From Nitrospirota bacterium (GTDB lineage Bacteria; Nitrospirota; Nitrospiria; Nitrospirales; Nitrospiraceae): DNA of 64,000 nucleotides. Shown in pieces: positions 1 through 64,000 of the stretch (positions are counted from its first letter, which is position 1; every line of letters begins with the position of its first letter). Under the pieces are notes generated by a model, which was not told the DNA's origin, ran no database searches, and saw only the letters and a list, made by a program, of their open reading frames with translations. A program made the position numbers and the translations under genes. The stretch covers positions 186,001 to 250,000 of the forward strand of contig JBFMAX010000001.1 of the NCBI GenBank assembly GCA_040755395.1. The letters run 5' to 3'.

Positions 1-767
1 CTGCAAAGGCCTGGCGGGCAGGCCTGAACGTCGTGCGGTTGAACCAGCGTAACTGCGGAGGAACCGAGGCCCTGACTCCGACGTTGTACAACAGCGGGCT
101 CAGTGCGGATTACAAGGCCGTGGTCGAGGAACTGGCGAATGTCGACGGGCTGTCGGACATCTGGCTGGTCGGGTATTCCATGGGCGGCAATCTTGTTTTG
201 AAGACGGCAGGCGAGGCGGGAGCCGATTTGCCCGCGCTGCGAGGCGTGTTGGCCGTTTGCCCCAATATCGATCCGGCGGCCTGCGTCAACGCGCTGGAAC
301 AGCCACGCAATCGTCTGTACCATTCCTACTTTCTGAAACGCCTGAAGGCCAGAATGCGACGCAAGGCGGCGCTGTTTCCCGGCAAGTTCGACCTGTCGGA
401 CTTGCGGGCCATCGGCACGATGCGGGAATTTGACGACCGGTACACGGCGCCGGACGGCGGCTATCGCGATGCTGCCGACTATTACGAGCGCGCCGGCGCA
501 CGGCATGTGCTTGCTCAGGTCCGCGTGCCGACCGTTATCATGACCGCTCAAGACGACCCCTTTATCCCCTACATCACGTTCCAGACGTCCTCCCTGCGCA
601 ACAATCCCCGCATCAGGCTGATCGCGCCCGTGCACGGAGGGCACTGCGGTTTTTTCCAACGCCTCAAACCGTGTGAGGACCGCTATTGGGTAGAAAACCG
701 ACTCGTGGAGGTCATGGCGAAGGACCTCCGGCAATCTGAAGCGGCTGGGCGTTGCTCCCGCCGATGA
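1..767 (+). CDS. YheT-like alpha/beta hydrolase, 5' end outside window
   Basis: The reading frame is open from base 3 through the left edge, so the gene starts upstream and only the last ~255 residues are here. The fold is that of an alpha/beta hydrolase: a nucleophile elbow GYSMGGN, an acid in the strand TAQDDPF, and a histidine in the loop HGGHCGF. The segment NQRNCGGTE before the elbow and this spacing are typical of the YheT/ABHD1-3 family, whose members are esterases or lipases of unsettled substrate. No signal peptide can be judged because the start is missing. The gene is followed by a convergent histidine kinase gene 68 bases on. Confidence 0.8.
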   Translation, partial: AKAWRAGLNVVRLNQRNCGGTEALTPTLYNSGLSADYKAVVEELANVDGLSDIWLVGYSMGGNLVLKTAGEAGADLPALRGVLAVCPNIDPAACVNALEQPRNRLYHSYFLKRLKARMRRKAALFPGKFDLSDLRAIGTMREFDDRYTAPDGGYRDAADYYERAGARHVLAQVRVPTVIMTAQDDPFIPYITFQTSSLRNNPRIRLIAPVHGGHCGFFQRLKPCEDRYWVENRLVEVMAKDLRQSEAAGRCSRR

Positions 768-835
768 AGCCGTGGCACGGAGTACGCGGGATTCACTGGA
801 AGGCCGGTTCGATCCGATGCGATGCTCGCGGCAGG

Positions 836-2410
836 TCAGTTAGAAAGCATCTCTTGGACCTTGTCCGCCAGCGTCCGGGGCATGATGGGCTTGGGCAGGA
901 AGACGCATTGCTCCCCGACCCCGTTGGCCGAGATCGTGTCGCCTGTGTACCCGGAAATGAAGAGCACTTTGAGATCGGGAATGAACGCCGCAAGGTGTTG
1001 CGCCAAGGCCGGCCCGTTCATCCGCGGCATGATGACGTCGGCGATCACCAACTGGCATGCGCCGGCGTGCGTTTGCATAAGTTTAAGCGCTTCGACGCCG
1101 TCGGACGCCTCGAGGACGTGGTAGCCCTGAGTTCTGAGGATCGTCGCGATAAACGACCGGACTCCGTTCTCGTCTTCGACCACGAGCACGGTTTTGTAAT
1201 GCTCCGCCAGGCGTTCCGGAACAGTGAATGCCTGCGCGTCTTGGATTTTGGTCTCTATCCGGGGCAGGAGCACTTTGAAAGTTGACCCCCGTCCCGCTTC
1301 GCTGGCGACCTCAATATAGCCGCCGCTTTGCTTGACGATTCCATAGACCGTCGCGAGACCGAGCCCGGTTCCTTTGCCGACTTCCTTCGTGCTGAAGAAC
1401 GGCTCGAACAGCCGGGCTCGCGTTTCAGCGTCCATGCCGCAACCGGTATCCCGCACAGACAGGGCGACATAGCGGCCCGGCTTGGCTCCCGGATGCCGGC
1501 GGAGATAATCGTCGCTCAAGTGGACATTAGAAGTCTCGATCGTCACGACTCCTCCTTGCGGCATGGCATCGCGCGCATTGATGACCAGATTGAGGATGAC
1601 TTGTTCCAACTGCACCGGGTCGGCCAGCACCTCTCCTGCCTCCGGATTCAGCAAGGTCACAATCTTGATTTGCTCGCCGATGAGGCAGCGCAGAATCTCT
1701 TCCATGTCCCGGATCAACGCATTGAGCTCCAGGGGCTTTTGATCCAGAACCTGGTGGCGACTGAAGGCCAGCAACTTCTTGGTCAGGGCCGCGGCGCGCG
1801 AGCCGGCCTGACGGATCATATCCAAATCTTTCCGACAGGGATGATGAGCCAACTCCTCGGCCACAAGCTGGCTGTAGCCGTTGATGATCGTCAGCAGGTT
1901 GTTGAAATCGTGCGCGATGCCGCCGGCCAGCCTGCCGATCGCCTCCATTTTCTGCGCCTGCTGCAGCGCCTTCTCGGTCCGTTTGCGTTCGGTGATATCC
2001 GTGATCGTCTCCACGACATGGACCCGTCCGTCCACCGTCACGGCTTTCGACCATTGGACGAGAAGACATTGATTGTTCGGCAGCAGCACTTCGTTACAGG
2101 TGATTTCTCCGGTCTGCATCGTTTCCGGCATCCGGCAAAAGGCACAGGGCGCCGCGCAGCCGGCGATCTTTTCGTAACAGGGCGCGTCGGAGATGTCGCC
2201 GAATTTCTTCAGGCCGGTCTCGTTCTGAAACTGAACCCGATAGGTAGCCGGATCGACGACGGTGATAATGACCGGCTGGGAATTCAGCAAACTCTTCGGG
2301 TCGTACTGGGGTCGGCGTTTTTCCATCGACATCGTACGCGGTCCTCCAACGTTCGTTTTCAGAACCGTATCTTTACGAGTGGCTGACCCCTTCATACAAC
2401 AGCCAGACAC
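836..2410 (-). CDS. Hybrid histidine kinase (PAS-HisKA-HATPase-receiver)
   Basis: Soluble sensor kinase with its own receiver domain. A PAS domain covers about residues 40-140 and contains a cysteine cluster (CYEKIAGCAAPCAFC) that could bind a metal or sense redox state. The dimerisation helix carries the phosphorylated histidine in GGIAHDFNNLL near residue 165. The ATPase domain has the N box NLVINARDAM, DTGCGM and GKGTGLGL. A C-terminal receiver (from ~400) has its phospho-aspartate in VIADVIMP near residue 457 and the lysine in LPKP. No transmembrane segment is seen. A second possible start lies at 2332 (MSMEKRRP), which would remove a poorly structured 26-residue leader. No DNA-binding partner regulator is adjacent. 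Confidence 0.9.
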   Translation of the reverse strand: MSGCCMKGSATRKDTVLKTNVGGPRTMSMEKRRPQYDPKSLLNSQPVIITVVDPATYRVQFQNETGLKKFGDISDAPCYEKIAGCAAPCAFCRMPETMQTGEITCNEVLLPNNQCLLVQWSKAVTVDGRVHVVETITDITERKRTEKALQQAQKMEAIGRLAGGIAHDFNNLLTIINGYSQLVAEELAHHPCRKDLDMIRQAGSRAAALTKKLLAFSRHQVLDQKPLELNALIRDMEEILRCLIGEQIKIVTLLNPEAGEVLADPVQLEQVILNLVINARDAMPQGGVVTIETSNVHLSDDYLRRHPGAKPGRYVALSVRDTGCGMDAETRARLFEPFFSTKEVGKGTGLGLATVYGIVKQSGGYIEVASEAGRGSTFKVLLPRIETKIQDAQAFTVPERLAEHYKTVLVVEDENGVRSFIATILRTQGYHVLEASDGVEALKLMQTHAGACQLVIADVIMPRMNGPALAQHLAAFIPDLKVLFISGYTGDTISANGVGEQCVFLPKPIMPRTLADKVQEMLSN

Positions 2411-2718
2411 AGAGTCAAGTCTTAACTCGGACGGCCGCCCAGTGAGATTCTTACGTATTTCATCGCCGACGCGTGAGATCGTGGAAGACAGACGATCGGG
2501 AAGGCCTGTGCGGGTGATGGCGAAGGACGGGAGAGCCGCGACGGGCTAGGCACGTGAGGCGTGAGCACGACGGAGTCACAACAATTGCGGATGAGTCAAG
2601 CGATCTGCGGGACCGGCAAGGAAAAGACCGGGGCCCGGCGTGATATCCGATCCTTCGACCGGCGGAAACCGGCCTGCAAGTCGCTCAGCAGGAGGGAGCA
2701 GAGTGAGCGCGCGACGTA
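2411..2718. other. Intergenic, presumed promoter region of the kinase gene
   Basis: About 300 bases separate the kinase start from the stop of the next minus-strand gene. Short overlapping reading frames exist on both strands but lack a ribosome site and resemble nothing. I see no tRNA, array or clear terminator. Confidence 0.4.
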
Positions 2719-3210
2719 TCAGGCCGGCTGTCGTTTCCCTTTCTTCTGGATCTCCAGCGATGCGAGCAGCGGCGCGCTTTTCAGAAACCACGTGACGACC
2801 ACCCAGATCGCCGCGGCGACGATGCCCGCCACAAACAACCAGTTGTAGATTGTTTTGCCGGTTTTTCCCAGGAACGGACCGCAGATCAGCAGCAGAACCC
2901 CGTATCCGGCGGTCACGACGATCAACGTCGCCGCCGGCATGATCATCTCCCGGAACGGCGAAAACCACTTCCACTCCTCCGGGAAATGGATGGCTGCGTG
3001 GCGTCCGAACAGCCAGAACATCAACAGCGCGCCTCCGTAACCCAGGAACTGCGCCACATCGGAGGCCTTGAGCTTGGCGGTTCCGAGCGTCGTCCCTGTG
3101 AACAGCGGAATATTTCCCAGAATCACACCCAGCAGTAACGCAAGGACGATCGCCACACCATACTGCACGACCCAACCCCTGGTTTTCATGCTCGAGATGC
3201 CCTCTGCCAT
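2719..3210 (-). CDS. Small integral membrane protein, four predicted TM helices
   Basis: A 163-residue protein with four hydrophobic stretches (about residues 17-33, 55-70, 88-112, 122-142) and a basic C-terminal tail. The second Met, in MKTRGWVVQYG, is an alternative start. The sequence between helices two and three is rich in aromatic and acidic residues. I do not recognise a family. It lies 22 bases downstream of the small secreted protein gene on the same strand, so the two are probably co-transcribed. Confidence 0.6.
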   Translation of the reverse strand: MAEGISSMKTRGWVVQYGVAIVLALLLGVILGNIPLFTGTTLGTAKLKASDVAQFLGYGGALLMFWLFGRHAAIHFPEEWKWFSPFREMIMPAATLIVVTAGYGVLLLICGPFLGKTGKTIYNWLFVAGIVAAAIWVVVTWFLKSAPLLASLEIQKKGKRQPA

Positions 3211-3232
3211 CGTCTTCCTCCTCCCTCTTGTG

Positions 3233-3493
3233 TTACTTACCGGCTTTGCCGTTGGCTTTTTTCGCCGCCTTGTTCACCGTTTCGGCTCCGGCGCCGGCGG
3301 CCTTGGAAATTTCTCTTCCCGCGTCGTTCTCGATCCGCTGGATGTTCCGCACCAGCTCTGATCCGCTCTGCTTCTTTCCGTCGACATCCGCAGCTCCAGC
3401 CCACTCCGCCGATATCCCGATCACCACGAATAAGACAGCGAACGCGAAGGTGATCGCCCGCCAGGCTGCAGAAAAGGCGACGGATGCATGCAT
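3233..3493 (-). CDS. Small predicted secreted protein
   Basis: The likely start is the ATG at 3493, giving 86 residues that begin with a typical signal peptide (basic MHASVAFSAAWR, a hydrophobic core, then AEWAGA before the cut). A longer frame from 3565 would put this signal internally, so I prefer 3493. The mature part is short, charged and alanine/lysine-rich, with a helical look (EISKAAGAGAETVNKAAKK). No family is recognised. It sits just before the membrane protein gene and may form an envelope pair with it. Confidence 0.45.
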   Translation of the reverse strand: MHASVAFSAAWRAITFAFAVLFVVIGISAEWAGAADVDGKKQSGSELVRNIQRIENDAGREISKAAGAGAETVNKAAKKANGKAGK

Positions 3494-3728
3494 GGCGATC
3501 CTCTCACGGTGTTGAGAGAATCTTAGCACTCGACCTGCGCGAAGCCGACCGATCCGGGAAATCAACAGCTTAGACGACCGACCCGTTCATGGCCTCTGCA
3601 GTGAGACCGGGGCAGCAACGGGGCAAACACCTCGTCCTGCGAGCGTCGGTCGTATCTGATGGAACCGACGCGCGCGGCAGAGAGGAGAGCGGAAGCGGGT
3701 AGGTGAATCGACCGGCGGACCAGCTTGT

Positions 3729-5210
3729 TCACCCGGCGAGGTAGTCCCGCACTTCCTGAACATAGGTCTTGAACGGATCCGGCATCGGGAATGGCGGGCG
3801 GCCGCGAAGCTGGAAAATCGACCAGTTGATGACATAGGCGGGAAAGTACCGTTCGTCTGGCGCGGGGTCATCAGGCTCACGCGGAGGGCCGCAGGCCAGC
3901 AGGTGCCGAACCAGCTCTCCCCGCCCGAAGGCGCGCGTATTTCTCGGCGGACGATCTTGCGCCAGCTCGACCGCCTTGTCTGTCGTCAGTTTCGCCACTC
4001 GTCCCTCCTCCAGGAGCCCCCAGTACAACCCTCTGTCGGGATGGAGGTTATGGTATTCCAGATCCAAACTTTTCATAATCGGATCGTCCCACTCGACCCG
4101 TTCCGCCTCCCGGAACGTCTCCAGTAACCACAGCTTGGAGGCCCAATCCACGCGTCCGACCAGCTTCGTGTACTCGCCGCGCAGATCGGCAAGGGTCTGT
4201 TCCCATTGCTCCAGCACCCAATCGGTCTCGTCGTCCTGCCCCTTGCAGTGCTCCTGGGCCGCTTGCAGAAAACGTTCCTGGATTTCGACAGCGGACATCG
4301 TTTTCCCCGACGTTAACATGACCAGCCATCGGCGATCCTGGTCTTGGGAAATTTCCTGCAGCGCCTCCACCGGTTCCTGGATCTCCAAGCCCTTGGGAGC
4401 GTGACCCTCCTCGATGAGTTGGAGCACCAGACCGGTGGCGCCCATCTTCAAGGCCGTCGCGTACTCGGCCATGTTGGAGTCGCCCACCAACAGATGAATG
4501 CGGCGGAACCGATTCGGATCGGCCAGCGGCTCGTCGCGGGTATTCACGATGGCCCGGTTCTGCTGGACCCACTCGAAGAAATCGTTGACGATGTGGTCCG
4601 CCCGCTGGGAAATCTGAAAGGGCAACGCCGGTCGATTTCGAAGAGACGAGATGGCCGCCCGAGGCACGATCAGCCGATCCCTCTGGAGCCAACCGTCCTG
4701 CGGGCCGGCTGCGCCCACTCGCCCGGCGCCGGTAAAGATCTGGCGCGTGACAAGAAACGCGACCAACGGCGCGAGTCCCCGGCGCGAGAACGGGAACCGC
4801 CGCGAGACAAGATAATTTTCGTGGGAACCGAACGTCGCATCGGTTTCGTGATCGATGTTGTTCTTGATCAACGACACCGTGTCGGCCAGCCCCAGATCCT
4901 GCAGCGCCGTCTGCAAAATCCGATCACCGGCCCGGTCGGACGCGACCAGATCGGTCAACGTGCCACACTCGGGCGAGGCATATTCCAGGTGACCCATGTC
5001 GAGATAGATTCGGCCGGCGTTGGTCAGAAACCCGCCGTTACCGGGCGGTTCATCATGGCCACGGTGATGAAGGTCCAGCACGCCGCGTTGCTGAATGCGG
5101 AAGATGTGATCGCGGATGCGGTGAGCCAGCCAGGAAGGCGAATGACCCGGGCGGTCCTGATGGATGAGCAGGCCGTACTCGGTTTCGAGGCCGAAAATGC
5201 GGGTCAGCAT
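3729..5210 (-). CDS. pafA: Pup/UBact protein ligase PafA
   Basis: Ligase that joins the C-terminal glutamate of the ubiquitin-like modifier to substrate lysines, marking them for the proteasome. It belongs to the glutamine-synthetase-like PafA/Dop family: GLETEYG at the N-terminus supplies metal-binding glutamates, then YLDMGHLEYASPEC (catalytic Asp strand), SLIKNN, GSHENYLVSRR, QISQRADH, NTRDEPLAD and VGDSNMAEYAT follow in family order. It lacks the extra Dop loop present in the paralogue at 7211-8737, and its end (MPDPFKTYVQEVRDYL) matches the PafA C-terminus, which decides PafA over Dop. At 493 residues it is longer than mycobacterial PafA (about 450), with an insert near residues 178-205. 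It is the last gene of the proteasome operon. Confidence 0.9.
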   Translation of the reverse strand: MLTRIFGLETEYGLLIHQDRPGHSPSWLAHRIRDHIFRIQQRGVLDLHHRGHDEPPGNGGFLTNAGRIYLDMGHLEYASPECGTLTDLVASDRAGDRILQTALQDLGLADTVSLIKNNIDHETDATFGSHENYLVSRRFPFSRRGLAPLVAFLVTRQIFTGAGRVGAAGPQDGWLQRDRLIVPRAAISSLRNRPALPFQISQRADHIVNDFFEWVQQNRAIVNTRDEPLADPNRFRRIHLLVGDSNMAEYATALKMGATGLVLQLIEEGHAPKGLEIQEPVEALQEISQDQDRRWLVMLTSGKTMSAVEIQERFLQAAQEHCKGQDDETDWVLEQWEQTLADLRGEYTKLVGRVDWASKLWLLETFREAERVEWDDPIMKSLDLEYHNLHPDRGLYWGLLEEGRVAKLTTDKAVELAQDRPPRNTRAFGRGELVRHLLACGPPREPDDPAPDERYFPAYVINWSIFQLRGRPPFPMPDPFKTYVQEVRDYLAG

Positions 5211-5212
5211 GA

Positions 5213-5312
5213 AAGATCCGTTATTCGTGAACCGTTACCCGTGAAGCGTATGCAAGAGAACGATATTGCGCTTGGCCGTAGATTCACGCATTACGTGTTA
5301 CGTGTCACGTTC
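5213..5312. repeat. Imperfect inverted repeat of short reiterated words (prcA-pafA gap)
   Basis: One arm reads CGTGAACCGTTACCCGTGAA and the opposite arm TTCACGCATTACGTGTTACG, each built from varied repeats of a CGTGAAC/ACGTGTTACG word, and together able to fold into a long imperfect hairpin. The repeat runs into the end of prcA, where it encodes the last residues (NVTRNT) and the stop codon. It fills the space between prcA and pafA. Confidence 0.55.
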
Positions 5313-6130
5313 CTCAGTTCACGCGGCAGCAGGCGTCCGACTTCGTCCGGTTTGAGCGCGCGATACTTGGACGAACCTGGTGCCCCGCGCTCCAGAACGG
5401 CGCACTCGAGCGTTTTTTCCGCCACCGTTTCCCGCAGATGGGCGAGCAGCCGAGCCTTGTCAGGCGCCGATGGCGCGGGCTGAGCGTGATTAGATCGGGA
5501 AGGTTTCTCCTCGCCTTGCCGGTCTTCGGTCCGTTCCAGGATCTGCGCCAACGAACCCACCGCCCAGGCGCAGACCGCGCTCGAGACCGCCTGTTCCAGC
5601 GAGGCGGAGGCCAGATCGCCCTCCTGCTTGAGATACGCTCCCATTTCGGTCTGAATGGCCGGAGTGGCCGCGAGCACCGCGCATCCGGTCGTTTCTTCGA
5701 ACGTGCCGTCATAGTTGATGGCCAGAAACGCATCCCGTCCCGGTCTGAGCCCCAACTCGGCCAGCAAAATTTTCACGATGAACGGGGCTTTGAAAATTTC
5801 TTCGAACGCCTGCTTGATGGTCGGGGCCAGACCGTGTTTCATCAAGCGCGCGCCGGTCACGTCCGACGGTGACCGGTTGAACCCCTCGACATGGGCCATC
5901 TCCAGCAGGCTGAACCGCAGTTTCTCCAGATCGGCCGGATGGCCCATGCCGCCCAGCGCGATGCGGTCGTAGATTTCGTAGAGCTTGGGCGTTCCCCGAC
6001 TGACGGTCAACAGCAGAATACCGTCGGCATAGGACAGGGCCACGACCGGACTGCCCTGTTTGAACTGCTCGTCGAGGTATTGGCGTCGATTGCCGACCGC
6101 TTCGACCCATCGATACGGTTCTTCAAACAT
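5291..6130 (-). CDS. prcA: 20S proteasome alpha subunit
   Basis: Non-catalytic outer-ring subunit of the bacterial 20S proteasome. The fold is seen in FEEPYRWVEAVGNRRQYLDEQF (H0 and the first strand region), GILLLTVSR, KLYEIYDRIALGGMGHPADLEKLR and the alpha-type helices following. I chose the ATG at 6130 because it follows a good ribosome site (GGAAGGTGG) and gives only an 8-base overlap with the end of prcB; a start at 6151 is possible. A linker rich in Ser, Pro and Ala (about residues 200-225) precedes a charged tail. The final residues NVTRNT are encoded by the intergenic repeat, so the native C-terminus may have been altered by it. Confidence 0.88.
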   Translation of the reverse strand: MFEEPYRWVEAVGNRRQYLDEQFKQGSPVVALSYADGILLLTVSRGTPKLYEIYDRIALGGMGHPADLEKLRFSLLEMAHVEGFNRSPSDVTGARLMKHGLAPTIKQAFEEIFKAPFIVKILLAELGLRPGRDAFLAINYDGTFEETTGCAVLAATPAIQTEMGAYLKQEGDLASASLEQAVSSAVCAWAVGSLAQILERTEDRQGEEKPSRSNHAQPAPSAPDKARLLAHLRETVAEKTLECAVLERGAPGSSKYRALKPDEVGRLLPRELRNVTRNT

Positions 6131-6914
6131 GGCGCGCCACCTTCCCGTCAAACAAGGGCTTGAGCCGGCTCTCCGGCACGGTCTGCACGCCGGCTTCCGT
6201 GATCAGCTTCACGACGGGGTAGAGATTCGCCTCGCGGTTCACTCCGCCCGTCGCGGAATCAAACTCCGCCGCGCAGGTGAGCAGCCGCAGCGCCTGGGTC
6301 GTCGCCTCCTCCTCGGACTGCGCGCTCAGCGGCTGGGCGCCCCAGGTATTGAGATAATGGAGAATACCGCGAATCGTGGGAGACCCGGAACCGGAGACGG
6401 CATATTCCACGCCCTCGAACTCCGCGCCGAGAATGTCATAGAAGAAAATCTTGGCCGTCCCTTGCTCGATATCATAGCCGGCGAAGATGGGGGCGACGGC
6501 GCCGGTGCCGGCGAGCGCCGCCGCGACGTTCTCCTTCAGCAGCTTGGACACGGCGCGCAATTTCCCCTCGAAGCTCAATTCCTGCAACTGCGTGCGGCGG
6601 TAGTACTTAAACGAATGCTCCAGAATGCGGGCCATCTCATAGGCCGTCGCCGGCACGCCCGCGATCGCCATCACGCTGTGGCGATCCAGCTCCAGAACCT
6701 TGTCGGTCCGGTCGTACATCACCGTGTTGCCCGCCGTGGCCCGACGGTCTCCGGCGACCAGAACTCCGTTCCGATACTTCATCGCCAGGATCGTCGTCCC
6801 GCACGCGATCTCCGCCGATGGTCCCGTCCCGCCGCCCCCACCACCGGTCCCGGCGGTGCCGAACCGATAGCCCCGCTCTTTTAACAACTGCAGGAAGTCG
6901 CCTTCCATCCCCAT
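6123..6914 (-). CDS. prcB: 20S proteasome beta subunit (threonine protease)
   Basis: Catalytic inner-ring subunit. A propeptide of 39 residues, including a run of glycines, ends in CG before the nucleophile Thr40 (CGTTILAMKY), which becomes the N-terminus after self-cleavage. AGDRRAT and the lysine in TDKVLEL match the other active-site residues; SGSGSPTIRG and GVNREANLYPVV are typical beta-subunit segments. It is preceded by GGAG upstream of ATG 6914 and overlaps prcA by 8 bases, consistent with coupled translation and equal dosage of the two rings. The order pup-prcB-prcA is the same as in actinobacteria. Confidence 0.93.
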   Translation of the reverse strand: MGMEGDFLQLLKERGYRFGTAGTGGGGGGTGPSAEIACGTTILAMKYRNGVLVAGDRRATAGNTVMYDRTDKVLELDRHSVMAIAGVPATAYEMARILEHSFKYYRRTQLQELSFEGKLRAVSKLLKENVAAALAGTGAVAPIFAGYDIEQGTAKIFFYDILGAEFEGVEYAVSGSGSPTIRGILHYLNTWGAQPLSAQSEEEATTQALRLLTCAAEFDSATGGVNREANLYPVVKLITEAGVQTVPESRLKPLFDGKVARHV

Positions 6915-6944
6915 CGTTCAATCTCCGGATTGTCGGCGAAAGGC

Positions 6945-7019
6945 GCGCGGCTAGGGGCTAGGGGCCAGAATTCTGCTTTCCCGCCTCTCGCCCCTTGCCT
7001 CGTGCCTCGCACCTGATTC
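6945..7019. repeat. Imperfect inverted repeat of short reiterated words (pup-prcB gap)
   Basis: The sequence GGCTAGGGGCTAGGGGCC on one side and CGCCCCTTGCCTCGTGCCTC on the other, around CAGAATTCTG, forms an imperfect hairpin built from GGGGCTA-type and GCCTCG-type words. It occupies most of the 105-base space between pup and prcB and could act as an RNA structure separating expression of the two genes. Confidence 0.5.
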
Positions 7020-7214
7020 CTACTGCCCCGTCCGCTGCCGATACCGCTCCGCTTGTTTCGGATCCACTTTGCGCATCCGCTTCAGCAGGTTGTCTTTATC
7101 CGGCGACCCGGTCTCCGGGCGCTTGGGCCCCTCGCCTTCTTCCGACGGGCTGACCGGTCTCGGCATCGGATCGAACGGCCGTTCGCGTCGCTCGAACATC
7201 GTATGGTGGTTCAT
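7020..7214 (-). CDS. ubact: Prokaryotic ubiquitin-like modifier UBact (Pup-like)
   Basis: A 64-residue, charged and apparently disordered protein, MNHHTMFERRERPFDP at the start and DPKQAERYRQRTGQ at the end. The C-terminal Gly-Gln is the hallmark of Pup-type modifiers that must be deamidated (by Dop) before ligation (by PafA). The sequence outside the C-terminus differs from actinobacterial Pup and fits the UBact family described in Nitrospirae and other Gram-negative phyla. The start at 7214 has an upstream AAGGA and overlaps the dop stop as ATGA; a longer start at 7241 would lie wholly inside dop and is less likely. Confidence 0.9.
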   Translation of the reverse strand: MNHHTMFERRERPFDPMPRPVSPSEEGEGPKRPETGSPDKDNLLKRMRKVDPKQAERYRQRTGQ

Positions 7215-8737
7215 GACCTGCGTTCCTTTCGTTGGTTCCACAGCGCCGCGGCATCGGCAAGGGACGCCGCCTTCTGCAAGACCTCGGCAAGACGCTTGAC
7301 CTCTTCCGGCTCAAACAGATCGCTCATGTCGAGCGTCCTGGACGGCACACCTCCGGCGAACTGCACCCGTTCCCATTGGACGGACTTGATCTGATCGGGG
7401 AACCGACGGACGCACAGACCCCTGATGCCGCCCCGCGTATCGGCCGGCCCGGCGCCGATGGCCGCTTCGATCTCCAGCTCGGTCACGAAACGGGCCGTTT
7501 TGCCCTCGGCTTCTAGCCCGAGATACAGACCGCGTTCGGGATCGAGGTTGTGATACTCCAGATCAAGACTGGCCAGCCACGGATCATCCCAATTGAGCCG
7601 CTCTTCCTGGGCGAAGGTTTCCAAGAGCCACAGCTTGGTCACCCAGTCGAGCTTGCCGACCAAGCGTGAACGATCTTCGGACAGCAGCCTGAGCGTCTCG
7701 GCCCATTCCTGCAGCACCCAGTCGGTTTCCACATCCCGGTCGGAGAACGCCTTCTGCGCGGCAAGGCAATACGCCTCCTGAAGCTCCCAGCCGGAAATGG
7801 TCCCGCCCGACTTGCGCCGGACCACGGTTTTGAAATCCGGATCGCGGGAGAAGGCTTTGACCGCCTCGACGGGCCGCTCCAGTTCCAGGACCGGCGCCGC
7901 CCCGCGCTCAATCAACTCCAGCGCGAGCCTCGTCGTTCCGACTTTCAATGCCGTGGCATATTCGCACATGTTGGCATCGCCGAGGATCAGGTGGAGACGA
8001 CGGTACTTCGTCCGGTCCGCGTGGGGTTCATCGCGCGTGTTCAGGATGGGCCGGTTGTGCATCGTGTCCACGCTCAGTTCGGTCTCGATGAAATCCGCGC
8101 GCTGTGAGAGTTGAAAGAGCCCGGGCCGGAATCCCGAATCGGGCGTCTCAACCCCGATCTTCCCCGCCCCGGCGATCAGTTGCCGGCTGACCAGGAACGG
8201 CAGCAACCCGGACGCCAGGTCCGCGAAGGGGATCGTCCTCGGCACCAGGTAGTTGTCGTGACAGCCGTAACTGTGGCCGTGGAAATCGGTATTGTTCTTG
8301 TAAAGCTGCACGTGCGGGCCGCCCAGCGCGCGGTTCCGTCGGATGGCCGCGCGGCGCACGATCCGTTCGCCCGCCCGATCATGGGCGACGAGATCGCGCA
8401 GGGTCCGGCACTCCGGCGTCGAATATTCCGGGTGGGTATGGTCGTTGTAGAACCGCGCGCCGTTCGGGAGGACCAGGTCGCTCTTCATGTCGTGGAACGA
8501 GAAGGGCCGATGCGCGTCCCGCTCGGCGAATTCGTCCTCTTCTTTGTCCTGCTGCAACCTGGCCACGCGAAACCCCCGCGCATCCTCGTGGGGGTCTTCA
8601 CCGCTGTAGTCCCAGGTTCTCTCGAAGGAGCCGGTGAGATACGCGCGGACCAATTCCATCGACTCGACCACCGGATCCACGGTCTCCAAGTCCCCGCGCG
8701 TGATGCCGTACTCGGTCTCGATGCCGAACAGGCTCAT
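7211..8737 (-). CDS. dop: Deamidase/depupylase Dop
   Basis: Converts the C-terminal Gln of the modifier to Glu and can also remove the modifier from substrates. It is a PafA paralogue: FGIETEYGI, PNGARFYNDHTHPEYSTPEC (catalytic Asp region), QLYKNNTDFHGHSYGCHDNY, SQRADFIE, NTRDEPHAD and LGDANMCEYATALK appear in order. The identity as Dop rests on the WDYSGEDPHEDARGF segment (~residues 42-56, the region before the Dop loop of actinobacterial Dop), which the other paralogue lacks, and on its overlap with the pup gene. I prefer ATG 8737 because family members begin close to FGIETEYG; a GTG at 8752 is an alternative. Around 508 residues, the usual length. Confidence 0.88.
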   Translation of the reverse strand: MSLFGIETEYGITRGDLETVDPVVESMELVRAYLTGSFERTWDYSGEDPHEDARGFRVARLQQDKEEDEFAERDAHRPFSFHDMKSDLVLPNGARFYNDHTHPEYSTPECRTLRDLVAHDRAGERIVRRAAIRRNRALGGPHVQLYKNNTDFHGHSYGCHDNYLVPRTIPFADLASGLLPFLVSRQLIAGAGKIGVETPDSGFRPGLFQLSQRADFIETELSVDTMHNRPILNTRDEPHADRTKYRRLHLILGDANMCEYATALKVGTTRLALELIERGAAPVLELERPVEAVKAFSRDPDFKTVVRRKSGGTISGWELQEAYCLAAQKAFSDRDVETDWVLQEWAETLRLLSEDRSRLVGKLDWVTKLWLLETFAQEERLNWDDPWLASLDLEYHNLDPERGLYLGLEAEGKTARFVTELEIEAAIGAGPADTRGGIRGLCVRRFPDQIKSVQWERVQFAGGVPSRTLDMSDLFEPEEVKRLAEVLQKAASLADAAALWNQRKERRS

Positions 8738-8745
8738 GGGTCGTT

Positions 8746-18395: not shown

Positions 18396-21212
18396 ATGTC
18401 GTTCGGTCAACGCGCCCGCGCCATGTTCACCGGCTCCACCGCGCTCCAAGCGCTCGCGATCGGCTCGGCGGCCACCCTCGCGGCATGGTTCCTCTGGCAG
18501 GCCGCGCCGGCCACGTTCACGACGTTGGAATGGGCCCCCTACGACGCCTGGCTCCGATTCCGCGCCCCGGTTCCGGCCAGTCCCTCCGTCGTGCTGGTGA
18601 CCAGGGATCAGGCGAGCGAGGAGCGGTTCGGCACAGGCCCCTGGGACCGCGCGCTCATCGCGAAACTCGTCACGGCGCTCCACGACGCAGGCGCGGCCGT
18701 CATCGGCGTGGATCTGCCCATCACCGCGCCCAGCCCTCCGCATCTCGGCGGCGCGGTCAGCGATGCCATGTTGGCGGAAGCGACCAAGGAGGCCGGGAAT
18801 GTCGTCTATCCGCTGACACCAACCTTGGCGGCCGACTCGCAATTCTCCCGTGAATCCGAGGCGGAGGGGCCCTCGTCATGGACCCACCCCAGTTGGCCGA
18901 CCATCACCCCGGATGCCGCGCCCCGGATCCCGACCGGGCCGAGACTGTCGGGCGCCATGCCGGCGCTTGCGCAGCAGGCCTATGCCGTGGGGCACCTGCT
19001 TGCCTTGCCCGACGGCGATCGCGTCGTTCGGCAGATCCCGTTGTATGTATCCGCCGGAGACCGCGCTATTCCTGCCTTCGGGCTCGCGCTGGTCGCGGCG
19101 TTCCACAAGGAGAATCTGGAAATCAGCCTGGCGGGATCGACGACGCAGCAACTGGAGGCGCTGCGCATCCCTGTCTGCTCGGCTGCTCGGTTGTTCGTCA
19201 ATTATGTCGGAGACGGCCTGGCCTCCTCGTTCTCCTCGCTGTCGTTCGCTGCGCTCGTGGACGCCGTCGATCAAGGGGACCGCGACCGGCTTGAAGGGTG
19301 GCTGGACGGCAAGATCGTCCTGCTGTTGCCGAACTCGGACGGCGAGCCCTTGTGGACGACGCCGACCGGCCGACCGATCGCGCAGGGGATCATCCATGCG
19401 CATGCGCTGCATACGTTGCTGACCCGGAAGTGGATCCGGCCGATCTCTTTTCTGTGGCAGATCATCCTGCCGCCGGCCCTTGCCGGGCTCGCCGCCGGGG
19501 CGCTGCTGTCCCTGAAAGGATGGAAGGGGCTCCTCACGGCCTCGGGACTGGCGCTCGGCTACGGCATGCTGCTGATCTTGACGTTGGCCGTGTGGGGGTG
19601 GGTGTTGCCCCTTGTCGTCCCCTTGTCCGCCACGCTCCTGGTGTTCGGCGGCACCACCGTCTGGAGTCACGTCTCGGCGGGACAGCGCTTCCGGCTGGTC
19701 GAGCAGGACATGCGGCGCATCCAGCAGGAATTGGTCGCCGTGCGCGAGGCCCTGGTCCGCCGGGAAAACGTCGTCGAAGGGTTGGAAGAGGACCTGGAGG
19801 CCGCGCGCGCGGCCATTGCCCAGTCCACCGGTCGGCAAGAGGAGTTGGTCAGGACCACCGACGTCCTTCGGACGGAACTCGCGCAAGCCCGATCCCAGGA
19901 AGCGGCGGCCCGCAAGCGCATGCAGGAACTGGAACGCGAATTAGACGGCCTGCAGGCCGTCGCGTCGGACCGGAGCCGCTTGAGCGACGCGGAGCAGGAA
20001 CGCCTGCGGCAGGAGTGCGAGCACCTCGGCATCATCACGCGGGACCCCGTCGTCCTCGGCCTGTTTCGCGACCTCAAAAAGGGGGCCCGCTCCTCGCTCT
20101 CGGTCCTCTTGTTGGGCGAGCCCGGCACGGGCAAGGAACTGTTCGCCCGCGCCGTGCACCGGCTCAGCCTGCGCGCGAGTCAGCCCTTCATCGCGGTCAA
20201 TATGGCGGCGATCTCGCCGGATCTCTTCGAGAGCGAGTTGTTCGGCCACGTCCGGGGCAGCTTCACCGGGGCAACGAGCGATCGGAAAGGCTACTTCGAG
20301 CTGGCCCACCAGGGCACGATCTTCCTGGACGAGATCGGCGACCTGCGGCTGGACCACCAAGGCAAGCTGCTCCGCGTGCTGCAAGACCGGACGTTCTACC
20401 GCGTCGGCGCCACGACGCCGACCGTCGTCGACGTCCGGGTCGTGACCGCCACCAATAAGGACCTGGCGCGCGGGGTGTCGGAAGGCTGGTTCCGGGAAGA
20501 CCTCTATTTCCGGCTGAAGGGGCTAGTCCTGCGGCTGCCGCCCTTGCGGGAGCGTCCGGACGATGTGCCGCTCCTGGCCGATCATTGCGTCCGCACCGCC
20601 GCCGCGCAACTCGGCCGCGAGGGGGTGCGCCTGTCGCGCGAGGCGCTGGCCGCGCTGCAGCGCCACGAATGGAAGGGCAACATCCGCGAGCTGCGCCACT
20701 GTCTGGAACAGGCCGTCGCGCTCGCCGAAGGTCCGGTGATCACCGAGGCGGATCTCCGGCTGGCGGTCGAGGAACCTTCGTTGACAGGCCGCGAACCCGC
20801 CCTCGATCGGTCGCCGGATGAGCCCATGACCGACGCCGCCGTGCTGACCTGTCTGCGCCGTCACGGGTTCGACATGCAGGCCACGGCGAAGGCGTTGAAG
20901 TGCGACCGCAGCACCGTCACCCAACGGCTCAAGGGCCTGAGCTTCCAGGCTTTGGTGGACGCGGGTGGAGATCAGGCCAAGGCCGCCCTCGCGCTGGCCG
21001 GCGATCCGGCCCTGGTTCGGACCGTCGAGCTGAAGCTGGCGGACTATTACGGACACCTGATCAAGACCGTCGAGGGGTTCCGTTCCGCGGAAGAGGCCCT
21101 CCTCGATTGCCAGCGACGCTTCAAAAATCTCCCCGACCGCCACTTTCGCGCCGTCGAGACGCTCATCCGTCGGCATTTTGCCCGGACGCCTACCTCGGTG
21201 AAGACGCGATGA
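18396..21212 (+). CDS. Membrane CHASE2 sensor fused to sigma54 activator
   Basis: A 938-residue one-component regulator. A first TM helix (~18-38) and an extracytoplasmic CHASE2 domain (~40-330), then a cluster of TM helices (~345-415), a coiled coil (~425-540), a sigma54-activator AAA domain (~550-790) and a Fis-like helix-turn-helix (MQATAKALKCDRSTVTQRLKGL). Walker A is GEPGTGKE near 574; the sigma54 contact loop reads GSFTGA rather than the usual GAFTGA; Walker B is TIFLDEIGDL. It should sense an envelope signal and activate sigma54 promoters from the membrane. Direct coupling to the two TPR genes suggests a shared pathway. Confidence 0.85.
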   Translation: MSFGQRARAMFTGSTALQALAIGSAATLAAWFLWQAAPATFTTLEWAPYDAWLRFRAPVPASPSVVLVTRDQASEERFGTGPWDRALIAKLVTALHDAGAAVIGVDLPITAPSPPHLGGAVSDAMLAEATKEAGNVVYPLTPTLAADSQFSRESEAEGPSSWTHPSWPTITPDAAPRIPTGPRLSGAMPALAQQAYAVGHLLALPDGDRVVRQIPLYVSAGDRAIPAFGLALVAAFHKENLEISLAGSTTQQLEALRIPVCSAARLFVNYVGDGLASSFSSLSFAALVDAVDQGDRDRLEGWLDGKIVLLLPNSDGEPLWTTPTGRPIAQGIIHAHALHTLLTRKWIRPISFLWQIILPPALAGLAAGALLSLKGWKGLLTASGLALGYGMLLILTLAVWGWVLPLVVPLSATLLVFGGTTVWSHVSAGQRFRLVEQDMRRIQQELVAVREALVRRENVVEGLEEDLEAARAAIAQSTGRQEELVRTTDVLRTELAQARSQEAAARKRMQELERELDGLQAVASDRSRLSDAEQERLRQECEHLGIITRDPVVLGLFRDLKKGARSSLSVLLLGEPGTGKELFARAVHRLSLRASQPFIAVNMAAISPDLFESELFGHVRGSFTGATSDRKGYFELAHQGTIFLDEIGDLRLDHQGKLLRVLQDRTFYRVGATTPTVVDVRVVTATNKDLARGVSEGWFREDLYFRLKGLVLRLPPLRERPDDVPLLADHCVRTAAAQLGREGVRLSREALAALQRHEWKGNIRELRHCLEQAVALAEGPVITEADLRLAVEEPSLTGREPALDRSPDEPMTDAAVLTCLRRHGFDMQATAKALKCDRSTVTQRLKGLSFQALVDAGGDQAKAALALAGDPALVRTVELKLADYYGHLIKTVEGFRSAEEALLDCQRRFKNLPDRHFRAVETLIRRHFARTPTSVKTR

Positions 21213-21448
21213 TTCCAGGGGCAACCATCGGGAAGATGATCCGTCGAGTCAGGCTGACCTTCAGCCGATCCGTCGGTTCCTGCGTGTCAGCCTTTCCCTA
21301 CAATACTTCCATTTCTCATCTCCTTTTTAATAGCTCTCCCCCATAAGCTGGGTTGCTTTCGCCGGGGGAATGGCGTAAGCCTCTGCGCAAAAACGACCGT
21401 GGCGGGATAGCAACCTCACCTGCAGGGATAGCCGATCCCAGGAACCTC

Positions 21449-22588
21449 ATGCTGCAGGCGTTTTCCCTTTCGTGGTTTCGCTTCGTACTGGAGCCTGAAA
21501 ATCGGGTCGCGCTCCACCCGCGCAATCCCGGCAATACCCTTCGCGGCGCGTTCGGTTCCACATTCAAGCGCCTCGTCTGCCCCACACCGGCCGACTGTCG
21601 TGAGACCTGCCGCCTGAAGGCCACCTGTCCGCATGGGCAGATCTTCGAACCCAGCCCGCCGCCGGGAGCGGATCGGCTCAGTTTGAATCAGGACATTCCC
21701 CGCCCCTTCGTGTTCCGTCCCCCGAACGGCATCGAGACAACGGCCCGGCCCGGCGAGGTCATCCAGTTCGACCTGATCCTTATCGGCAAGGCGCTCGATT
21801 ACTTCCCTTACTTTTTGGTCACCTTCCGTGAGCTCGGCGACCAAGGCATCGGTCTTGGTCGGGGCCGCTACGAAATCAGTCGGGTGATGCAACTGGATCC
21901 GCTGCCCGCGTTCCGCGTCCCGCAACCCGCAAGCGGCAATCAGATTGGGGAAAGCGGACAGCGGATAACGGATAGCGGCGCTATCGAAATCTACTCTGCA
22001 AAGGATCAACTCGTTCGTCCATCCCAATCCCGCCTGACTTTTCAAGATTGTCACCTTGCTGCCGAACAGTTGACCATTAGCGGATTGCAGACTGCAGGCA
22101 GCGTTGAGCGGTCTGCGGATTGCGGGTGGCGGATTGCGGGCTGCGGGGCACGGTTGGCGGAAGGCGGATCGCGGAGTGCGGATAGCGGTATGCGGATCAT
22201 GATCCGCTTTCTCACCCCGACGCTTCTCAAAGCCGACGGCAGGATCGTCGAGCGCCCGGAGTTCCACCACCTGATCAAGCGCCTGCGCGACCGCATCAAC
22301 GCCCTCGCCCATTTCTACTGCGACGACGCGCTGGACATAGACTTCAAAGCCTTCGGCGAGCGCGCCGAAGCCGTCCGAACCGCGAGCTGCCGCATCCGAT
22401 GGGAAGACCGCGACCGCCGCTCCTGGAAAACCGGCCTCACGCATGACATGGGCGGGTTTGTGGGCGACGTGACGTATGAAGGGGACCTAGAAGAGTTCCT
22501 GCCGTTGCTGATCCTGGGGCAGTACACGCACGTCGGCAAATATGCGGTGTGGGGCCATGGGCAATATGAAATTCTTCAGAAGGATTGA
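21449..22588 (+). CDS. cas6: Cas6 crRNA endoribonuclease with low-complexity inserts
   Basis: RAMP-fold nuclease that cuts the CRISPR transcript in each repeat. Start chosen at 21449 (MLQAFSLSWFRFVLEP), where Cas6 proteins normally begin. The N-terminal half has CPTPADCRETCRLKATCPHG, a Cys cluster, then RELGDQGIGLGRGRYEI. The C-terminal half ends in GFVGDVTYEGDLEEFLPLLILGQYTHVGKYAVWGHGQYEI, the glycine-rich Cas6 signature. Between the halves, two stretches (~155-180 and ~210-250) are encoded by GCGGAT-type repeat DNA yet keep the frame (e.g. GESGQRITDSG; CGWRIAGCGARLAEGG). It stands alone, 5.3 kb before cas3. Whether the inserts allow activity cannot be told. Confidence 0.8.
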   Translation: MLQAFSLSWFRFVLEPENRVALHPRNPGNTLRGAFGSTFKRLVCPTPADCRETCRLKATCPHGQIFEPSPPPGADRLSLNQDIPRPFVFRPPNGIETTARPGEVIQFDLILIGKALDYFPYFLVTFRELGDQGIGLGRGRYEISRVMQLDPLPAFRVPQPASGNQIGESGQRITDSGAIEIYSAKDQLVRPSQSRLTFQDCHLAAEQLTISGLQTAGSVERSADCGWRIAGCGARLAEGGSRSADSGMRIMIRFLTPTLLKADGRIVERPEFHHLIKRLRDRINALAHFYCDDALDIDFKAFGERAEAVRTASCRIRWEDRDRRSWKTGLTHDMGGFVGDVTYEGDLEEFLPLLILGQYTHVGKYAVWGHGQYEILQKD

Positions 22589-22621
22589 GTGATACCCGGG
22601 CTTGCGCAGAGATGAGGGTTG

Positions 22622-22882
22622 CTACCGGTAGGCCTCTCGACGATGGGCAATACGCAGAACAAGAACAGTCCGCGCCGTGTCATCAATTTCAAAAAGGATG
22701 CGGTAATCGCCGCAGCGAATACGCCAGAGATTACTGCTGTCGGTCAGCTTTGTGACGCCGGGAGGGAGAGGATCTTGTTCAAGACTGAGAAGAACGTCTT
22801 TGATTCGGGATCGGACCTCTGGAGGGAGCTTCTTGAGGTCCCGTTCCGCCGCCGGCCGGAGCAGAACGGTGTAGGGCATCAA
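22622..22882 (-). CDS. RelE/ParE-type mRNA interferase toxin
   Basis: An 86-residue toxin with the RelE fold: YTVLLRPAAERDLKKLP at the start, RIKDVLLSLEQDP, and the core LWRIRCGDYRILFEID followed by LVLRIAHRREAYR. The Arg residues and the C-terminal Tyr match catalytic positions of RelE-type ribosome-dependent nucleases. The start overlaps the antitoxin stop by 4 bases (ATGA). It is convergent with cas6. Confidence 0.88.
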   Translation of the reverse strand: MMPYTVLLRPAAERDLKKLPPEVRSRIKDVLLSLEQDPLPPGVTKLTDSSNLWRIRCGDYRILFEIDDTARTVLVLRIAHRREAYR

Positions 22883-23130
22883 GAGCGCCTGCCGGACTCG
22901 CTCAATACATCGCGGAGCGGCTTCGACGGCCCTTCTTCGGCCCGTGCCTCCTCGGCTAACAGACGATCGATAGCATCCTGCAAATAGGAAGGGAGACTCT
23001 CCCAGTCGGTATGCGCAGCCAACGTTCGCAGAAAGCGCCGGTAGTCCTCAACGGAGACGATAACTTCCACAATCTCTCCCCGTTCGTTTTGAATGTATCG
23101 AGGGGGAGAGAGAAGTTCCTTCTGACTCAT
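22879..23130 (-). CDS. Antitoxin partner of the RelE toxin
   Basis: An 83-residue antitoxin. IVEVIVSVEDYRRFLRTLA resembles the linker and helix of Phd/RelB-like antitoxins, and the tail is acidic and flexible (EEARAEEGPSKPLRD). It precedes and overlaps the toxin gene. An upstream fragment of cas6 begins 120 bases away. Confidence 0.78.
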   Translation of the reverse strand: MSQKELLSPPRYIQNERGEIVEVIVSVEDYRRFLRTLAAHTDWESLPSYLQDAIDRLLAEEARAEEGPSKPLRDVLSESGRRS

Positions 23131-23250
23131 ACGACGCCTCTAAGCCTTTCCACGAAAGCCATCCGACACTCGCTTTTTCAGCCAACAGTACTCGACGGGC
23201 CTTCAAAGGTCAACAGGGCTGTTCATTCCTGCCCTGTCCTCCGCTCGCCG

Positions 23251-23413
23251 GACCGCGTCACTGCCCTCGCCCATTTCTACTGCGACGACGCGCTCGGCAT
23301 AGACTTCAAAGCCTTCGGCGAACGAGCGGAAGCCGTCCGAACGGTAAGCTGCCGCATCAGATGGGAAGATCGCGACCGCCGTTCCTGGAAACCCGGCCTC
23401 ACGCATGACATGG
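23251..23413 (+). pseudogene. cas6 3'-region fragment A
   Basis: 163 bases matching cas6 positions 22289-22451 almost base for base, in frame (HFYCDDALGIDFKAFGERAEAVRT... RSWKPGLTHDM). The match stops just before the Gly-rich Cas6 end and runs straight into a GCGG-type hairpin repeat. It cannot encode a working protein. Confidence 0.85.
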
Positions 23414-23572
23414 CGGACCGTTGTCCGCTGCCCGTCTTCCGTTGTCCATTCTCCGTTGTCCGTTTCCCGCAGCCCGCGTCCCGCTCACGGATGACGGATT
23501 GCGGAATGCGGAGAGCGGATCGCGGGCTGCGGGGTGCGGATCGCGGAAAACGGGCCACGGACGACGGATCAT
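23414..23572. repeat. GCGG-word hairpin repeat after cas6 fragment A
   Basis: The first half is built of GTCCGTTG/CCCGC words and the second half of their complements (GCGGATTGCGGAATGCGGAG), giving a long imperfect inverted repeat of ~75 bases per arm. Confidence 0.65.
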
Positions 23573-23991
23573 GTCTTGACCCCAGATGTCACACCGGTGT
23601 GGTACACAGAATGCCCTCTCCCTGTCGTCTTCCCCTCTCCCCTCGCGGGAGAGGGCGAGGGTGAGGGGAGATACCGAAACCCATAACCCCAGGGTTGAAC
23701 GATGGAACGATCAGTAATCATGGCAAGCCCGCATTATTCATGGAGGTTCGTCGCGAAATCGCGCAGTCGCCAGGCGAGACGGGTGCGTGGAGCCGCGAGG
23801 AAGGGAGGCGTGCTCCCGGCAGCACGTTGACCGACCGAGCGGCGAGCCCGCCCGCTGGCATGCCTCAAAACCGGCATGCCAGCTTGTCGCAGCGGCGAAT
23901 CCGCGATTGCAGCAGAAGCGTTCATGAATAATGCGGGCAGGAGCGGCCACGTGGATGCAGGCGCGCGGCTGGAAACAGAAGCTGGCCAAGC
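23573..23991. repeat. 419-bp direct repeat, copy A
   Basis: Matches 25022-25440 with one seen mismatch near its right end (GCTGGCC against GCTCGCC). It contains a 12-base palindrome CACACCGGTGTG, a hairpin CCCTCTCCC/GGGAGAGGG, and the MITE-like element. The two copies bracket the HEPN/MNT pair. A 78-residue frame inside it has no recognisable motif. Confidence 0.85.
23727..23938. mobile_element. MITE-like element with 16-bp terminal inverted repeats, copy 1
   Basis: Bounded by perfect inverted repeats GCCCGCATTATTCATG and CATGAATAATGCGGGC, 212 bases long, no transposase. An internal palindrome TGGCATGCC-TCAAAAC-CGGCATGCCA is also seen. No clear target duplication. It could be moved by a transposase elsewhere in the genome. 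Confidence 0.65.
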
Positions 23992-24104
23992 TGGGACGAT
24001 GATCGCATAATGGAACTCCCTTGATGAACACCTGTACCTGAATGATCCTTTGCAGATCGGGACCAGGGAGACACCACACTGGATTCGGACTGAGAAGGCC
24101 ATAC

Positions 24105-24509
24105 ATGACCGACGAGCAGAAGAAAGATGTCAAACCATGGATTGAGGTCTCTCGCTAAGACTTGGACACGGCCAAGGCGATGCTGCGTTCGCGCCGGTAT
24201 CTGTACGTGCTGTTCATGTGCCAACAGTCGCTCGAAAAACTGCTCAAAGCCCACGTGACCGCAAGGACCGGCGAATTTCCTCCGAGAATCCATAATCTCG
24301 TGCGACTGGAGGAAGCAGCCGGTCTTCACTGTACACCTGACGAGAAAGCCCTGCTGGAGCGCTTGTCCCTGTATGACATTCAGACGCGTTATCCGCCTGA
24401 GATCCGGGCACTGGCGAAGAGCGTCACGAAATCGTTGGCAAGAGACCTACTCCAACAAGCGGAGGCCCTGTGGAAAAAGTTGAGGCGACAGCTCGCACGA
24501 AAGAGCTGA
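24105..24509 (+). pseudogene. HEPN-domain protein interrupted by a stop codon
   Basis: From ATG 24105 the frame reads MTDEQKKDVKPWIEVSR, then TAA at 24156, then continues DLDTAKAMLRSRRYLYVLFMCQQSLEKLLKA. The fold is a HEPN domain, with the motif RIHNLVRL near the conserved Arg-His pair. HEPN proteins of this class are RNases paired with MNT nucleotidyltransferases. Restart at TTG 24162 could give a 115-residue N-truncated protein; otherwise the toxin is inactive. The MNT gene overlaps its end. Confidence 0.78.
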
Positions 24510-24820
24510 TCAAGCAGACCATCGAACATCTGCAGAAGAAGATCACCATTCAGGAAGCGATTCTGTTCGGTTCGCACGCACGGGGTGAGGCCGACGAGTG
24601 GAGCGACGTGGATCTCGCCGTGATCTCACCCGACTTTGCCCGGATGAGCCATGCGAAGCGCATGGACTTGCTGGTAGAGCTGTCGCTGGCTGTCGATCCC
24701 TCGGTCGAGGTCCGGCCGTATACGCCCAGCGATCTCAAAGAAGCCAGGCCGAGCAATTTCCTCGGCCACATCCTGGCTGAAGGAAAGGTCGTCTATAACC
24801 AGGGCAAGTTTCTCTTGTAG
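24470..24820 (+). CDS. MNT-type nucleotidyltransferase (antitoxin of HEPN pair)
   Basis: 116 residues from GTG 24470. The nucleotidyltransferase signature G-S-x10-D-x-D is intact: ILFGSHARGEADEWSDVDLAVI. Family members AMPylate or otherwise modify and silence the partner HEPN RNase. It overlaps the HEPN gene end by 40 bases. The HEPN gene has a nonsense codon, so this may be a lone survivor. Confidence 0.88.
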   Translation: MEKVEATARTKELIKQTIEHLQKKITIQEAILFGSHARGEADEWSDVDLAVISPDFARMSHAKRMDLLVELSLAVDPSVEVRPYTPSDLKEARPSNFLGHILAEGKVVYNQGKFLL

Positions 24821-24840
24821 CCGGAGATCAGAAGGTGACT

Positions 24841-24882
24841 GCGACCGGCGCTCCTGGAAACCCGGCCTCGCGCACGACATGG
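24841..24882 (+). pseudogene. cas6 3'-region fragment B
   Basis: 42 bases matching cas6 22410-22451 and fragment A 23372-23413 with a few changes (CTCCTGGAAACCCGGCCTCG). It ends at the same cas6 base as fragment A and leads into the same kind of hairpin repeat. Confidence 0.75.
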
Positions 24883-25021
24883 CGGACCGTTGTCCGTTGT
24901 CCGTCGCCCGTTAGCTGAAAACGGTTAACGGACGACGGTTGACGGTTCACGGAATGCGGGTCGCGGGTCGCGGTAAACGGGAGACGGTTCACGGTAAACG
25001 GGCCACGGACGACGGATCACC
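24883..25021. repeat. GCGG/ACGG-word hairpin repeat after cas6 fragment B
   Basis: Words such as CCGTTGTCCG on the left and CGGACGACGGTTGACGGTTC on the right. Same position relative to the cas6 fragment and the 419-bp repeat as at 23414-23572, but with diverged words. Confidence 0.6.
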
Positions 25022-25440
25022 GTCTTGACCCCAGATGTCACACCGGTGTGGTACACAGAATGCCCTCTCCCTGTCGTCTTCCCCTCTCCCCTCGCGGGAG
25101 AGGGCGAGGGTGAGGGGAGATACCGAAACCCATAACCCCAGGGTTGAACGATGGAACGATCAGTAATCATGGCAAGCCCGCATTATTCATGGAGGTTCGT
25201 CGCGAAATCGCGCAGTCGCCAGGCGAGACGGGTGCGTGGAGCCGCGAGGAAGGGAGGCGTGCTCCCGGCAGCACGTTGACCGACCGAGCGGCGAGCCCGC
25301 CCGCTGGCATGCCTCAAAACCGGCATGCCAGCTTGTCGCAGCGGCGAATCCGCGATTGCAGCAGAAGCGTTCATGAATAATGCGGGCAGGAGCGGCCACG
25401 TGGATGCAGGCGCGCGGCTGGAAACAGAAGCTCGCCAAGC
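25022..25440. repeat. 419-bp direct repeat, copy B (with second MITE at 25176-25387)
   Basis: Second copy of 23573-23991. The MITE-like element, including both 16-base terminal repeats, lies at 25176-25387. The copy ends exactly where the IS630 left flank begins to differ from copy A. Confidence 0.85.
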
Positions 25441-25490
25441 GGCGTGGTCATGAGCAAAGTCTTTTCGAACATAGCCTCATCGAGCTAGTG

Positions 25491-27794
<2,304 letters not shown>

Positions 27795-27926
27795 AGTCAT
27801 ACAGAATTTCTCATGGCACCTTGACATTCAACACAGTTGCTCCCTCCTGGTTCGGGACAGGATAGCACAATCTAGGGATAATAAGTTGGAACAGCACTAG
27901 GTGTGCTGGGAAGGTGCTAAGAACCC

Positions 27927-30380
27927 ATGAGCGAGTTTGACGCAGCAACATATTCTCAATCCTTCCGAAAGGTATCTGGTTGGGTTCCTTTCGATTACCA
28001 GATCGATGTTGCACGCAGCCTCTTTAACGGAAGCAATGTGGTTCTTCGTGCTCCAACAGGAGCCGGAAAGACATGGTCAGTCTTAGCGCCGTTTCTCTTT
28101 CCCTCCTGGAATAATCAACCGATGCGCCTGATTTACGTCCTACCCCTCAGAACGTTGGCGCAAGGCATCTATCGCGAGGCTCTCGATGCGGCCAAACGGC
28201 TCGGGCTAGCAATCGAGAGCCAACAGGACTCACAAGGCCGTGAAATGGTCTCGCCCTTCGTCACATTGCAGACTGGCGAGCAACCTGACGATCGGTTCTT
28301 TGATCGGGGAAGGATCATTGTCACGACCTACGACCAGCTTTTAAGCGGGTTTCTCTGTAGCCCATACGGGCTCTCGGATCGGCTCCACAATGTGAATGCT
28401 GCCGCTGTGGCTGGGTCACTTGTCGTATTCGACGAATTCCATTTGATGGAGCCGCACAGGGCATTCCTCACCGCCGTGGCGGGACTGCGCCTGTTTCAGC
28501 ATTTGAGCCAAACCGTCTGGATGACGGCGACCGCCACGCAGCCACTTCAACAAATGTTGCAAGACGCCCTGAGGGCAGTTCCCATCCCGGCGAACGACGC
28601 AGAGATGCGTGAGCTTCTGGCATCGCTTCCCAGTGTGTCCCAGGTGACCCGGCGCATCACGCTCGAATCCACGCGCATGTCCGCCGATGCGATCCTTGCG
28701 CACCACGAGAGGCGCTCGCTTGTTTTGCTGAACACCGTTGGCCGTGCGCAAGCCATGTTTGAGGCGTTGCGGCACGCTATCGAGGCGCGGAAACTCGGAG
28801 TGCCTCTCCTGCTCCTTCATTCCCGCTTCTTCAAAGAGGATCGGCGCGCAAAAGAAGCACAGCTTCGATCTCTCTTTGGGAGAGGAACGCAAGGCCCTGC
28901 CATTCTAGTGGCGACCCAGGTGGTGGAAGCAGGGCTCGACATATCATGTGACCATCTCCACACAGAGATCTGTCCGATGAACGCACTGGTTCAACGGGCG
29001 GGGCGCTGCGCTCGGTTCGAGGGCGAAGAAGGTACTGTTCATGTTTACCCCCTACCAGAGGAAGAACACGCTTGGTTGCCGTACGGTGACCAGCAATCCG
29101 AAAACGGCACATTGACGCGGACACGCGCGTTGCTGGAAAGAGTGGGGAACGGGATTATGGACCCTCTTCAGGCTTCGGAATGGGTTCGTGAGGTTCACGG
29201 ACCCGATGACGAGATTGCCTTGCAGGAAGGCTGGATGCCACGGCTTGAGGAGTGTCTGAGACGAATCGAGCAGAATGCGATCGTGCGTGACCCCAAACGG
29301 GTAGCCGATCTTATCCGGGGCGATGACACCGATTCGGTGCGCGTGATCATCAACGATGAAGCACACCGACCTGAGAGTCCTGGGCAGCGAGAAGCGCTGT
29401 CCTTGTCGCGCCGGTCGCTGTATCGGCTCTTCCAGACCGGACATCAGAACCTTGGATGGTTCTGGGATGGCTCAGAGGAGAGCCCATGGAAGCCTTTGCA
29501 ATCAGGCGAGGATCTTCAACAAACCTATGTAGTTTGCTTAAGGCCGCTGGTCGCGGCTTACGACGAGCAAATAGGGCTTCGACTTGGAATTGCGGGGAGT
29601 CGGGAGAGCCCACCCCGATCAGAGCCGAAGCGCCCTGGCCACGCGCCTCTTCGTGCCGAATCCTGGAGTGACCATGCTCAGCGGGTTGTCGCGGAGGCAC
29701 GAGCCAGGCTTACACGGGAAGGGTATCAAAATGGCCTTCTAGGCAGAGGCTTCCAGAGGCGCTACGGTCTGAATGCGCAAAATATGGCGGAAGCTGTTCA
29801 GGCCTGTTCGCGGCTGCATGATTTGGGAAAGCTTCAAGAGACCTGGCAGCGTTGGGCCGAGGCAGCCCAGAAGGCAAGAAACCCTGCCTATAGTCACGTC
29901 GTGCCCTTGGCTCATACCGATTTTGACCCGGAGAAGCCAGAAGATCGCGAGCAAGAGCGTAACCTTGGCATCAAACGGCCTCCCCATGCAGCGGCAAGCG
30001 CCTTCTACAGTGGGGCGTTTCTGGCAAGGCTGCTCCCTTCTCTAGCCGACGACGACCGAACCCGCGTTGCTTCGGCGTGCGCTGCTGCAGTACTGGCGCA
30101 TCACGGCGGGTGGCTGCCAGATGGCTTGGACCTGGGGATCGTTCCCCTTTGCTCCAACTGGGAGCAGGCTGTGGAGAATGTCCTCGGGTGGCACCCGGAC
30201 CGAACCATGGTGCAAAGCCTTTGTGTCCGACCGGATAAGCGTGGCTCCCTGGAGGCGCTGCTAAGAATAGCCGCGGGCTCCGACTCTCTCAAGGATTGGT
30301 GGCCACTGGTCGCATACCTGACTCGCACGCTCCGCCTTTCCGACCAGCGTGCGACAGCCGAAGGAGCATCTCATGAGTGA
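27927..30380 (+). CDS. cas3: Cas3 with reversed order: SF2 helicase then HD nuclease
   Basis: Effector helicase-nuclease of the type I CRISPR system. The helicase comes first: Walker A APTGAGKT (~41-48), DEFH box VVFDEFHLME (~166), MTATAT (~198), and VVEAGLDIS plus QRAGRCAR in the second RecA lobe. The HD nuclease follows at the C-terminus: SWSDHAQRV (~580), CSRLHDLGKLQ (~630), RPPHAAAS and VLAHHGGW (~722). Ordinary Cas3 proteins have HD first. The reverse order is known for subtype I-G (I-U), and would also result from fusing the separate Cas3' and Cas3'' of subtype I-A. The gene leads the cas3-cas8-cas7-cas5 operon and overlaps the next gene by 8 bases. Confidence 0.9.
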   Translation: MSEFDAATYSQSFRKVSGWVPFDYQIDVARSLFNGSNVVLRAPTGAGKTWSVLAPFLFPSWNNQPMRLIYVLPLRTLAQGIYREALDAAKRLGLAIESQQDSQGREMVSPFVTLQTGEQPDDRFFDRGRIIVTTYDQLLSGFLCSPYGLSDRLHNVNAAAVAGSLVVFDEFHLMEPHRAFLTAVAGLRLFQHLSQTVWMTATATQPLQQMLQDALRAVPIPANDAEMRELLASLPSVSQVTRRITLESTRMSADAILAHHERRSLVLLNTVGRAQAMFEALRHAIEARKLGVPLLLLHSRFFKEDRRAKEAQLRSLFGRGTQGPAILVATQVVEAGLDISCDHLHTEICPMNALVQRAGRCARFEGEEGTVHVYPLPEEEHAWLPYGDQQSENGTLTRTRALLERVGNGIMDPLQASEWVREVHGPDDEIALQEGWMPRLEECLRRIEQNAIVRDPKRVADLIRGDDTDSVRVIINDEAHRPESPGQREALSLSRRSLYRLFQTGHQNLGWFWDGSEESPWKPLQSGEDLQQTYVVCLRPLVAAYDEQIGLRLGIAGSRESPPRSEPKRPGHAPLRAESWSDHAQRVVAEARARLTREGYQNGLLGRGFQRRYGLNAQNMAEAVQACSRLHDLGKLQETWQRWAEAAQKARNPAYSHVVPLAHTDFDPEKPEDREQERNLGIKRPPHAAASAFYSGAFLARLLPSLADDDRTRVASACAAAVLAHHGGWLPDGLDLGIVPLCSNWEQAVENVLGWHPDRTMVQSLCVRPDKRGSLEALLRIAAGSDSLKDWWPLVAYLTRTLRLSDQRATAEGASHE

Positions 30381-32154
30381 CACTATCCAGACCTTTCGAA
30401 TCCGTAAGAGCACGGGCACGCACGCCGACGTCTTCGCCGCGGTGGGGCTGGCGGACTTGCTTCGGTCTGTTCAGGATGCCGGAGCCGTCCGACTGATCGA
30501 GCGCGAGGCCGAATTTGAGGTCCACCTACTGACACCAATGGGGAAAGCTGCACTTGTTGACCGTATCCCGAAAATCCCTGGTTATCCGTTCCTGAAGGCA
30601 AACGAGAACGTTCGGGTCCCCGCTGGTGTTCATGATTTTGTCGACTACAAAGCCGAGAAGGCCAAGGCTGATCGGAAGAAACAGTTTGCCGGATCAAAGA
30701 GAAAGAACAAGCAGAAAGTCGTTGATGTCGAAACACAACAGCTCATTCAAGAAGAACAGCTTCGCGAGGACTGGCGCCTACTTCAGGTCCTCAACACATT
30801 GCAGGGCGACGAAACCGCGAACAGGGTTCATGAGACCATCATACGAAAAAGACCAGAACAATTTCGAAGCGATTTAGCCAATGCACTGGATGCCGTGGTT
30901 AGACAGAAACCGGCCAACCTAGATTGGAAGGTGAGCACCGTACAACTCTTCACCCCTATTGCGGCCAAGGGATACAGCCGGCTCAAGCCCGACAGCACGG
31001 ATCGGAATGACAAGACCAAGGAGCAATGGGCTGATCCCTTCACAGAGTGGCTGCGATATCGGGGTTATTTCCGCACCGCCTGCCCGTTTTTTCAGGGGCA
31101 GAAGGCCGAACATGTCCGCCTCGTTTGTCCTATTCCTTACAATATATCAATTGGTGCGATAGAGTCGGTAGCCCGAGAGCTACGAAAGGGCGGCGTCTAT
31201 GGCGGTTCTCCCAAGATGGACGCATTGGCAGTCCTCAAGCTGGCCGAACTTTTGGTGCGCCATTCAGAGGAGTACCACGACCCCTATGCGGAAGTCTTCC
31301 CCGGTCTTTCGTTGAGAGGAAAGACCCCAGCAGAAGCCATCTCGGGAGTGACGGTGACCCATTATCAGTCTTTGGGAAAGGCGCACGCTGTCTCCGCCAT
31401 GTCTTCGCTCGCTCTGCCAGGGTGGTTTCCCATTGAGAGTAAAAAGGATGCCGGCGACTGGCTAGCCATTCTGGACGAGCATCAGCGAATCATCCGAAGA
31501 CTTCAGGACGACCGATCCGATGAGATCGGGCTTCTTGTGGCGTATCGGCGTCTTCTGGAGAAACGCAGTGAGAGTGCCATCTGGGCGCTGGTAGAGTTCA
31601 TGGAACGATACGGACCGTTCGTGATGCGTGCAAACGGTTTAAGACTAAACGGGCGGGTTCGGTGGATACGGCGGTTCACGGACCAGCACTTCAGGAGGAT
31701 CATTATGGGAACAAATGCGCATCTCGTGGAGATCATTAACGATGCCGGATTCGAAGCGGTTGCGAGAGCAGTTCGCCAGGCAACGGTAACTTCGCAGAAC
31801 CGAAAGGCGCGTGGTGAGCAAGTCTGGCGCGAGATCCGCTATGAGTTACTGCACGACCTGCACCGCACTCGCAAGGCTCCCGGCAATGCCTTTATCGAAT
31901 GCGTCATGGAGTTTATTTCGCACTACAACCGCGAAAATGCCCGGCATCGTGAAACGACAAAGAACCCCAAGGCCGCGCCGGCCAACGTGAGCGACGAAGA
32001 GCTGAAAGAATTCGTGGCATTGGTCGATCGCCATGGAGCGGCGGTTGTCGGTGCTCTTCTCGCCGCATACGGCTCCTGCAAGGAGAAATGGGAGCCCGAA
32101 GATGTCGATTCTGCTCAGGAGTCCGACGGAACGTCAGGAGATCGGCAACCGTAA
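30373..32154 (+). CDS. Putative Cascade large subunit (Cas8-like)
   Basis: A 593-residue protein starting at ATG 30373, inside the end of cas3. Position, size and operon context match the Cas8 large subunit that recognises the PAM and recruits Cas3. I cannot recognise a family motif from sequence alone. Seen: a lysine-rich stretch (~85-120, KAEKAKADRKKQFAGSKRKN), a Thr/Tyr/Phe-rich middle (FRTACPFFQGQKAEHVRLV), HYQSLGKAHAVSAMSSLALPGWFPI, and a helical C-terminal third that may stand for a fused small subunit (Cas11). No zinc-binding Cys clusters. Confidence 0.6.
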   Translation: MSDTIQTFRIRKSTGTHADVFAAVGLADLLRSVQDAGAVRLIEREAEFEVHLLTPMGKAALVDRIPKIPGYPFLKANENVRVPAGVHDFVDYKAEKAKADRKKQFAGSKRKNKQKVVDVETQQLIQEEQLREDWRLLQVLNTLQGDETANRVHETIIRKRPEQFRSDLANALDAVVRQKPANLDWKVSTVQLFTPIAAKGYSRLKPDSTDRNDKTKEQWADPFTEWLRYRGYFRTACPFFQGQKAEHVRLVCPIPYNISIGAIESVARELRKGGVYGGSPKMDALAVLKLAELLVRHSEEYHDPYAEVFPGLSLRGKTPAEAISGVTVTHYQSLGKAHAVSAMSSLALPGWFPIESKKDAGDWLAILDEHQRIIRRLQDDRSDEIGLLVAYRRLLEKRSESAIWALVEFMERYGPFVMRANGLRLNGRVRWIRRFTDQHFRRIIMGTNAHLVEIINDAGFEAVARAVRQATVTSQNRKARGEQVWREIRYELLHDLHRTRKAPGNAFIECVMEFISHYNRENARHRETTKNPKAAPANVSDEELKEFVALVDRHGAAVVGALLAAYGSCKEKWEPEDVDSAQESDGTSGDRQP

Positions 32155-32180
32155 AGGTTGAAGATAAATGGAGGAGTGCT

Positions 32181-33146
32181 ATGGGAACCGTACGCTCGCT
32201 TTCACTGTCTGCTCGGATCACGCTTGATCTTCATAGTCTGAACAACGAGGGAACCGAGGGAAACCAGCAGCAAACCCGAATGGTGCATATCATTGATCAG
32301 AAAGGCCAACGCGCTGTGGTGAACGCGGTGAGTGGCGACATGTTCAAGCATATCCTGGTGGGGCACTTGGTGCCGCTGCTCGAAGAGGCTAACCAACCTC
32401 TGTCAGAACCTGCCAGACGGCTGGATCCAGATCGTATCACGGCGGATGCTGAGTTCTTGCAACTCGCCGAAAACCACGACGGTTCAAATGCAGACCTGCT
32501 TACCGAGGTTCTCACACGATGCAGTTTAACCGATCTCGCTGGTGCTCTGTTCGTCGACGCCGCTCTTCCGCGCAAATCATGCATTGAGTTCGGTTGGGTG
32601 GTTGGGCTTCCGACAGATGGCAACGGAGCGCCGCTCACAACCACTGAACAGTACTTTCATGTGAAATACGCCGCCGAGCGAGGTGGTGCGGCAGGTGAGG
32701 AGACAACGGTGGGGAAGCAGCCTATTTTCCACCGACCCGCCTCCTCCGGCATCTACGCTCTCATCTGCAACCTGGACCTCTACCGCATCGGTCTCAACGA
32801 TATCACGCAGCAGTACGTGATCGACGCTCCCGGAAGGCAGGCCAGAGCCAGGGCCCTCGTTCATTCACTGGTCGCAACCCTACTGAAGCCTGCTGGCGCC
32901 CAGCGGAACACCCAGAATCCGCACATCGTGGCATGCGAGGGGGTTGTTGCAGTTTCCAGCACTTCGCTGCCCGCGCCCACTGTGAGTCCCCTTCACGACA
33001 ACTACCGGGACCAGATCGAGAGAGCGGCGGCAGTGCTGAACGGGATCAAGGCAAATGGGATTGCAGTCCTGTCCTTTGATACGCTGGCGGATGGCGTGAA
33101 GGTCTTGGCGGGTGTCGCCGCCGATCTTCAGGTTCCAGGAGCTTAA
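32181..33146 (+). CDS. cas7: Cas7 backbone protein, DevR/Csa2 type
   Basis: A 321-residue RAMP protein forming the crRNA-binding backbone of Cascade. The start ATG 32181 follows GGAGGAG. The opening LSLSARITLDLHSLNNEGTE and VNAVSGDMFKHI is the DevR/Csa2 signature (TIGR01875-type), seen mostly in subtypes I-A and I-B. This argues against subtype I-G, whose Cas7 (Csb1) looks different. It lies 26 bases after cas8 and 3 before cas5. Confidence 0.88.
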   Translation: MGTVRSLSLSARITLDLHSLNNEGTEGNQQQTRMVHIIDQKGQRAVVNAVSGDMFKHILVGHLVPLLEEANQPLSEPARRLDPDRITADAEFLQLAENHDGSNADLLTEVLTRCSLTDLAGALFVDAALPRKSCIEFGWVVGLPTDGNGAPLTTTEQYFHVKYAAERGGAAGEETTVGKQPIFHRPASSGIYALICNLDLYRIGLNDITQQYVIDAPGRQARARALVHSLVATLLKPAGAQRNTQNPHIVACEGVVAVSSTSLPAPTVSPLHDNYRDQIERAAAVLNGIKANGIAVLSFDTLADGVKVLAGVAADLQVPGA

Positions 33147-33149
33147 ACG

Positions 33150-33959
33150 ATGGCGAGGAAGAAGAAACCTGATGTCAAGGAACCCAAAGAGAACAAACGG
33201 GCAGCCCGCCTTGCAGTACTGGCGCAGCCCACCGCCATTGCAGGTGTGCCGGGGCCCGGGCACTGGCTCATAGCCGAATACCAGCCCACAGCCCTTTTCT
33301 CTTTGAAGATCAGCCTGGCGACTAGCTCTGTAGGAAAGACCTTGGTTGTGCCGACACCCTATAGCATAAAGATGGCCTTCGTCGACGCGGCGTTTAGAGC
33401 GCGTTTGTCCGACCTAGAGTGTGAGGATTTCCTCAGGTCGCTGGTCGGTGTTGAGGTCCGCATCAGGCCTCCTGAAGCAGCTTGTATCACACACACGTTT
33501 GTAAAGGTTCGACAAGAGCCCAAAACGCCCGATCCGCTTCGCCCCTACATCGACAGCATCGCGTATCGGGAAGTTGTCCACTACCAGGGTACTTGGGGGT
33601 GGGCCTTCGATCTGGCAACCGGAGACGATACGCTGGCCGAGCGGCTTGTTCGGATTGCTCCCCACGTTGCCTATATTGGCAAGCGCGGCTCGTTTATTCA
33701 ATTTGTTGGTGTCTCTCGTGCTCAAGAGCTTGGCCCAGACTTTACGCAACCTGTCCAGAACGAGCACCCTTGGACACTTCCGCCGAGAGCGCATATTGCA
33801 GTCCTGGACGATTTTGGTCCGGAGGCAAACCTAGACGTTCTCAGTTCCTTCACGAAAAAGTCGCCTAAGCGAGACTGGCACAGACGGTTCCTCGAAACTA
33901 TTGTCCCTTTGGGATTGGTGAATACTGGGCCAGGCTTCAGTGAGTATCGCAGCAGATAG
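33150..33959 (+). CDS. cas5: Cas5 RAMP protein
   Basis: A 269-residue protein right after cas7, as Cas5 usually is. Seen: a lysine-rich N-terminal extension (~1-20) not typical of Cas5, then a RAMP-type core with ALFSLKISLATSSVGKTLVVPTPYSIKMA and the glycine-containing loop GKRGSFIQFVGV. It caps the 5' handle of the crRNA. The N-terminal extension and the weak match outside the core keep the confidence moderate. Confidence 0.7.
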   Translation: MARKKKPDVKEPKENKRAARLAVLAQPTAIAGVPGPGHWLIAEYQPTALFSLKISLATSSVGKTLVVPTPYSIKMAFVDAAFRARLSDLECEDFLRSLVGVEVRIRPPEAACITHTFVKVRQEPKTPDPLRPYIDSIAYREVVHYQGTWGWAFDLATGDDTLAERLVRIAPHVAYIGKRGSFIQFVGVSRAQELGPDFTQPVQNEHPWTLPPRAHIAVLDDFGPEANLDVLSSFTKKSPKRDWHRRFLETIVPLGLVNTGPGFSEYRSR

Positions 33960-34322
33960 ATGCATGCGAGCGAGATTTTCTGGCCCGACGACTGCGGGGT
34001 GATCCTGGAGACAAAAGACTACCACGATCACCCGAAAAAGCTGCTCCTCTACCAGGACGGCGAGGCGACGCCGGTGTCGGATTTGATGAGCCGGCAGAAT
34101 CATATCTTCACCGTGGTGCCGCGCGCGGCGGTGAAGGAGGAACTCGATTGGCGTCTGCCCGTCTTCGAGGCTGGCCCGCACCTGCTCGCCTTCGACGGCG
34201 CGGCACTGCTGGTGGTGGAGCTGTGGCGGCGCAGTTATGATGCTGCGCCAAGAGAATATGGTGCTGTAAAGGAGAAAGACACTCATGAAAGCTGTCAAGA
34301 TTCAGACTGGCGGCTCAATTAA
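33960..34322 (+). CDS. Small unknown protein of the cas operon; source of repeated 3' ends
   Basis: Starts on the base after the cas5 stop (TAG-ATG), so it is translated with the cas operon. The first ~75 residues (SEIFWPDDCGVILETKDYHDHPKKLLLYQDGE) form an unknown domain with a Cys and several His/Asp; the end (FEAGPHLLAFDGAALLVVELWRR) is the part that recurs, diverged, at 34967, 35921, 36812, 37583 and 38967. Beyond that the frame runs into the next antitoxin gene, so the original C-terminus may have been altered by insertion of the cassette. I do not recognise a family. Confidence 0.6.
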   Translation: MHASEIFWPDDCGVILETKDYHDHPKKLLLYQDGEATPVSDLMSRQNHIFTVVPRAAVKEELDWRLPVFEAGPHLLAFDGAALLVVELWRRSYDAAPREYGAVKEKDTHESCQDSDWRLN

Positions 34323-34527
34323 ACTTCCGAAAGAGATCATGCGGCTTTTTCCCCGTACAAGCGAGTTGGCCGTGTGGACGGAGGGCGACATGATCATCCT
34401 CAAACGCCTGAGCCCACTCAAGCCGTCTGAGATCGCAGAACGGGCCCCTGAGAAGGAGATGCCGCTCCAGGAGATTACGGCCGAAGTGCACCGCATGCGC
34501 CGCGAAAAGCGGGGGCGGCGTGGCTAA
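34285..34527 (+). CDS. AbrB/SpoVT-type antitoxin, copy 1
   Basis: An 80-residue protein. MKAVKIQTGGSIKLPKEIMRLF followed by ELAVWTEGDMIILKRL is the swapped-hairpin AbrB-type DNA-binding fold; the tail (ITAEVHRMRREKRGRRG) is basic. It precedes a PIN toxin gene by 9 bases. An identical copy is at 36901. Confidence 0.85.
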   Translation: MKAVKIQTGGSIKLPKEIMRLFPRTSELAVWTEGDMIILKRLSPLKPSEIAERAPEKEMPLQEITAEVHRMRREKRGRRG

Positions 34528-34536
34528 AGTCCGCGT

Positions 34537-34953
34537 GTGCTCGACACGAACGTCTGTATCTCTGGTCTCCTATGGACCGGCATTCCTCACCGTCTTATAC
34601 GAGCAGCCGAGGTTGGAGAGCTTTCCCCAGTCACAACCCCGGCCATCATGAATGAGATGCGCGAGGCCCTGAACCGTCCTAAATTTGCCCAGAGGATTCA
34701 TGCCTTAAACACTTCGGTCGGCGAATTGATGGAATCCTTGCTTGGCATTGTCGAGGTCGTACAGGACACTCGAATTGAACGGGTGATTGAACACGATCCC
34801 GACGATGACACAATCTTGGCCTGTGCTGTCGCCTCACGGGCACAGTGGATCGTTTCTGGCGATGAGCATCTGCTGGCATTGAAGGAGTATCGGGGCATTC
34901 CGATCCTGACTCCAAAAGCCTTCTGGGATCGGTGGTCGAAATCTCCACGGTGA
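34537..34953 (+). CDS. PIN-domain toxin (PIN_3-like), copy 1
   Basis: 138 residues from GTG 34537: MLDTNVCISGLLW (first Asp), TTPAIMNEMREAL (Glu), DPDDDTILACAVA (Asp residues) and IVSGDEHLLAL. All catalytic acids are present. Upstream in another frame lies GTG GCT AAA GTC CGC GTG (MAKVRV), which with one added base would give the usual MAKVRVVLDTNV start; both copies share this, so a base may have been lost before duplication. The first strand is therefore short and activity uncertain. Confidence 0.85.
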   Translation: MLDTNVCISGLLWTGIPHRLIRAAEVGELSPVTTPAIMNEMREALNRPKFAQRIHALNTSVGELMESLLGIVEVVQDTRIERVIEHDPDDDTILACAVASRAQWIVSGDEHLLALKEYRGIPILTPKAFWDRWSKSPR

Positions 34954-34966
34954 CGAGGCGAAACTT

Positions 34967-35013
34967 CTGCTCGCCTTCGACGGCGCGGCGCTGCTGCCGC
35001 TGGGACTCCGGCG
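34967..35013 (+). repeat. Recurring 3'-end segment R2
   Basis: CTGCTCGCCTTCGACGGCGC followed by GGCGCTGCTG, encoding LLAFDGAALL; same core as the end of the 33960 gene. It separates the first and second toxin-antitoxin cassettes. Confidence 0.75.
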
Positions 35014-35064
35014 TCGGAACTGATGCGTCGAACATCGACGAACACCCGGCCGGCGGATAGAGTA

Positions 35065-35349
35065 GTGACGTCACTACATTGTAAAGGAGGCATGGCGCCA
35101 TATTTTTCCAAAGCGGTCAAGGTCGTGAAGGCCGGAGAAGAGGTCGTGCTGACGGAATGCGGCAAACCGATCGCGGTAATCAAGCCGTTGGACGGGGACG
35201 CCACGGGTGAAGCGCTGATGCGGCGCCTCGAAACGAGCGGCGTCCTGCGGCCGGCGTCCAAACCTTCGCCATTGCCGCCCTGGCGGCCGCGCCCGCTGCG
35301 GGGAAAGCCGTTGTCCAGGACGCTGCGTGAAGAGCGCGACGCGTCGTGA
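35065..35349 (+). CDS. Phd/YefM-type antitoxin
   Basis: From GTG 35065 the product reads VTSLHCKGGMAPYFSKAVKVVKAGEEVVLTECGKPIAVIKPL, which lines up with the Phd DNA-binding domain over its full length. An ATG at 35092 has AGGAGG directly before it with only one base between, too close, and would cut off the first helix. The tail is Pro/Arg-rich. It overlaps the broken PIN gene by 4 bases. Confidence 0.75.
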   Translation: MTSLHCKGGMAPYFSKAVKVVKAGEEVVLTECGKPIAVIKPLDGDATGEALMRRLETSGVLRPASKPSPLPPWRPRPLRGKPLSRTLREERDAS

Positions 35350-35772
35350 AGCGGCCGGCCTGGGCCTATTTCGGCACCAGCGCGCTGCTCAAGCGCTACG
35401 TTCGGGAGGACGCCTCGGCGCAGGCCCGGACCTTCCTTCGACGGCATCGGTGTTTGTCCTCGGCCATTTTGCCTGTCGAGATGATGTCGGCGCTGAGCCG
35501 GCGACCTGGCCGACCGGCATTTTCGGGCGATCATCGCCCGCCTCCGACAGGATCGCGCCTATTGGGAATTGGTGGAAGCGAGTCCCCAGGTTCTCGCGCA
35601 GGCTGAGGACTTGGTGCGCACCCTGGCTCTCCGCGCCCTGGACGCGATCCATGTCGCATCGGTGATGACGGTTCAGGCCACCTCCGGTATCGGCATCCCG
35701 TTGGTTACGGCAGACGCACAGCAGCGGAAGGCGGCCGAGCTGTTACGGATCTCGGTCCTGTGGGTCGGTTAA
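35346..35772 (+). pseudogene. PIN-domain toxin, frameshifted and missing its first Asp
   Basis: The start reads VKRPAWAYFGTSALLKRYV where the family has FDTSALLK: GGC replaces GAC, removing the first catalytic Asp. After SSAILPVEMMSALSRR (near 35500) the frame breaks; the rest of the domain continues one frame over as GDLADRHFRAIIARLRQDRA... LRALDAIHVASVM and PLVTADAQQRKAAEL. Both changes would inactivate the toxin while the antitoxin stays intact. Confidence 0.85.
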
Positions 35773-35920
35773 GATAGCGTGGCTTCGCGGTTCATCGTCC
35801 TTCGACGGCGCGGCTGCTCCGGGAAATGGACCGACAGTCGCGTGGGAAGCGGGCGCGCGTTACCTCGTGAGCCAGCGGACCTTGATGAGATGTTCCACGG
35901 CGCAGAACTCTGAGTCGTTA

Positions 35921-36010
35921 CGTCTGCGCGTCTTCGAGGCCGGCCCGTACCTGCTCGCCTTTGACGGCGCGGCCCTGCTGCTGGTGGAAATGAGTCGGCG
36001 GAAGGTATGA
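35921..36010 (+). pseudogene. Recurring 3'-end segment R3, longest copy
   Basis: Encodes LRVFEAGPYLLAFDGAALLL then VEMSRRKV and a stop, a diverged copy of the end of the 33960 gene with its probable natural C-terminus. A shorter match (TTCGACGGCGCGGCTG) lies at 35804. It precedes the third cassette. Confidence 0.75.
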
Positions 36011-36036
36011 AGGGGCAATGGCGCTGTCGGGCGGAC

Positions 36037-36474
36037 TCAAGCGAGTGAGCCGACGCGGGAGAGGTGACGAACGCGTGACAAAGAGTGGGTACGGTCGAAG
36101 AGGCGGCGATCGGCCGTGATGAAGGGGCAGTCGAGCTCAACGGCGAGCGCTACGAACGAGGCATCGTAGAAGGTGAGACCCCATTTGCGACCCAGACTGG
36201 CAGCCCGTTTCAGGAGAGGCATGGCCGGCGGAGCGACAGTAAACGGTAGACGCTCCAGATGCTCGAGGGCATCATCCAGCGCCGTGGCGTCAAGGCTGGT
36301 CTTCAAGAGCAGGATGTTCCCGATCTCGTACAGAAGCAGTGCCGGGACATGCACATCAAGAGACAGCTTCTCCACCTCGGCGAGCAGGGCACGCGCCTCC
36401 CTGACCAGCGTTTCGTCCTTCGTTTTCACCCACTTGACCAGCACCGAGGAGTCAACGACGATCTTTTCGGCCAT
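36037..36474 (-). CDS. VapC-type PIN toxin
   Basis: 145 residues: KIVVDSSVLVKWV (Asp), PALLLYEIGNILL (Glu), GLTFYDASFVALA (Asp) and PFITADRRLFDR (Asp). All catalytic positions are present. Together with the RHH antitoxin gene upstream, which it overlaps by 23 bases, it forms the third cassette, the only one here on the minus strand. Confidence 0.88.
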   Translation of the reverse strand: MAEKIVVDSSVLVKWVKTKDETLVREARALLAEVEKLSLDVHVPALLLYEIGNILLLKTSLDATALDDALEHLERLPFTVAPPAMPLLKRAASLGRKWGLTFYDASFVALAVELDCPFITADRRLFDRTHSLSRVRHLSRVGSLA

Positions 36475-36715
36475 ACCGGCTCTCGCGGTAATAGCGGATG
36501 ATATCCGTCGAATCCCACTGGCCGACCCATTGCTGCTCGAGCTCCCGCAGCGGGGCCAGCGCGTCTTTCCAGGAGCGACGGCGACTGCCTTCCCCGCTCA
36601 AGTGCGAGCGCAATGCCTCACGGATCAACTCGCTGCGGGACCGGTCCTGGGCATCAGCAGCACGGTCCACCTTTTTCAGAAATTCGTCTGGAAGAGAAAC
36701 CATGACCTTAGCCAT
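36452..36715 (-). CDS. Ribbon-helix-helix (CopG-type) antitoxin
   Basis: 87 residues beginning AKVMVSLPDEFLKKVDRAAD and RSRSELIREALRSHL, the ribbon-helix-helix fold, followed by a toxin-binding tail with WVGQWDSTDIIRYYRESR. Partner of the overlapping PIN toxin. Confidence 0.87.
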   Translation of the reverse strand: MAKVMVSLPDEFLKKVDRAADAQDRSRSELIREALRSHLSGEGSRRRSWKDALAPLRELEQQWVGQWDSTDIIRYYRESRYGRKDRR

Positions 36716-36900
36716 CAGAGTTCAACCTCCAAGAGGAGCATAGCACCGGGTCCGGACAATGGCAATACTAATTATAGCCTCACCCTGGCTCCGCGTCAGT
36801 GAGACTCTTGCCGGCGCGGCACTGCTGGTGGTGGAGCTGTGGCGGCGCAGTTATGATGCTGCGCCAAGAGAATATGGTGCTGTAAAGGAGAAAGACACTC

Positions 36901-37143
36901 ATGAAAGCTGTCAAGATTCAGACTGGCGGCTCAATTAAACTTCCGAAAGAGATCATGCGGCTTTTTCCCCGTACAAGCGAGTTGGCCGTGTGGACGGAGG
37001 GCGACATGATCATCCTCAAACGCCTGAGCCCACTCAAGCCGTCTGAGATCGCAGAACGGGCCCCTGAGAAGGAGATGCCGCTCCAGGAGATTACGGCCGA
37101 AGTGCACCGCATGCGCCGCGAAAAGCGGGGGCGGCGTGGCTAA
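36901..37143 (+). CDS. AbrB/SpoVT-type antitoxin, copy 2
   Basis: Identical protein to 34285-34527 (MKAVKIQTGGSIKLPKEIM...). As the copies are identical, either antitoxin should neutralise either toxin. Confidence 0.85.
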   Translation: MKAVKIQTGGSIKLPKEIMRLFPRTSELAVWTEGDMIILKRLSPLKPSEIAERAPEKEMPLQEITAEVHRMRREKRGRRG

Positions 37144-37152
37144 AGTCCGCGT

Positions 37153-37569
37153 GTGCTCGACACGAACGTCTGTATCTCTGGTCTCCTATGGACCGGCATT
37201 CCTCACCGTCTTATACGAGCAGCCGAGGTTGGAGAGCTTTCCCCAGTCACAACCCCGGCCATCATGAATGAGATGCGCGAGGCCCTGAACCGTCCTAAAT
37301 TTGCCCAGAGGATTCATGCCTTAAACACTTCGGTCGGCGAATTGATGGAATCCTTGCTTGGCATTGTCGAGGTCGTACAGGACACTCGAATTGAACGGGT
37401 GATTGAACACGATCCCGACGATGACACAATCTTGGCCTGTGCTGTCGCCTCACGGGCACAGTGGATCGTTTCTGGCGATGAGCATCTGCTGGCATTGAAG
37501 GAGTATCGGGGCATTCCGATCCTGACTCCAAAAGCCTTCTGGGATCGGTGGTCGAAATCTCCACGGTGA
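37153..37569 (+). CDS. PIN-domain toxin, copy 2
   Basis: Identical to 34537-34953, including the shortened N-terminus. See that entry for motifs. Confidence 0.85.
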   Translation: MLDTNVCISGLLWTGIPHRLIRAAEVGELSPVTTPAIMNEMREALNRPKFAQRIHALNTSVGELMESLLGIVEVVQDTRIERVIEHDPDDDTILACAVASRAQWIVSGDEHLLALKEYRGIPILTPKAFWDRWSKSPR

Positions 37570-37726
37570 CGAGGCGAAACTTCTGCTCGCCTTCGACGGC
37601 GCGGCGCTGCTGCCGCTGGGACTCCGGCGACGGCGGTCTTTCAGACATGCGGAATGAGATGACGAACAGCCGGCCTTCGGCGATAATGCGTAACCACGCG
37701 CCCTAGCTGAGAAGGGAGAACAGGCC

Positions 37727-37945
37727 ATGAAGACCTACAAGGGTGTCGTCAAAGGTAACACCGTCGTGCTCGATGAGAAGCCCGATCTTCCCGCTGAGTG
37801 CCCGGCGTTGGTGGAGATCAAGCCGCTTGATCAGGCCACCCGTGATGAGGAAATCACAAGGCACCAGCTTGAGCTGTTGAAGCGTCCGCATAAGGGAGGC
37901 AAGCTCCTCTACCGACGCCGCGAGGAGCTCTATGACTGCTGGTGA
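37727..37945 (+). CDS. DUF104/AF2212-like antitoxin
   Basis: 72 residues starting MKTYKGVVKGNTVVLDEKPD, the small beta-barrel of the AF2212-like antitoxin family, then ALVEIKPLD. The tail ELLKRPHKGGKLLYRRREEL is basic. The start follows GAAGGGAGAA. A PIN gene normally follows; here only a remnant remains. Confidence 0.75.
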   Translation: MKTYKGVVKGNTVVLDEKPDLPAECPALVEIKPLDQATRDEEITRHQLELLKRPHKGGKLLYRRREELYDCW

Positions 37946-38015
37946 GCGGCTTATTGACTCCGATGTTCTGGTTAAGGACGGCCCGTTGAGCGGCCAAGAA
38001 CGCGAGGGATGGTAG
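37932..38015 (+). pseudogene. Remnant of a PIN toxin N-terminus
   Basis: A 27-residue frame, MTAGERLIDSDVLVKDGPLS..., overlaps the antitoxin stop as toxin genes do and shows the first PIN strand (LIDSDVLV), then runs into unrelated sequence and stops. The rest of the toxin has been lost. Confidence 0.6.
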
Positions 38016-38025
38016 GGATGGTGTG

Positions 38026-38502
38026 ATGGAATTGGGTCAGGCGAAACATGAATGGCTTGGCGAGGTGGTGGCCGCGCTGGAGCAGCGACTTGGTTCTGAC
38101 CTGGTCGCGGTGGTGTTGTTCGGATCACACGCGCGGGGTGACCATTGGGAAGAAAGCGACTGGGACCTGTTGGTCATCGCTCGCAATCTTCCGGCGAGCC
38201 CCTTCGAACGCAGTCGCGGACTCCGAGCATGGCTCCCCCCGGCCCGTCGTGCCCAGGTATCGTTGCTTGCCAAGACGCCGCAGGAATTTGACGCCGGCGT
38301 TCCGAGCCTGTGGCTCGACATCGCCTTGGACGGCGTCGTGCTCTATGACCCGCTCAACTATGCTACCGAGCGGCTTGGTCGGCTACGACGATTGATCGAC
38401 CGGATGGGGCTGATTCGTGAACGCCGGGGCCATGACCTAGTGTGGCGGTGGAAACGGTTTCCCGGATTCGCCTGGTCCTTCACGTGGGAGCAAGCTTCAT
38501 GA
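38026..38502 (+). CDS. MNT-type nucleotidyltransferase
   Basis: 158 residues with VVLFGSHARGDHWEESDWDL, the G-S-x10-D-x-D catalytic signature. The C-terminal part (LWLDIALDGVVLYDP, RRGHDLVWRWKR) is longer than in the MNT at 24470. The HEPN gene follows with a 4-base ATGA overlap; the order (MNT first) is opposite to the pair at 24.1-24.8 kb, so the two pairs are separate acquisitions. Confidence 0.88.
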   Translation: MELGQAKHEWLGEVVAALEQRLGSDLVAVVLFGSHARGDHWEESDWDLLVIARNLPASPFERSRGLRAWLPPARRAQVSLLAKTPQEFDAGVPSLWLDIALDGVVLYDPLNYATERLGRLRRLIDRMGLIRERRGHDLVWRWKRFPGFAWSFTWEQAS

Positions 38503-38891
38503 CCGGAGAGCACGCCGCCTATCGCCTGCGGATGGCCACCGGCTTTCTGGGTGAGGCGCAGCAGGATGTGAGCCTGGGCCGGTGGCGATCGGCCGTGGAC
38601 AATGCCCAGCTCGCCGCCGAGAACGGTGTCAAGGCGGTGTTATCGCTCACAGGGCCCGTCGGTCGGACCCATGCGCCGACTGTGCCGCTCCGAGAGGCAC
38701 TCGCCCGGGGAGAGTTTCCCCCTGAGTTCACCGAGCGACTTCACCGACTGATCGAGCACGCCGAGATGCTCGGTCACGACGTTCACGTCCAGACCGATTA
38801 CGGAGACGAAGCGGCCGGACGCACGCCGTGGGAGCTGTTCACCGAAAACGATGCTCGCCGGGCCGTTGCGGAGGCGGAGCAGGTTGTGTAG
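38499..38891 (+). CDS. HEPN-domain protein
   Basis: 130 residues from ATG 38499. A helical HEPN-like fold: YRLRMATGFLGEAQQDVSLGRW, AVDNAQLAAENGVKAVLSL, FTERLHRLIEHAEMLGHDVHV, ending in TPWELFTENDARRAVAEAE. A clear R-x4-6-H RNase motif is not evident, so it may be a non-nuclease member. Partner of the MNT gene before it. Confidence 0.78.
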   Translation: MTGEHAAYRLRMATGFLGEAQQDVSLGRWRSAVDNAQLAAENGVKAVLSLTGPVGRTHAPTVPLREALARGEFPPEFTERLHRLIEHAEMLGHDVHVQTDYGDEAAGRTPWELFTENDARRAVAEAEQVV

Positions 38892-38966
38892 TCGGCGCGG
38901 CGCGTTATTGAGGCAATTGGTGGCTAATCGGCGGCTTCGCCACCTTGGCGAAGAAGACAGAAGGCC

Positions 38967-39039
38967 CTGCTCGCCGTTCTCCGGCGCAGCGCTGCTGCTG
39001 GTGGAAATGGAACGGAAGTCTGGGCAGGGTTCAGGCTAA
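38967..39039 (+). repeat. Recurring 3'-end segment R6, next to cas1
   Basis: CTGCTCGCCGTTCTCCGGCG then CAGCGCTGCTGCTGGTGGAA; in one frame FSGAALLLVEMERKSGQGSG and stop. It is the last copy before cas1 and ends like R3 (LLLVEM). Confidence 0.7.
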
Positions 39040-39061
39040 CGGGCAGGTACTTGAAAGAGAA

Positions 39062-39298
39062 TTAGACATCGGGATCGCGCTCGATAGCGGCGAAGTCGGC
39101 GTTGATTCGCATGCTTTCTTTGCGGACCTTGCTGGAAGCCCCGGCGAGGCGCGTGCCAGCAAGGCCAGCACGAGATTTACCACGCGCCTCGTTCCGGTGC
39201 TCACGGCAGAGATCGTCGGTCAGGGAGAATTGACCTTTGAGAAATCCCGTGGCAGCGGCAATTGGGTCAGGAGGAACTGGTTTACGTTTGGCCCTCAT
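39062..39298 (-). CDS. Small protein, antitoxin-like, no toxin seen
   Basis: 78 residues, PPDPIAAATGFLKGQFSLTDDLCREHRNE then IERDPDV at the end. The DPIAAATGFLKG...SLT pattern resembles the toxin-binding tail of AbrB-type antitoxins. The N-terminal DNA-binding part is missing and no toxin lies beside it, so it may be a decayed cassette. Confidence 0.4.
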   Translation of the reverse strand: MRAKRKPVPPDPIAAATGFLKGQFSLTDDLCREHRNEARGKSRAGLAGTRLAGASSKVRKESMRINADFAAIERDPDV

Positions 39299-39375
39299 TG
39301 CGTTCCTTTCTTGAGCCAGAATGTACTCAATCTACAAGTCGCGGTCACTTTCTTCGACACGGCACGAGATGGAGC

Positions 39376-40599
39376 ATGGCTATGAGCGCACAAGCGCCTG
39401 AACCTAATCCCCTCCCTCGTATCCATCCTGAAGTTGCGGCGCCTGAGCCCGCGCGCGAGCTGCCTCCAACGCAGATCAATCTCTTTACCGGCGAGCCGGA
39501 AGCCGTAGTCGTACCGATTGAGACCGAGCCGCCGGACGGCGAGGAGCGGATCATCGATGAGGGTATCCGGATGGTCAAGACCGGCGACACGTCGCAGGTG
39601 GTGTTGTCCGGGTTCGGGATGTTTCTGTCGAAGAAGAGCGAGCGGTTGCTGGTCCGTCAGAACAAGACCGTCATCTATGAATTTCCCTTTTTCCGGTTGA
39701 GCGAGGTGGTGGTAGCCTCGCGCGGCGTGACGCTCTCCTCCGACTTGATCGAAGAGTTGTGCCAGCGCGGCATCCGACTCAGCTTTCTCACGAGCGGCGG
39801 CAAACCGTATGCGATGCTGTCCTCCCCGATGCTGACCGCGACGGTGATTTCGCGGCGGGAACAGTTGGCTGCGATCGCGGACGAGCGAGGCGTCGAGTTC
39901 GCGAAGTCGATCGTCACCGGCAAGCTGACCAATCAGGAACGGCTGCTCCGCTATTTCGGCAAGTACCTGAAGCAGGCCGACCCGGAACGCTTTGCGCGCG
40001 TGGATCGGGTCGCCGACCAACTCGCGGACTTGCGGCCGGCGGTCGAGCGGATCGCGGGCTTATGCATCGATGACGTGCGGGATTCCCTGATGGGCTATGA
40101 GGGGACCGCCGGACGCCTGTATTGGGATGGCATCAAGGAGATCATTGGTCAGCGCGCGGAGTTCATGGGGCGCGAGCATCGGGGCGCGACCGACGCCGTC
40201 AATGCTCTGCTGAACTATGGGTATGGCATTCTATACGCGCAGGTGTGGGGCGCGGTCTTGAATGCCGGGCTGGAACCCTTCGCCGGATTTCTCCATGTGG
40301 ATCGCCCGGGGAAGCCATCGTTGGTCCTGGATCTGGTCGAGGAATTTCGGCAACCGGTCGTGGATCGGACCGTGATCGCCCATATCAATCTCGGCGAAGC
40401 CGTCACGCTGAAGGCCGGCATGCTGGATGAGGAGACCCGCTCGCGGTATGCGGCCAAGATTCTGGAACGCCTGGAATCCACCGAGACGGTGAAAGGCAAG
40501 AAGTACCAGATCAAGTCCATTATCCAGATGCAGGCGCGGAATCTGTGCACGTTCTTGCGTCGAGAAGGAGACTATAAGCCGTTTGGGTTTAAGTGGTGA
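39376..40599 (+). CDS. cas1: Cas1 integrase
   Basis: Catalytic subunit of the spacer-integration complex. ATG 39376 chosen; upstream sequence is unlike Cas1. The first ~75 residues form a Pro/Glu-rich extension containing INLFTGEPEAVVV, not usual in Cas1. The core begins at DTSQVVLSGFGMFLSKKSERLL. Metal ligands: Glu in YEGTAGRLYWDG, His in GFLHVDRPGKPSLVLDLVEEFR with its Asp/Glu. It is followed by a hairpin repeat, cas2 and cas4, not fused to cas4. Confidence 0.95.
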   Translation: MAMSAQAPEPNPLPRIHPEVAAPEPARELPPTQINLFTGEPEAVVVPIETEPPDGEERIIDEGIRMVKTGDTSQVVLSGFGMFLSKKSERLLVRQNKTVIYEFPFFRLSEVVVASRGVTLSSDLIEELCQRGIRLSFLTSGGKPYAMLSSPMLTATVISRREQLAAIADERGVEFAKSIVTGKLTNQERLLRYFGKYLKQADPERFARVDRVADQLADLRPAVERIAGLCIDDVRDSLMGYEGTAGRLYWDGIKEIIGQRAEFMGREHRGATDAVNALLNYGYGILYAQVWGAVLNAGLEPFAGFLHVDRPGKPSLVLDLVEEFRQPVVDRTVIAHINLGEAVTLKAGMLDEETRSRYAAKILERLESTETVKGKKYQIKSIIQMQARNLCTFLRREGDYKPFGFKW

Positions 40600-40779
40600 G
40601 ACCGCGGTCCGCAAACCGCTTCCCGCGGCCCGCTTTGCGCGGACAGCCTGGATACTGAGTGCCGATGCGCCAAGCGGGAAGCGGAACGCGGGGCGCGGAT
40701 TGCGGACTGCGGACAGAGACAGAGCGGATAGCGGGATGCGGACCGCGGATGGCGGATAGCGGATCGCGGGCAGCGGATC
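40600..40779. repeat. GCGG-word hairpin repeat between cas1 and cas2
   Basis: Left arm of CCGC words (CGGTCCGCAAACCGCTTCCC), right arm of GCGGATAGCGGGATGCGGAC words, up to the cas2 start codon. It leaves cas2 without a visible ribosome site, so the repeat probably inserted between the genes. Confidence 0.7.
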
Positions 40780-41097
40780 ATGGAGGAACTGACCACGTAT
40801 GTGTTGTACGACATTCCCGACGATGGCGTTCGGACCAAGATTGCCGATGTCTGCAAAGACTACGGGCTCGAGCGCGTTCAATTCAGTGCGTTTTGCGGCC
40901 CGCTTACGCGTAATAAGCGAGAGGAACTCTTTCTCCGGCTTGGAGACACGTTAGGAGACCGCACCGGGAAGATCCTCCTGCAGCCTGTTTGCCAGAAGGA
41001 TGTGACGGTCAGTTTACGGATCGAGAATGAGGAGACCGGCGCCGAGCCCGAATCAGCCCAAACTGATGCTCCGGGTGAACGACCTGAAGCAGTATGA
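40780..41097 (+). CDS. cas2: Cas2 adaptation protein
   Basis: 106 residues. TTYVLYDIPDDGVRTKIADV with GLERVQFSAFCG is the ferredoxin-fold Cas2 start, then QPVCQKDV. The tail (ENEETGAEPESAQTDAPGERPEAV) is acidic and unusually long. It forms the central dimer of the Cas1-Cas2 complex. Its end overlaps cas4. Confidence 0.93.
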   Translation: MEELTTYVLYDIPDDGVRTKIADVCKDYGLERVQFSAFCGPLTRNKREELFLRLGDTLGDRTGKILLQPVCQKDVTVSLRIENEETGAEPESAQTDAPGERPEAV

Positions 41098-41635
41098 CTA
41101 CTGCCCGCGCGTCGTGTATTACCAGTACGTCATGCCGGTCGAGCGGAAGGCGACCTTCAAGATGGAGCATGGCAAGTCGGCTGAAGCACGACTGGATGCG
41201 TTGGAGCGACGGCGGGGTGTGCGCCGTTATAAGCTGCCCGATGGCCAGCGTCATTTTCATGTGTGGCTGACTTCCGACACTCTGGGGCTGTCCGGCAAGC
41301 TGGACTTGCTGATTGAATCGTCAACCGGCTGGTATCCGGTCGATTTCAAGGAGACGACCGGTCCTGCGCGATCGAATCATCTCTTGCAACTGTGCGGATA
41401 CGCCATGCTGGTCGAGGAAGCGTATCAGTGTTCGGTTCCTCGTGGATTCATCTACCTGATTCCAGGGAATCGAATCGAGCCCGTCGAGCTGACCGACGAG
41501 CTCAGGGCTGAAACGCTCCGCGCCCTGGATCGTATTCAAGAGATGATCCTGTTGCAGCGCGTCCCGGAAGCGACCGAGGTTCGAGCCCGTTGCACGGACT
41601 GCGAGTATCGCAACTATTGTGGGGACGTGTTTTGA
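41066..41635 (+). CDS. cas4: Cas4 nuclease
   Basis: 190 residues from ATG 41066. RecB-type nuclease that trims prespacers and selects PAM. One Cys in QYDYCPRVVYY and three in CTDCEYRNYC form the iron-sulfur cluster; GLSGKLDLLIE and YPVDFKET supply the Asp-Glu-Lys nuclease residues. It overlaps cas2 by 32 bases in another frame. Presence of Cas4 fits subtypes I-A to I-D and I-G. Confidence 0.93.
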   Translation: MLRVNDLKQYDYCPRVVYYQYVMPVERKATFKMEHGKSAEARLDALERRRGVRRYKLPDGQRHFHVWLTSDTLGLSGKLDLLIESSTGWYPVDFKETTGPARSNHLLQLCGYAMLVEEAYQCSVPRGFIYLIPGNRIEPVELTDELRAETLRALDRIQEMILLQRVPEATEVRARCTDCEYRNYCGDVF

Positions 41636-41811
41636 TCTGCGATCCGCAGACCGCTGTCCGCTGTCCGCCTTCCGCCGCCGGAGACCGGGTCGCGGATTGC
41701 GGGAAGCGGGTTTTCGCAAACCACCCCGGGTTTATGGCAATTGCGAGGCTTTCGATGAACTGGCTCTGGACAACGACAAAGTGGCTTGGTTTATTGCGGC
41801 CTTCGTGAGCG
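41636..41811 (+). promoter_or_regulatory. Probable CRISPR leader, with a GCGG-word repeat at its start
   Basis: Between cas4 and the first repeat. The first ~75 bases are a GCGG/CCGC-word element; the rest (from ~41712) is less GC-rich and lies directly before repeat 1. The leader call rests on its place beside the adaptation genes and on the crRNA handle orientation. Confidence 0.5.
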
Positions 41812-44191
41812 GTTGAAGAGCCCTTCCCTATGAAGAGGGAACTGAAAGATGGAGCAATACCAACACGCAATTTTGCTCCATGAAATGTTGAAGAGCCCTT
41901 CCCTATGAAGAGGGAACTGAAAGAAGGGACATCATCCGAGCACACCTAAGCTACAAGGAGAGTTGAAGAGCCCTTCCCTATGAAGAGGGAACTGAAAGGC
42001 GCACGATCACCCACGGCGGGCGACCACTTCCACGCGTTGAAGAGCCCTTCCCTATGAAGAGGGAACTGAAAGCCCTTTGCGCGGTGGCCAGCACCATGCT
42101 GGCCTCGGTTGAAGAGCCCTTCCCTATGAAGAGGGAACTGAAAGGGCGTTAAAGAAGGTGCCGCCGCCACTGTTGACCCAGTTGAAGAGCCCTTCCCTAT
42201 GAAGAGGGAACTGAAAGAATCAACCTGCGCGCGCTGGCTGAGTTCCCACGCCCGTTGAAGAGCCCTTCCCTATGAAGAGGGAACTGAAAGGCAGTTGCTC
42301 GATCTCGGTATAGGCGAGCGCGACGGTTGAAGAGCCCTTCCCTATGAAGAGGGAACTGAAAGGCGTGGGGAGCGACGAGGACTGAGCCGGGCACTCCCGG
42401 TTGAAGAGCCCTTCCCTATGAAGAGGGAACTGAAAGCCAGTTGCTGCGGCACCTCCGCCTCTTCCCGCTCATCGTTGAAGAGCCCTTCCCTATGAAGAGG
42501 GAACTGAAAGCTCGGTACCAATCCCATGACCCCAACCACCCACGCGTTGAAGAGCCCTTCCCTATGAAGAGGGAACTGAAAGATCGTAATCGAATCGGCT
42601 GGGGTCGTCGTCAGTTCCGTTGAAGAGCCCTTCCCTATGAAGAGGGAACTGAAAGCTGTGACAGGCGGAACCGTCGGCGACTGTCTCAGCGGTTGAAGAG
42701 CCCTTCCCTATGAAGAGGGAACTGAAAGGTGTAGGAAAACCCATACAGGAAAAGATGAGAAATCGTTGAAGAGCCCTTCCCTATGAAGAGGGAACTGAAA
42801 GGGCTCAGTCACGCCTCACTCGTCGTCATCCTGCGCGTTGAAGAGCCCTTCCCTATGAAGAGGGAACTGAAAGGGCGATTACTGATCCGGCGAGGGAGAT
42901 CGTCGTGGATGTTGAAGAGCCCTTCCCTATGAAGAGGGAACTGAAAGGCATCAGCCGCCAATGCCAGGCATCGAGCAGGCTCAGTTGAAGAGCCCTTCCC
43001 TATGAAGAGGGAACTGAAAGTCTCGATGACACCCCCAGGGCCGGGTCCCTTCACCGTTGAAGAGCCCTTCCCTATGAAGAGGGAACTGAAAGCGAAACAA
43101 GGTAATCTACAGCCAACCCGGACAGTTTCGTTGAAGAGCCCTTCCCTATGAAGAGGGAACTGAAAGGCGGGGATTGCGGCAGTCGGGCTTACAGATAGAG
43201 TCGGTTGAAGAGCCCTTCCCTATGAAGAGGGAACTGAAAGATTGTATAACCAACGACAGCGAGCCAGTAACCTTGATGTTGAAGAGCCCTTCCCTATGAA
43301 GAGGGAACTGAAAGTTTGAAGGAAGCGTGGGCGATACGCTCCACATTCCCGGTTGAAGAGCCCTTCCCTATGAAGAGGGAACTGAAAGCGATCAATTCTG
43401 AGTAGACGGGCAAGAGGCGCTCCTGGTTGAAGAGCCCTTCCCTATGAAGAGGGAACTGAAAGTCTGTTCCATGCGGGTCAGGAGCCGGTGGCTGGTCGGT
43501 TGAAGAGCCCTTCCCTATGAAGAGGGAACTGAAAGATTGGGGCCGCTCCTGGATGCGACCGGGCAGCCCGGTTGAAGAGCCCTTCCCTATGAAGAGGGAA
43601 CTGAAAGGATGGTCCTGATTCGCGTCGGCCAGAGTGACGCCGGTTGAAGAGCCCTTCCCTATGAAGAGGGAACTGAAAGACGAAGTTCTGACCTGGCTCT
43701 CGCTGGGTGCCGGCAGTTGAAGAGCCCTTCCCTATGAAGAGGGAACTGAAAGACCAACGAGAACTGATTCGTGGCGCTCTTGCCCACCGTTGAAGAGCCC
43801 TTCCCTATGAAGAGGGAACTGAAAGATTCACACAGCCACCGCGCGAGCCGCATGGCATGTGGTTGAAGAGCCCTTCCCTATGAAGAGGGAACTGAAAGGG
43901 TCGAACAGAGGAGGGCAGCCATCATGGTCCGCTGTTGAAGAGCCCTTCCCTATGAAGAGGGAACTGAAAGGAGCTTACGGGCGGTTATTGGGCAAGGATT
44001 CTGTATCGTTGAAGAGCCCTTCCCTATGAAGAGGGAACTGAAAGGTCGAGCGCTTCGTCCGCGTGGCCTTGACCGCGATCGGTTGAAGAGCCCTTCCCTA
44101 TGAAGAGGGAACTGAAAGAATCGACTACCGCGGCCAACCCGGCGCGCTGGCCACGTTGAAGAGCCCTTCCCTATGAAGAGGGAACTGAAAG
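41812..44191 (+). CRISPR. CRISPR array, 33 repeats of 37 bp, 32 spacers of 35-38 bp
   Basis: Every repeat reads GTTGAAGAGCCCTTCCCTAT then GAAGAGGGAACTGAAAG with no change seen from first to last. The stem TTCCCT/AGGGAA around ATGAAG leaves ACTGAAAG at the 3' side, which fits an 8-base 5' handle after Cas6 cutting and points to transcription along the plus strand, away from cas4. Spacers are all different. Repeat starts include 41812, 41887, 41962, 42036 ... 44082, 44155. Confidence 0.99.
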
Positions 44192-44683
44192 GCCCGTCTT
44201 CCGCAGCCCGCTTTCCGCAGCCCGGTAGGACAGGACGGAGAATGGGATACGGATCGTGGACAGCAGATTGCTGCCCCAAGCTCTTCCCTAACAAAGGGAA
44301 CCAGAAAACTTTTGGAAGCAATACGCTTCCCTAAAGCGCGTTTTTTGGTTCTTTGAACATCAAGCCCCTATACTTCAAGACAGATAGCTCCGGCTCGCCG
44401 CATCTCGTCATGCGGGGATGTCCCCGCACGGACATGCGCGTCCTGCATGACTCTCCCTGATCTCCTGACCCTCCTCTCTTTCTAACTTCGCGAGTTTCCT
44501 GCCGGTTCAACTTCTCACACCCTCCAGAAGCAGCGGCACCGCCATTGCTCCATCGGTCTGTCGTCTTGAACAGCATGCGGGCCGGCTGGAAAGGAGGTGA
44601 CGGCTCACGAAAGGCCGGCTTTCGCAACACTCATGAGCGATGACGCTTGACCATTGACCTGCTAACTCAAGGAGGAACCGACC
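44192..44683. other. Trailer region: GCGG repeat, decayed CRISPR repeat, possible terminator
   Basis: 44192-44240 is a short CCGCAGCCCGCTTTCCGCAG element; 44278-44309 is a decayed repeat; 44314-44347 holds a hairpin GGAAGC-AATAC-GCTTCC and a later run of six T. The remainder up to the OmpA-domain gene carries a weak minus-strand frame (44331-44630) with no motif. Confidence 0.5.
44278..44309 (+). repeat. Decayed CRISPR repeat beyond the array
   Basis: AAGCTCTTCCCTAACAAAGG then GAACCAGAAAAC keeps the order of the array repeat (stem TTCCCT/AGGGAA, then an A-rich end) with several changes. It lies 87 bases after the last repeat. Confidence 0.55.
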
Positions 44684-45481
44684 ATGCAGAAACCCACTCC
44701 ATCACAAGTCGCGTCCGGGGGCATTGCCCCTGCGATTGTCGGACCGAGCAAGGACATGAAAGACATCTACATCGTGGCCGGGGTCGTCCTGATCCTGGCC
44801 GTGATCATCGGCGTCTTCTGGGTCTATTCGCCGCCGGGCGAGCCCATCACCACGCCGGGCGCGTCGGACAAGCTGGAGACGGCGCAAGTCTCCAGCGCGC
44901 TCTGGACACCCGCCACGTCCCTGCCCGAGCCGGCTATGCCAGACCCGGCCGTGAGCGCCGAGCCGGACGTCCTCCACGCCGACGTCTACTTCGAGGTCGG
45001 CCGCAAGGGCTTGACCGACGAAGGCAAGGCCCTGCTTCAGCACCAGGCCGAGTTTCTGAAGAGCCACCCGGATTATGGCGTCCTCGTTCAGGGCTCTACC
45101 GACCAACAGGGCTCGGCGAGCTACAACAAGACGCTCGGCCTGAAGCGGGCGGAATCGGTGAAGCAGTTTCTCGTCGGCGTAGGCGTACCGGACACGACCA
45201 TCAAGATCGTGAGTCTGGGGGAAGAGGGTGCGCTCTGCGCGGACATCAGTGATATCTGTCGCAAGATAAACCGGCGCGTCCATCTGGAACTGCGCCGCAT
45301 CGGCAAGGAGCACCTTATCCTGACTTCGCCGACGGTAACTGAGGCGATCCAGGAGCCGACTTCGATCCCTTCCGAAGCACAGGCCAACTCAGAAAGCGAT
45401 CTCGGCACAGACGGGCTGCGGAACGAGGGGGAGGCGGTTTCCAAGACCGAATCGGTTCAGGAGCCGGTTCTCTCTCACTGA
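44684..45481 (+). CDS. Membrane-anchored OmpA-domain protein
   Basis: 265 residues. A cytoplasmic N-terminus, one TM helix (IYIVAGVVLILAVIIGVFWV, ~28-47), a linker, then an OmpA C-terminal domain (~95-205) with DVYFEVGRKGL, NKTLGLKRAESVKQFL and NRRVHLEL that binds peptidoglycan. The last ~55 residues are Ser/Glu-rich. ATG 44684 follows AAGGAGGAACC. It is monocistronic, convergent with the response regulator. Confidence 0.85.
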   Translation: MQKPTPSQVASGGIAPAIVGPSKDMKDIYIVAGVVLILAVIIGVFWVYSPPGEPITTPGASDKLETAQVSSALWTPATSLPEPAMPDPAVSAEPDVLHADVYFEVGRKGLTDEGKALLQHQAEFLKSHPDYGVLVQGSTDQQGSASYNKTLGLKRAESVKQFLVGVGVPDTTIKIVSLGEEGALCADISDICRKINRRVHLELRRIGKEHLILTSPTVTEAIQEPTSIPSEAQANSESDLGTDGLRNEGEAVSKTESVQEPVLSH

Positions 45482-45486
45482 CGGCG

Positions 45487-45524
45487 CGGGAAGGGCTGCG
45501 GTTATCCCCGCCGTCCTTCCCATC
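45487..45524. terminator. Hairpin between convergent genes
   Basis: GGGAAGGGCTGCGG and CCCCGCCGTCCTTCCC pair imperfectly around a TTAT loop. It stands between two gene ends and could stop transcription from both sides; no long T run. Confidence 0.35.
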
Positions 45525-45571
45525 CGTGTGTCTTCCCGGTCTCCTTGTTCCTTACGCTTTGAAGGTCGGAA

Positions 45572-46465
45572 TCAGGCCGGTTCATAAAACCGGTAGGTGT
45601 TGCCGCCCTGCTCCTTCGCCTGGTCCATCGCCTGTTCCGCGTGGGCCAGCAACTCGTGGATCTCGTGAGGGTCCAGCGGATAGACCGTGATGCCGAGGCT
45701 GGCCGTGACCGTCGTCGGCTGCACGTCCAGCTCGAACGGTTTGGCGAAGAGTCCCAGAACCCGCTTGGCGACGATGTCCATGTCGGCCTTGCAGTTGATG
45801 CCTTCCAGCAGGATGGTGAACTCGTCTCCCCCCAGGCGCGCAACCGTGTCCACCTCGCGCATGCATTGCCGCAACCGGTCGGCCGTCATCTTGAGCAACG
45901 CGTCGCCTTTCTCGCGGCCCAGCGTCTGATTGACCTCCTTGAAACGATCGAGGCCGAGCATGACGATGCCCACCTCCTGCTTTTTGCGCTTGCTCATGGC
46001 CAGCGCCCGGCTCATGCGATCCTGGAACAGCGCGCGGTTGGCCAGAGCCGTCAACGGATCGTATTGGGCCAGATACGCCAGGTTCTGCTCCGCCCGTTTC
46101 CGCTCGACGGCGTGGCGCAGCGCGCGCGCCAGTTGGTCCCCGCTCCACTGGCTCTTGACCAAAAAATCCTGCGCTCCGTGTTGGATCGTCTGGCGCTCCA
46201 AGCTCTCATCCGGTTTGTCGCTCAGGACGACGATCGGCATCCGCGCGAGCGCCGCCTGAATCAGGCTTAAGGTGTCCAGCCCGTGCGTGTCCACGAGCGT
46301 CAGATCCACCATAATCGCGTCAAAGGATTCTCTGGCCAGGCGGCGCAAGGCGGTGCTCAGCCGCTCAACGTGCGTGACTGTGATCTGCCCGCCTCCTGCC
46401 TTGGCAAGCATTTCCTGGGCCTTCCTGGCGTCGATCGGGTTGTCTTCAACGAGCAACACTTTCAT
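45572..46465 (-). CDS. Response regulator-diguanylate cyclase
   Basis: 297 residues. Receiver domain (KVLLVEDNPIDARKA; phospho-Asp in IMVDLTLVDTHG at ~54; Lys in FLVKSQWSG) joined to a GGDEF domain (~135-297) with DPLTALANRALFQDRM and the intact catalytic loop RLGGDEFTILL. Phosphorylation should switch on cyclic-di-GMP synthesis. No RxxD inhibitory site is obvious before the loop. It diverges from the next cyclase gene. Confidence 0.92.
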   Translation of the reverse strand: MKVLLVEDNPIDARKAQEMLAKAGGGQITVTHVERLSTALRRLARESFDAIMVDLTLVDTHGLDTLSLIQAALARMPIVVLSDKPDESLERQTIQHGAQDFLVKSQWSGDQLARALRHAVERKRAEQNLAYLAQYDPLTALANRALFQDRMSRALAMSKRKKQEVGIVMLGLDRFKEVNQTLGREKGDALLKMTADRLRQCMREVDTVARLGGDEFTILLEGINCKADMDIVAKRVLGLFAKPFELDVQPTTVTASLGITVYPLDPHEIHELLAHAEQAMDQAKEQGGNTYRFYEPA

Positions 46466-46778
46466 GGCTGTTCCGGAAGGACGGTTATATCACACCGCCG
46501 GAGTCGGATGAAGTGCAACATATCACGAACGGGACAGCACGGACCCGCCACCCGGTCCCGGAGCTTGGCCGCCGGTCGCCTCCCGCCGTCGCCGTCGGCC
46601 GCTCGGCGTGCTGCGCTGTGGACAGCAAGAGAGCGGCCACGTCCGATGAGGTCGCCCGGCTTCGATGCCCGTTTTTTCCGTTGCGAGCCCGTTGGTGACG
46701 ATTCCACCAAAACACCTGACAAAATGGATGTTTGCTGATAGAGTTTTTTCAGCCACTACGTAGAGGCACCCGTTCCTC
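46466..46778. promoter_or_regulatory. Divergent promoter region of two cyclase genes
   Basis: About 310 bases between starts of divergent genes. No individual promoter element could be assigned with confidence. Short frames on both strands have no motif. Confidence 0.35.
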
Positions 46779-47879
46779 ATGACCGATCATCACGCCGGTG
46801 TCATCGTCAGGCGCTCCTCGTTGCGTCTCCTGCTCGGCCTGCTGCAGGTCCTGTTGACATTCGTTCTGGGTTACCGCCTTCCGCCCTTGGACGCGCTCCG
46901 TCACGCCGACATCGCGTTGATCGGGGTGACGAGCATGCTGCTTCTCCTGGTCCTCTGCCTTCCCGGCTCGGCGCTCGCGGGGAAGCCGTTCGTCTCGCTG
47001 TTGACCCTCGCGAACACGGGAATTCTGATCTTCATGACCCATCAAGCCGGCACGATCGAGCCCTGGCTCTACCTGGGGTACATCCTCGTCATCCTCATGG
47101 CGTCGGTCAGTTCATCCGCTCTGCATCTCTGGGGCCTGGGAGGTCTGGTGTCCGTCGCCTATGGCGTGTCATTGCATGCGGTCGGGGCCATGTTGACCGA
47201 CCATGCCTTGCTCATTCCCGTCCTCTTATCCACGGCTTTGCTCTGCGGCAATAAAACTGAACTCGCCCAGACCGAGCTCAAGCGGATTACGGAATCCGAG
47301 GAACAGGCCCGCTATGAGAAGATGTCCGACGCATTGACCGGACTGCCCAATCGCGCCCAATTCATCGAGCGGGTATGGCGCTCGATCGAGTGCGCCAGGA
47401 ACAATCGGGAATTCCAGTTCGCGATCATCTTCATCGACCTGGACGGGTTCAAACCGATCAACGACGGCCTGGGACACAAAGCCGGAGACGCGGTCTTGAT
47501 CAAGACCGCCAAACGCCTGCAAGCCTGCCTGAGAAAGGGCGACATCGTCGCCCGGTACGGCGGAGACGAATTCACCCTGTTGATCAACAATGTGACGGGC
47601 AAGACCGACGCGATCCGCGTCGCCGAGCGTGTGCTGCGCAAGCTGACGGAACCGATCGACGTCGGCAAGACCGTCCATGTCGGCGCCAGCATCGGCATCG
47701 CCCTCAGCACCAACGTGCACGGCCGCCCCGAGGATCTCATCCGTGACGCCGATCTGGCGATGTACCGCGCCAAATCCCAGGGAAAGGGGAGGTACGAGAT
47801 CAGCGACCAGATTCGAGATACGAAAGTCGGACACGCCGGAGGACGCCCGGCCGAACAGGTTCTCATGCAGTCGCGGTGA
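46779..47879 (+). CDS. Membrane diguanylate cyclase
   Basis: 366 residues. Five or six N-terminal TM helices (~10-155) without a recognisable sensor motif, a short coiled linker (ELAQTELKRITESEEQ), and a GGDEF domain with DALTGLPNRAQFIERV and the intact loop RYGGDEFTLLI. It makes cyclic-di-GMP at the membrane. The next gene begins at its stop (GTGA overlap). Confidence 0.92.
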   Translation: MTDHHAGVIVRRSSLRLLLGLLQVLLTFVLGYRLPPLDALRHADIALIGVTSMLLLLVLCLPGSALAGKPFVSLLTLANTGILIFMTHQAGTIEPWLYLGYILVILMASVSSSALHLWGLGGLVSVAYGVSLHAVGAMLTDHALLIPVLLSTALLCGNKTELAQTELKRITESEEQARYEKMSDALTGLPNRAQFIERVWRSIECARNNREFQFAIIFIDLDGFKPINDGLGHKAGDAVLIKTAKRLQACLRKGDIVARYGGDEFTLLINNVTGKTDAIRVAERVLRKLTEPIDVGKTVHVGASIGIALSTNVHGRPEDLIRDADLAMYRAKSQGKGRYEISDQIRDTKVGHAGGRPAEQVLMQSR

Positions 47880-49834
47880 CCGTTCAGGCTCCGACCGCGG
47901 GAACAAGGGGAACGACTTCCATGTCCATGTTGTCCAGAGCGCTCGCCGCGATGCCGAGGGTGCAGAGCACGCCGCCGGGCCTCCCGGAAACGGGCGGTGA
48001 GACCGCTCAACCGGCCACGGCCATGCGCTACAACTTCCTTCAGTTGCAGACGCTCGTGACCATCGTCCTGAGCTATCAGCTCCTCCTCAGCCCCAATGCG
48101 TTGATCACGCCGGAAGTGGAGATGCTCTCCATCCTGGGCCTGCTGCTGCTCTGCGGCATGCTGATGATCCTCCCGGCTCGCCTCATCACCGCGGACTGGT
48201 TCCCCGGCACGCTGGCCGTCCTGGACACCGGCATCACCTCCCTACTCATTTATTTCTCGGGCAACGCCGGATCCGACCTGTATTTGGCCTATTTCGTCAT
48301 CATCCTGATCGTCACGGCCTCCCGTACGGCGATGCAGATGACGGTGTTCCTGACCCTTGTGACCACGATTTACGGATTCGCCCTCTATCGGGAGATCGAG
48401 GACACGGGGGAGGTGCTGGAACGCCATCTCGTCCGCATTCCGCTTCTCCTGATCATGGCCATTTTTTATCGGCGGACCGCCGAGTCGGTTCGGCTGCTGA
48501 CCTATTACGATCCTGTGACGGGCCTCCCCAATCGGCGGCAATTCGTTCGCTTGCTGGGCCAGCAATTGACGGCCGGGGCGTCCGCCGATCACCGCAAGGC
48601 GCTGCTGTTTCTGGATCTGGACGGGTTCAAGCTCATCAACGACACGTTGGGTCATGTCGTCGGGGATCAACTGCTGAAAGCAGTGGCGGCGCGGCTCAAA
48701 CAATGCCTGCGGACGACCGACACGATCGCACGGTTGGGCCCCGATGAGTTTTCCGTCCTTCTTCCGAACATCGCCGGTCCCGACATTGCGGGTCGGCTGG
48801 CGCAACGGATCCTGGACGCCCTCAGGCCCCCGTTCACGCTGGCCGGCCACGAAGTCTTCGTCACCGCGAGCATCGGCATCGCGATGAGTTCCTCCGAGAA
48901 CGGCGACGCCGGCAGCTTGATCAAGAACGCCGATGCGGCCATGTATCGCGCCAAGGAGCGCGGCAAAAACAGCTACGAGTTCTACTCTCCCGACATGAAC
49001 GCCCAGGCGTACGAGCGCCTGGTTCTGGAAAGCCGCCTTCACAAGGCACTGGAGCGGAACGAGATCATCGTCTATTACCAACCGCAGATTCACCTGCCCT
49101 CGCGCCGCATGATCGGCGTCGAAGCGCTCGCCCGGTGGAAGGACCCGGCCTCCGGCCTCATTCCGCCCGCCAAGTTCATTCCGCTTGCCGAAGAGACCGG
49201 ACTCATCGTGAAGATCGGGGAATCGGTCCTGCGGCAATCCTGCCGTCAACTGAAAGCCTGGCACGACGCCGGTCACACCGCGCTTCAGTTGTCCGTCAAC
49301 CTGTCCATGCGCCAATTCAAGCAGCCCGACTTGGCGAAAACCATCGCCGGGGTCCTCGCCGAGATCGGCATGGAGCCGAGGCATTTGGATTTGGAGCTGA
49401 CCGAAACCTCCATCATGCAGGACGCCGAAGCCGCGCTGAAGGCCTTGAAGGATCTCAAAGCGATGGGGGTTCGCGTTTCGATCGACGATTTCGGCACCGG
49501 CTATTCGTCGTTGATTTATTTGAGGAGATTCCCGATCGACACGCTCAAAATCGACCGCGCGTTTACGCAGGATATGATGACGAGCGCGGACGCCCAGGCC
49601 ATCATCGCCGCCATCATCGCCATGGCCCAGGCGCTCAAGTTGACCGTGATCGCCGAAGGAATCGAAACGGACGAGCAGATCTCGCTGCTACAGAAGCAAG
49701 GCTGCGTTCACGGGCAGGGGTTCGCCTTCAGCAAGCCGGTTTCTGCGGAAGAAATGACCGAATTGCTGAAGACCTGGCCGGGCGGAGTCGGATCCGATCT
49801 TCCCGAAGACCGTCTCCATGTGACACATTCCTGA
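47876..49834 (+). CDS. Membrane GGDEF-EAL protein with degenerate GGDEF
   Basis: 652 residues by the GTG start; ATG 47921 is likelier as the first residues look untypical. Membrane segments (~50-195), then GGDEF and EAL domains. The GGDEF loop reads RLGPDEFSVLL, with Pro for the second Gly, so cyclase activity is doubtful. The EAL domain keeps VEALARW, NLSMRQF, ELTETSIM, SIDDFGTGYSSL and VIAEGIET, which predicts active cyclic-di-GMP hydrolysis. Co-transcribed with the cyclase before it, it could be the opposing enzyme. Confidence 0.9.
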   Translation: MTVQAPTAGTRGTTSMSMLSRALAAMPRVQSTPPGLPETGGETAQPATAMRYNFLQLQTLVTIVLSYQLLLSPNALITPEVEMLSILGLLLLCGMLMILPARLITADWFPGTLAVLDTGITSLLIYFSGNAGSDLYLAYFVIILIVTASRTAMQMTVFLTLVTTIYGFALYREIEDTGEVLERHLVRIPLLLIMAIFYRRTAESVRLLTYYDPVTGLPNRRQFVRLLGQQLTAGASADHRKALLFLDLDGFKLINDTLGHVVGDQLLKAVAARLKQCLRTTDTIARLGPDEFSVLLPNIAGPDIAGRLAQRILDALRPPFTLAGHEVFVTASIGIAMSSSENGDAGSLIKNADAAMYRAKERGKNSYEFYSPDMNAQAYERLVLESRLHKALERNEIIVYYQPQIHLPSRRMIGVEALARWKDPASGLIPPAKFIPLAEETGLIVKIGESVLRQSCRQLKAWHDAGHTALQLSVNLSMRQFKQPDLAKTIAGVLAEIGMEPRHLDLELTETSIMQDAEAALKALKDLKAMGVRVSIDDFGTGYSSLIYLRRFPIDTLKIDRAFTQDMMTSADAQAIIAAIIAMAQALKLTVIAEGIETDEQISLLQKQGCVHGQGFAFSKPVSAEEMTELLKTWPGGVGSDLPEDRLHVTHS

Positions 49835-49911
49835 TTCGAGCTTCCATCCACTGCCGGTCGGCAGTTCCACCGTTTCCGGCGAACTCACGCTGCACGATCC
49901 ACGGTGAGTGA

Positions 49912-50057
49912 TTGAGGCGTGTATCCCGTCGCCGAGAGCAATTCACATGGCTCAGGGTCGAGCAAGCTTGGTTTGGTGTGGGCAAGCAGAGTCAATACAA
50001 CTTGAGGTGTTTATCCCGTCGGCAAGATCCATCACATGGCCTCCGGGTCGAGCAAGC
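49912..50057. repeat. Two diverged 56-base direct repeats, period 90
   Basis: Units at 49912-49967 and 50002-50057 share TTGAGG(C/T)GT(G/T)TATCCCGTCG, CACATGGC and GGGTCGAGCAAGC. They lie in the ~315-base stretch between the GGDEF-EAL gene and the tRNA, where no gene is seen. Confidence 0.7.
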
Positions 50058-50149
50058 AGAGATAAGAAGAAGGGACACTGGAGGGTTTTATCCGCGCACA
50101 TTTAGGTTCGATACTGCGATGAATAGCGCGCGGTCGCGCAAGCGAGGTG

Positions 50150-50224
50150 TGGAGCCGGCGAGTGGGGTCGAACCACCGACCTGCTGATTACGAATCAGCT
50201 GCTCTGCCACTGAGCTACGCCGGC
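50150..50224 (-). tRNA. tRNA-Thr (anticodon CGT)
   Basis: On the minus strand the sequence opens GCCGGCGTAGCTCAGTGGCA and ends CGCCGGCTCCA, giving a 7-base acceptor stem, D arm, an anticodon arm GCTGA-TTCGTAA-TCAGC with anticodon CGT, and T arm GGTTCGACCCC. CCA is encoded. The codon read is ACG (Thr). Confidence 0.95.
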
Positions 50225-50374
50225 TTTCACGGATGTGTCGAGAGGCTGCGCCGTGTCTCTGTCACCGGGCAAAGGCAGTGAATTTATACAGGTCTCCCCG
50301 TCGCCCCGTCAACACGCCCGTGAAGAAATCCGTGACCGTCTCTTGGCGTCGAACCGACGGTCCGTCGACCCGAC

Positions 50375-52393
50375 TCACCGAACCTTCGTGAACGGAAGGA
50401 TGCGCAACGCGGAGCCCTGACCGGCGCCCGGGATACAGATCGGCTCCTGATCGTTCCCGTCTTGCTTCTTTGCCACGCTGCGGACCTGCGCCCGCACATA
50501 CGCGCAAAGTTCTCCGACCTGCACGACACCGTTCTTGTCCATGTCGGCTTCGCCGCGCAACCCTTTCAACAGGTAGTAGGTGAACAGCCCGTGCCGGCCT
50601 TGCTCATAGGCATGGGCTTCCTGCAGCGTGCGATTGCCGATCATGAACATCAGCTTGTCCTCGCGCGACGCGGGCTCTTCGCCGTCCCACATGGGCTCGA
50701 TGCCGCTCCCCGGATCCGCTCCCGGGACCGGTTCCAGCGAGACTTCGAGCATCACCACGGCGCGCTGGACCGACGCCCGGCTCAACGCGTCCAGCAAACG
50801 GCGCAGCGAGAACAATCGGGACCGCGACACGGCGACTCCATCGTAGGGGACGAGCGAGACCGCGCCTGTGACCGGTTCCACAAGCGCCCGCCCTGCGAAA
50901 TAGACATACGCCACGGTGCCTGGTTCCGTGTGGGGCGGAAGCCACTCCTCGAACACTTCGGCCAGGTCGTCTTTCATCGCCTGTTCATTCACCAAGAGCT
51001 TGAGCCGGCTCGCCGGAATCCCCGCCAGCGTCCTGAGGTGGCCGGCCATGACTTGGGCGTCTCGTCCCGCGAACTTGACGTCCGGCATCCCGGCGTCCCG
51101 GAAGGTCTCCACACCGATCGCGATGCCGATGGCCTTCGGCTGTTTGAACCCGGTCCCCGGTTTCGGTAGTTGGTCCACGTCCACAGAGAGCACTTCCACC
51201 TCTTCGTTCTGATCCGGCCTGACCGCGATGAGGAACTTTTTGGGAAGCGGCAAGTGCGCGCCGCTCGATAAGGTCCTGAGCGAGAGGATCAGTTCGGCCT
51301 GTTCCACCTCCTTCACCCCGTCGAGCTTGGCGCTGGCGGTGACCCGCTTCAACTCTCCGGCTTGGAGGTCGCCGACCTCGATGGGATTGGGAAACCGTCC
51401 GATCAGCGACGGGCTACCGCCGAGCAGGGTGTCCACGCCCAAGGCCGGTCCAGGTCCTTCGTTTTTGACTTCGATTTCGATGTTGACCTCCTCGTGGTTC
51501 TCCAGGACCTGATTGCGGTTCTCGTCTCGGACGATCGCGCGGAACGTGAGCTTAGGGCGTTGACCGCCCTCGCTCTGAACAGGCGAAGACCCCGGTTCGG
51601 AAGGGGGAGGCGCCGTCTTTGCCGGAACCTGGTCGCCAGCCTGGACCGGTGTCGACGCCTGAGCCCTCGGCAACGCGGCCCCAGGGTTCTTTCCCCGCAA
51701 TGCCGCCTCGCGGATCTTCGTCGCGGTCCCCAATTGCTTGGCCATGCCTTCCGTGACTTTCTCGATCGCCTGTTCGGCGATCTTGTCGAGACCATGGACC
51801 TCGCAGCTTTCGCCGTCGGTCTCGACTTCGCCGCGCCCGAAGCTCTGGAGCTTCTTGCTGTACAGCACGGCGCCGTCCTCGTCCGTATAGGAAAAGTCCA
51901 GGCCCAGCGTCACCGTCACAGGATACGAGCGCCGGACTTTGCGCGGAATGTAGAGCTCCGTCTGGCTGATTCCCAAGACCACCGTCACGATGCCGTCTGC
52001 GGCGCCGCGCTTCGAGGCGACGTCGCCGACCTGGACTCGTTCGAACACCGTTCCGATCCGGCGGACCACAGCTGCCTTCAACGTCGCGTCGATCGGCAGC
52101 GTTTGCGGCTGTCCGCAGGCGTCGCGATACTGAAGAGCCGCATGGGCCACCGTCTCGTCCAGACTCAGGCGGACCGTGAGCGGGAGCCAATAGCCCGACG
52201 TGAACCCATCCCGGCCGGCGAAGAGCCCGCAACCGGCCAGGAGGGTCGCCAGGCAGACCAGCGCCGGGAGGCCGGCGGCAAGCCGTCCGCCGTGGCCGCT
52301 CAGCTTCGTGATTCGTCGGGCAGTTCCCACAGTACCGCGCTTATACCGGAAATCCGCCGCGGATAACAACCCGCGAGCCAGGTCATGCAGCAT
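50375..52393 (-). CDS. Lipoprotein with inactive caspase-like domain
   Basis: A lipobox LATLLAGC marks export and lipid attachment; a GTG at 52330 would place a normal signal peptide at the N-terminus and is likelier than 52393. The N-terminal part (~60-215) is beta-rich and resembles uncharacterised lipoproteins; then a Pro/Ser linker, a beta-sandwich-like segment (NIEIEVKNEGPGPALG), and a caspase/metacaspase fold (~410-650) opening AIGIAIGVETFRDAG and ending GLFTYYLLKGL. The catalytic His (YYSGHG in active enzymes) is replaced in YVYFAGRAL, and no Cys stands in VVMLEVSLEP. So this is probably a pseudo-peptidase with a binding role. Confidence 0.75.
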   Translation of the reverse strand: MLHDLARGLLSAADFRYKRGTVGTARRITKLSGHGGRLAAGLPALVCLATLLAGCGLFAGRDGFTSGYWLPLTVRLSLDETVAHAALQYRDACGQPQTLPIDATLKAAVVRRIGTVFERVQVGDVASKRGAADGIVTVVLGISQTELYIPRKVRRSYPVTVTLGLDFSYTDEDGAVLYSKKLQSFGRGEVETDGESCEVHGLDKIAEQAIEKVTEGMAKQLGTATKIREAALRGKNPGAALPRAQASTPVQAGDQVPAKTAPPPSEPGSSPVQSEGGQRPKLTFRAIVRDENRNQVLENHEEVNIEIEVKNEGPGPALGVDTLLGGSPSLIGRFPNPIEVGDLQAGELKRVTASAKLDGVKEVEQAELILSLRTLSSGAHLPLPKKFLIAVRPDQNEEVEVLSVDVDQLPKPGTGFKQPKAIGIAIGVETFRDAGMPDVKFAGRDAQVMAGHLRTLAGIPASRLKLLVNEQAMKDDLAEVFEEWLPPHTEPGTVAYVYFAGRALVEPVTGAVSLVPYDGVAVSRSRLFSLRRLLDALSRASVQRAVVMLEVSLEPVPGADPGSGIEPMWDGEEPASREDKLMFMIGNRTLQEAHAYEQGRHGLFTYYLLKGLRGEADMDKNGVVQVGELCAYVRAQVRSVAKKQDGNDQEPICIPGAGQGSALRILPFTKVR

Positions 52394-52432
52394 AATTGAC
52401 AGCCGTTTTTACGGTGGGCTAAGGTCCCCGTC

Positions 52433-53338
52433 ATGGCCGAGTCGCTGGTGCGCCATTCCGAATCGATTTCCGCCGGTTCGCCGCCCCAGAACAAGTGGGC
52501 CTCTTTCGCCGATCTCATTCGCTTGCGCAGTCAATCCGGCACGATGCTCCTGATGCTGCCGGCACTGTGGTCGCTCGTATTGGCTTCGGAGGGCCGGCCG
52601 CCGCTCAAGCTCCTGTTCGTGTTCGTGGCGGGCTCGTTTCTGATGCGGAGCGCGGGCGTCGTGCTGAACGATCTCGCCGACCGGTCGTTCGACCGGCAGG
52701 TCGCGCGCACGCGCGCGCGCCCTTTGGCCTCCGGATCGGTCACTGTCAGCCAGGCGCTGATGCTCGCAGCCGTGCTGATCGGACTAGCGGCGGCCTTGGT
52801 GTTGCTGCTTCCTCCTTTGGCGATCTTCTTGAGCCCGGTCGCCTTGATTCTGGCCGCGGTCTATCCTTATTCCAAGCGGGTGATCCACGTGCCCCAGGCG
52901 ATCCTCGGTCTTGCCTTCGGATGGGGCGTTGTCATGGCCTGGGCTGCGACGCGCAGCTCACTCGACACGCCGGCTTGGTTGCTGTACGGAAGCGCTCTCT
53001 GCTGGGCGGTGGCATACGATACGATCTACGCGTTGCAGGATCGCGAGGACGATCTGCGCATCGGCGTCAAATCGGCGGCGATCTTTTTCGGCTCCCGCAC
53101 TTGGATCGCGGTCGGGGTCACCCTCGGAGCCACGCTGACGCTTCTGGCTCTCGCGGGACGGCTTGCGGAACTGGGCATGGCCTACTATGGCGTTTTGGCC
53201 GTGGTCGGCGGCTTCTTCGCGCGGCAAACTTTCCTACTGCGCGGTTCAATTACTCCACCCGATGCGTTTGCGCTGTTCAAGCAGCACGTCTGGGTGGGTT
53301 GGGCGGTGCTGGCGGGGATGTGGTTGGGATTCTTATGA
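52433..53338 (+). CDS. UbiA-family prenyltransferase
   Basis: 301 residues with about eight TM helices. Both Asp-rich motifs are present: NDLADRSFDRQVARTRARPL and AYDTIYALQDREDDLRIG, which bind the Mg-diphosphate of the prenyl donor. The first motif with its ArgPro sequence is that of 4-hydroxybenzoate polyprenyltransferase-type enzymes, used for ubiquinone or, as MqnP, for menaquinone by the futalosine path. Which quinone is made cannot be decided here. It is convergent with the respiratory operon, 3 bases apart. Confidence 0.88.
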   Translation: MAESLVRHSESISAGSPPQNKWASFADLIRLRSQSGTMLLMLPALWSLVLASEGRPPLKLLFVFVAGSFLMRSAGVVLNDLADRSFDRQVARTRARPLASGSVTVSQALMLAAVLIGLAAALVLLLPPLAIFLSPVALILAAVYPYSKRVIHVPQAILGLAFGWGVVMAWAATRSSLDTPAWLLYGSALCWAVAYDTIYALQDREDDLRIGVKSAAIFFGSRTWIAVGVTLGATLTLLALAGRLAELGMAYYGVLAVVGGFFARQTFLLRGSITPPDAFALFKQHVWVGWAVLAGMWLGFL

Positions 53339-53341
53339 AGG

Positions 53342-54391
53342 TCAAGGTCGAGGTTCAGGTTGAGACTCCTCAACCTTCGCCTGAGCCTTAACTTCGGGTC
53401 TGTCCGATCTTGGCGCCCGCAACGTGCTGAGATACATCGTGACAGCCTTGGCGTCCGTATCGCTGAGCCCGAGATTCGGCATTCGGGTTTCAGGCTTCAT
53501 GGCCTGCGGATACTTGATCCACCGGTACACCCAGGTCGAGTTCAGCCGGAACCCGGCGCGATCCAACGCCGGACCGACGATCCCGCCGTCGCCACCCACC
53601 CGATGGCAGCCGTTGCAGCCGTACTTGTTCTGATAAAGCCGCTTGCCGAACTCGGCGAGCCTCGTCACATCGGCAGCGGCCACGGTGGAAAAGTCCGGAC
53701 GGGGGATCGGCGAAAACTTGGGCCGGGACGAGAAGTTAACCAGGGCGGCCTTCGCCTGATCCAGCTCCTTCTTGGCGACGAGGAGCGCTTCTTGCTCCTT
53801 CGCGTACGTGGACTCGTCCACTTCGACGCCCTTCTTCTCCGCCTCTTCATTGGCCTTCTTCTCGGCTGCATCGTACGACTGCTGGGCCTGATCGTACTTC
53901 TGCTGCGCCTCCTGGAGCTTGGCCTCCAGCTCCTTCTTACGGCCGTCCACGTCGTACGTCAACTTCAGGCCGTGCAACGTCCGGACGTAGGCGACGATGT
54001 CCCAGATTTCTTCCTCCGAGATGGTGTATTTGAATGTGGGCATCGTCGGCACGGCGAATTCGTCGTCGCCGATCTTGTCCCCGATCTCCGGCGTGGTGTC
54101 CTTCATGTCCCGGTAGATCGTGAAGAAGATCTCCTCGTCCTTGAAGGTGCTCATCTCCTCTTTGTTGGAGAGGTCCTTGGGCTTGGGATCGGGCATATGG
54201 GCCCAGTTGAAGCCTTCGTTCGGTCGGCCGTGTTCGCCGTGACAGTGCATGCAGTAGTGGTTGTACAGCGCCTGGCCCCTGGAGACCCGCTCGCTCTGGA
54301 AGAGCGAACAGCCACCGGTTCCCAGCGTTGCCGAGAGGCCGGCCATTCCGACGACCACTGCGACCACCCGCAGCTTCATCGACGTCCTCAT
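53342..54391 (-). CDS. Diheme cytochrome c with coiled-coil linker
   Basis: 350 residues from ATG 54391, which overlaps the stop of the preceding gene (ATGA). A signal with a Cys at GTGGCSLF suggests a lipoprotein anchor. Heme 1 binds at YNHYCMHCHGEHG, heme 2 at KYGCNGCHRVGG; possible axial Met residues lie in MPTMPTFK and TRMPNLG. A long charged coiled coil (~165-240) separates the two. It is the last gene of the operon and may pass electrons between the complex and other c cytochromes. Confidence 0.85.
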   Translation of the reverse strand: MRTSMKLRVVAVVVGMAGLSATLGTGGCSLFQSERVSRGQALYNHYCMHCHGEHGRPNEGFNWAHMPDPKPKDLSNKEEMSTFKDEEIFFTIYRDMKDTTPEIGDKIGDDEFAVPTMPTFKYTISEEEIWDIVAYVRTLHGLKLTYDVDGRKKELEAKLQEAQQKYDQAQQSYDAAEKKANEEAEKKGVEVDESTYAKEQEALLVAKKELDQAKAALVNFSSRPKFSPIPRPDFSTVAAADVTRLAEFGKRLYQNKYGCNGCHRVGGDGGIVGPALDRAGFRLNSTWVYRWIKYPQAMKPETRMPNLGLSDTDAKAVTMYLSTLRAPRSDRPEVKAQAKVEESQPEPRP

Positions 54392-55227
54392 GCCGACTGT
54401 CCTTTCTTTAGCTTTCTGATGACGACGAATTGAAACCCCGCCGCCAGCCCGATCGCCAAGGCGGCATAGAGATAGGGAGAATAATCCGGCGGCGGCTCGG
54501 CCCGGAAATACCACCAGGACGAGACCGCCTTTTGGGAGCCCTTCTCCTTCAGATCCCCGCTTTCCAGTTTCTTCCCGTCCCAAATCGCAAAGGCGATGCT
54601 GGTGAACTCGCCGGGTGTGAACTGCGCGTCCTCCTCGAGATGCTCGGTCGCGAGGGTCCGCGAAAAGACCACGCGCCACTTGCCGTCTTGATATACCCCC
54701 TTGGCCTTCACATCCTGGTGTTTCTGCGCCTTGAGGGTGCCGAACCCCTTGGCGTTCATATCCACGGCCTTGTTCTCTTTGTTCTTCCAATACCAGATGT
54801 TGACGGGACCGCCTTCGACGAGAGCCATCGGCTGGCCGTGCGCGAAGTGGGCCTTTTTGTCTCCCACCATGAACTCGAGGCCGGCCGCGTCGTCGGGATC
54901 CTCGGTGGGGTCCTCATATTCCAACATGATGGCCAGTGCTTTTCCGTCGTGCAGCGCGCGGACCTTGACCGATTTGACCGTCACTTCCTGGATGCGCGGC
55001 GCCCAATGGACCTGTGGAGATAAGGGGAATTCCGCGAGAGGCGCGCTGTTCCAAGCAGCCGCCATAGGGTCTTCCGATGGCAGCCCGCCTTTGACCACCG
55101 CCGCTCTGACCGTCACGCTTTCCTGGGCTGAGGCGATCGCTCCGACGCCGGAGGCTAGAAGCAAGAACCCAGCCAGCAAAAGGATTAACACTCGTCCTAG
55201 TCCCGTGACTCTTTCAGGCCGTTTCAA
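54388..55227 (-). CDS. Heme-binding protein of ethylbenzene-dehydrogenase gamma type
   Basis: 279 residues: signal peptide (to IASAQ), a beta-sandwich domain (~35-245) and one C-terminal TM helix (YLYAALAIGLAAGFQFVVI). The domain has the order of the EB_dh/DMSO-reductase gamma family that binds one b heme with Met and Lys ligands: VKVRALHDGKALAIMLEYEDP, FAHGQPMALVEG, and GKWRVVFSRTL. Nitrite oxidoreductase gamma subunits of Nitrospira belong to the same fold; the place in a bc operon suggests a different partner. Translationally coupled to the diheme cytochrome. Confidence 0.78.
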   Translation of the reverse strand: MKRPERVTGLGRVLILLLAGFLLLASGVGAIASAQESVTVRAAVVKGGLPSEDPMAAAWNSAPLAEFPLSPQVHWAPRIQEVTVKSVKVRALHDGKALAIMLEYEDPTEDPDDAAGLEFMVGDKKAHFAHGQPMALVEGGPVNIWYWKNKENKAVDMNAKGFGTLKAQKHQDVKAKGVYQDGKWRVVFSRTLATEHLEEDAQFTPGEFTSIAFAIWDGKKLESGDLKEKGSQKAVSSWWYFRAEPPPDYSPYLYAALAIGLAAGFQFVVIRKLKKGQSA

Positions 55228-55275
55228 TCTGTTCCTCCCCTCACCTCTAGCCCCTGGCCCCTCGCCCGCGACAAA

Positions 55276-55995
55276 TCATTCCCATGTCCTCGGCTTCTGT
55301 TTTGCGCCGTCATACTCGCCCATGATGATCTTCCAGATCCATTCATCGGGCAATTCTACTTCCCAACGCGGCATCGCCGACTTCCAGGGCATCCCTTCGA
55401 CCGGCAACCCGACTCCTCCTTTTTTGATCCGCCAGAACAGATAACTTTCCTGCAGCATCGCGATGGTCGTCGGGTCGGAAAAGTTGGCGGGCGGCGGGTT
55501 GAACCCTTTGGCCGCGACGCCCTTGCCGTCGAAGTTCGCTCCGTGACAGGGGGAGCAGAAAGCGGCGTAGAGTCCCTTGCCCGTCATCACGTTCTCCGGC
55601 GTGTTCGGAACCGGATTGGAGAGACCGACGAATTCTCCCGGCGGCGCCGGATGAATGGTCCGATTTTCCGCCGGCGGCTGACCGCTGGGAGCCGTGCTGG
55701 CATAGGTCTGCCACCCGACGAGCAACGGGAACAGGATCAACACCAGCCATCGCGCGCCCTGCAAGGCGCCAAGGTTTTCGCCGCTCAGGAAGCGGAAGAT
55801 CGGGTCGAAGAACGCGTCCTTCGACTGGCCGCTGAGCGTGGCGTAAATCAGGATTCCCGTCACCGTCAGCGCAATGTAGAGAAAAATCAGGCTGGACGGC
55901 AACGGCGCCGAACCGGGGATATAGGGGACGACTAACTTGAGGAAAAGGTAGATGGCCACGATCAGCATGATCGGTTTAAGCAACGCACCGCCCAT
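55276..55995 (-). CDS. Membrane-anchored monoheme cytochrome c
   Basis: 239 residues with three N-terminal hydrophobic helices (~5-25, 35-52, 82-98) and a periplasmic cytochrome c domain. Heme binds at YAAFCSPCHGANF; a possible Met ligand is in GMPWKSAMPRW. Part of the operon between the EB_dh gene (48 bases on) and the next cytochrome (130 bases before). Confidence 0.88.
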   Translation of the reverse strand: MGGALLKPIMLIVAIYLFLKLVVPYIPGSAPLPSSLIFLYIALTVTGILIYATLSGQSKDAFFDPIFRFLSGENLGALQGARWLVLILFPLLVGWQTYASTAPSGQPPAENRTIHPAPPGEFVGLSNPVPNTPENVMTGKGLYAAFCSPCHGANFDGKGVAAKGFNPPPANFSDPTTIAMLQESYLFWRIKKGGVGLPVEGMPWKSAMPRWEVELPDEWIWKIIMGEYDGAKQKPRTWE

Positions 55996-56125
55996 GATTC
56001 CTCCGTCTTCGGCTCTTATTCGAAAACCCTTAACCGTTGAACGCGACTCGTTAATCGTAGGATGGAAAACACCCTAAAACTGCCGAGCCTGTGCGGAACG
56101 CTCACCAAATGACGCGCTCCGTATT

Positions 56126-56734
56126 TCATTGCGCCTGCACCATGGTCGTTGGCGCGGCTTCGGCCATTTTCGGCGCGCCAGGCATCTCGATCTCGGACGG
56201 GCTCACCGTGATTGGCTCGCCGCTCATCTGCTGGAGGAACGCGATCACCGAAAGAATCTCGTTCTTTGACAGTCCGATCGGGTTCTTGTTGATGTACGGC
56301 ATCCGGGCCGGATATTCCTTCGGCGGCCCTTCGTGTCGGTAGTCGAGATAGATGTACGCCTGCGGCTGAGTCAGGCTTTCATAAATGAATTCACGGGTCA
56401 GTTTCGCTCCGATCCCCTTGAGGTCCGGACACCGAGCCGATTCGCTCGGACCGATCGAGTGACACAAAGCGCACTGCCCCTTGCTGAAAAAGATCTTTTG
56501 CCCGATCGCCGCCATATCCGCCGGCGTCTTGATGCTGGCGACATCGAACTTTTCCTCCGCCGGGGGAAGCGAGGGCATCTGCGGAACACCCAGCGCGATG
56601 AGCGCGAACGTTCCCAGCACAATGACGACGAACCCGACGACCCGGAGAAACTGGGCTTTGATGAAGAGCAGAATGGCAACCCCGACGCCCACGACGCAGA
56701 GGCCGATGATCTGCAATAAGGCGACTTCGCTCAT
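56126..56734 (-). CDS. Membrane-anchored monoheme cytochrome c
   Basis: 202 residues. Two N-terminal TM helices (~5-25, 30-50), then a cytochrome c domain with heme site GQCALCHSIGPSE and a Met in ARMPYINKN. The C-terminal ~25 residues are Pro/Ala-rich. A start at 56734 is preceded by AAGGAAGCGT. Confidence 0.88.
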   Translation of the reverse strand: MSEVALLQIIGLCVVGVGVAILLFIKAQFLRVVGFVVIVLGTFALIALGVPQMPSLPPAEEKFDVASIKTPADMAAIGQKIFFSKGQCALCHSIGPSESARCPDLKGIGAKLTREFIYESLTQPQAYIYLDYRHEGPPKEYPARMPYINKNPIGLSKNEILSVIAFLQQMSGEPITVSPSEIEMPGAPKMAEAAPTTMVQAQ

Positions 56735-56749
56735 ACGCTTCCTTCGGTT

Positions 56750-56822
56750 CGCGAATTAGGAATTAGAATTGTGAATTATGAATTCTGAACCACATTGGAA
56801 CAATTCATCATTCACCATTCAA
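56750..56822. repeat. AT-rich reiterated-word inverted repeat
   Basis: GAATTAGAATTGTGAATTAT on one side and CAATTCATCATTCACCATTC on the other: an imperfect hairpin of AATT words. It has the build of the GC-rich elements at 5213, 8746 and 23414 but quite other base use. Confidence 0.6.
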
Positions 56823-56825
56823 AAT

Positions 56826-58691
56826 TCAACATTCCTGCCCACGTTTCACGCGGGTGGGTGCGCCTCCCGCCATGGCCGGCAAGGCTCCGTGCGGCACTTC
56901 GCTTTTCGCCGGCGCAGCCTCGGTTTTTCCTTTGTCGCCCATCGTGGCGACCCAGAAGATGAAAGCCACGAGCAGGCAGAACAGGAACGTGTTCAGGGAC
57001 ATGAACGCGGCGGCATAGCCGAGCGCCGGCGAGTAGGCGTACTGCGAGGAGTCCCGCATCACGCCGTAGATGTGCCAGTGAACCCGCGACGACGACCGCG
57101 CGTATCCCATCAGCGTCATCAGCAGGATGACCATCACGGCGTTGAGCACCAGCGCGTATCCGGCACGGGGAGGCATTCGGCCCCAGATCATTTCCGTGGT
57201 CGTCTTCGCGCTCTTCAACAGTAACGCGGTCAAGGGCGTGATCGTGAGCATCACGAACAGGACGATCAACACCTGCGACGTGGAAAAGTAATTGATCCTG
57301 ACGATCGCGGGGACGAAGTATCCCCAGACCCCCAGCACGATCACCGCGATGGCGGCGACCGCGAGTACCGCGCCCATGACGGCCTTGGCGATCCTCGCCC
57401 ACGTCGCCGTTTCCTGCTTGCCGGCCCTCCAATACATGATGAAGCTCATGAACGTCACCAAAATCATCAGATTCGCCACCGTCATCTTGGCCGACATGAC
57501 GCCGAACACGCCGAGCAGCGGATGGTGCGTCCCGCCCATTTTTCTCGCTTCTTCGAGGCTGGCCACGAGGGAGTGCGGTGTCATCCAGACTCCGAGGCAG
57601 AGCAGCAAAATCACCAGCATCGCCATGATCGGCTTGCGGTAGCTCATTTCCGCGCCAGGAATGCGGTGCGTGATTCCGAGCCAGAAATAATAATTGGACC
57701 CGAGGAAGAGCACGCCGATCAGCATCGCCTGGAGAATGAACAGCCAGGAGAGGAACCCGCCCATCAGCGTGATGCCCATCTGCTGGTTGTACTGATAGAT
57801 CTCGCGCATCAACCAATACCCGGCGAAGGGGAGTGGCAACAAACCGAACACGCCGATGAAGTTTCCGACGTAGCCCATCCAGTCGTAATGGTAGCGTTCG
57901 TCCTGGCTCCGGGCCGCGAGGTATCGGATGCCGGCGTAGGCGCCGCAGATATAGCCGCCGAGCACCACGTTGGCGATCAGGCGGTGAATGTTGACCGGCC
58001 ACCAGGTCGGATTCCAGGTCGCCGCCCAGGCGCGTTGGATGTCCGTTCCTTCCGAAATCACCACCGGACTGGCCTGGAACGTCGCCCACGAATTGGGCAC
58101 GATCATGATGAAGAACGCGAAGACGTTGAGCAGGAATCCGAGAAACAGATGGACGCTCTTCATGCCGCCATCCTGCATCGCATCCCATCCGTACCAATAG
58201 AGATACAGCGTGACGGTCTCGAGGAGGAACAGGATGCAGTAGACGATGAAGGAGGGGAAAAAGATATCGGTCAGGTACGCCATCAGTTTGGGATAGAACC
58301 CGATGAGCAGGAACAGCAGAATCCCTCCGAACAGGGCGGTCGTCGCGTATGACGAGGTCAGCAACTTGGTAAACTCCTTGGCCAGCTTGTCGTAGCGCTT
58401 ATCCCCGGTCTTCCAGCCCACGATTTCACAGAGCCAGGCAAAGATCGGGACCCCTAAGACGAAGCCGGCCAGGAGCAGATGCTGCTGAGCGACGACCCAG
58501 ATGATGTTCCGGCTGCCCAGTCCGGGAATGTCTCGATAGGCCACGGAGGCGGAGGCGCTGGCCGCGTCCTGCGCCACCCCCGAGGCGGGTACGCCCAAGA
58601 AGGCGGCCAGCATCAGTAATCCGGCGACGGCGACGATCTTCCGGCTCATCACGGCGGCTGTTCGCATTGGGTGTCCATCCCGGTGCATCAT
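56826..58691 (-). CDS. Cytochrome bd-like oxidase subunit I homologue (first)
   Basis: 621 residues, about 12 TM helices after a signal-like start. ATG 58691 is supported by GGGAGA eight bases upstream. Family traits of CydA: VVAQQHLLLAGFVLG with a His that could bind heme, ETVTLYLYWYGWDAM, NVFAFFIMIVPNSWATFQASPV, NIHRLIANVVLGGY. It is longer than CydA and lacks a neighbouring CydB. Nitrospira genomes carry such bd-like proteins of unproven function. Here it lies downstream of cytochrome b and Rieske genes, suggesting a membrane subunit of a modified bc complex. Confidence 0.82.
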   Translation of the reverse strand: MMHRDGHPMRTAAVMSRKIVAVAGLLMLAAFLGVPASGVAQDAASASASVAYRDIPGLGSRNIIWVVAQQHLLLAGFVLGVPIFAWLCEIVGWKTGDKRYDKLAKEFTKLLTSSYATTALFGGILLFLLIGFYPKLMAYLTDIFFPSFIVYCILFLLETVTLYLYWYGWDAMQDGGMKSVHLFLGFLLNVFAFFIMIVPNSWATFQASPVVISEGTDIQRAWAATWNPTWWPVNIHRLIANVVLGGYICGAYAGIRYLAARSQDERYHYDWMGYVGNFIGVFGLLPLPFAGYWLMREIYQYNQQMGITLMGGFLSWLFILQAMLIGVLFLGSNYYFWLGITHRIPGAEMSYRKPIMAMLVILLLCLGVWMTPHSLVASLEEARKMGGTHHPLLGVFGVMSAKMTVANLMILVTFMSFIMYWRAGKQETATWARIAKAVMGAVLAVAAIAVIVLGVWGYFVPAIVRINYFSTSQVLIVLFVMLTITPLTALLLKSAKTTTEMIWGRMPPRAGYALVLNAVMVILLMTLMGYARSSSRVHWHIYGVMRDSSQYAYSPALGYAAAFMSLNTFLFCLLVAFIFWVATMGDKGKTEAAPAKSEVPHGALPAMAGGAPTRVKRGQEC

Positions 58692-58718
58692 GGAGCTTCT
58701 CCCTAATCCCCGCCCAGG

Positions 58719-59669
58719 TTAAGGTTTCGCGGCCTTCCCTTTCACCTTACCCTTCTCTTTCGTTTCCTGCGCAGCCTTCTCTTCCAAGGCCTGCACGGTC
58801 GCTTCTGCCTGCGCCAGCAGTTTTTCCGCCTTCTGCAACGCCGCGGCGGGCTTGAACGGCGGTTCGACCTTGGCCTCGGATTGCACATACGACTCGTGCG
58901 GACGAGGCGTCGTCGCCGGGAGAAAAGCCCAGAACAATAGAACCAGCGTGACACCTGTACCCACGAAGACAGTGAGCAGCAGCGGTTGATCCGACGGGAT
59001 CCGCATCAAATCCCACCGCCGGACGACCGACTGGTACGTTTCCGCTACCGGGGTCGCGGTCTTCACGTGCGGCTGAATGATCCGACCGATGATCCAGAGC
59101 CACCCCGTGATCAAGCCGAGCAGGACGAGCGTCGTCGGCACGCCCCATAAGTTCAGTTCGAGGCCGATACGCTCAGCCACCGGCAACGCTTTCATCAAGT
59201 CGGTTTCCATAATCGCGCGCGCGACGGACCGTGCGGCGCCGAACGCGGCGCCTTCGATGAGATACAACAGCGGAAAGTAGATCGCGCCGGTCAGCGCGAT
59301 CTTCCACCACAGGGTCAGGCCCAACCCTTCCGGCGGCTCGAGACGCAGCCGGTCCAGGAATACCGTACGACCGGACAGGCCGAGCGCCCAGATGTCGATG
59401 GGAATTGCCAGCAGGAACAGGACGGCCAGTCCGGCGCCTTCGCCGAGGTGCAGACCTAGACCCAGAGTGACGATCGGGAGACCAAGCGCCGTCACCGGAC
59501 TGGCGAGCAACAGCAGCAATGCGAGACCGGCGGCGGCCTCCACGTGCATTGCGCCGCTCGCGAACACCAGCAGCGTCAAGGCCAACTTGATCGGGAGTCC
59601 CGTCCAGAAGGCGGGCCAGAGCACCAGGAGGGCCAGCTTTATCGGGGACATCGGCTCACGATCCGTCAT
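58719..59669 (-). CDS. Integral membrane protein of the respiratory operon
   Basis: 316 residues, seven or so TM helices (~9-225), then a soluble Lys/Glu/Ala coiled coil (~265-316) ending AAQETKEKGKVKGKAAKP. No heme motif (no CxxCH) and no known family recognised. Located between cytochrome b and the bd-like gene in the same operon. A role as assembly or structural subunit is a guess. Confidence 0.65.
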   Translation of the reverse strand: MTDREPMSPIKLALLVLWPAFWTGLPIKLALTLLVFASGAMHVEAAAGLALLLLLASPVTALGLPIVTLGLGLHLGEGAGLAVLFLLAIPIDIWALGLSGRTVFLDRLRLEPPEGLGLTLWWKIALTGAIYFPLLYLIEGAAFGAARSVARAIMETDLMKALPVAERIGLELNLWGVPTTLVLLGLITGWLWIIGRIIQPHVKTATPVAETYQSVVRRWDLMRIPSDQPLLLTVFVGTGVTLVLLFWAFLPATTPRPHESYVQSEAKVEPPFKPAAALQKAEKLLAQAEATVQALEEKAAQETKEKGKVKGKAAKP

Positions 59670-59702
59670 ATGCAGACGCAGGATGCCGCGACCGCCGCGG
59701 CG

Positions 59703-60797
59703 TTACTCCAGAAACTCCCGGTTGATGATGGCGGATACGGTGAAGACCAGAATACCGGTCATCACGACAATCCAGCCGATCAGCGCGATCGGCCGCTTGA
59801 AAATATTGCGCTCGGGACTCCGGTCGATGAACGGCAGCGCCGCCAGGAACAGCAGGAACGCGCCGGGCACCGCCACCGCGCCCAGAAACTGGCCGAATTC
59901 GCCGGCGAAGATCTTCAACCGCAGCATCTGGAACAGGAACAGGAAATACCATTCGGGCTCGGGATGATACTCGCCGGGGTCCGGAGTGGCTTCTTCAAGC
60001 AACACCACCGGCTCCCAGAAGGCCAGGCTGCTGACGGTCAAAAAAACGGCTCCCATCGCCACGATGTCCTTCCAGACCTGACGCGGAAAGAAGTAATCGG
60101 TTTTCGCCTTCAGTTCCTCGGGACTGCCGCGGAACGGCCCGGCCGGGCCGGCCTTCCTGAACAGGAACAGATGCAGCCCCGCCAGCCCCATGAGCGCCGC
60201 CGGGAGGATCATGACGTGGATGACAAAGAATCGGCTGAGCGTCATCTGGCCCGGCGTGGGCCCGCCCTTCAGGAACCGGGCGATAAAGTCCCCGACGATC
60301 GGCGTCTTGTCCATGATCTCCACGCCGACGGTGGTGGCCCAATACGCCCGTTGATCCCAGGGCAGCAAATACCCCGTGAAGCCGAACGCCATCACGATGC
60401 CGAAGAGCGCAAGGCCGACGAGCCAGATCATCTCGCGCGGCTTCTTGTAGGCGCCCCAGAGGAAAACCTGGGACATATGCGCGAAGACCATCACGACCAT
60501 CGCCGAGGATCCCCAGAAGTGGTAGCTGAGGATGAACCACCCGTAATCGACTTCGTGAATGATGTACTGGGTGCTCGCGTAGGCGTGGTCGGCGCTGGGC
60601 ACGTAATAAAACATCAACAGGATGCCGGTGACCGCCTGCATGATAAAGATGAACAACAGGCATGACCCGAATACGTAGGCCCAACGCGATCCCCCGGGAA
60701 CGGGCTCGTTGAGCATCTTGGCCTGGATGGTTTTCAGGCCGACCCGCTCATCCACGAACGCGAGAACTTTTTCCAGCGCGGTGGGTTGACCGTTCAT
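59703..60797 (-). CDS. Cytochrome b of a bc-type complex
   Basis: 364 residues, one chain covering both the b6 and subunit IV regions. Heme His pairs lie in LSYHFWGSSAMVVMVFAHMS and FVIHVMILPAALMGLAGLHLF; the quinol site motif is PEPEWYFLF (PEWY). Also seen: GFTGYLLPWDQRAYWA. Eight TM helices. It follows the Rieske gene by 27 bases. It would oxidise or, running backward, reduce quinone. Confidence 0.93.
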   Translation of the reverse strand: MNGQPTALEKVLAFVDERVGLKTIQAKMLNEPVPGGSRWAYVFGSCLLFIFIMQAVTGILLMFYYVPSADHAYASTQYIIHEVDYGWFILSYHFWGSSAMVVMVFAHMSQVFLWGAYKKPREMIWLVGLALFGIVMAFGFTGYLLPWDQRAYWATTVGVEIMDKTPIVGDFIARFLKGGPTPGQMTLSRFFVIHVMILPAALMGLAGLHLFLFRKAGPAGPFRGSPEELKAKTDYFFPRQVWKDIVAMGAVFLTVSSLAFWEPVVLLEEATPDPGEYHPEPEWYFLFLFQMLRLKIFAGEFGQFLGAVAVPGAFLLFLAALPFIDRSPERNIFKRPIALIGWIVVMTGILVFTVSAIINREFLE

Positions 60798-60824
60798 GAA
60801 GCGATTCCGGGCTCCTCGAGAAAT

Positions 60825-61769
60825 TTAGACGATCCGCACCCGGGCCTTGGTGCCGGCCTTGAACTCCATGTCGATGATCTGGACATCCCCGGTCGCGGAC
60901 ACCTGAATCGGCAACGGATCGAGCGGGCGCGGCGCCGGTCCATCCAGCACTTTCCCGCTGGCGTCATAGATGCTGAGATGGCACGGACAGAGGAACACTT
61001 CGCCGAGCAGCTTGTGCTTGCGCCATTTATATCCGCATCCGAGGTGGGGGCACTTTCCCGAAAAGGCGACGTAGGGGACATCTTTCTTGTTGGTCCAGAT
61101 CACCTTGCCGCTGGAATCGCGGAAGTCCATATCTTTTCCCTGATAGACCTTGTCCAGCACGGCCGGCGTGGCCTTTAGGATCCAGACGTTCTTCTCGATC
61201 TCCGCCTCCGGCATGAAGGCTTCCTTGACCTTCTTTTTATATTTGAACTGGACGCCTACGTCCTCGGTCTTGATCTTGCTCACATTCCCGATCTTCAGCC
61301 ACCTGTTGTCGAACGGCGCATACATCGGTTTCATCAGATACCGCAACACCGGGTAGACCAGCGGCAGGCCGATCAGCAATCCGATCGCGTGGGTCAGGTT
61401 CGCGAAGAACGTCCGCCGTTTGACGTCACGCTCCAGGACGGGCAGCGGAACCAACACCTCGCCGGGTTGGACGTGATGGAGGGAGGCTTCCAGATGCGCG
61501 ATCTCGACCTCGTGGGTCGTGACATAGTCGTCGCGCTTGAACGGCGGCAACGCGTCGACCTCGCTCGACGCCGCGCGCAATTCAACGGCGTCTTCGGTGA
61601 CGCTTTGCACCTGCGAGATCGGCAGCTGTCGCTCCTTCTGACCCAGCCCGTCGCCGCCGACGACGATGTGGCTGACCTCCCGCGACAAGGGGTCCATGAT
61701 GACCTTGGTCACCTGGCCGATATCACGGTCCGTGCAACGGACTTTCGACTTTAATTTGGGAGGCTGCAT
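60825..61769 (-). CDS. PRC-barrel-Rieske fusion protein
   Basis: 314 residues. The first ~75 are a PRC-barrel-like domain (KSKVRCTDRDIGQVTKVIMD, SHIVVGG), then a linker, a TM helix (FFANLTHAIGLLIGLPLVYPVLRYL, ~120-145), and the Rieske domain with cluster ligands CPHLGC and CPCHLSIYD (~245-268). Rieske subunits of bc complexes usually have only a short N-terminus, so the PRC domain is an addition. Its stop lies 27 bases before cytochrome b. Confidence 0.9.
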   Translation of the reverse strand: MQPPKLKSKVRCTDRDIGQVTKVIMDPLSREVSHIVVGGDGLGQKERQLPISQVQSVTEDAVELRAASSEVDALPPFKRDDYVTTHEVEIAHLEASLHHVQPGEVLVPLPVLERDVKRRTFFANLTHAIGLLIGLPLVYPVLRYLMKPMYAPFDNRWLKIGNVSKIKTEDVGVQFKYKKKVKEAFMPEAEIEKNVWILKATPAVLDKVYQGKDMDFRDSSGKVIWTNKKDVPYVAFSGKCPHLGCGYKWRKHKLLGEVFLCPCHLSIYDASGKVLDGPAPRPLDPLPIQVSATGDVQIIDMEFKAGTKARVRIV

Positions 61770-61770
61770 G

Positions 61771-62589
61771 CTACTTTTTCTTGACCGGCTTAGGGGTGTT
61801 GACGGACGGATTCTTCATGGTGGCGAGCCAGGCCGCCAATACCTCGACGTCCTTTTCTTCCATCAAATCCTTATACTTGTCGGGCATTTTGCCTTTTTCG
61901 TACTCCTTCTCGAAGCCCTCCGCCATCCAGCTCTTCGGATCGAGGATCTTCTGCTTGATCTCCTCCGCCGTAAGATAACTTCCGATGTTGTCCAACTCGG
62001 GCCCGCGTTTCTTTCCGCCCTCCCCGCGCAATTTGTGGCAGTTGTAACATTCCTGAAGCTGCCACTGTTCGAAGCCGAGCTGTTCAAGCGCTTTGGCGTC
62101 CATGGCGCCTCCGATCGACGCAGGAGTCGGCTTGACGGAATCAGGACCGACTCCCACCGCGACCTCCGGCACATCCTTGCTCAAGCTCTTCAGCCGCTCG
62201 CTGATCGCCTTCGCCTGTTCCTCCAATACCTTGGCCCGTGCGATTAATTCTTCGGCTTTCCCTTGCTCGGTCTGTCTTCGCTTGGACTCGAGAATCTTGG
62301 CGATTTTGCCTTTCTCATCCTCCGGGTCGTACTGCGGGAGAAAGGACGCGCCAGCGATATAGACGGCGGAGATCACGATATAAAAGACGACGAGAGCGGT
62401 CACCGCTTTCGTCCCGCTGATAGGTTTCAGCGAGGGCGCGTCGAGCAGGATGAAGACGGCCGCGCCGAGCATCGCATAGGCGAAAAACATGGCCTGGAAC
62501 ACCGGCGGAAACTCCAACGCCCTGGTTACGCCGACGAGAACGCCGCCGACGAGAATTCCGACGATCAGCTTCTTTATCACATTGGCCAT
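61771..62589 (-). CDS. Membrane cytochrome c, monoheme
   Basis: 272 residues. Three TM helices (~8-22, 32-48, 62-80), a helical, charged stretch (EDEKGKIAKILESKRRQTEQ... ~90-140), and a C-terminal cytochrome c domain with ECYNCHKLRGEGG; a Met is in GKMPDKYKDLM. It is the probable cytochrome c1-like subunit of the complex. It starts 1 base before the Rieske start codon region ends: the gap between genes is a single base. Confidence 0.88.
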   Translation of the reverse strand: MANVIKKLIVGILVGGVLVGVTRALEFPPVFQAMFFAYAMLGAAVFILLDAPSLKPISGTKAVTALVVFYIVISAVYIAGASFLPQYDPEDEKGKIAKILESKRRQTEQGKAEELIARAKVLEEQAKAISERLKSLSKDVPEVAVGVGPDSVKPTPASIGGAMDAKALEQLGFEQWQLQECYNCHKLRGEGGKKRGPELDNIGSYLTAEEIKQKILDPKSWMAEGFEKEYEKGKMPDKYKDLMEEKDVEVLAAWLATMKNPSVNTPKPVKKK

Positions 62590-62631
62590 AGAATTCCTCG
62601 GCTCATACCATCAATCCGTGCGACGGCGGCG

Positions 62632-64000
62632 TCATTTCGCTCCCGCAGGAACCGGACTGCCTTCGGGCGCATGACTCTTGGCTTCGGCCGCGCGAAGCGT
62701 GATGAAAATCGCAAAACTGACCACGATATAAAACACCAGCGTAATCGCCGTGATCCACCAGGCCGAGTAGGACAGCGTCGGGGTAAACGACTCGGCGGTG
62801 AAATCCGGCACGAGATTGTAGGTATGGAAATACTTCCTGAGCAACGACCGCACGGCGCCCATCAATCCCATCGTCCAAATGGCGCTAAACGCCAGAAAGA
62901 TCAAGACGAACTGGGACGCAAAATCGATTTTTCCCCAAACGATGGTTCCCTGTCGGATCGCACGGTTATAGATGACATAGTTGACGACCGTGACGAAGAC
63001 CAGCGTAAAGGCCGCGGAATTCTTGGCCGGCATCAGCGCCAGGAAGTTCCACTCCGACGGCAGCTCCAATTCCGCCACGAGCTTGGCGCCGGTCGGCACG
63101 AACCCGTGGGGAGTCATCCAGATGGCGTTTCCCACGACCACCATCAGGAACCCGATCTTGATCACCGTTCCGGAAGAAACCGTGAGCGGCACGAATTTTC
63201 CGAGCACAACCGGGAGCAATACCAAGGGCAACAGAATAGCCAGCGACATGGGATCGGGGGCCGGAAACTGGGTCCAGGCCCAGGTCATCACGAACGGCAA
63301 CGCGATCATCGCCAGCGGCGTCAGGACGGTCATCCTGACCCGCTCCACTCCCTCGATCCGCTTCATGCTCAGCCAAATGTAGTAGTTGCTGGCCAGGAAG
63401 ATCAATCCCACCATGGCGCCCTGCATCTCGAAGAACATGGAGAGCTGATCGGCCATCATGTACGGACAAATGGAGGCGTCGTAGTCGCACAGCTCGTACG
63501 CGAGCAGATAGCCCATGAACGGCAGGAACAACAGCGCGCCGACGCCGATCAGGTTGCCGACAAATCCCATCCAGTCGTAGTACGACCGTTCTTCCTCTTT
63601 CTTGGCGCCCATATACATGTAGGCGGCGATCAACCCGGCGATGAACCCGCCGAAGGTCACATTGCCGACCAGGCGGTGGAGATTCATCGGCATCCAACTG
63701 TAGTTGTAAACCTTGTCCCATAGGGTCGCGGTTTGCAGAAACTCGGCTGGCGACACGCCTTCCGCCTTGACCGGGGTATTCATGAACGAAGTCGGACCGT
63801 CGATGACGAACAGCGTGATTGTCCCGATCACGTTCAACAGCACCCCGAGGGCAATATGGCGAGCTTTTTTGTCTCCCTTCCAGGCATCCCAGGTGTAGAA
63901 ATACATGTAGAGCACGATGGTCTCCCCGATAAACAGCAACGGGTAGATCACCGCGAAGATCATGAAGAAGTGATTGATCAGCCACGCGGTGAACTGCGGA
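62632..64000 (-). CDS. Cytochrome bd-like subunit I homologue (second), partial
   Basis: The frame is open to the right edge (QFTAWLINHFFMIFAVIYP...), so the true start is outside. At least ten TM helices. Shared with the paralogue at 56826: GETIVLYMYFYTWDAW, NLHRLVGNVTFGGFIAG, YYDWMGFVGNLIGVGALL, WMTPHG. The C-terminal tail is short and soluble. It lies 42 bases before the cytochrome c gene and is probably among the first genes of the operon. Confidence 0.82.
   Translation of the reverse strand, partial: PQFTAWLINHFFMIFAVIYPLLFIGETIVLYMYFYTWDAWKGDKKARHIALGVLLNVIGTITLFVIDGPTSFMNTPVKAEGVSPAEFLQTATLWDKVYNYSWMPMNLHRLVGNVTFGGFIAGLIAAYMYMGAKKEEERSYYDWMGFVGNLIGVGALLFLPFMGYLLAYELCDYDASICPYMMADQLSMFFEMQGAMVGLIFLASNYYIWLSMKRIEGVERVRMTVLTPLAMIALPFVMTWAWTQFPAPDPMSLAILLPLVLLPVVLGKFVPLTVSSGTVIKIGFLMVVVGNAIWMTPHGFVPTGAKLVAELELPSEWNFLALMPAKNSAAFTLVFVTVVNYVIYNRAIRQGTIVWGKIDFASQFVLIFLAFSAIWTMGLMGAVRSLLRKYFHTYNLVPDFTAESFTPTLSYSAWWITAITLVFYIVVSFAIFITLRAAEAKSHAPEGSPVPAGAK

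Follow-up and report, generated by a model that had tools for sequence, protein, structure and literature searches.

A CRISPR-cas locus shared by a group of Nitrospirota-type bacteria appears, on balance, to serve as a platform that takes up cassettes at two points, one behind cas6 and the other behind the last gene of the effector operon. It was analysed in a 64,000-nucleotide stretch of DNA from a Nitrospirota bacterium, hereafter the window. Toxin-antitoxin genes inside CRISPR loci and the exchange of effector and adaptation modules were known before, while the way in which such pieces are joined has been less clear. In the loci described here the joints are still readable, each piece having kept the end of the gene upstream of it, and cassettes can therefore be counted and traced between species. 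Each module apparently carried along the tail of the immune gene that it followed, which leaves past exchanges of cassettes by recombination legible in the locus. This makes it testable how modules are exchanged and whether toxin-antitoxin modules act as guardians or as parasites of the cas locus.

Gene ends and modules in the window

The full-length cas6 gene (21449..22588; PADLOC Cas6 3.9e-85), whose 3' part represents the putative first loading point, lies on the forward strand, as do all features below unless stated otherwise, and its product shares 75-77% protein identity with Cas6 of the related genomes G011, G022, G259 and G233. It is followed by two fragments of the same gene, each truncated at both ends: fragment B (23248..23413; nhmmer E 3.3e-45, profile positions 22-187 of 324), which is 90.8% identical to 22289-22451, and fragment C (24827..24882; nhmmer E 1.4e-7, profile positions 130-187), which begins 7 nt past the stop codon of a gene for an MNT-type nucleotidyltransferase (24470..24820; Pfam Polbeta 9e-13, NTP_transf_2 1.5e-11). 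The latter gene is flanked by two copies of a relic with its spacer (23372-23991 and 24841-25440, 90% identical). Transposase-like genes, possible contributors, occur inside two of the loci, the window (25746-27794) and G011. Further downstream, the type I-A effector operon cas3, cas8a, cas7a and cas5a (27927..33959) was assigned by Pfam, NCBIfam and PADLOC.

The first copy of the recurring tail (33960..34250) abuts the cas5a stop codon. The original prediction took it for the end of a working gene of this operon, a reading now ruled out: what stands here, behind a type I-A effector, is the 3'-terminal 97 codons of a type I-D cas3' helicase gene that has been lost, and the region 33960-34322 represents the C-terminal remnant of that larger protein. 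The fragment by itself matched no profile. A 551-aa Cas3' remnant in G096 ends in a sequence 74% identical to it and matches the cyano-type Cas3' profile TIGR03158 (2.5e-26, over the cut-off) as well as Cas3d (1.8e-31). Remnants are of very different lengths, 551 aa in G096, 97 aa in the window and about 25 aa elsewhere. Besides the window's own genome, only G096 contained the tail source among 99 relatives and a phylum sample of 395, and a scan of genome contigs, made with two peptide patterns only, returned a single locus from the same record. Plasmids gave one weak match (56% covered at 27.7%) and viral contigs none, and an intact cas3' bearing this end was found in none of these collections.

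The segment coding LLAFDGAALL near 34182 recurs, variably diverged, at 34967, 35951, 36812, 37583 and about 38966, as had been predicted, and a weak seventh copy brings the number of tails in the window to seven. Two corrections apply to the intervals between copies: no module lies in the stretch from about 35843 to 35921, and the copies at 36812 and 37583 belong to a single duplication. The first cassette encodes an AbrB-like/PIN pair (34285..34953; PIN_3 7.9e-18) whose PIN stop codon is touched by tail copy 2 (34951..35023; nhmmer E 1.6e-17). It is followed by a Phd-like/PIN cassette (35023..35772; PhdYeFM E 0.02 and PIN E 0.003, both below the curated cut-off), in which the toxin is split across two reading frames, and by the additional weak copy 2b (35799..35843; nhmmer E 0.012), which overlaps repeat D5 (35808-35839, resembling 38989-39020). 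The longer copy 3 (35921..36012; 88% identical to copy 1 over 80 nt) precedes an RHH/PIN cassette on the reverse strand (36037..36715; PIN 5.5e-15, RHH_1 5.8e-10). Copy 4 (36805..36858) is a hybrid that matches copy 1 exactly from 36812 onward, and it leads into the second AbrB-like/PIN cassette (36901..37569), a duplicate of the first. Copy 5 (37567..37646) is likewise a hybrid, its left part resembling copy 2 and its right part the tail that precedes a DUF104-like gene in G011 and G022. A DUF104-like antitoxin gene (37727..37945) follows here too, with seemingly just the first codons of its PIN-like partner left downstream, and then an MNT/HEPN pair (38023..38891; Polbeta 4.7e-8, HEPN 2.3e-10). 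The last tail, copy 6 (38961..39019; nhmmer E 3.7e-12), stands ahead of the adaptation genes cas1, cas2 and cas4 (39382..41635), just before cas1 as foreseen. The labels AbrB, Phd and DUF104 rest on resemblance, because the Phd match reaches E 0.02 only and the AbrB-like and DUF104-like proteins matched no Pfam family. No Rfam element was found in 21000-45000.

The recurrence of the tail is not due to chance. A 23-mer taken from it gave 4 matches with at most one mismatch, against 0 in 100 shuffles. A 41-nt degenerate pattern, which does not detect the tails of G011, G022 and G259 because they have diverged further, matched at up to three mismatches in 7 places in 3 of the 235 genomes of the order, all at these cas loci. 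The nhmmer profile, trained on 8 copies, returned 15 matches in 692,665 b (7 of them outside the training set), all on the cas strand, downstream of the last effector gene and upstream of cas1; 400 kb of the window's own contig yielded no match. A common repeat or a low-complexity sequence, which would have spoken against the original prediction, is thereby ruled out. Tails are often 50-80 bp long, and some modules lack one on one side, namely the MNT/HEPN pair of the window and the last module before cas1 in G022, G233 and G259.

Shared units at related cas loci

Within the data searched, tails occur at homologous cas loci only. The six tail-bearing loci carry four kinds of effector, the tail following type I-A in the window and G233, type I-B in G259 and G096, a second I-B form in G011 and type I-D in G022, whose own Cas3' has a helicase motif in common with that of G096 and nothing more. 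Cas1 of the window is 90-94% identical to that of four other genomes and, among five loci with I-A, both I-B forms and I-D, identity ranges from 87 to 94%, so that one adaptation module is joined to differing effector modules, as in CRISPR module exchange. Among toxin-antitoxin modules the tails recur in four of the six loci, and other cassette sets with the same boundary, whose existence had been anticipated, are present in five further loci. A locus without cassettes was found as well: in the distant relative G199 cas5a is directly followed by cas1, with neither module nor tail, and cas6 and cas3 are also adjacent, although its Cas1 (61%) is too distant for this to be a simple before-state of the locus.

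Loading was originally thought to be confined to the one gene end, but cas6 fragments recur in the same way, and it is thus not limited to the cas3' end. In five loci (the window, G011, G022, G259 and G233) the 3' part of cas6 is repeated together with other modules, and the fragments follow modules in all five loci of the family. The cas6 profile also matches L035 (the cas6 of G199), L038 and L039. An apparent second junction zone in cas6 of G011 was dropped because short G-rich repeats precede both copies.

Particular units are shared between genomes in varying combinations. The tail with its DUF104-like gene is colinear in four genomes (the window, G011, G022 and G233); the cas6 end with AbiEii is common to G011 and G022 (83.3% over 1123 bp); and the cas6 end with MNT/HEPN stands behind the real cas6 in G259 and G233 and behind a relic in G022 (79.6% over 952 bp between G022 and G259). 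Between the two species G233 and G259 this cassette is far more alike than its flank: from 19 nt past the cas6 stop codon to the start of the relic, 19 of 786 sites differ (97.6% identity), compared with 125 of 969 sites in cas6 itself (87% identity; Fisher p 4e-17, with limits set after the mismatches were seen).

In the window, the AbrB-like/PIN cassette was duplicated over about 820 bp (34196-35017 and 36812-37633, one mismatch in 822). Both junctions fall inside tails, and the second copy sits between two other cassettes. Its left junction lies at the core, the right one some 32 bp farther into the tail, a difference by which a single simple crossover is ruled out. PIN relatives of this pair occur in 6 other genomes of 231 in the order, at 42-48% identity. 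The other cassette sets and these junctions inside tails bear out the earlier proposal that modules entered at, or by recombination with, the 3' end of a gene and that each copy marks a cassette boundary. The order of insertion that it went on to suggest is not readable with confidence.

Routes of cassette entry

We lean towards a reading in which cassettes composed of a gene end and the cargo behind it are loaded and exchanged by recombination at gene ends. The effector operon between cas6 and cas1-cas2-cas4 would be exchangeable, and toxin-antitoxin modules would be stacked behind cas6 and behind the last effector gene, with the cas6 end forming part of the unit at the first point and the end of the lost type I-D cas3' at the second. 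Gene ends may act as portable homology, through which incoming DNA from another strain, one unit or several in a row, recombines with the resident end; where that end is kept on both sides, one extra truncated end and one extra addiction module would result. The persistence of the modules is probably due to the cost of losing one, and their presence may in turn anchor the cas locus in place. We infer the agent, RecA-type homologous recombination, as well as the origin of the first junctions between gene end and module and the selective reason. Several observations count against homology: homologous recombination alone makes no new junction between cargo and tail, the tails are short for RecA, and the near-constant junction points look more site-directed than homology predicts. 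The modules that lack a tail on one side, the failure to find an intact cas3' with this end and a possible contribution of the transposase-like genes also weigh against it.

It is unlikely, though by no means far-fetched, that modules instead inserted behind a gene with duplication of 50-200 bp of the target and were later reshuffled. The geometry of an intact gene, a module and a direct repeat of the gene end fits, and the same genome offers a case outside cas, in which a toxin-antitoxin pair, which we take to resemble BrnT/BrnA, lies between two copies of a 216-bp repeat (97.7% identical) covering the start of a VOC-like gene. Different modules, however, share near-constant left ends, and in G022 the middle cas6 end is the most different (83-84%) under any insertion order. 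The outer two ends are the most alike there (93.6% over 156 bp; 89.4% over 170 columns), a pattern that the entry of several consecutive units between them would produce. Of 125 differences between relics and genes, pooled from 11 comparisons, 67 fall on third codon positions, which argues weakly against target duplication, the bias barely exceeding the expectation for duplication in situ (p 0.03 against an assumed 0.45).

Elements that integrate into gene 3' ends leave an intact, full-length gene to their left and its former 3' end, displaced, to their right. The same layout is seen here, and gene ends could accordingly be attachment sites of a recombinase acting in trans, with entry at a fixed point restoring the gene and displacing the old end; we regard this as quite improbable. 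One junction point per gene is in its favour. In 7 of the 15 tails, with differing left neighbours, the junction is tightly bracketed by a stop codon on the left, and all seven, one of them placed by eye, fit a single point at 103-106 nt upstream of the cas3' stop codon; a single point likewise suits five cas6 junctions, three of which follow the same MNT/HEPN module and maybe reflect one event. On the other hand, the two gene ends have no visible sequence in common, and no tyrosine recombinase (PF00589) was found within 20 kb of the six loci, nor any match between cas6 and cas4 in the six genomes, in a search confined to tyrosine recombinases; in G259 the nearest one is about 22 kb away from cas6, and in the window's genome it is 39 kb away from cas4. 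The second AbrB-like/PIN copy, furthermore, has no exact crossover core at both ends, and would require either exchange at two points about 32 bp from each other or one exchange followed by conversion. The cassettes, at about 0.8 kb and without an integrase, also differ from elements of this type. Wider still is the conjecture, in our judgement unlikely, that cas6 and type I-D cas3' offer, in their 3' ends, fixed sites for recombination to an undescribed cassette system that has no integrase of its own or is served in trans and that loads toxin-antitoxin modules and whole effector operons; cargo would enter at one point in the gene end and carry the end onward, making the CRISPR locus a platform for exchangeable defence cassettes.

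A further reading has cargo joined to long cas3' remnants by unequal recombination, the remnants afterwards shrinking to whatever the following module required as promoter or operator, so that the boundary looks fixed; we regard this as very improbable. The very unequal remnant lengths would fit, as would six cases in which, measured by hand, the tail begins some 85-145 nt ahead of the next start codon; the distance is greater in G011 and G022, which have inserts, and before cas1 in the window. Against this reading, the tails of G011 and G022 tolerate inserts, the position of the tail is less variable than its distance from the following start codon, and a consensus scan, which lends no support to promoter retention as the cause of the conserved tail, placed its three promoter-like sites (1.0 expected) all outside tails.

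Comparison with described systems

The locus was compared with known systems. Chromosomal integrons hold series of cassettes, some of which are complete toxin-antitoxin operons (PMC2654758). The likeness drawn originally holds in outline, a series of cassettes with a recurring boundary segment, and fails on the absence of a nearby integrase, on the junctions about 32 bp apart and on the boundary, which is the coding end of a cas gene. Among eight folded sequences (seven strands of four tail copies and one cas6 relic) there was no consistent attC-like fold, z-scores lying between -1.7 and +1.2 except for one strand of copy 6 (-3.1). The integron integrase TIGR02249 exceeded its cut-off, among six genomes, in G011 (two places) and G096 (one) only, far from the cas locus or on another contig, and in G000 it occurs as split pieces on another contig. 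Membership of an integron array is ruled out by the missing integrase and fold.

Effector and adaptation modules recombine in cas loci, and the type III-D cassette of Acidianus hospitalis contains four vapBC pairs, for which a role in maintenance was suggested (PMC4390879). The present locus likewise combines several different toxin-antitoxin pairs, and departs from the account given there, in the part concerned with cas cassettes, by repeated gene ends as boundaries, two fixed loading points and units shared across species. On insertion, restriction-modification units duplicate a variable length of target DNA, of the order of 100 bp (PMC3874152, citing Nobusato 2000 and Furuta 2010). As in the part of that source on these insertions, addiction modules lie here between direct repeats of target DNA of this order without a known mobile element; unlike there, the repeats are diverged, serially stacked copies of one gene end, which also bound whole effector operons and recur at the same two genes in several species. 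Among the papers listed by a literature search, none described toxin-antitoxin modules of cas loci as bounded by repeated gene ends. In kind, module exchange and insertion with long target duplication are already known, and cassette stacking at gene ends is a variant of these. In G366 (L033), at a contig end, a 60-bp repeat (90% identical), with just two good copies and no parent gene found in that genome, follows each of two successive toxin-like genes upstream of cas1 in the same layout.

Layout of the cas locus and identity of the recurring gene end

In the 4.1-Mb genome of the window, the cas locus begins with cas6 (21449-22588), continues with the type I-A effector genes cas3, cas8a, cas7a and cas5a (27927-33959) and closes at its 3' end with cas1-cas2-cas4 (39382-41635), followed by a putative CRISPR array (41810-44230). 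The repeats of the array translate as FSSLFIGKGSST-type open frames, which should not be annotated as proteins across this interval. A comparison of 21000-45000 with Rfam gave no family match. The modules belong to ordinary families: PIN, RHH, MNT and HEPN are confirmed by Pfam, as is AbiEii in the relative G022, and the names AbrB, Phd and DUF104 are weak or lack Pfam confirmation.

The original prediction described toxin-antitoxin cassettes stacked between recurring 3' ends of a cas-operon gene at 33960. The recurrence itself was borne out, and a profile search added a weak copy at 35799-35843; the gene has to be named differently. The first 97 codons at 33960 match, at 74% identity, the C-terminal part of a remnant of 551 aa in G096, a genome of the same order, and this remnant, 5'-truncated and placed after a type I-B effector, matches the type I-D Cas3' profile TIGR03158 over cut-off (2.5e-26) and PADLOC Cas3d (1.8e-31). 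These matches identify the recurring segment, here called the tail, as the 3' end of a type I-D cas3' that has been lost.

A degenerate 41-nt tail pattern with up to three mismatches occurs at seven places, every one inside these cas loci, in three of the order's 235 genomes, and fails to detect the diverged tails of the relatives G011, G022 and G259; its reversed control had no match among those listed. A profile trained on eight copies was searched against 692,665 b, made up of 11 oriented regions (the window being one), three further loci and 20 segments of 20 kb from the contig of the window. It returned 15 matches, seven outside the training set, the weakest at E 0.012 and every one on the strand of the cas genes, after the last effector gene and before cas1: seven in the window (copies 1, 2, 2b and 3-6), two each in G011, G259 and G233, and one each in G022 and G096. 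Weak matches (E 0.002-0.005) are the second of G011, the second of G233 and the first of G259. The segment is thus not one scattered at random in the genome, as the 400-kb control (20 x 20 kb, same contig) held no match to the profile. Short direct-repeat pairs 300-3500 b apart number 12 in the 20-kb cas region versus 12 in the 400-kb control.

Cargo units shared among relatives

A Cas1 search of the 235 genomes found eight at E 1e-100 or better, six of them with 79-100% Cas1 identity, and a phylum sample of 395 added more distant carriers, 14 at E 1e-60. These six carry four effector kinds, namely I-A (window, G233), I-B (G259, G096), a second I-B form (G011) and I-D (G022), and in all six the last effector gene is followed by a tail. 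Since G022's own I-D Cas3' shares only a helicase motif with that of G096, its tail is foreign as well. In G199 (Cas1 61%), cas5a stands directly before cas1 and cas6 directly before cas3, and the profile search found no tail match in this locus. In G011 and G022, the tail is broken by small GC-rich palindromic inserts whose positions nearly coincide (L029 oriented 13170-13230 and L031 oriented 14545-14570; L009, L029, L031 and L033 coordinates are given with cas1 turned to the + strand).

Loading also occurs behind cas6, parts of which are repeated behind modules: the window, G011 and G022 have two copies apiece, G233 has two pieces and G259 a single copy. In the 400-kb control the cas6 profile reaches no better than E 0.28. 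These relics extend to the gene end in G022 and G011, and the main copy in the window, G259 and G233 ends at a shared earlier point (profile position ~187-193 of 324), followed by a spacer. The prediction was to be checked by finding different cassette sets that share the boundary, and such sets are present in the relatives as shared cas6-end and tail units. The cas6 end with MNT/HEPN follows the genuine cas6 in G259 and G233 and a relic in G022 (79.6% over 952 bp, G022 versus G259), the cas6 end with AbiEii is common to G011 and G022 (83.3% over 1123 bp), and a third cargo of undefined kind stands after the genuine cas6 in the window and after a relic in G011 (66.8% over 482 bp). The tail with a DUF104-like gene is common to G011, G022, G233 and the window. 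Cargo moves together with the gene end that precedes it.

Possible routes of loading

Recombination between gene ends is the most likely loading mechanism. Segments 34196-35017 and 36812-37633 differ at one of 822 positions; the left junction of this duplication lies at the tail core and the right one ~32 bp deeper into the following tail, past which the sequence corresponds to the tail preceding the DUF104-like gene in G011 and G022. The cassette was thus copied into a single tail, both exchanges falling within tails, either at different points or at one point with later conversion. A comparison of G233 with G259 gives 125 differences over 969 sites of cas6, against 19 over 786 for the MNT/HEPN cassette, taken from 19 nt past the cas6 stop to the relic start (Fisher p 4e-17, optimistic in that the limits were chosen after the mismatches were known); identity falls again in relic and spacer (13 of 154 differ), and Cas1 identity is 86.7%. 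The cassette was transferred recently between loci with different effectors. Of the 125 differences that separate relics from their own gene (for tails, copies 2, 3 and 6 from copy 1) in 11 comparisons, 67 are at the third position of a codon (p 2e-6 relative to one third; p 0.03 relative to 0.45, our rough expectation if selection stayed on the gene only), which favours, not strongly, copies that diverged as working alleles elsewhere.

A less likely alternative is site-directed loading at gene ends; near-constant junction points are not explained by homology alone. Seven of 15 tail junctions are tightly bracketed by the left gene's stop codon (window copies 2 and 2b, G233, G259, G022 and two in G011, one placed by eye), and a single point 103-106 nt ahead of the cas3' stop (G096 numbering) would suit all seven. 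The longer tails (window copies 1 and 3; G096) do not end at this point, and the other tails are loosely bracketed or part of the duplication. One point of the cas6 profile (~position 124-130) would likewise suit five cas6 junctions, but three of these lie behind one and the same MNT/HEPN module and could stem from a single event, and the window's cas6 fragment B begins elsewhere. Alignment ends are uncertain by several bases; the junctions suggest, but do not prove, a preferred site.

Insertion with long target duplication is known for restriction-modification modules, where, in the available text of a review (PMC3874152), duplications vary in length around some 100 bp. Its best argument is that the same scheme exists away from cas genes: the 400-kb control contains a pair, named BrnT/BrnA-like by resemblance, between two 216-bp, 97.7% direct repeats spanning the start of a VOC-like gene (L066:715-1931 = G000:C1:300715-301931), so that the module-between-repeats arrangement is not confined to cas loci. 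However, the outer two cas6 ends of G022 are 93.6% identical over 156 bp (89.4% over 170 columns including flank) and the middle one is 83-84% identical to both, which is at odds with in-situ duplication, whichever the order. Two further repeats were observed: in a genome of another family, two successive toxin-like genes upstream of cas1 are each followed by a copy of a 60-bp direct repeat of 90% identity (G366:C50; L033 oriented 556-615, 1305-1364), and two adjoining transporter-like genes share a near-identical 355-bp 3' end (97.7%) (L060:3972-5936), perhaps gene conversion.

The likeness to integrons holds in outline only, with no integron integrase near the cas loci (over cut-off only in G011 and G096 among the six genomes, away from them; split profile pieces at G000:C8:28390-28805, a contig other than that of the window's locus), no consistent attC-like folding of tails, and the nearest tyrosine recombinases ~39 kb from cas4 in the window's genome (C1:266202) and ~22 kb from cas6 in G259 (C1:4420014-4420493), others being farther off or on other contigs.

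Precedents and features of the loading regions

Toxin-antitoxin operons are reviewed as integron cassettes in the available text of PMC2654758. For Sulfolobales, the swapping of effector with adaptation modules and the presence of vapBC pairs within cas cassettes are already described in that of PMC4390879. Repeated gene ends as the boundary of such cargo did not appear in the literature listings searched; as far as these show, what is new is the legible boundary, in which cargo keeps the end of the gene formerly in front of it, at two fixed points and in several species.

Transposase-like genes stand in the loading regions of the window (25746-27794, apparently two frames) and G011 (L029 oriented 14504-15334). 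Short G-rich repeats (units such as GCGGATA and GCGGACC) occur in the window at 22107-22196, 23489-23573 and 40673-40782, in frame within cas6 and between cas genes, and comparable stretches lie ahead of the cas6 relics in G011.
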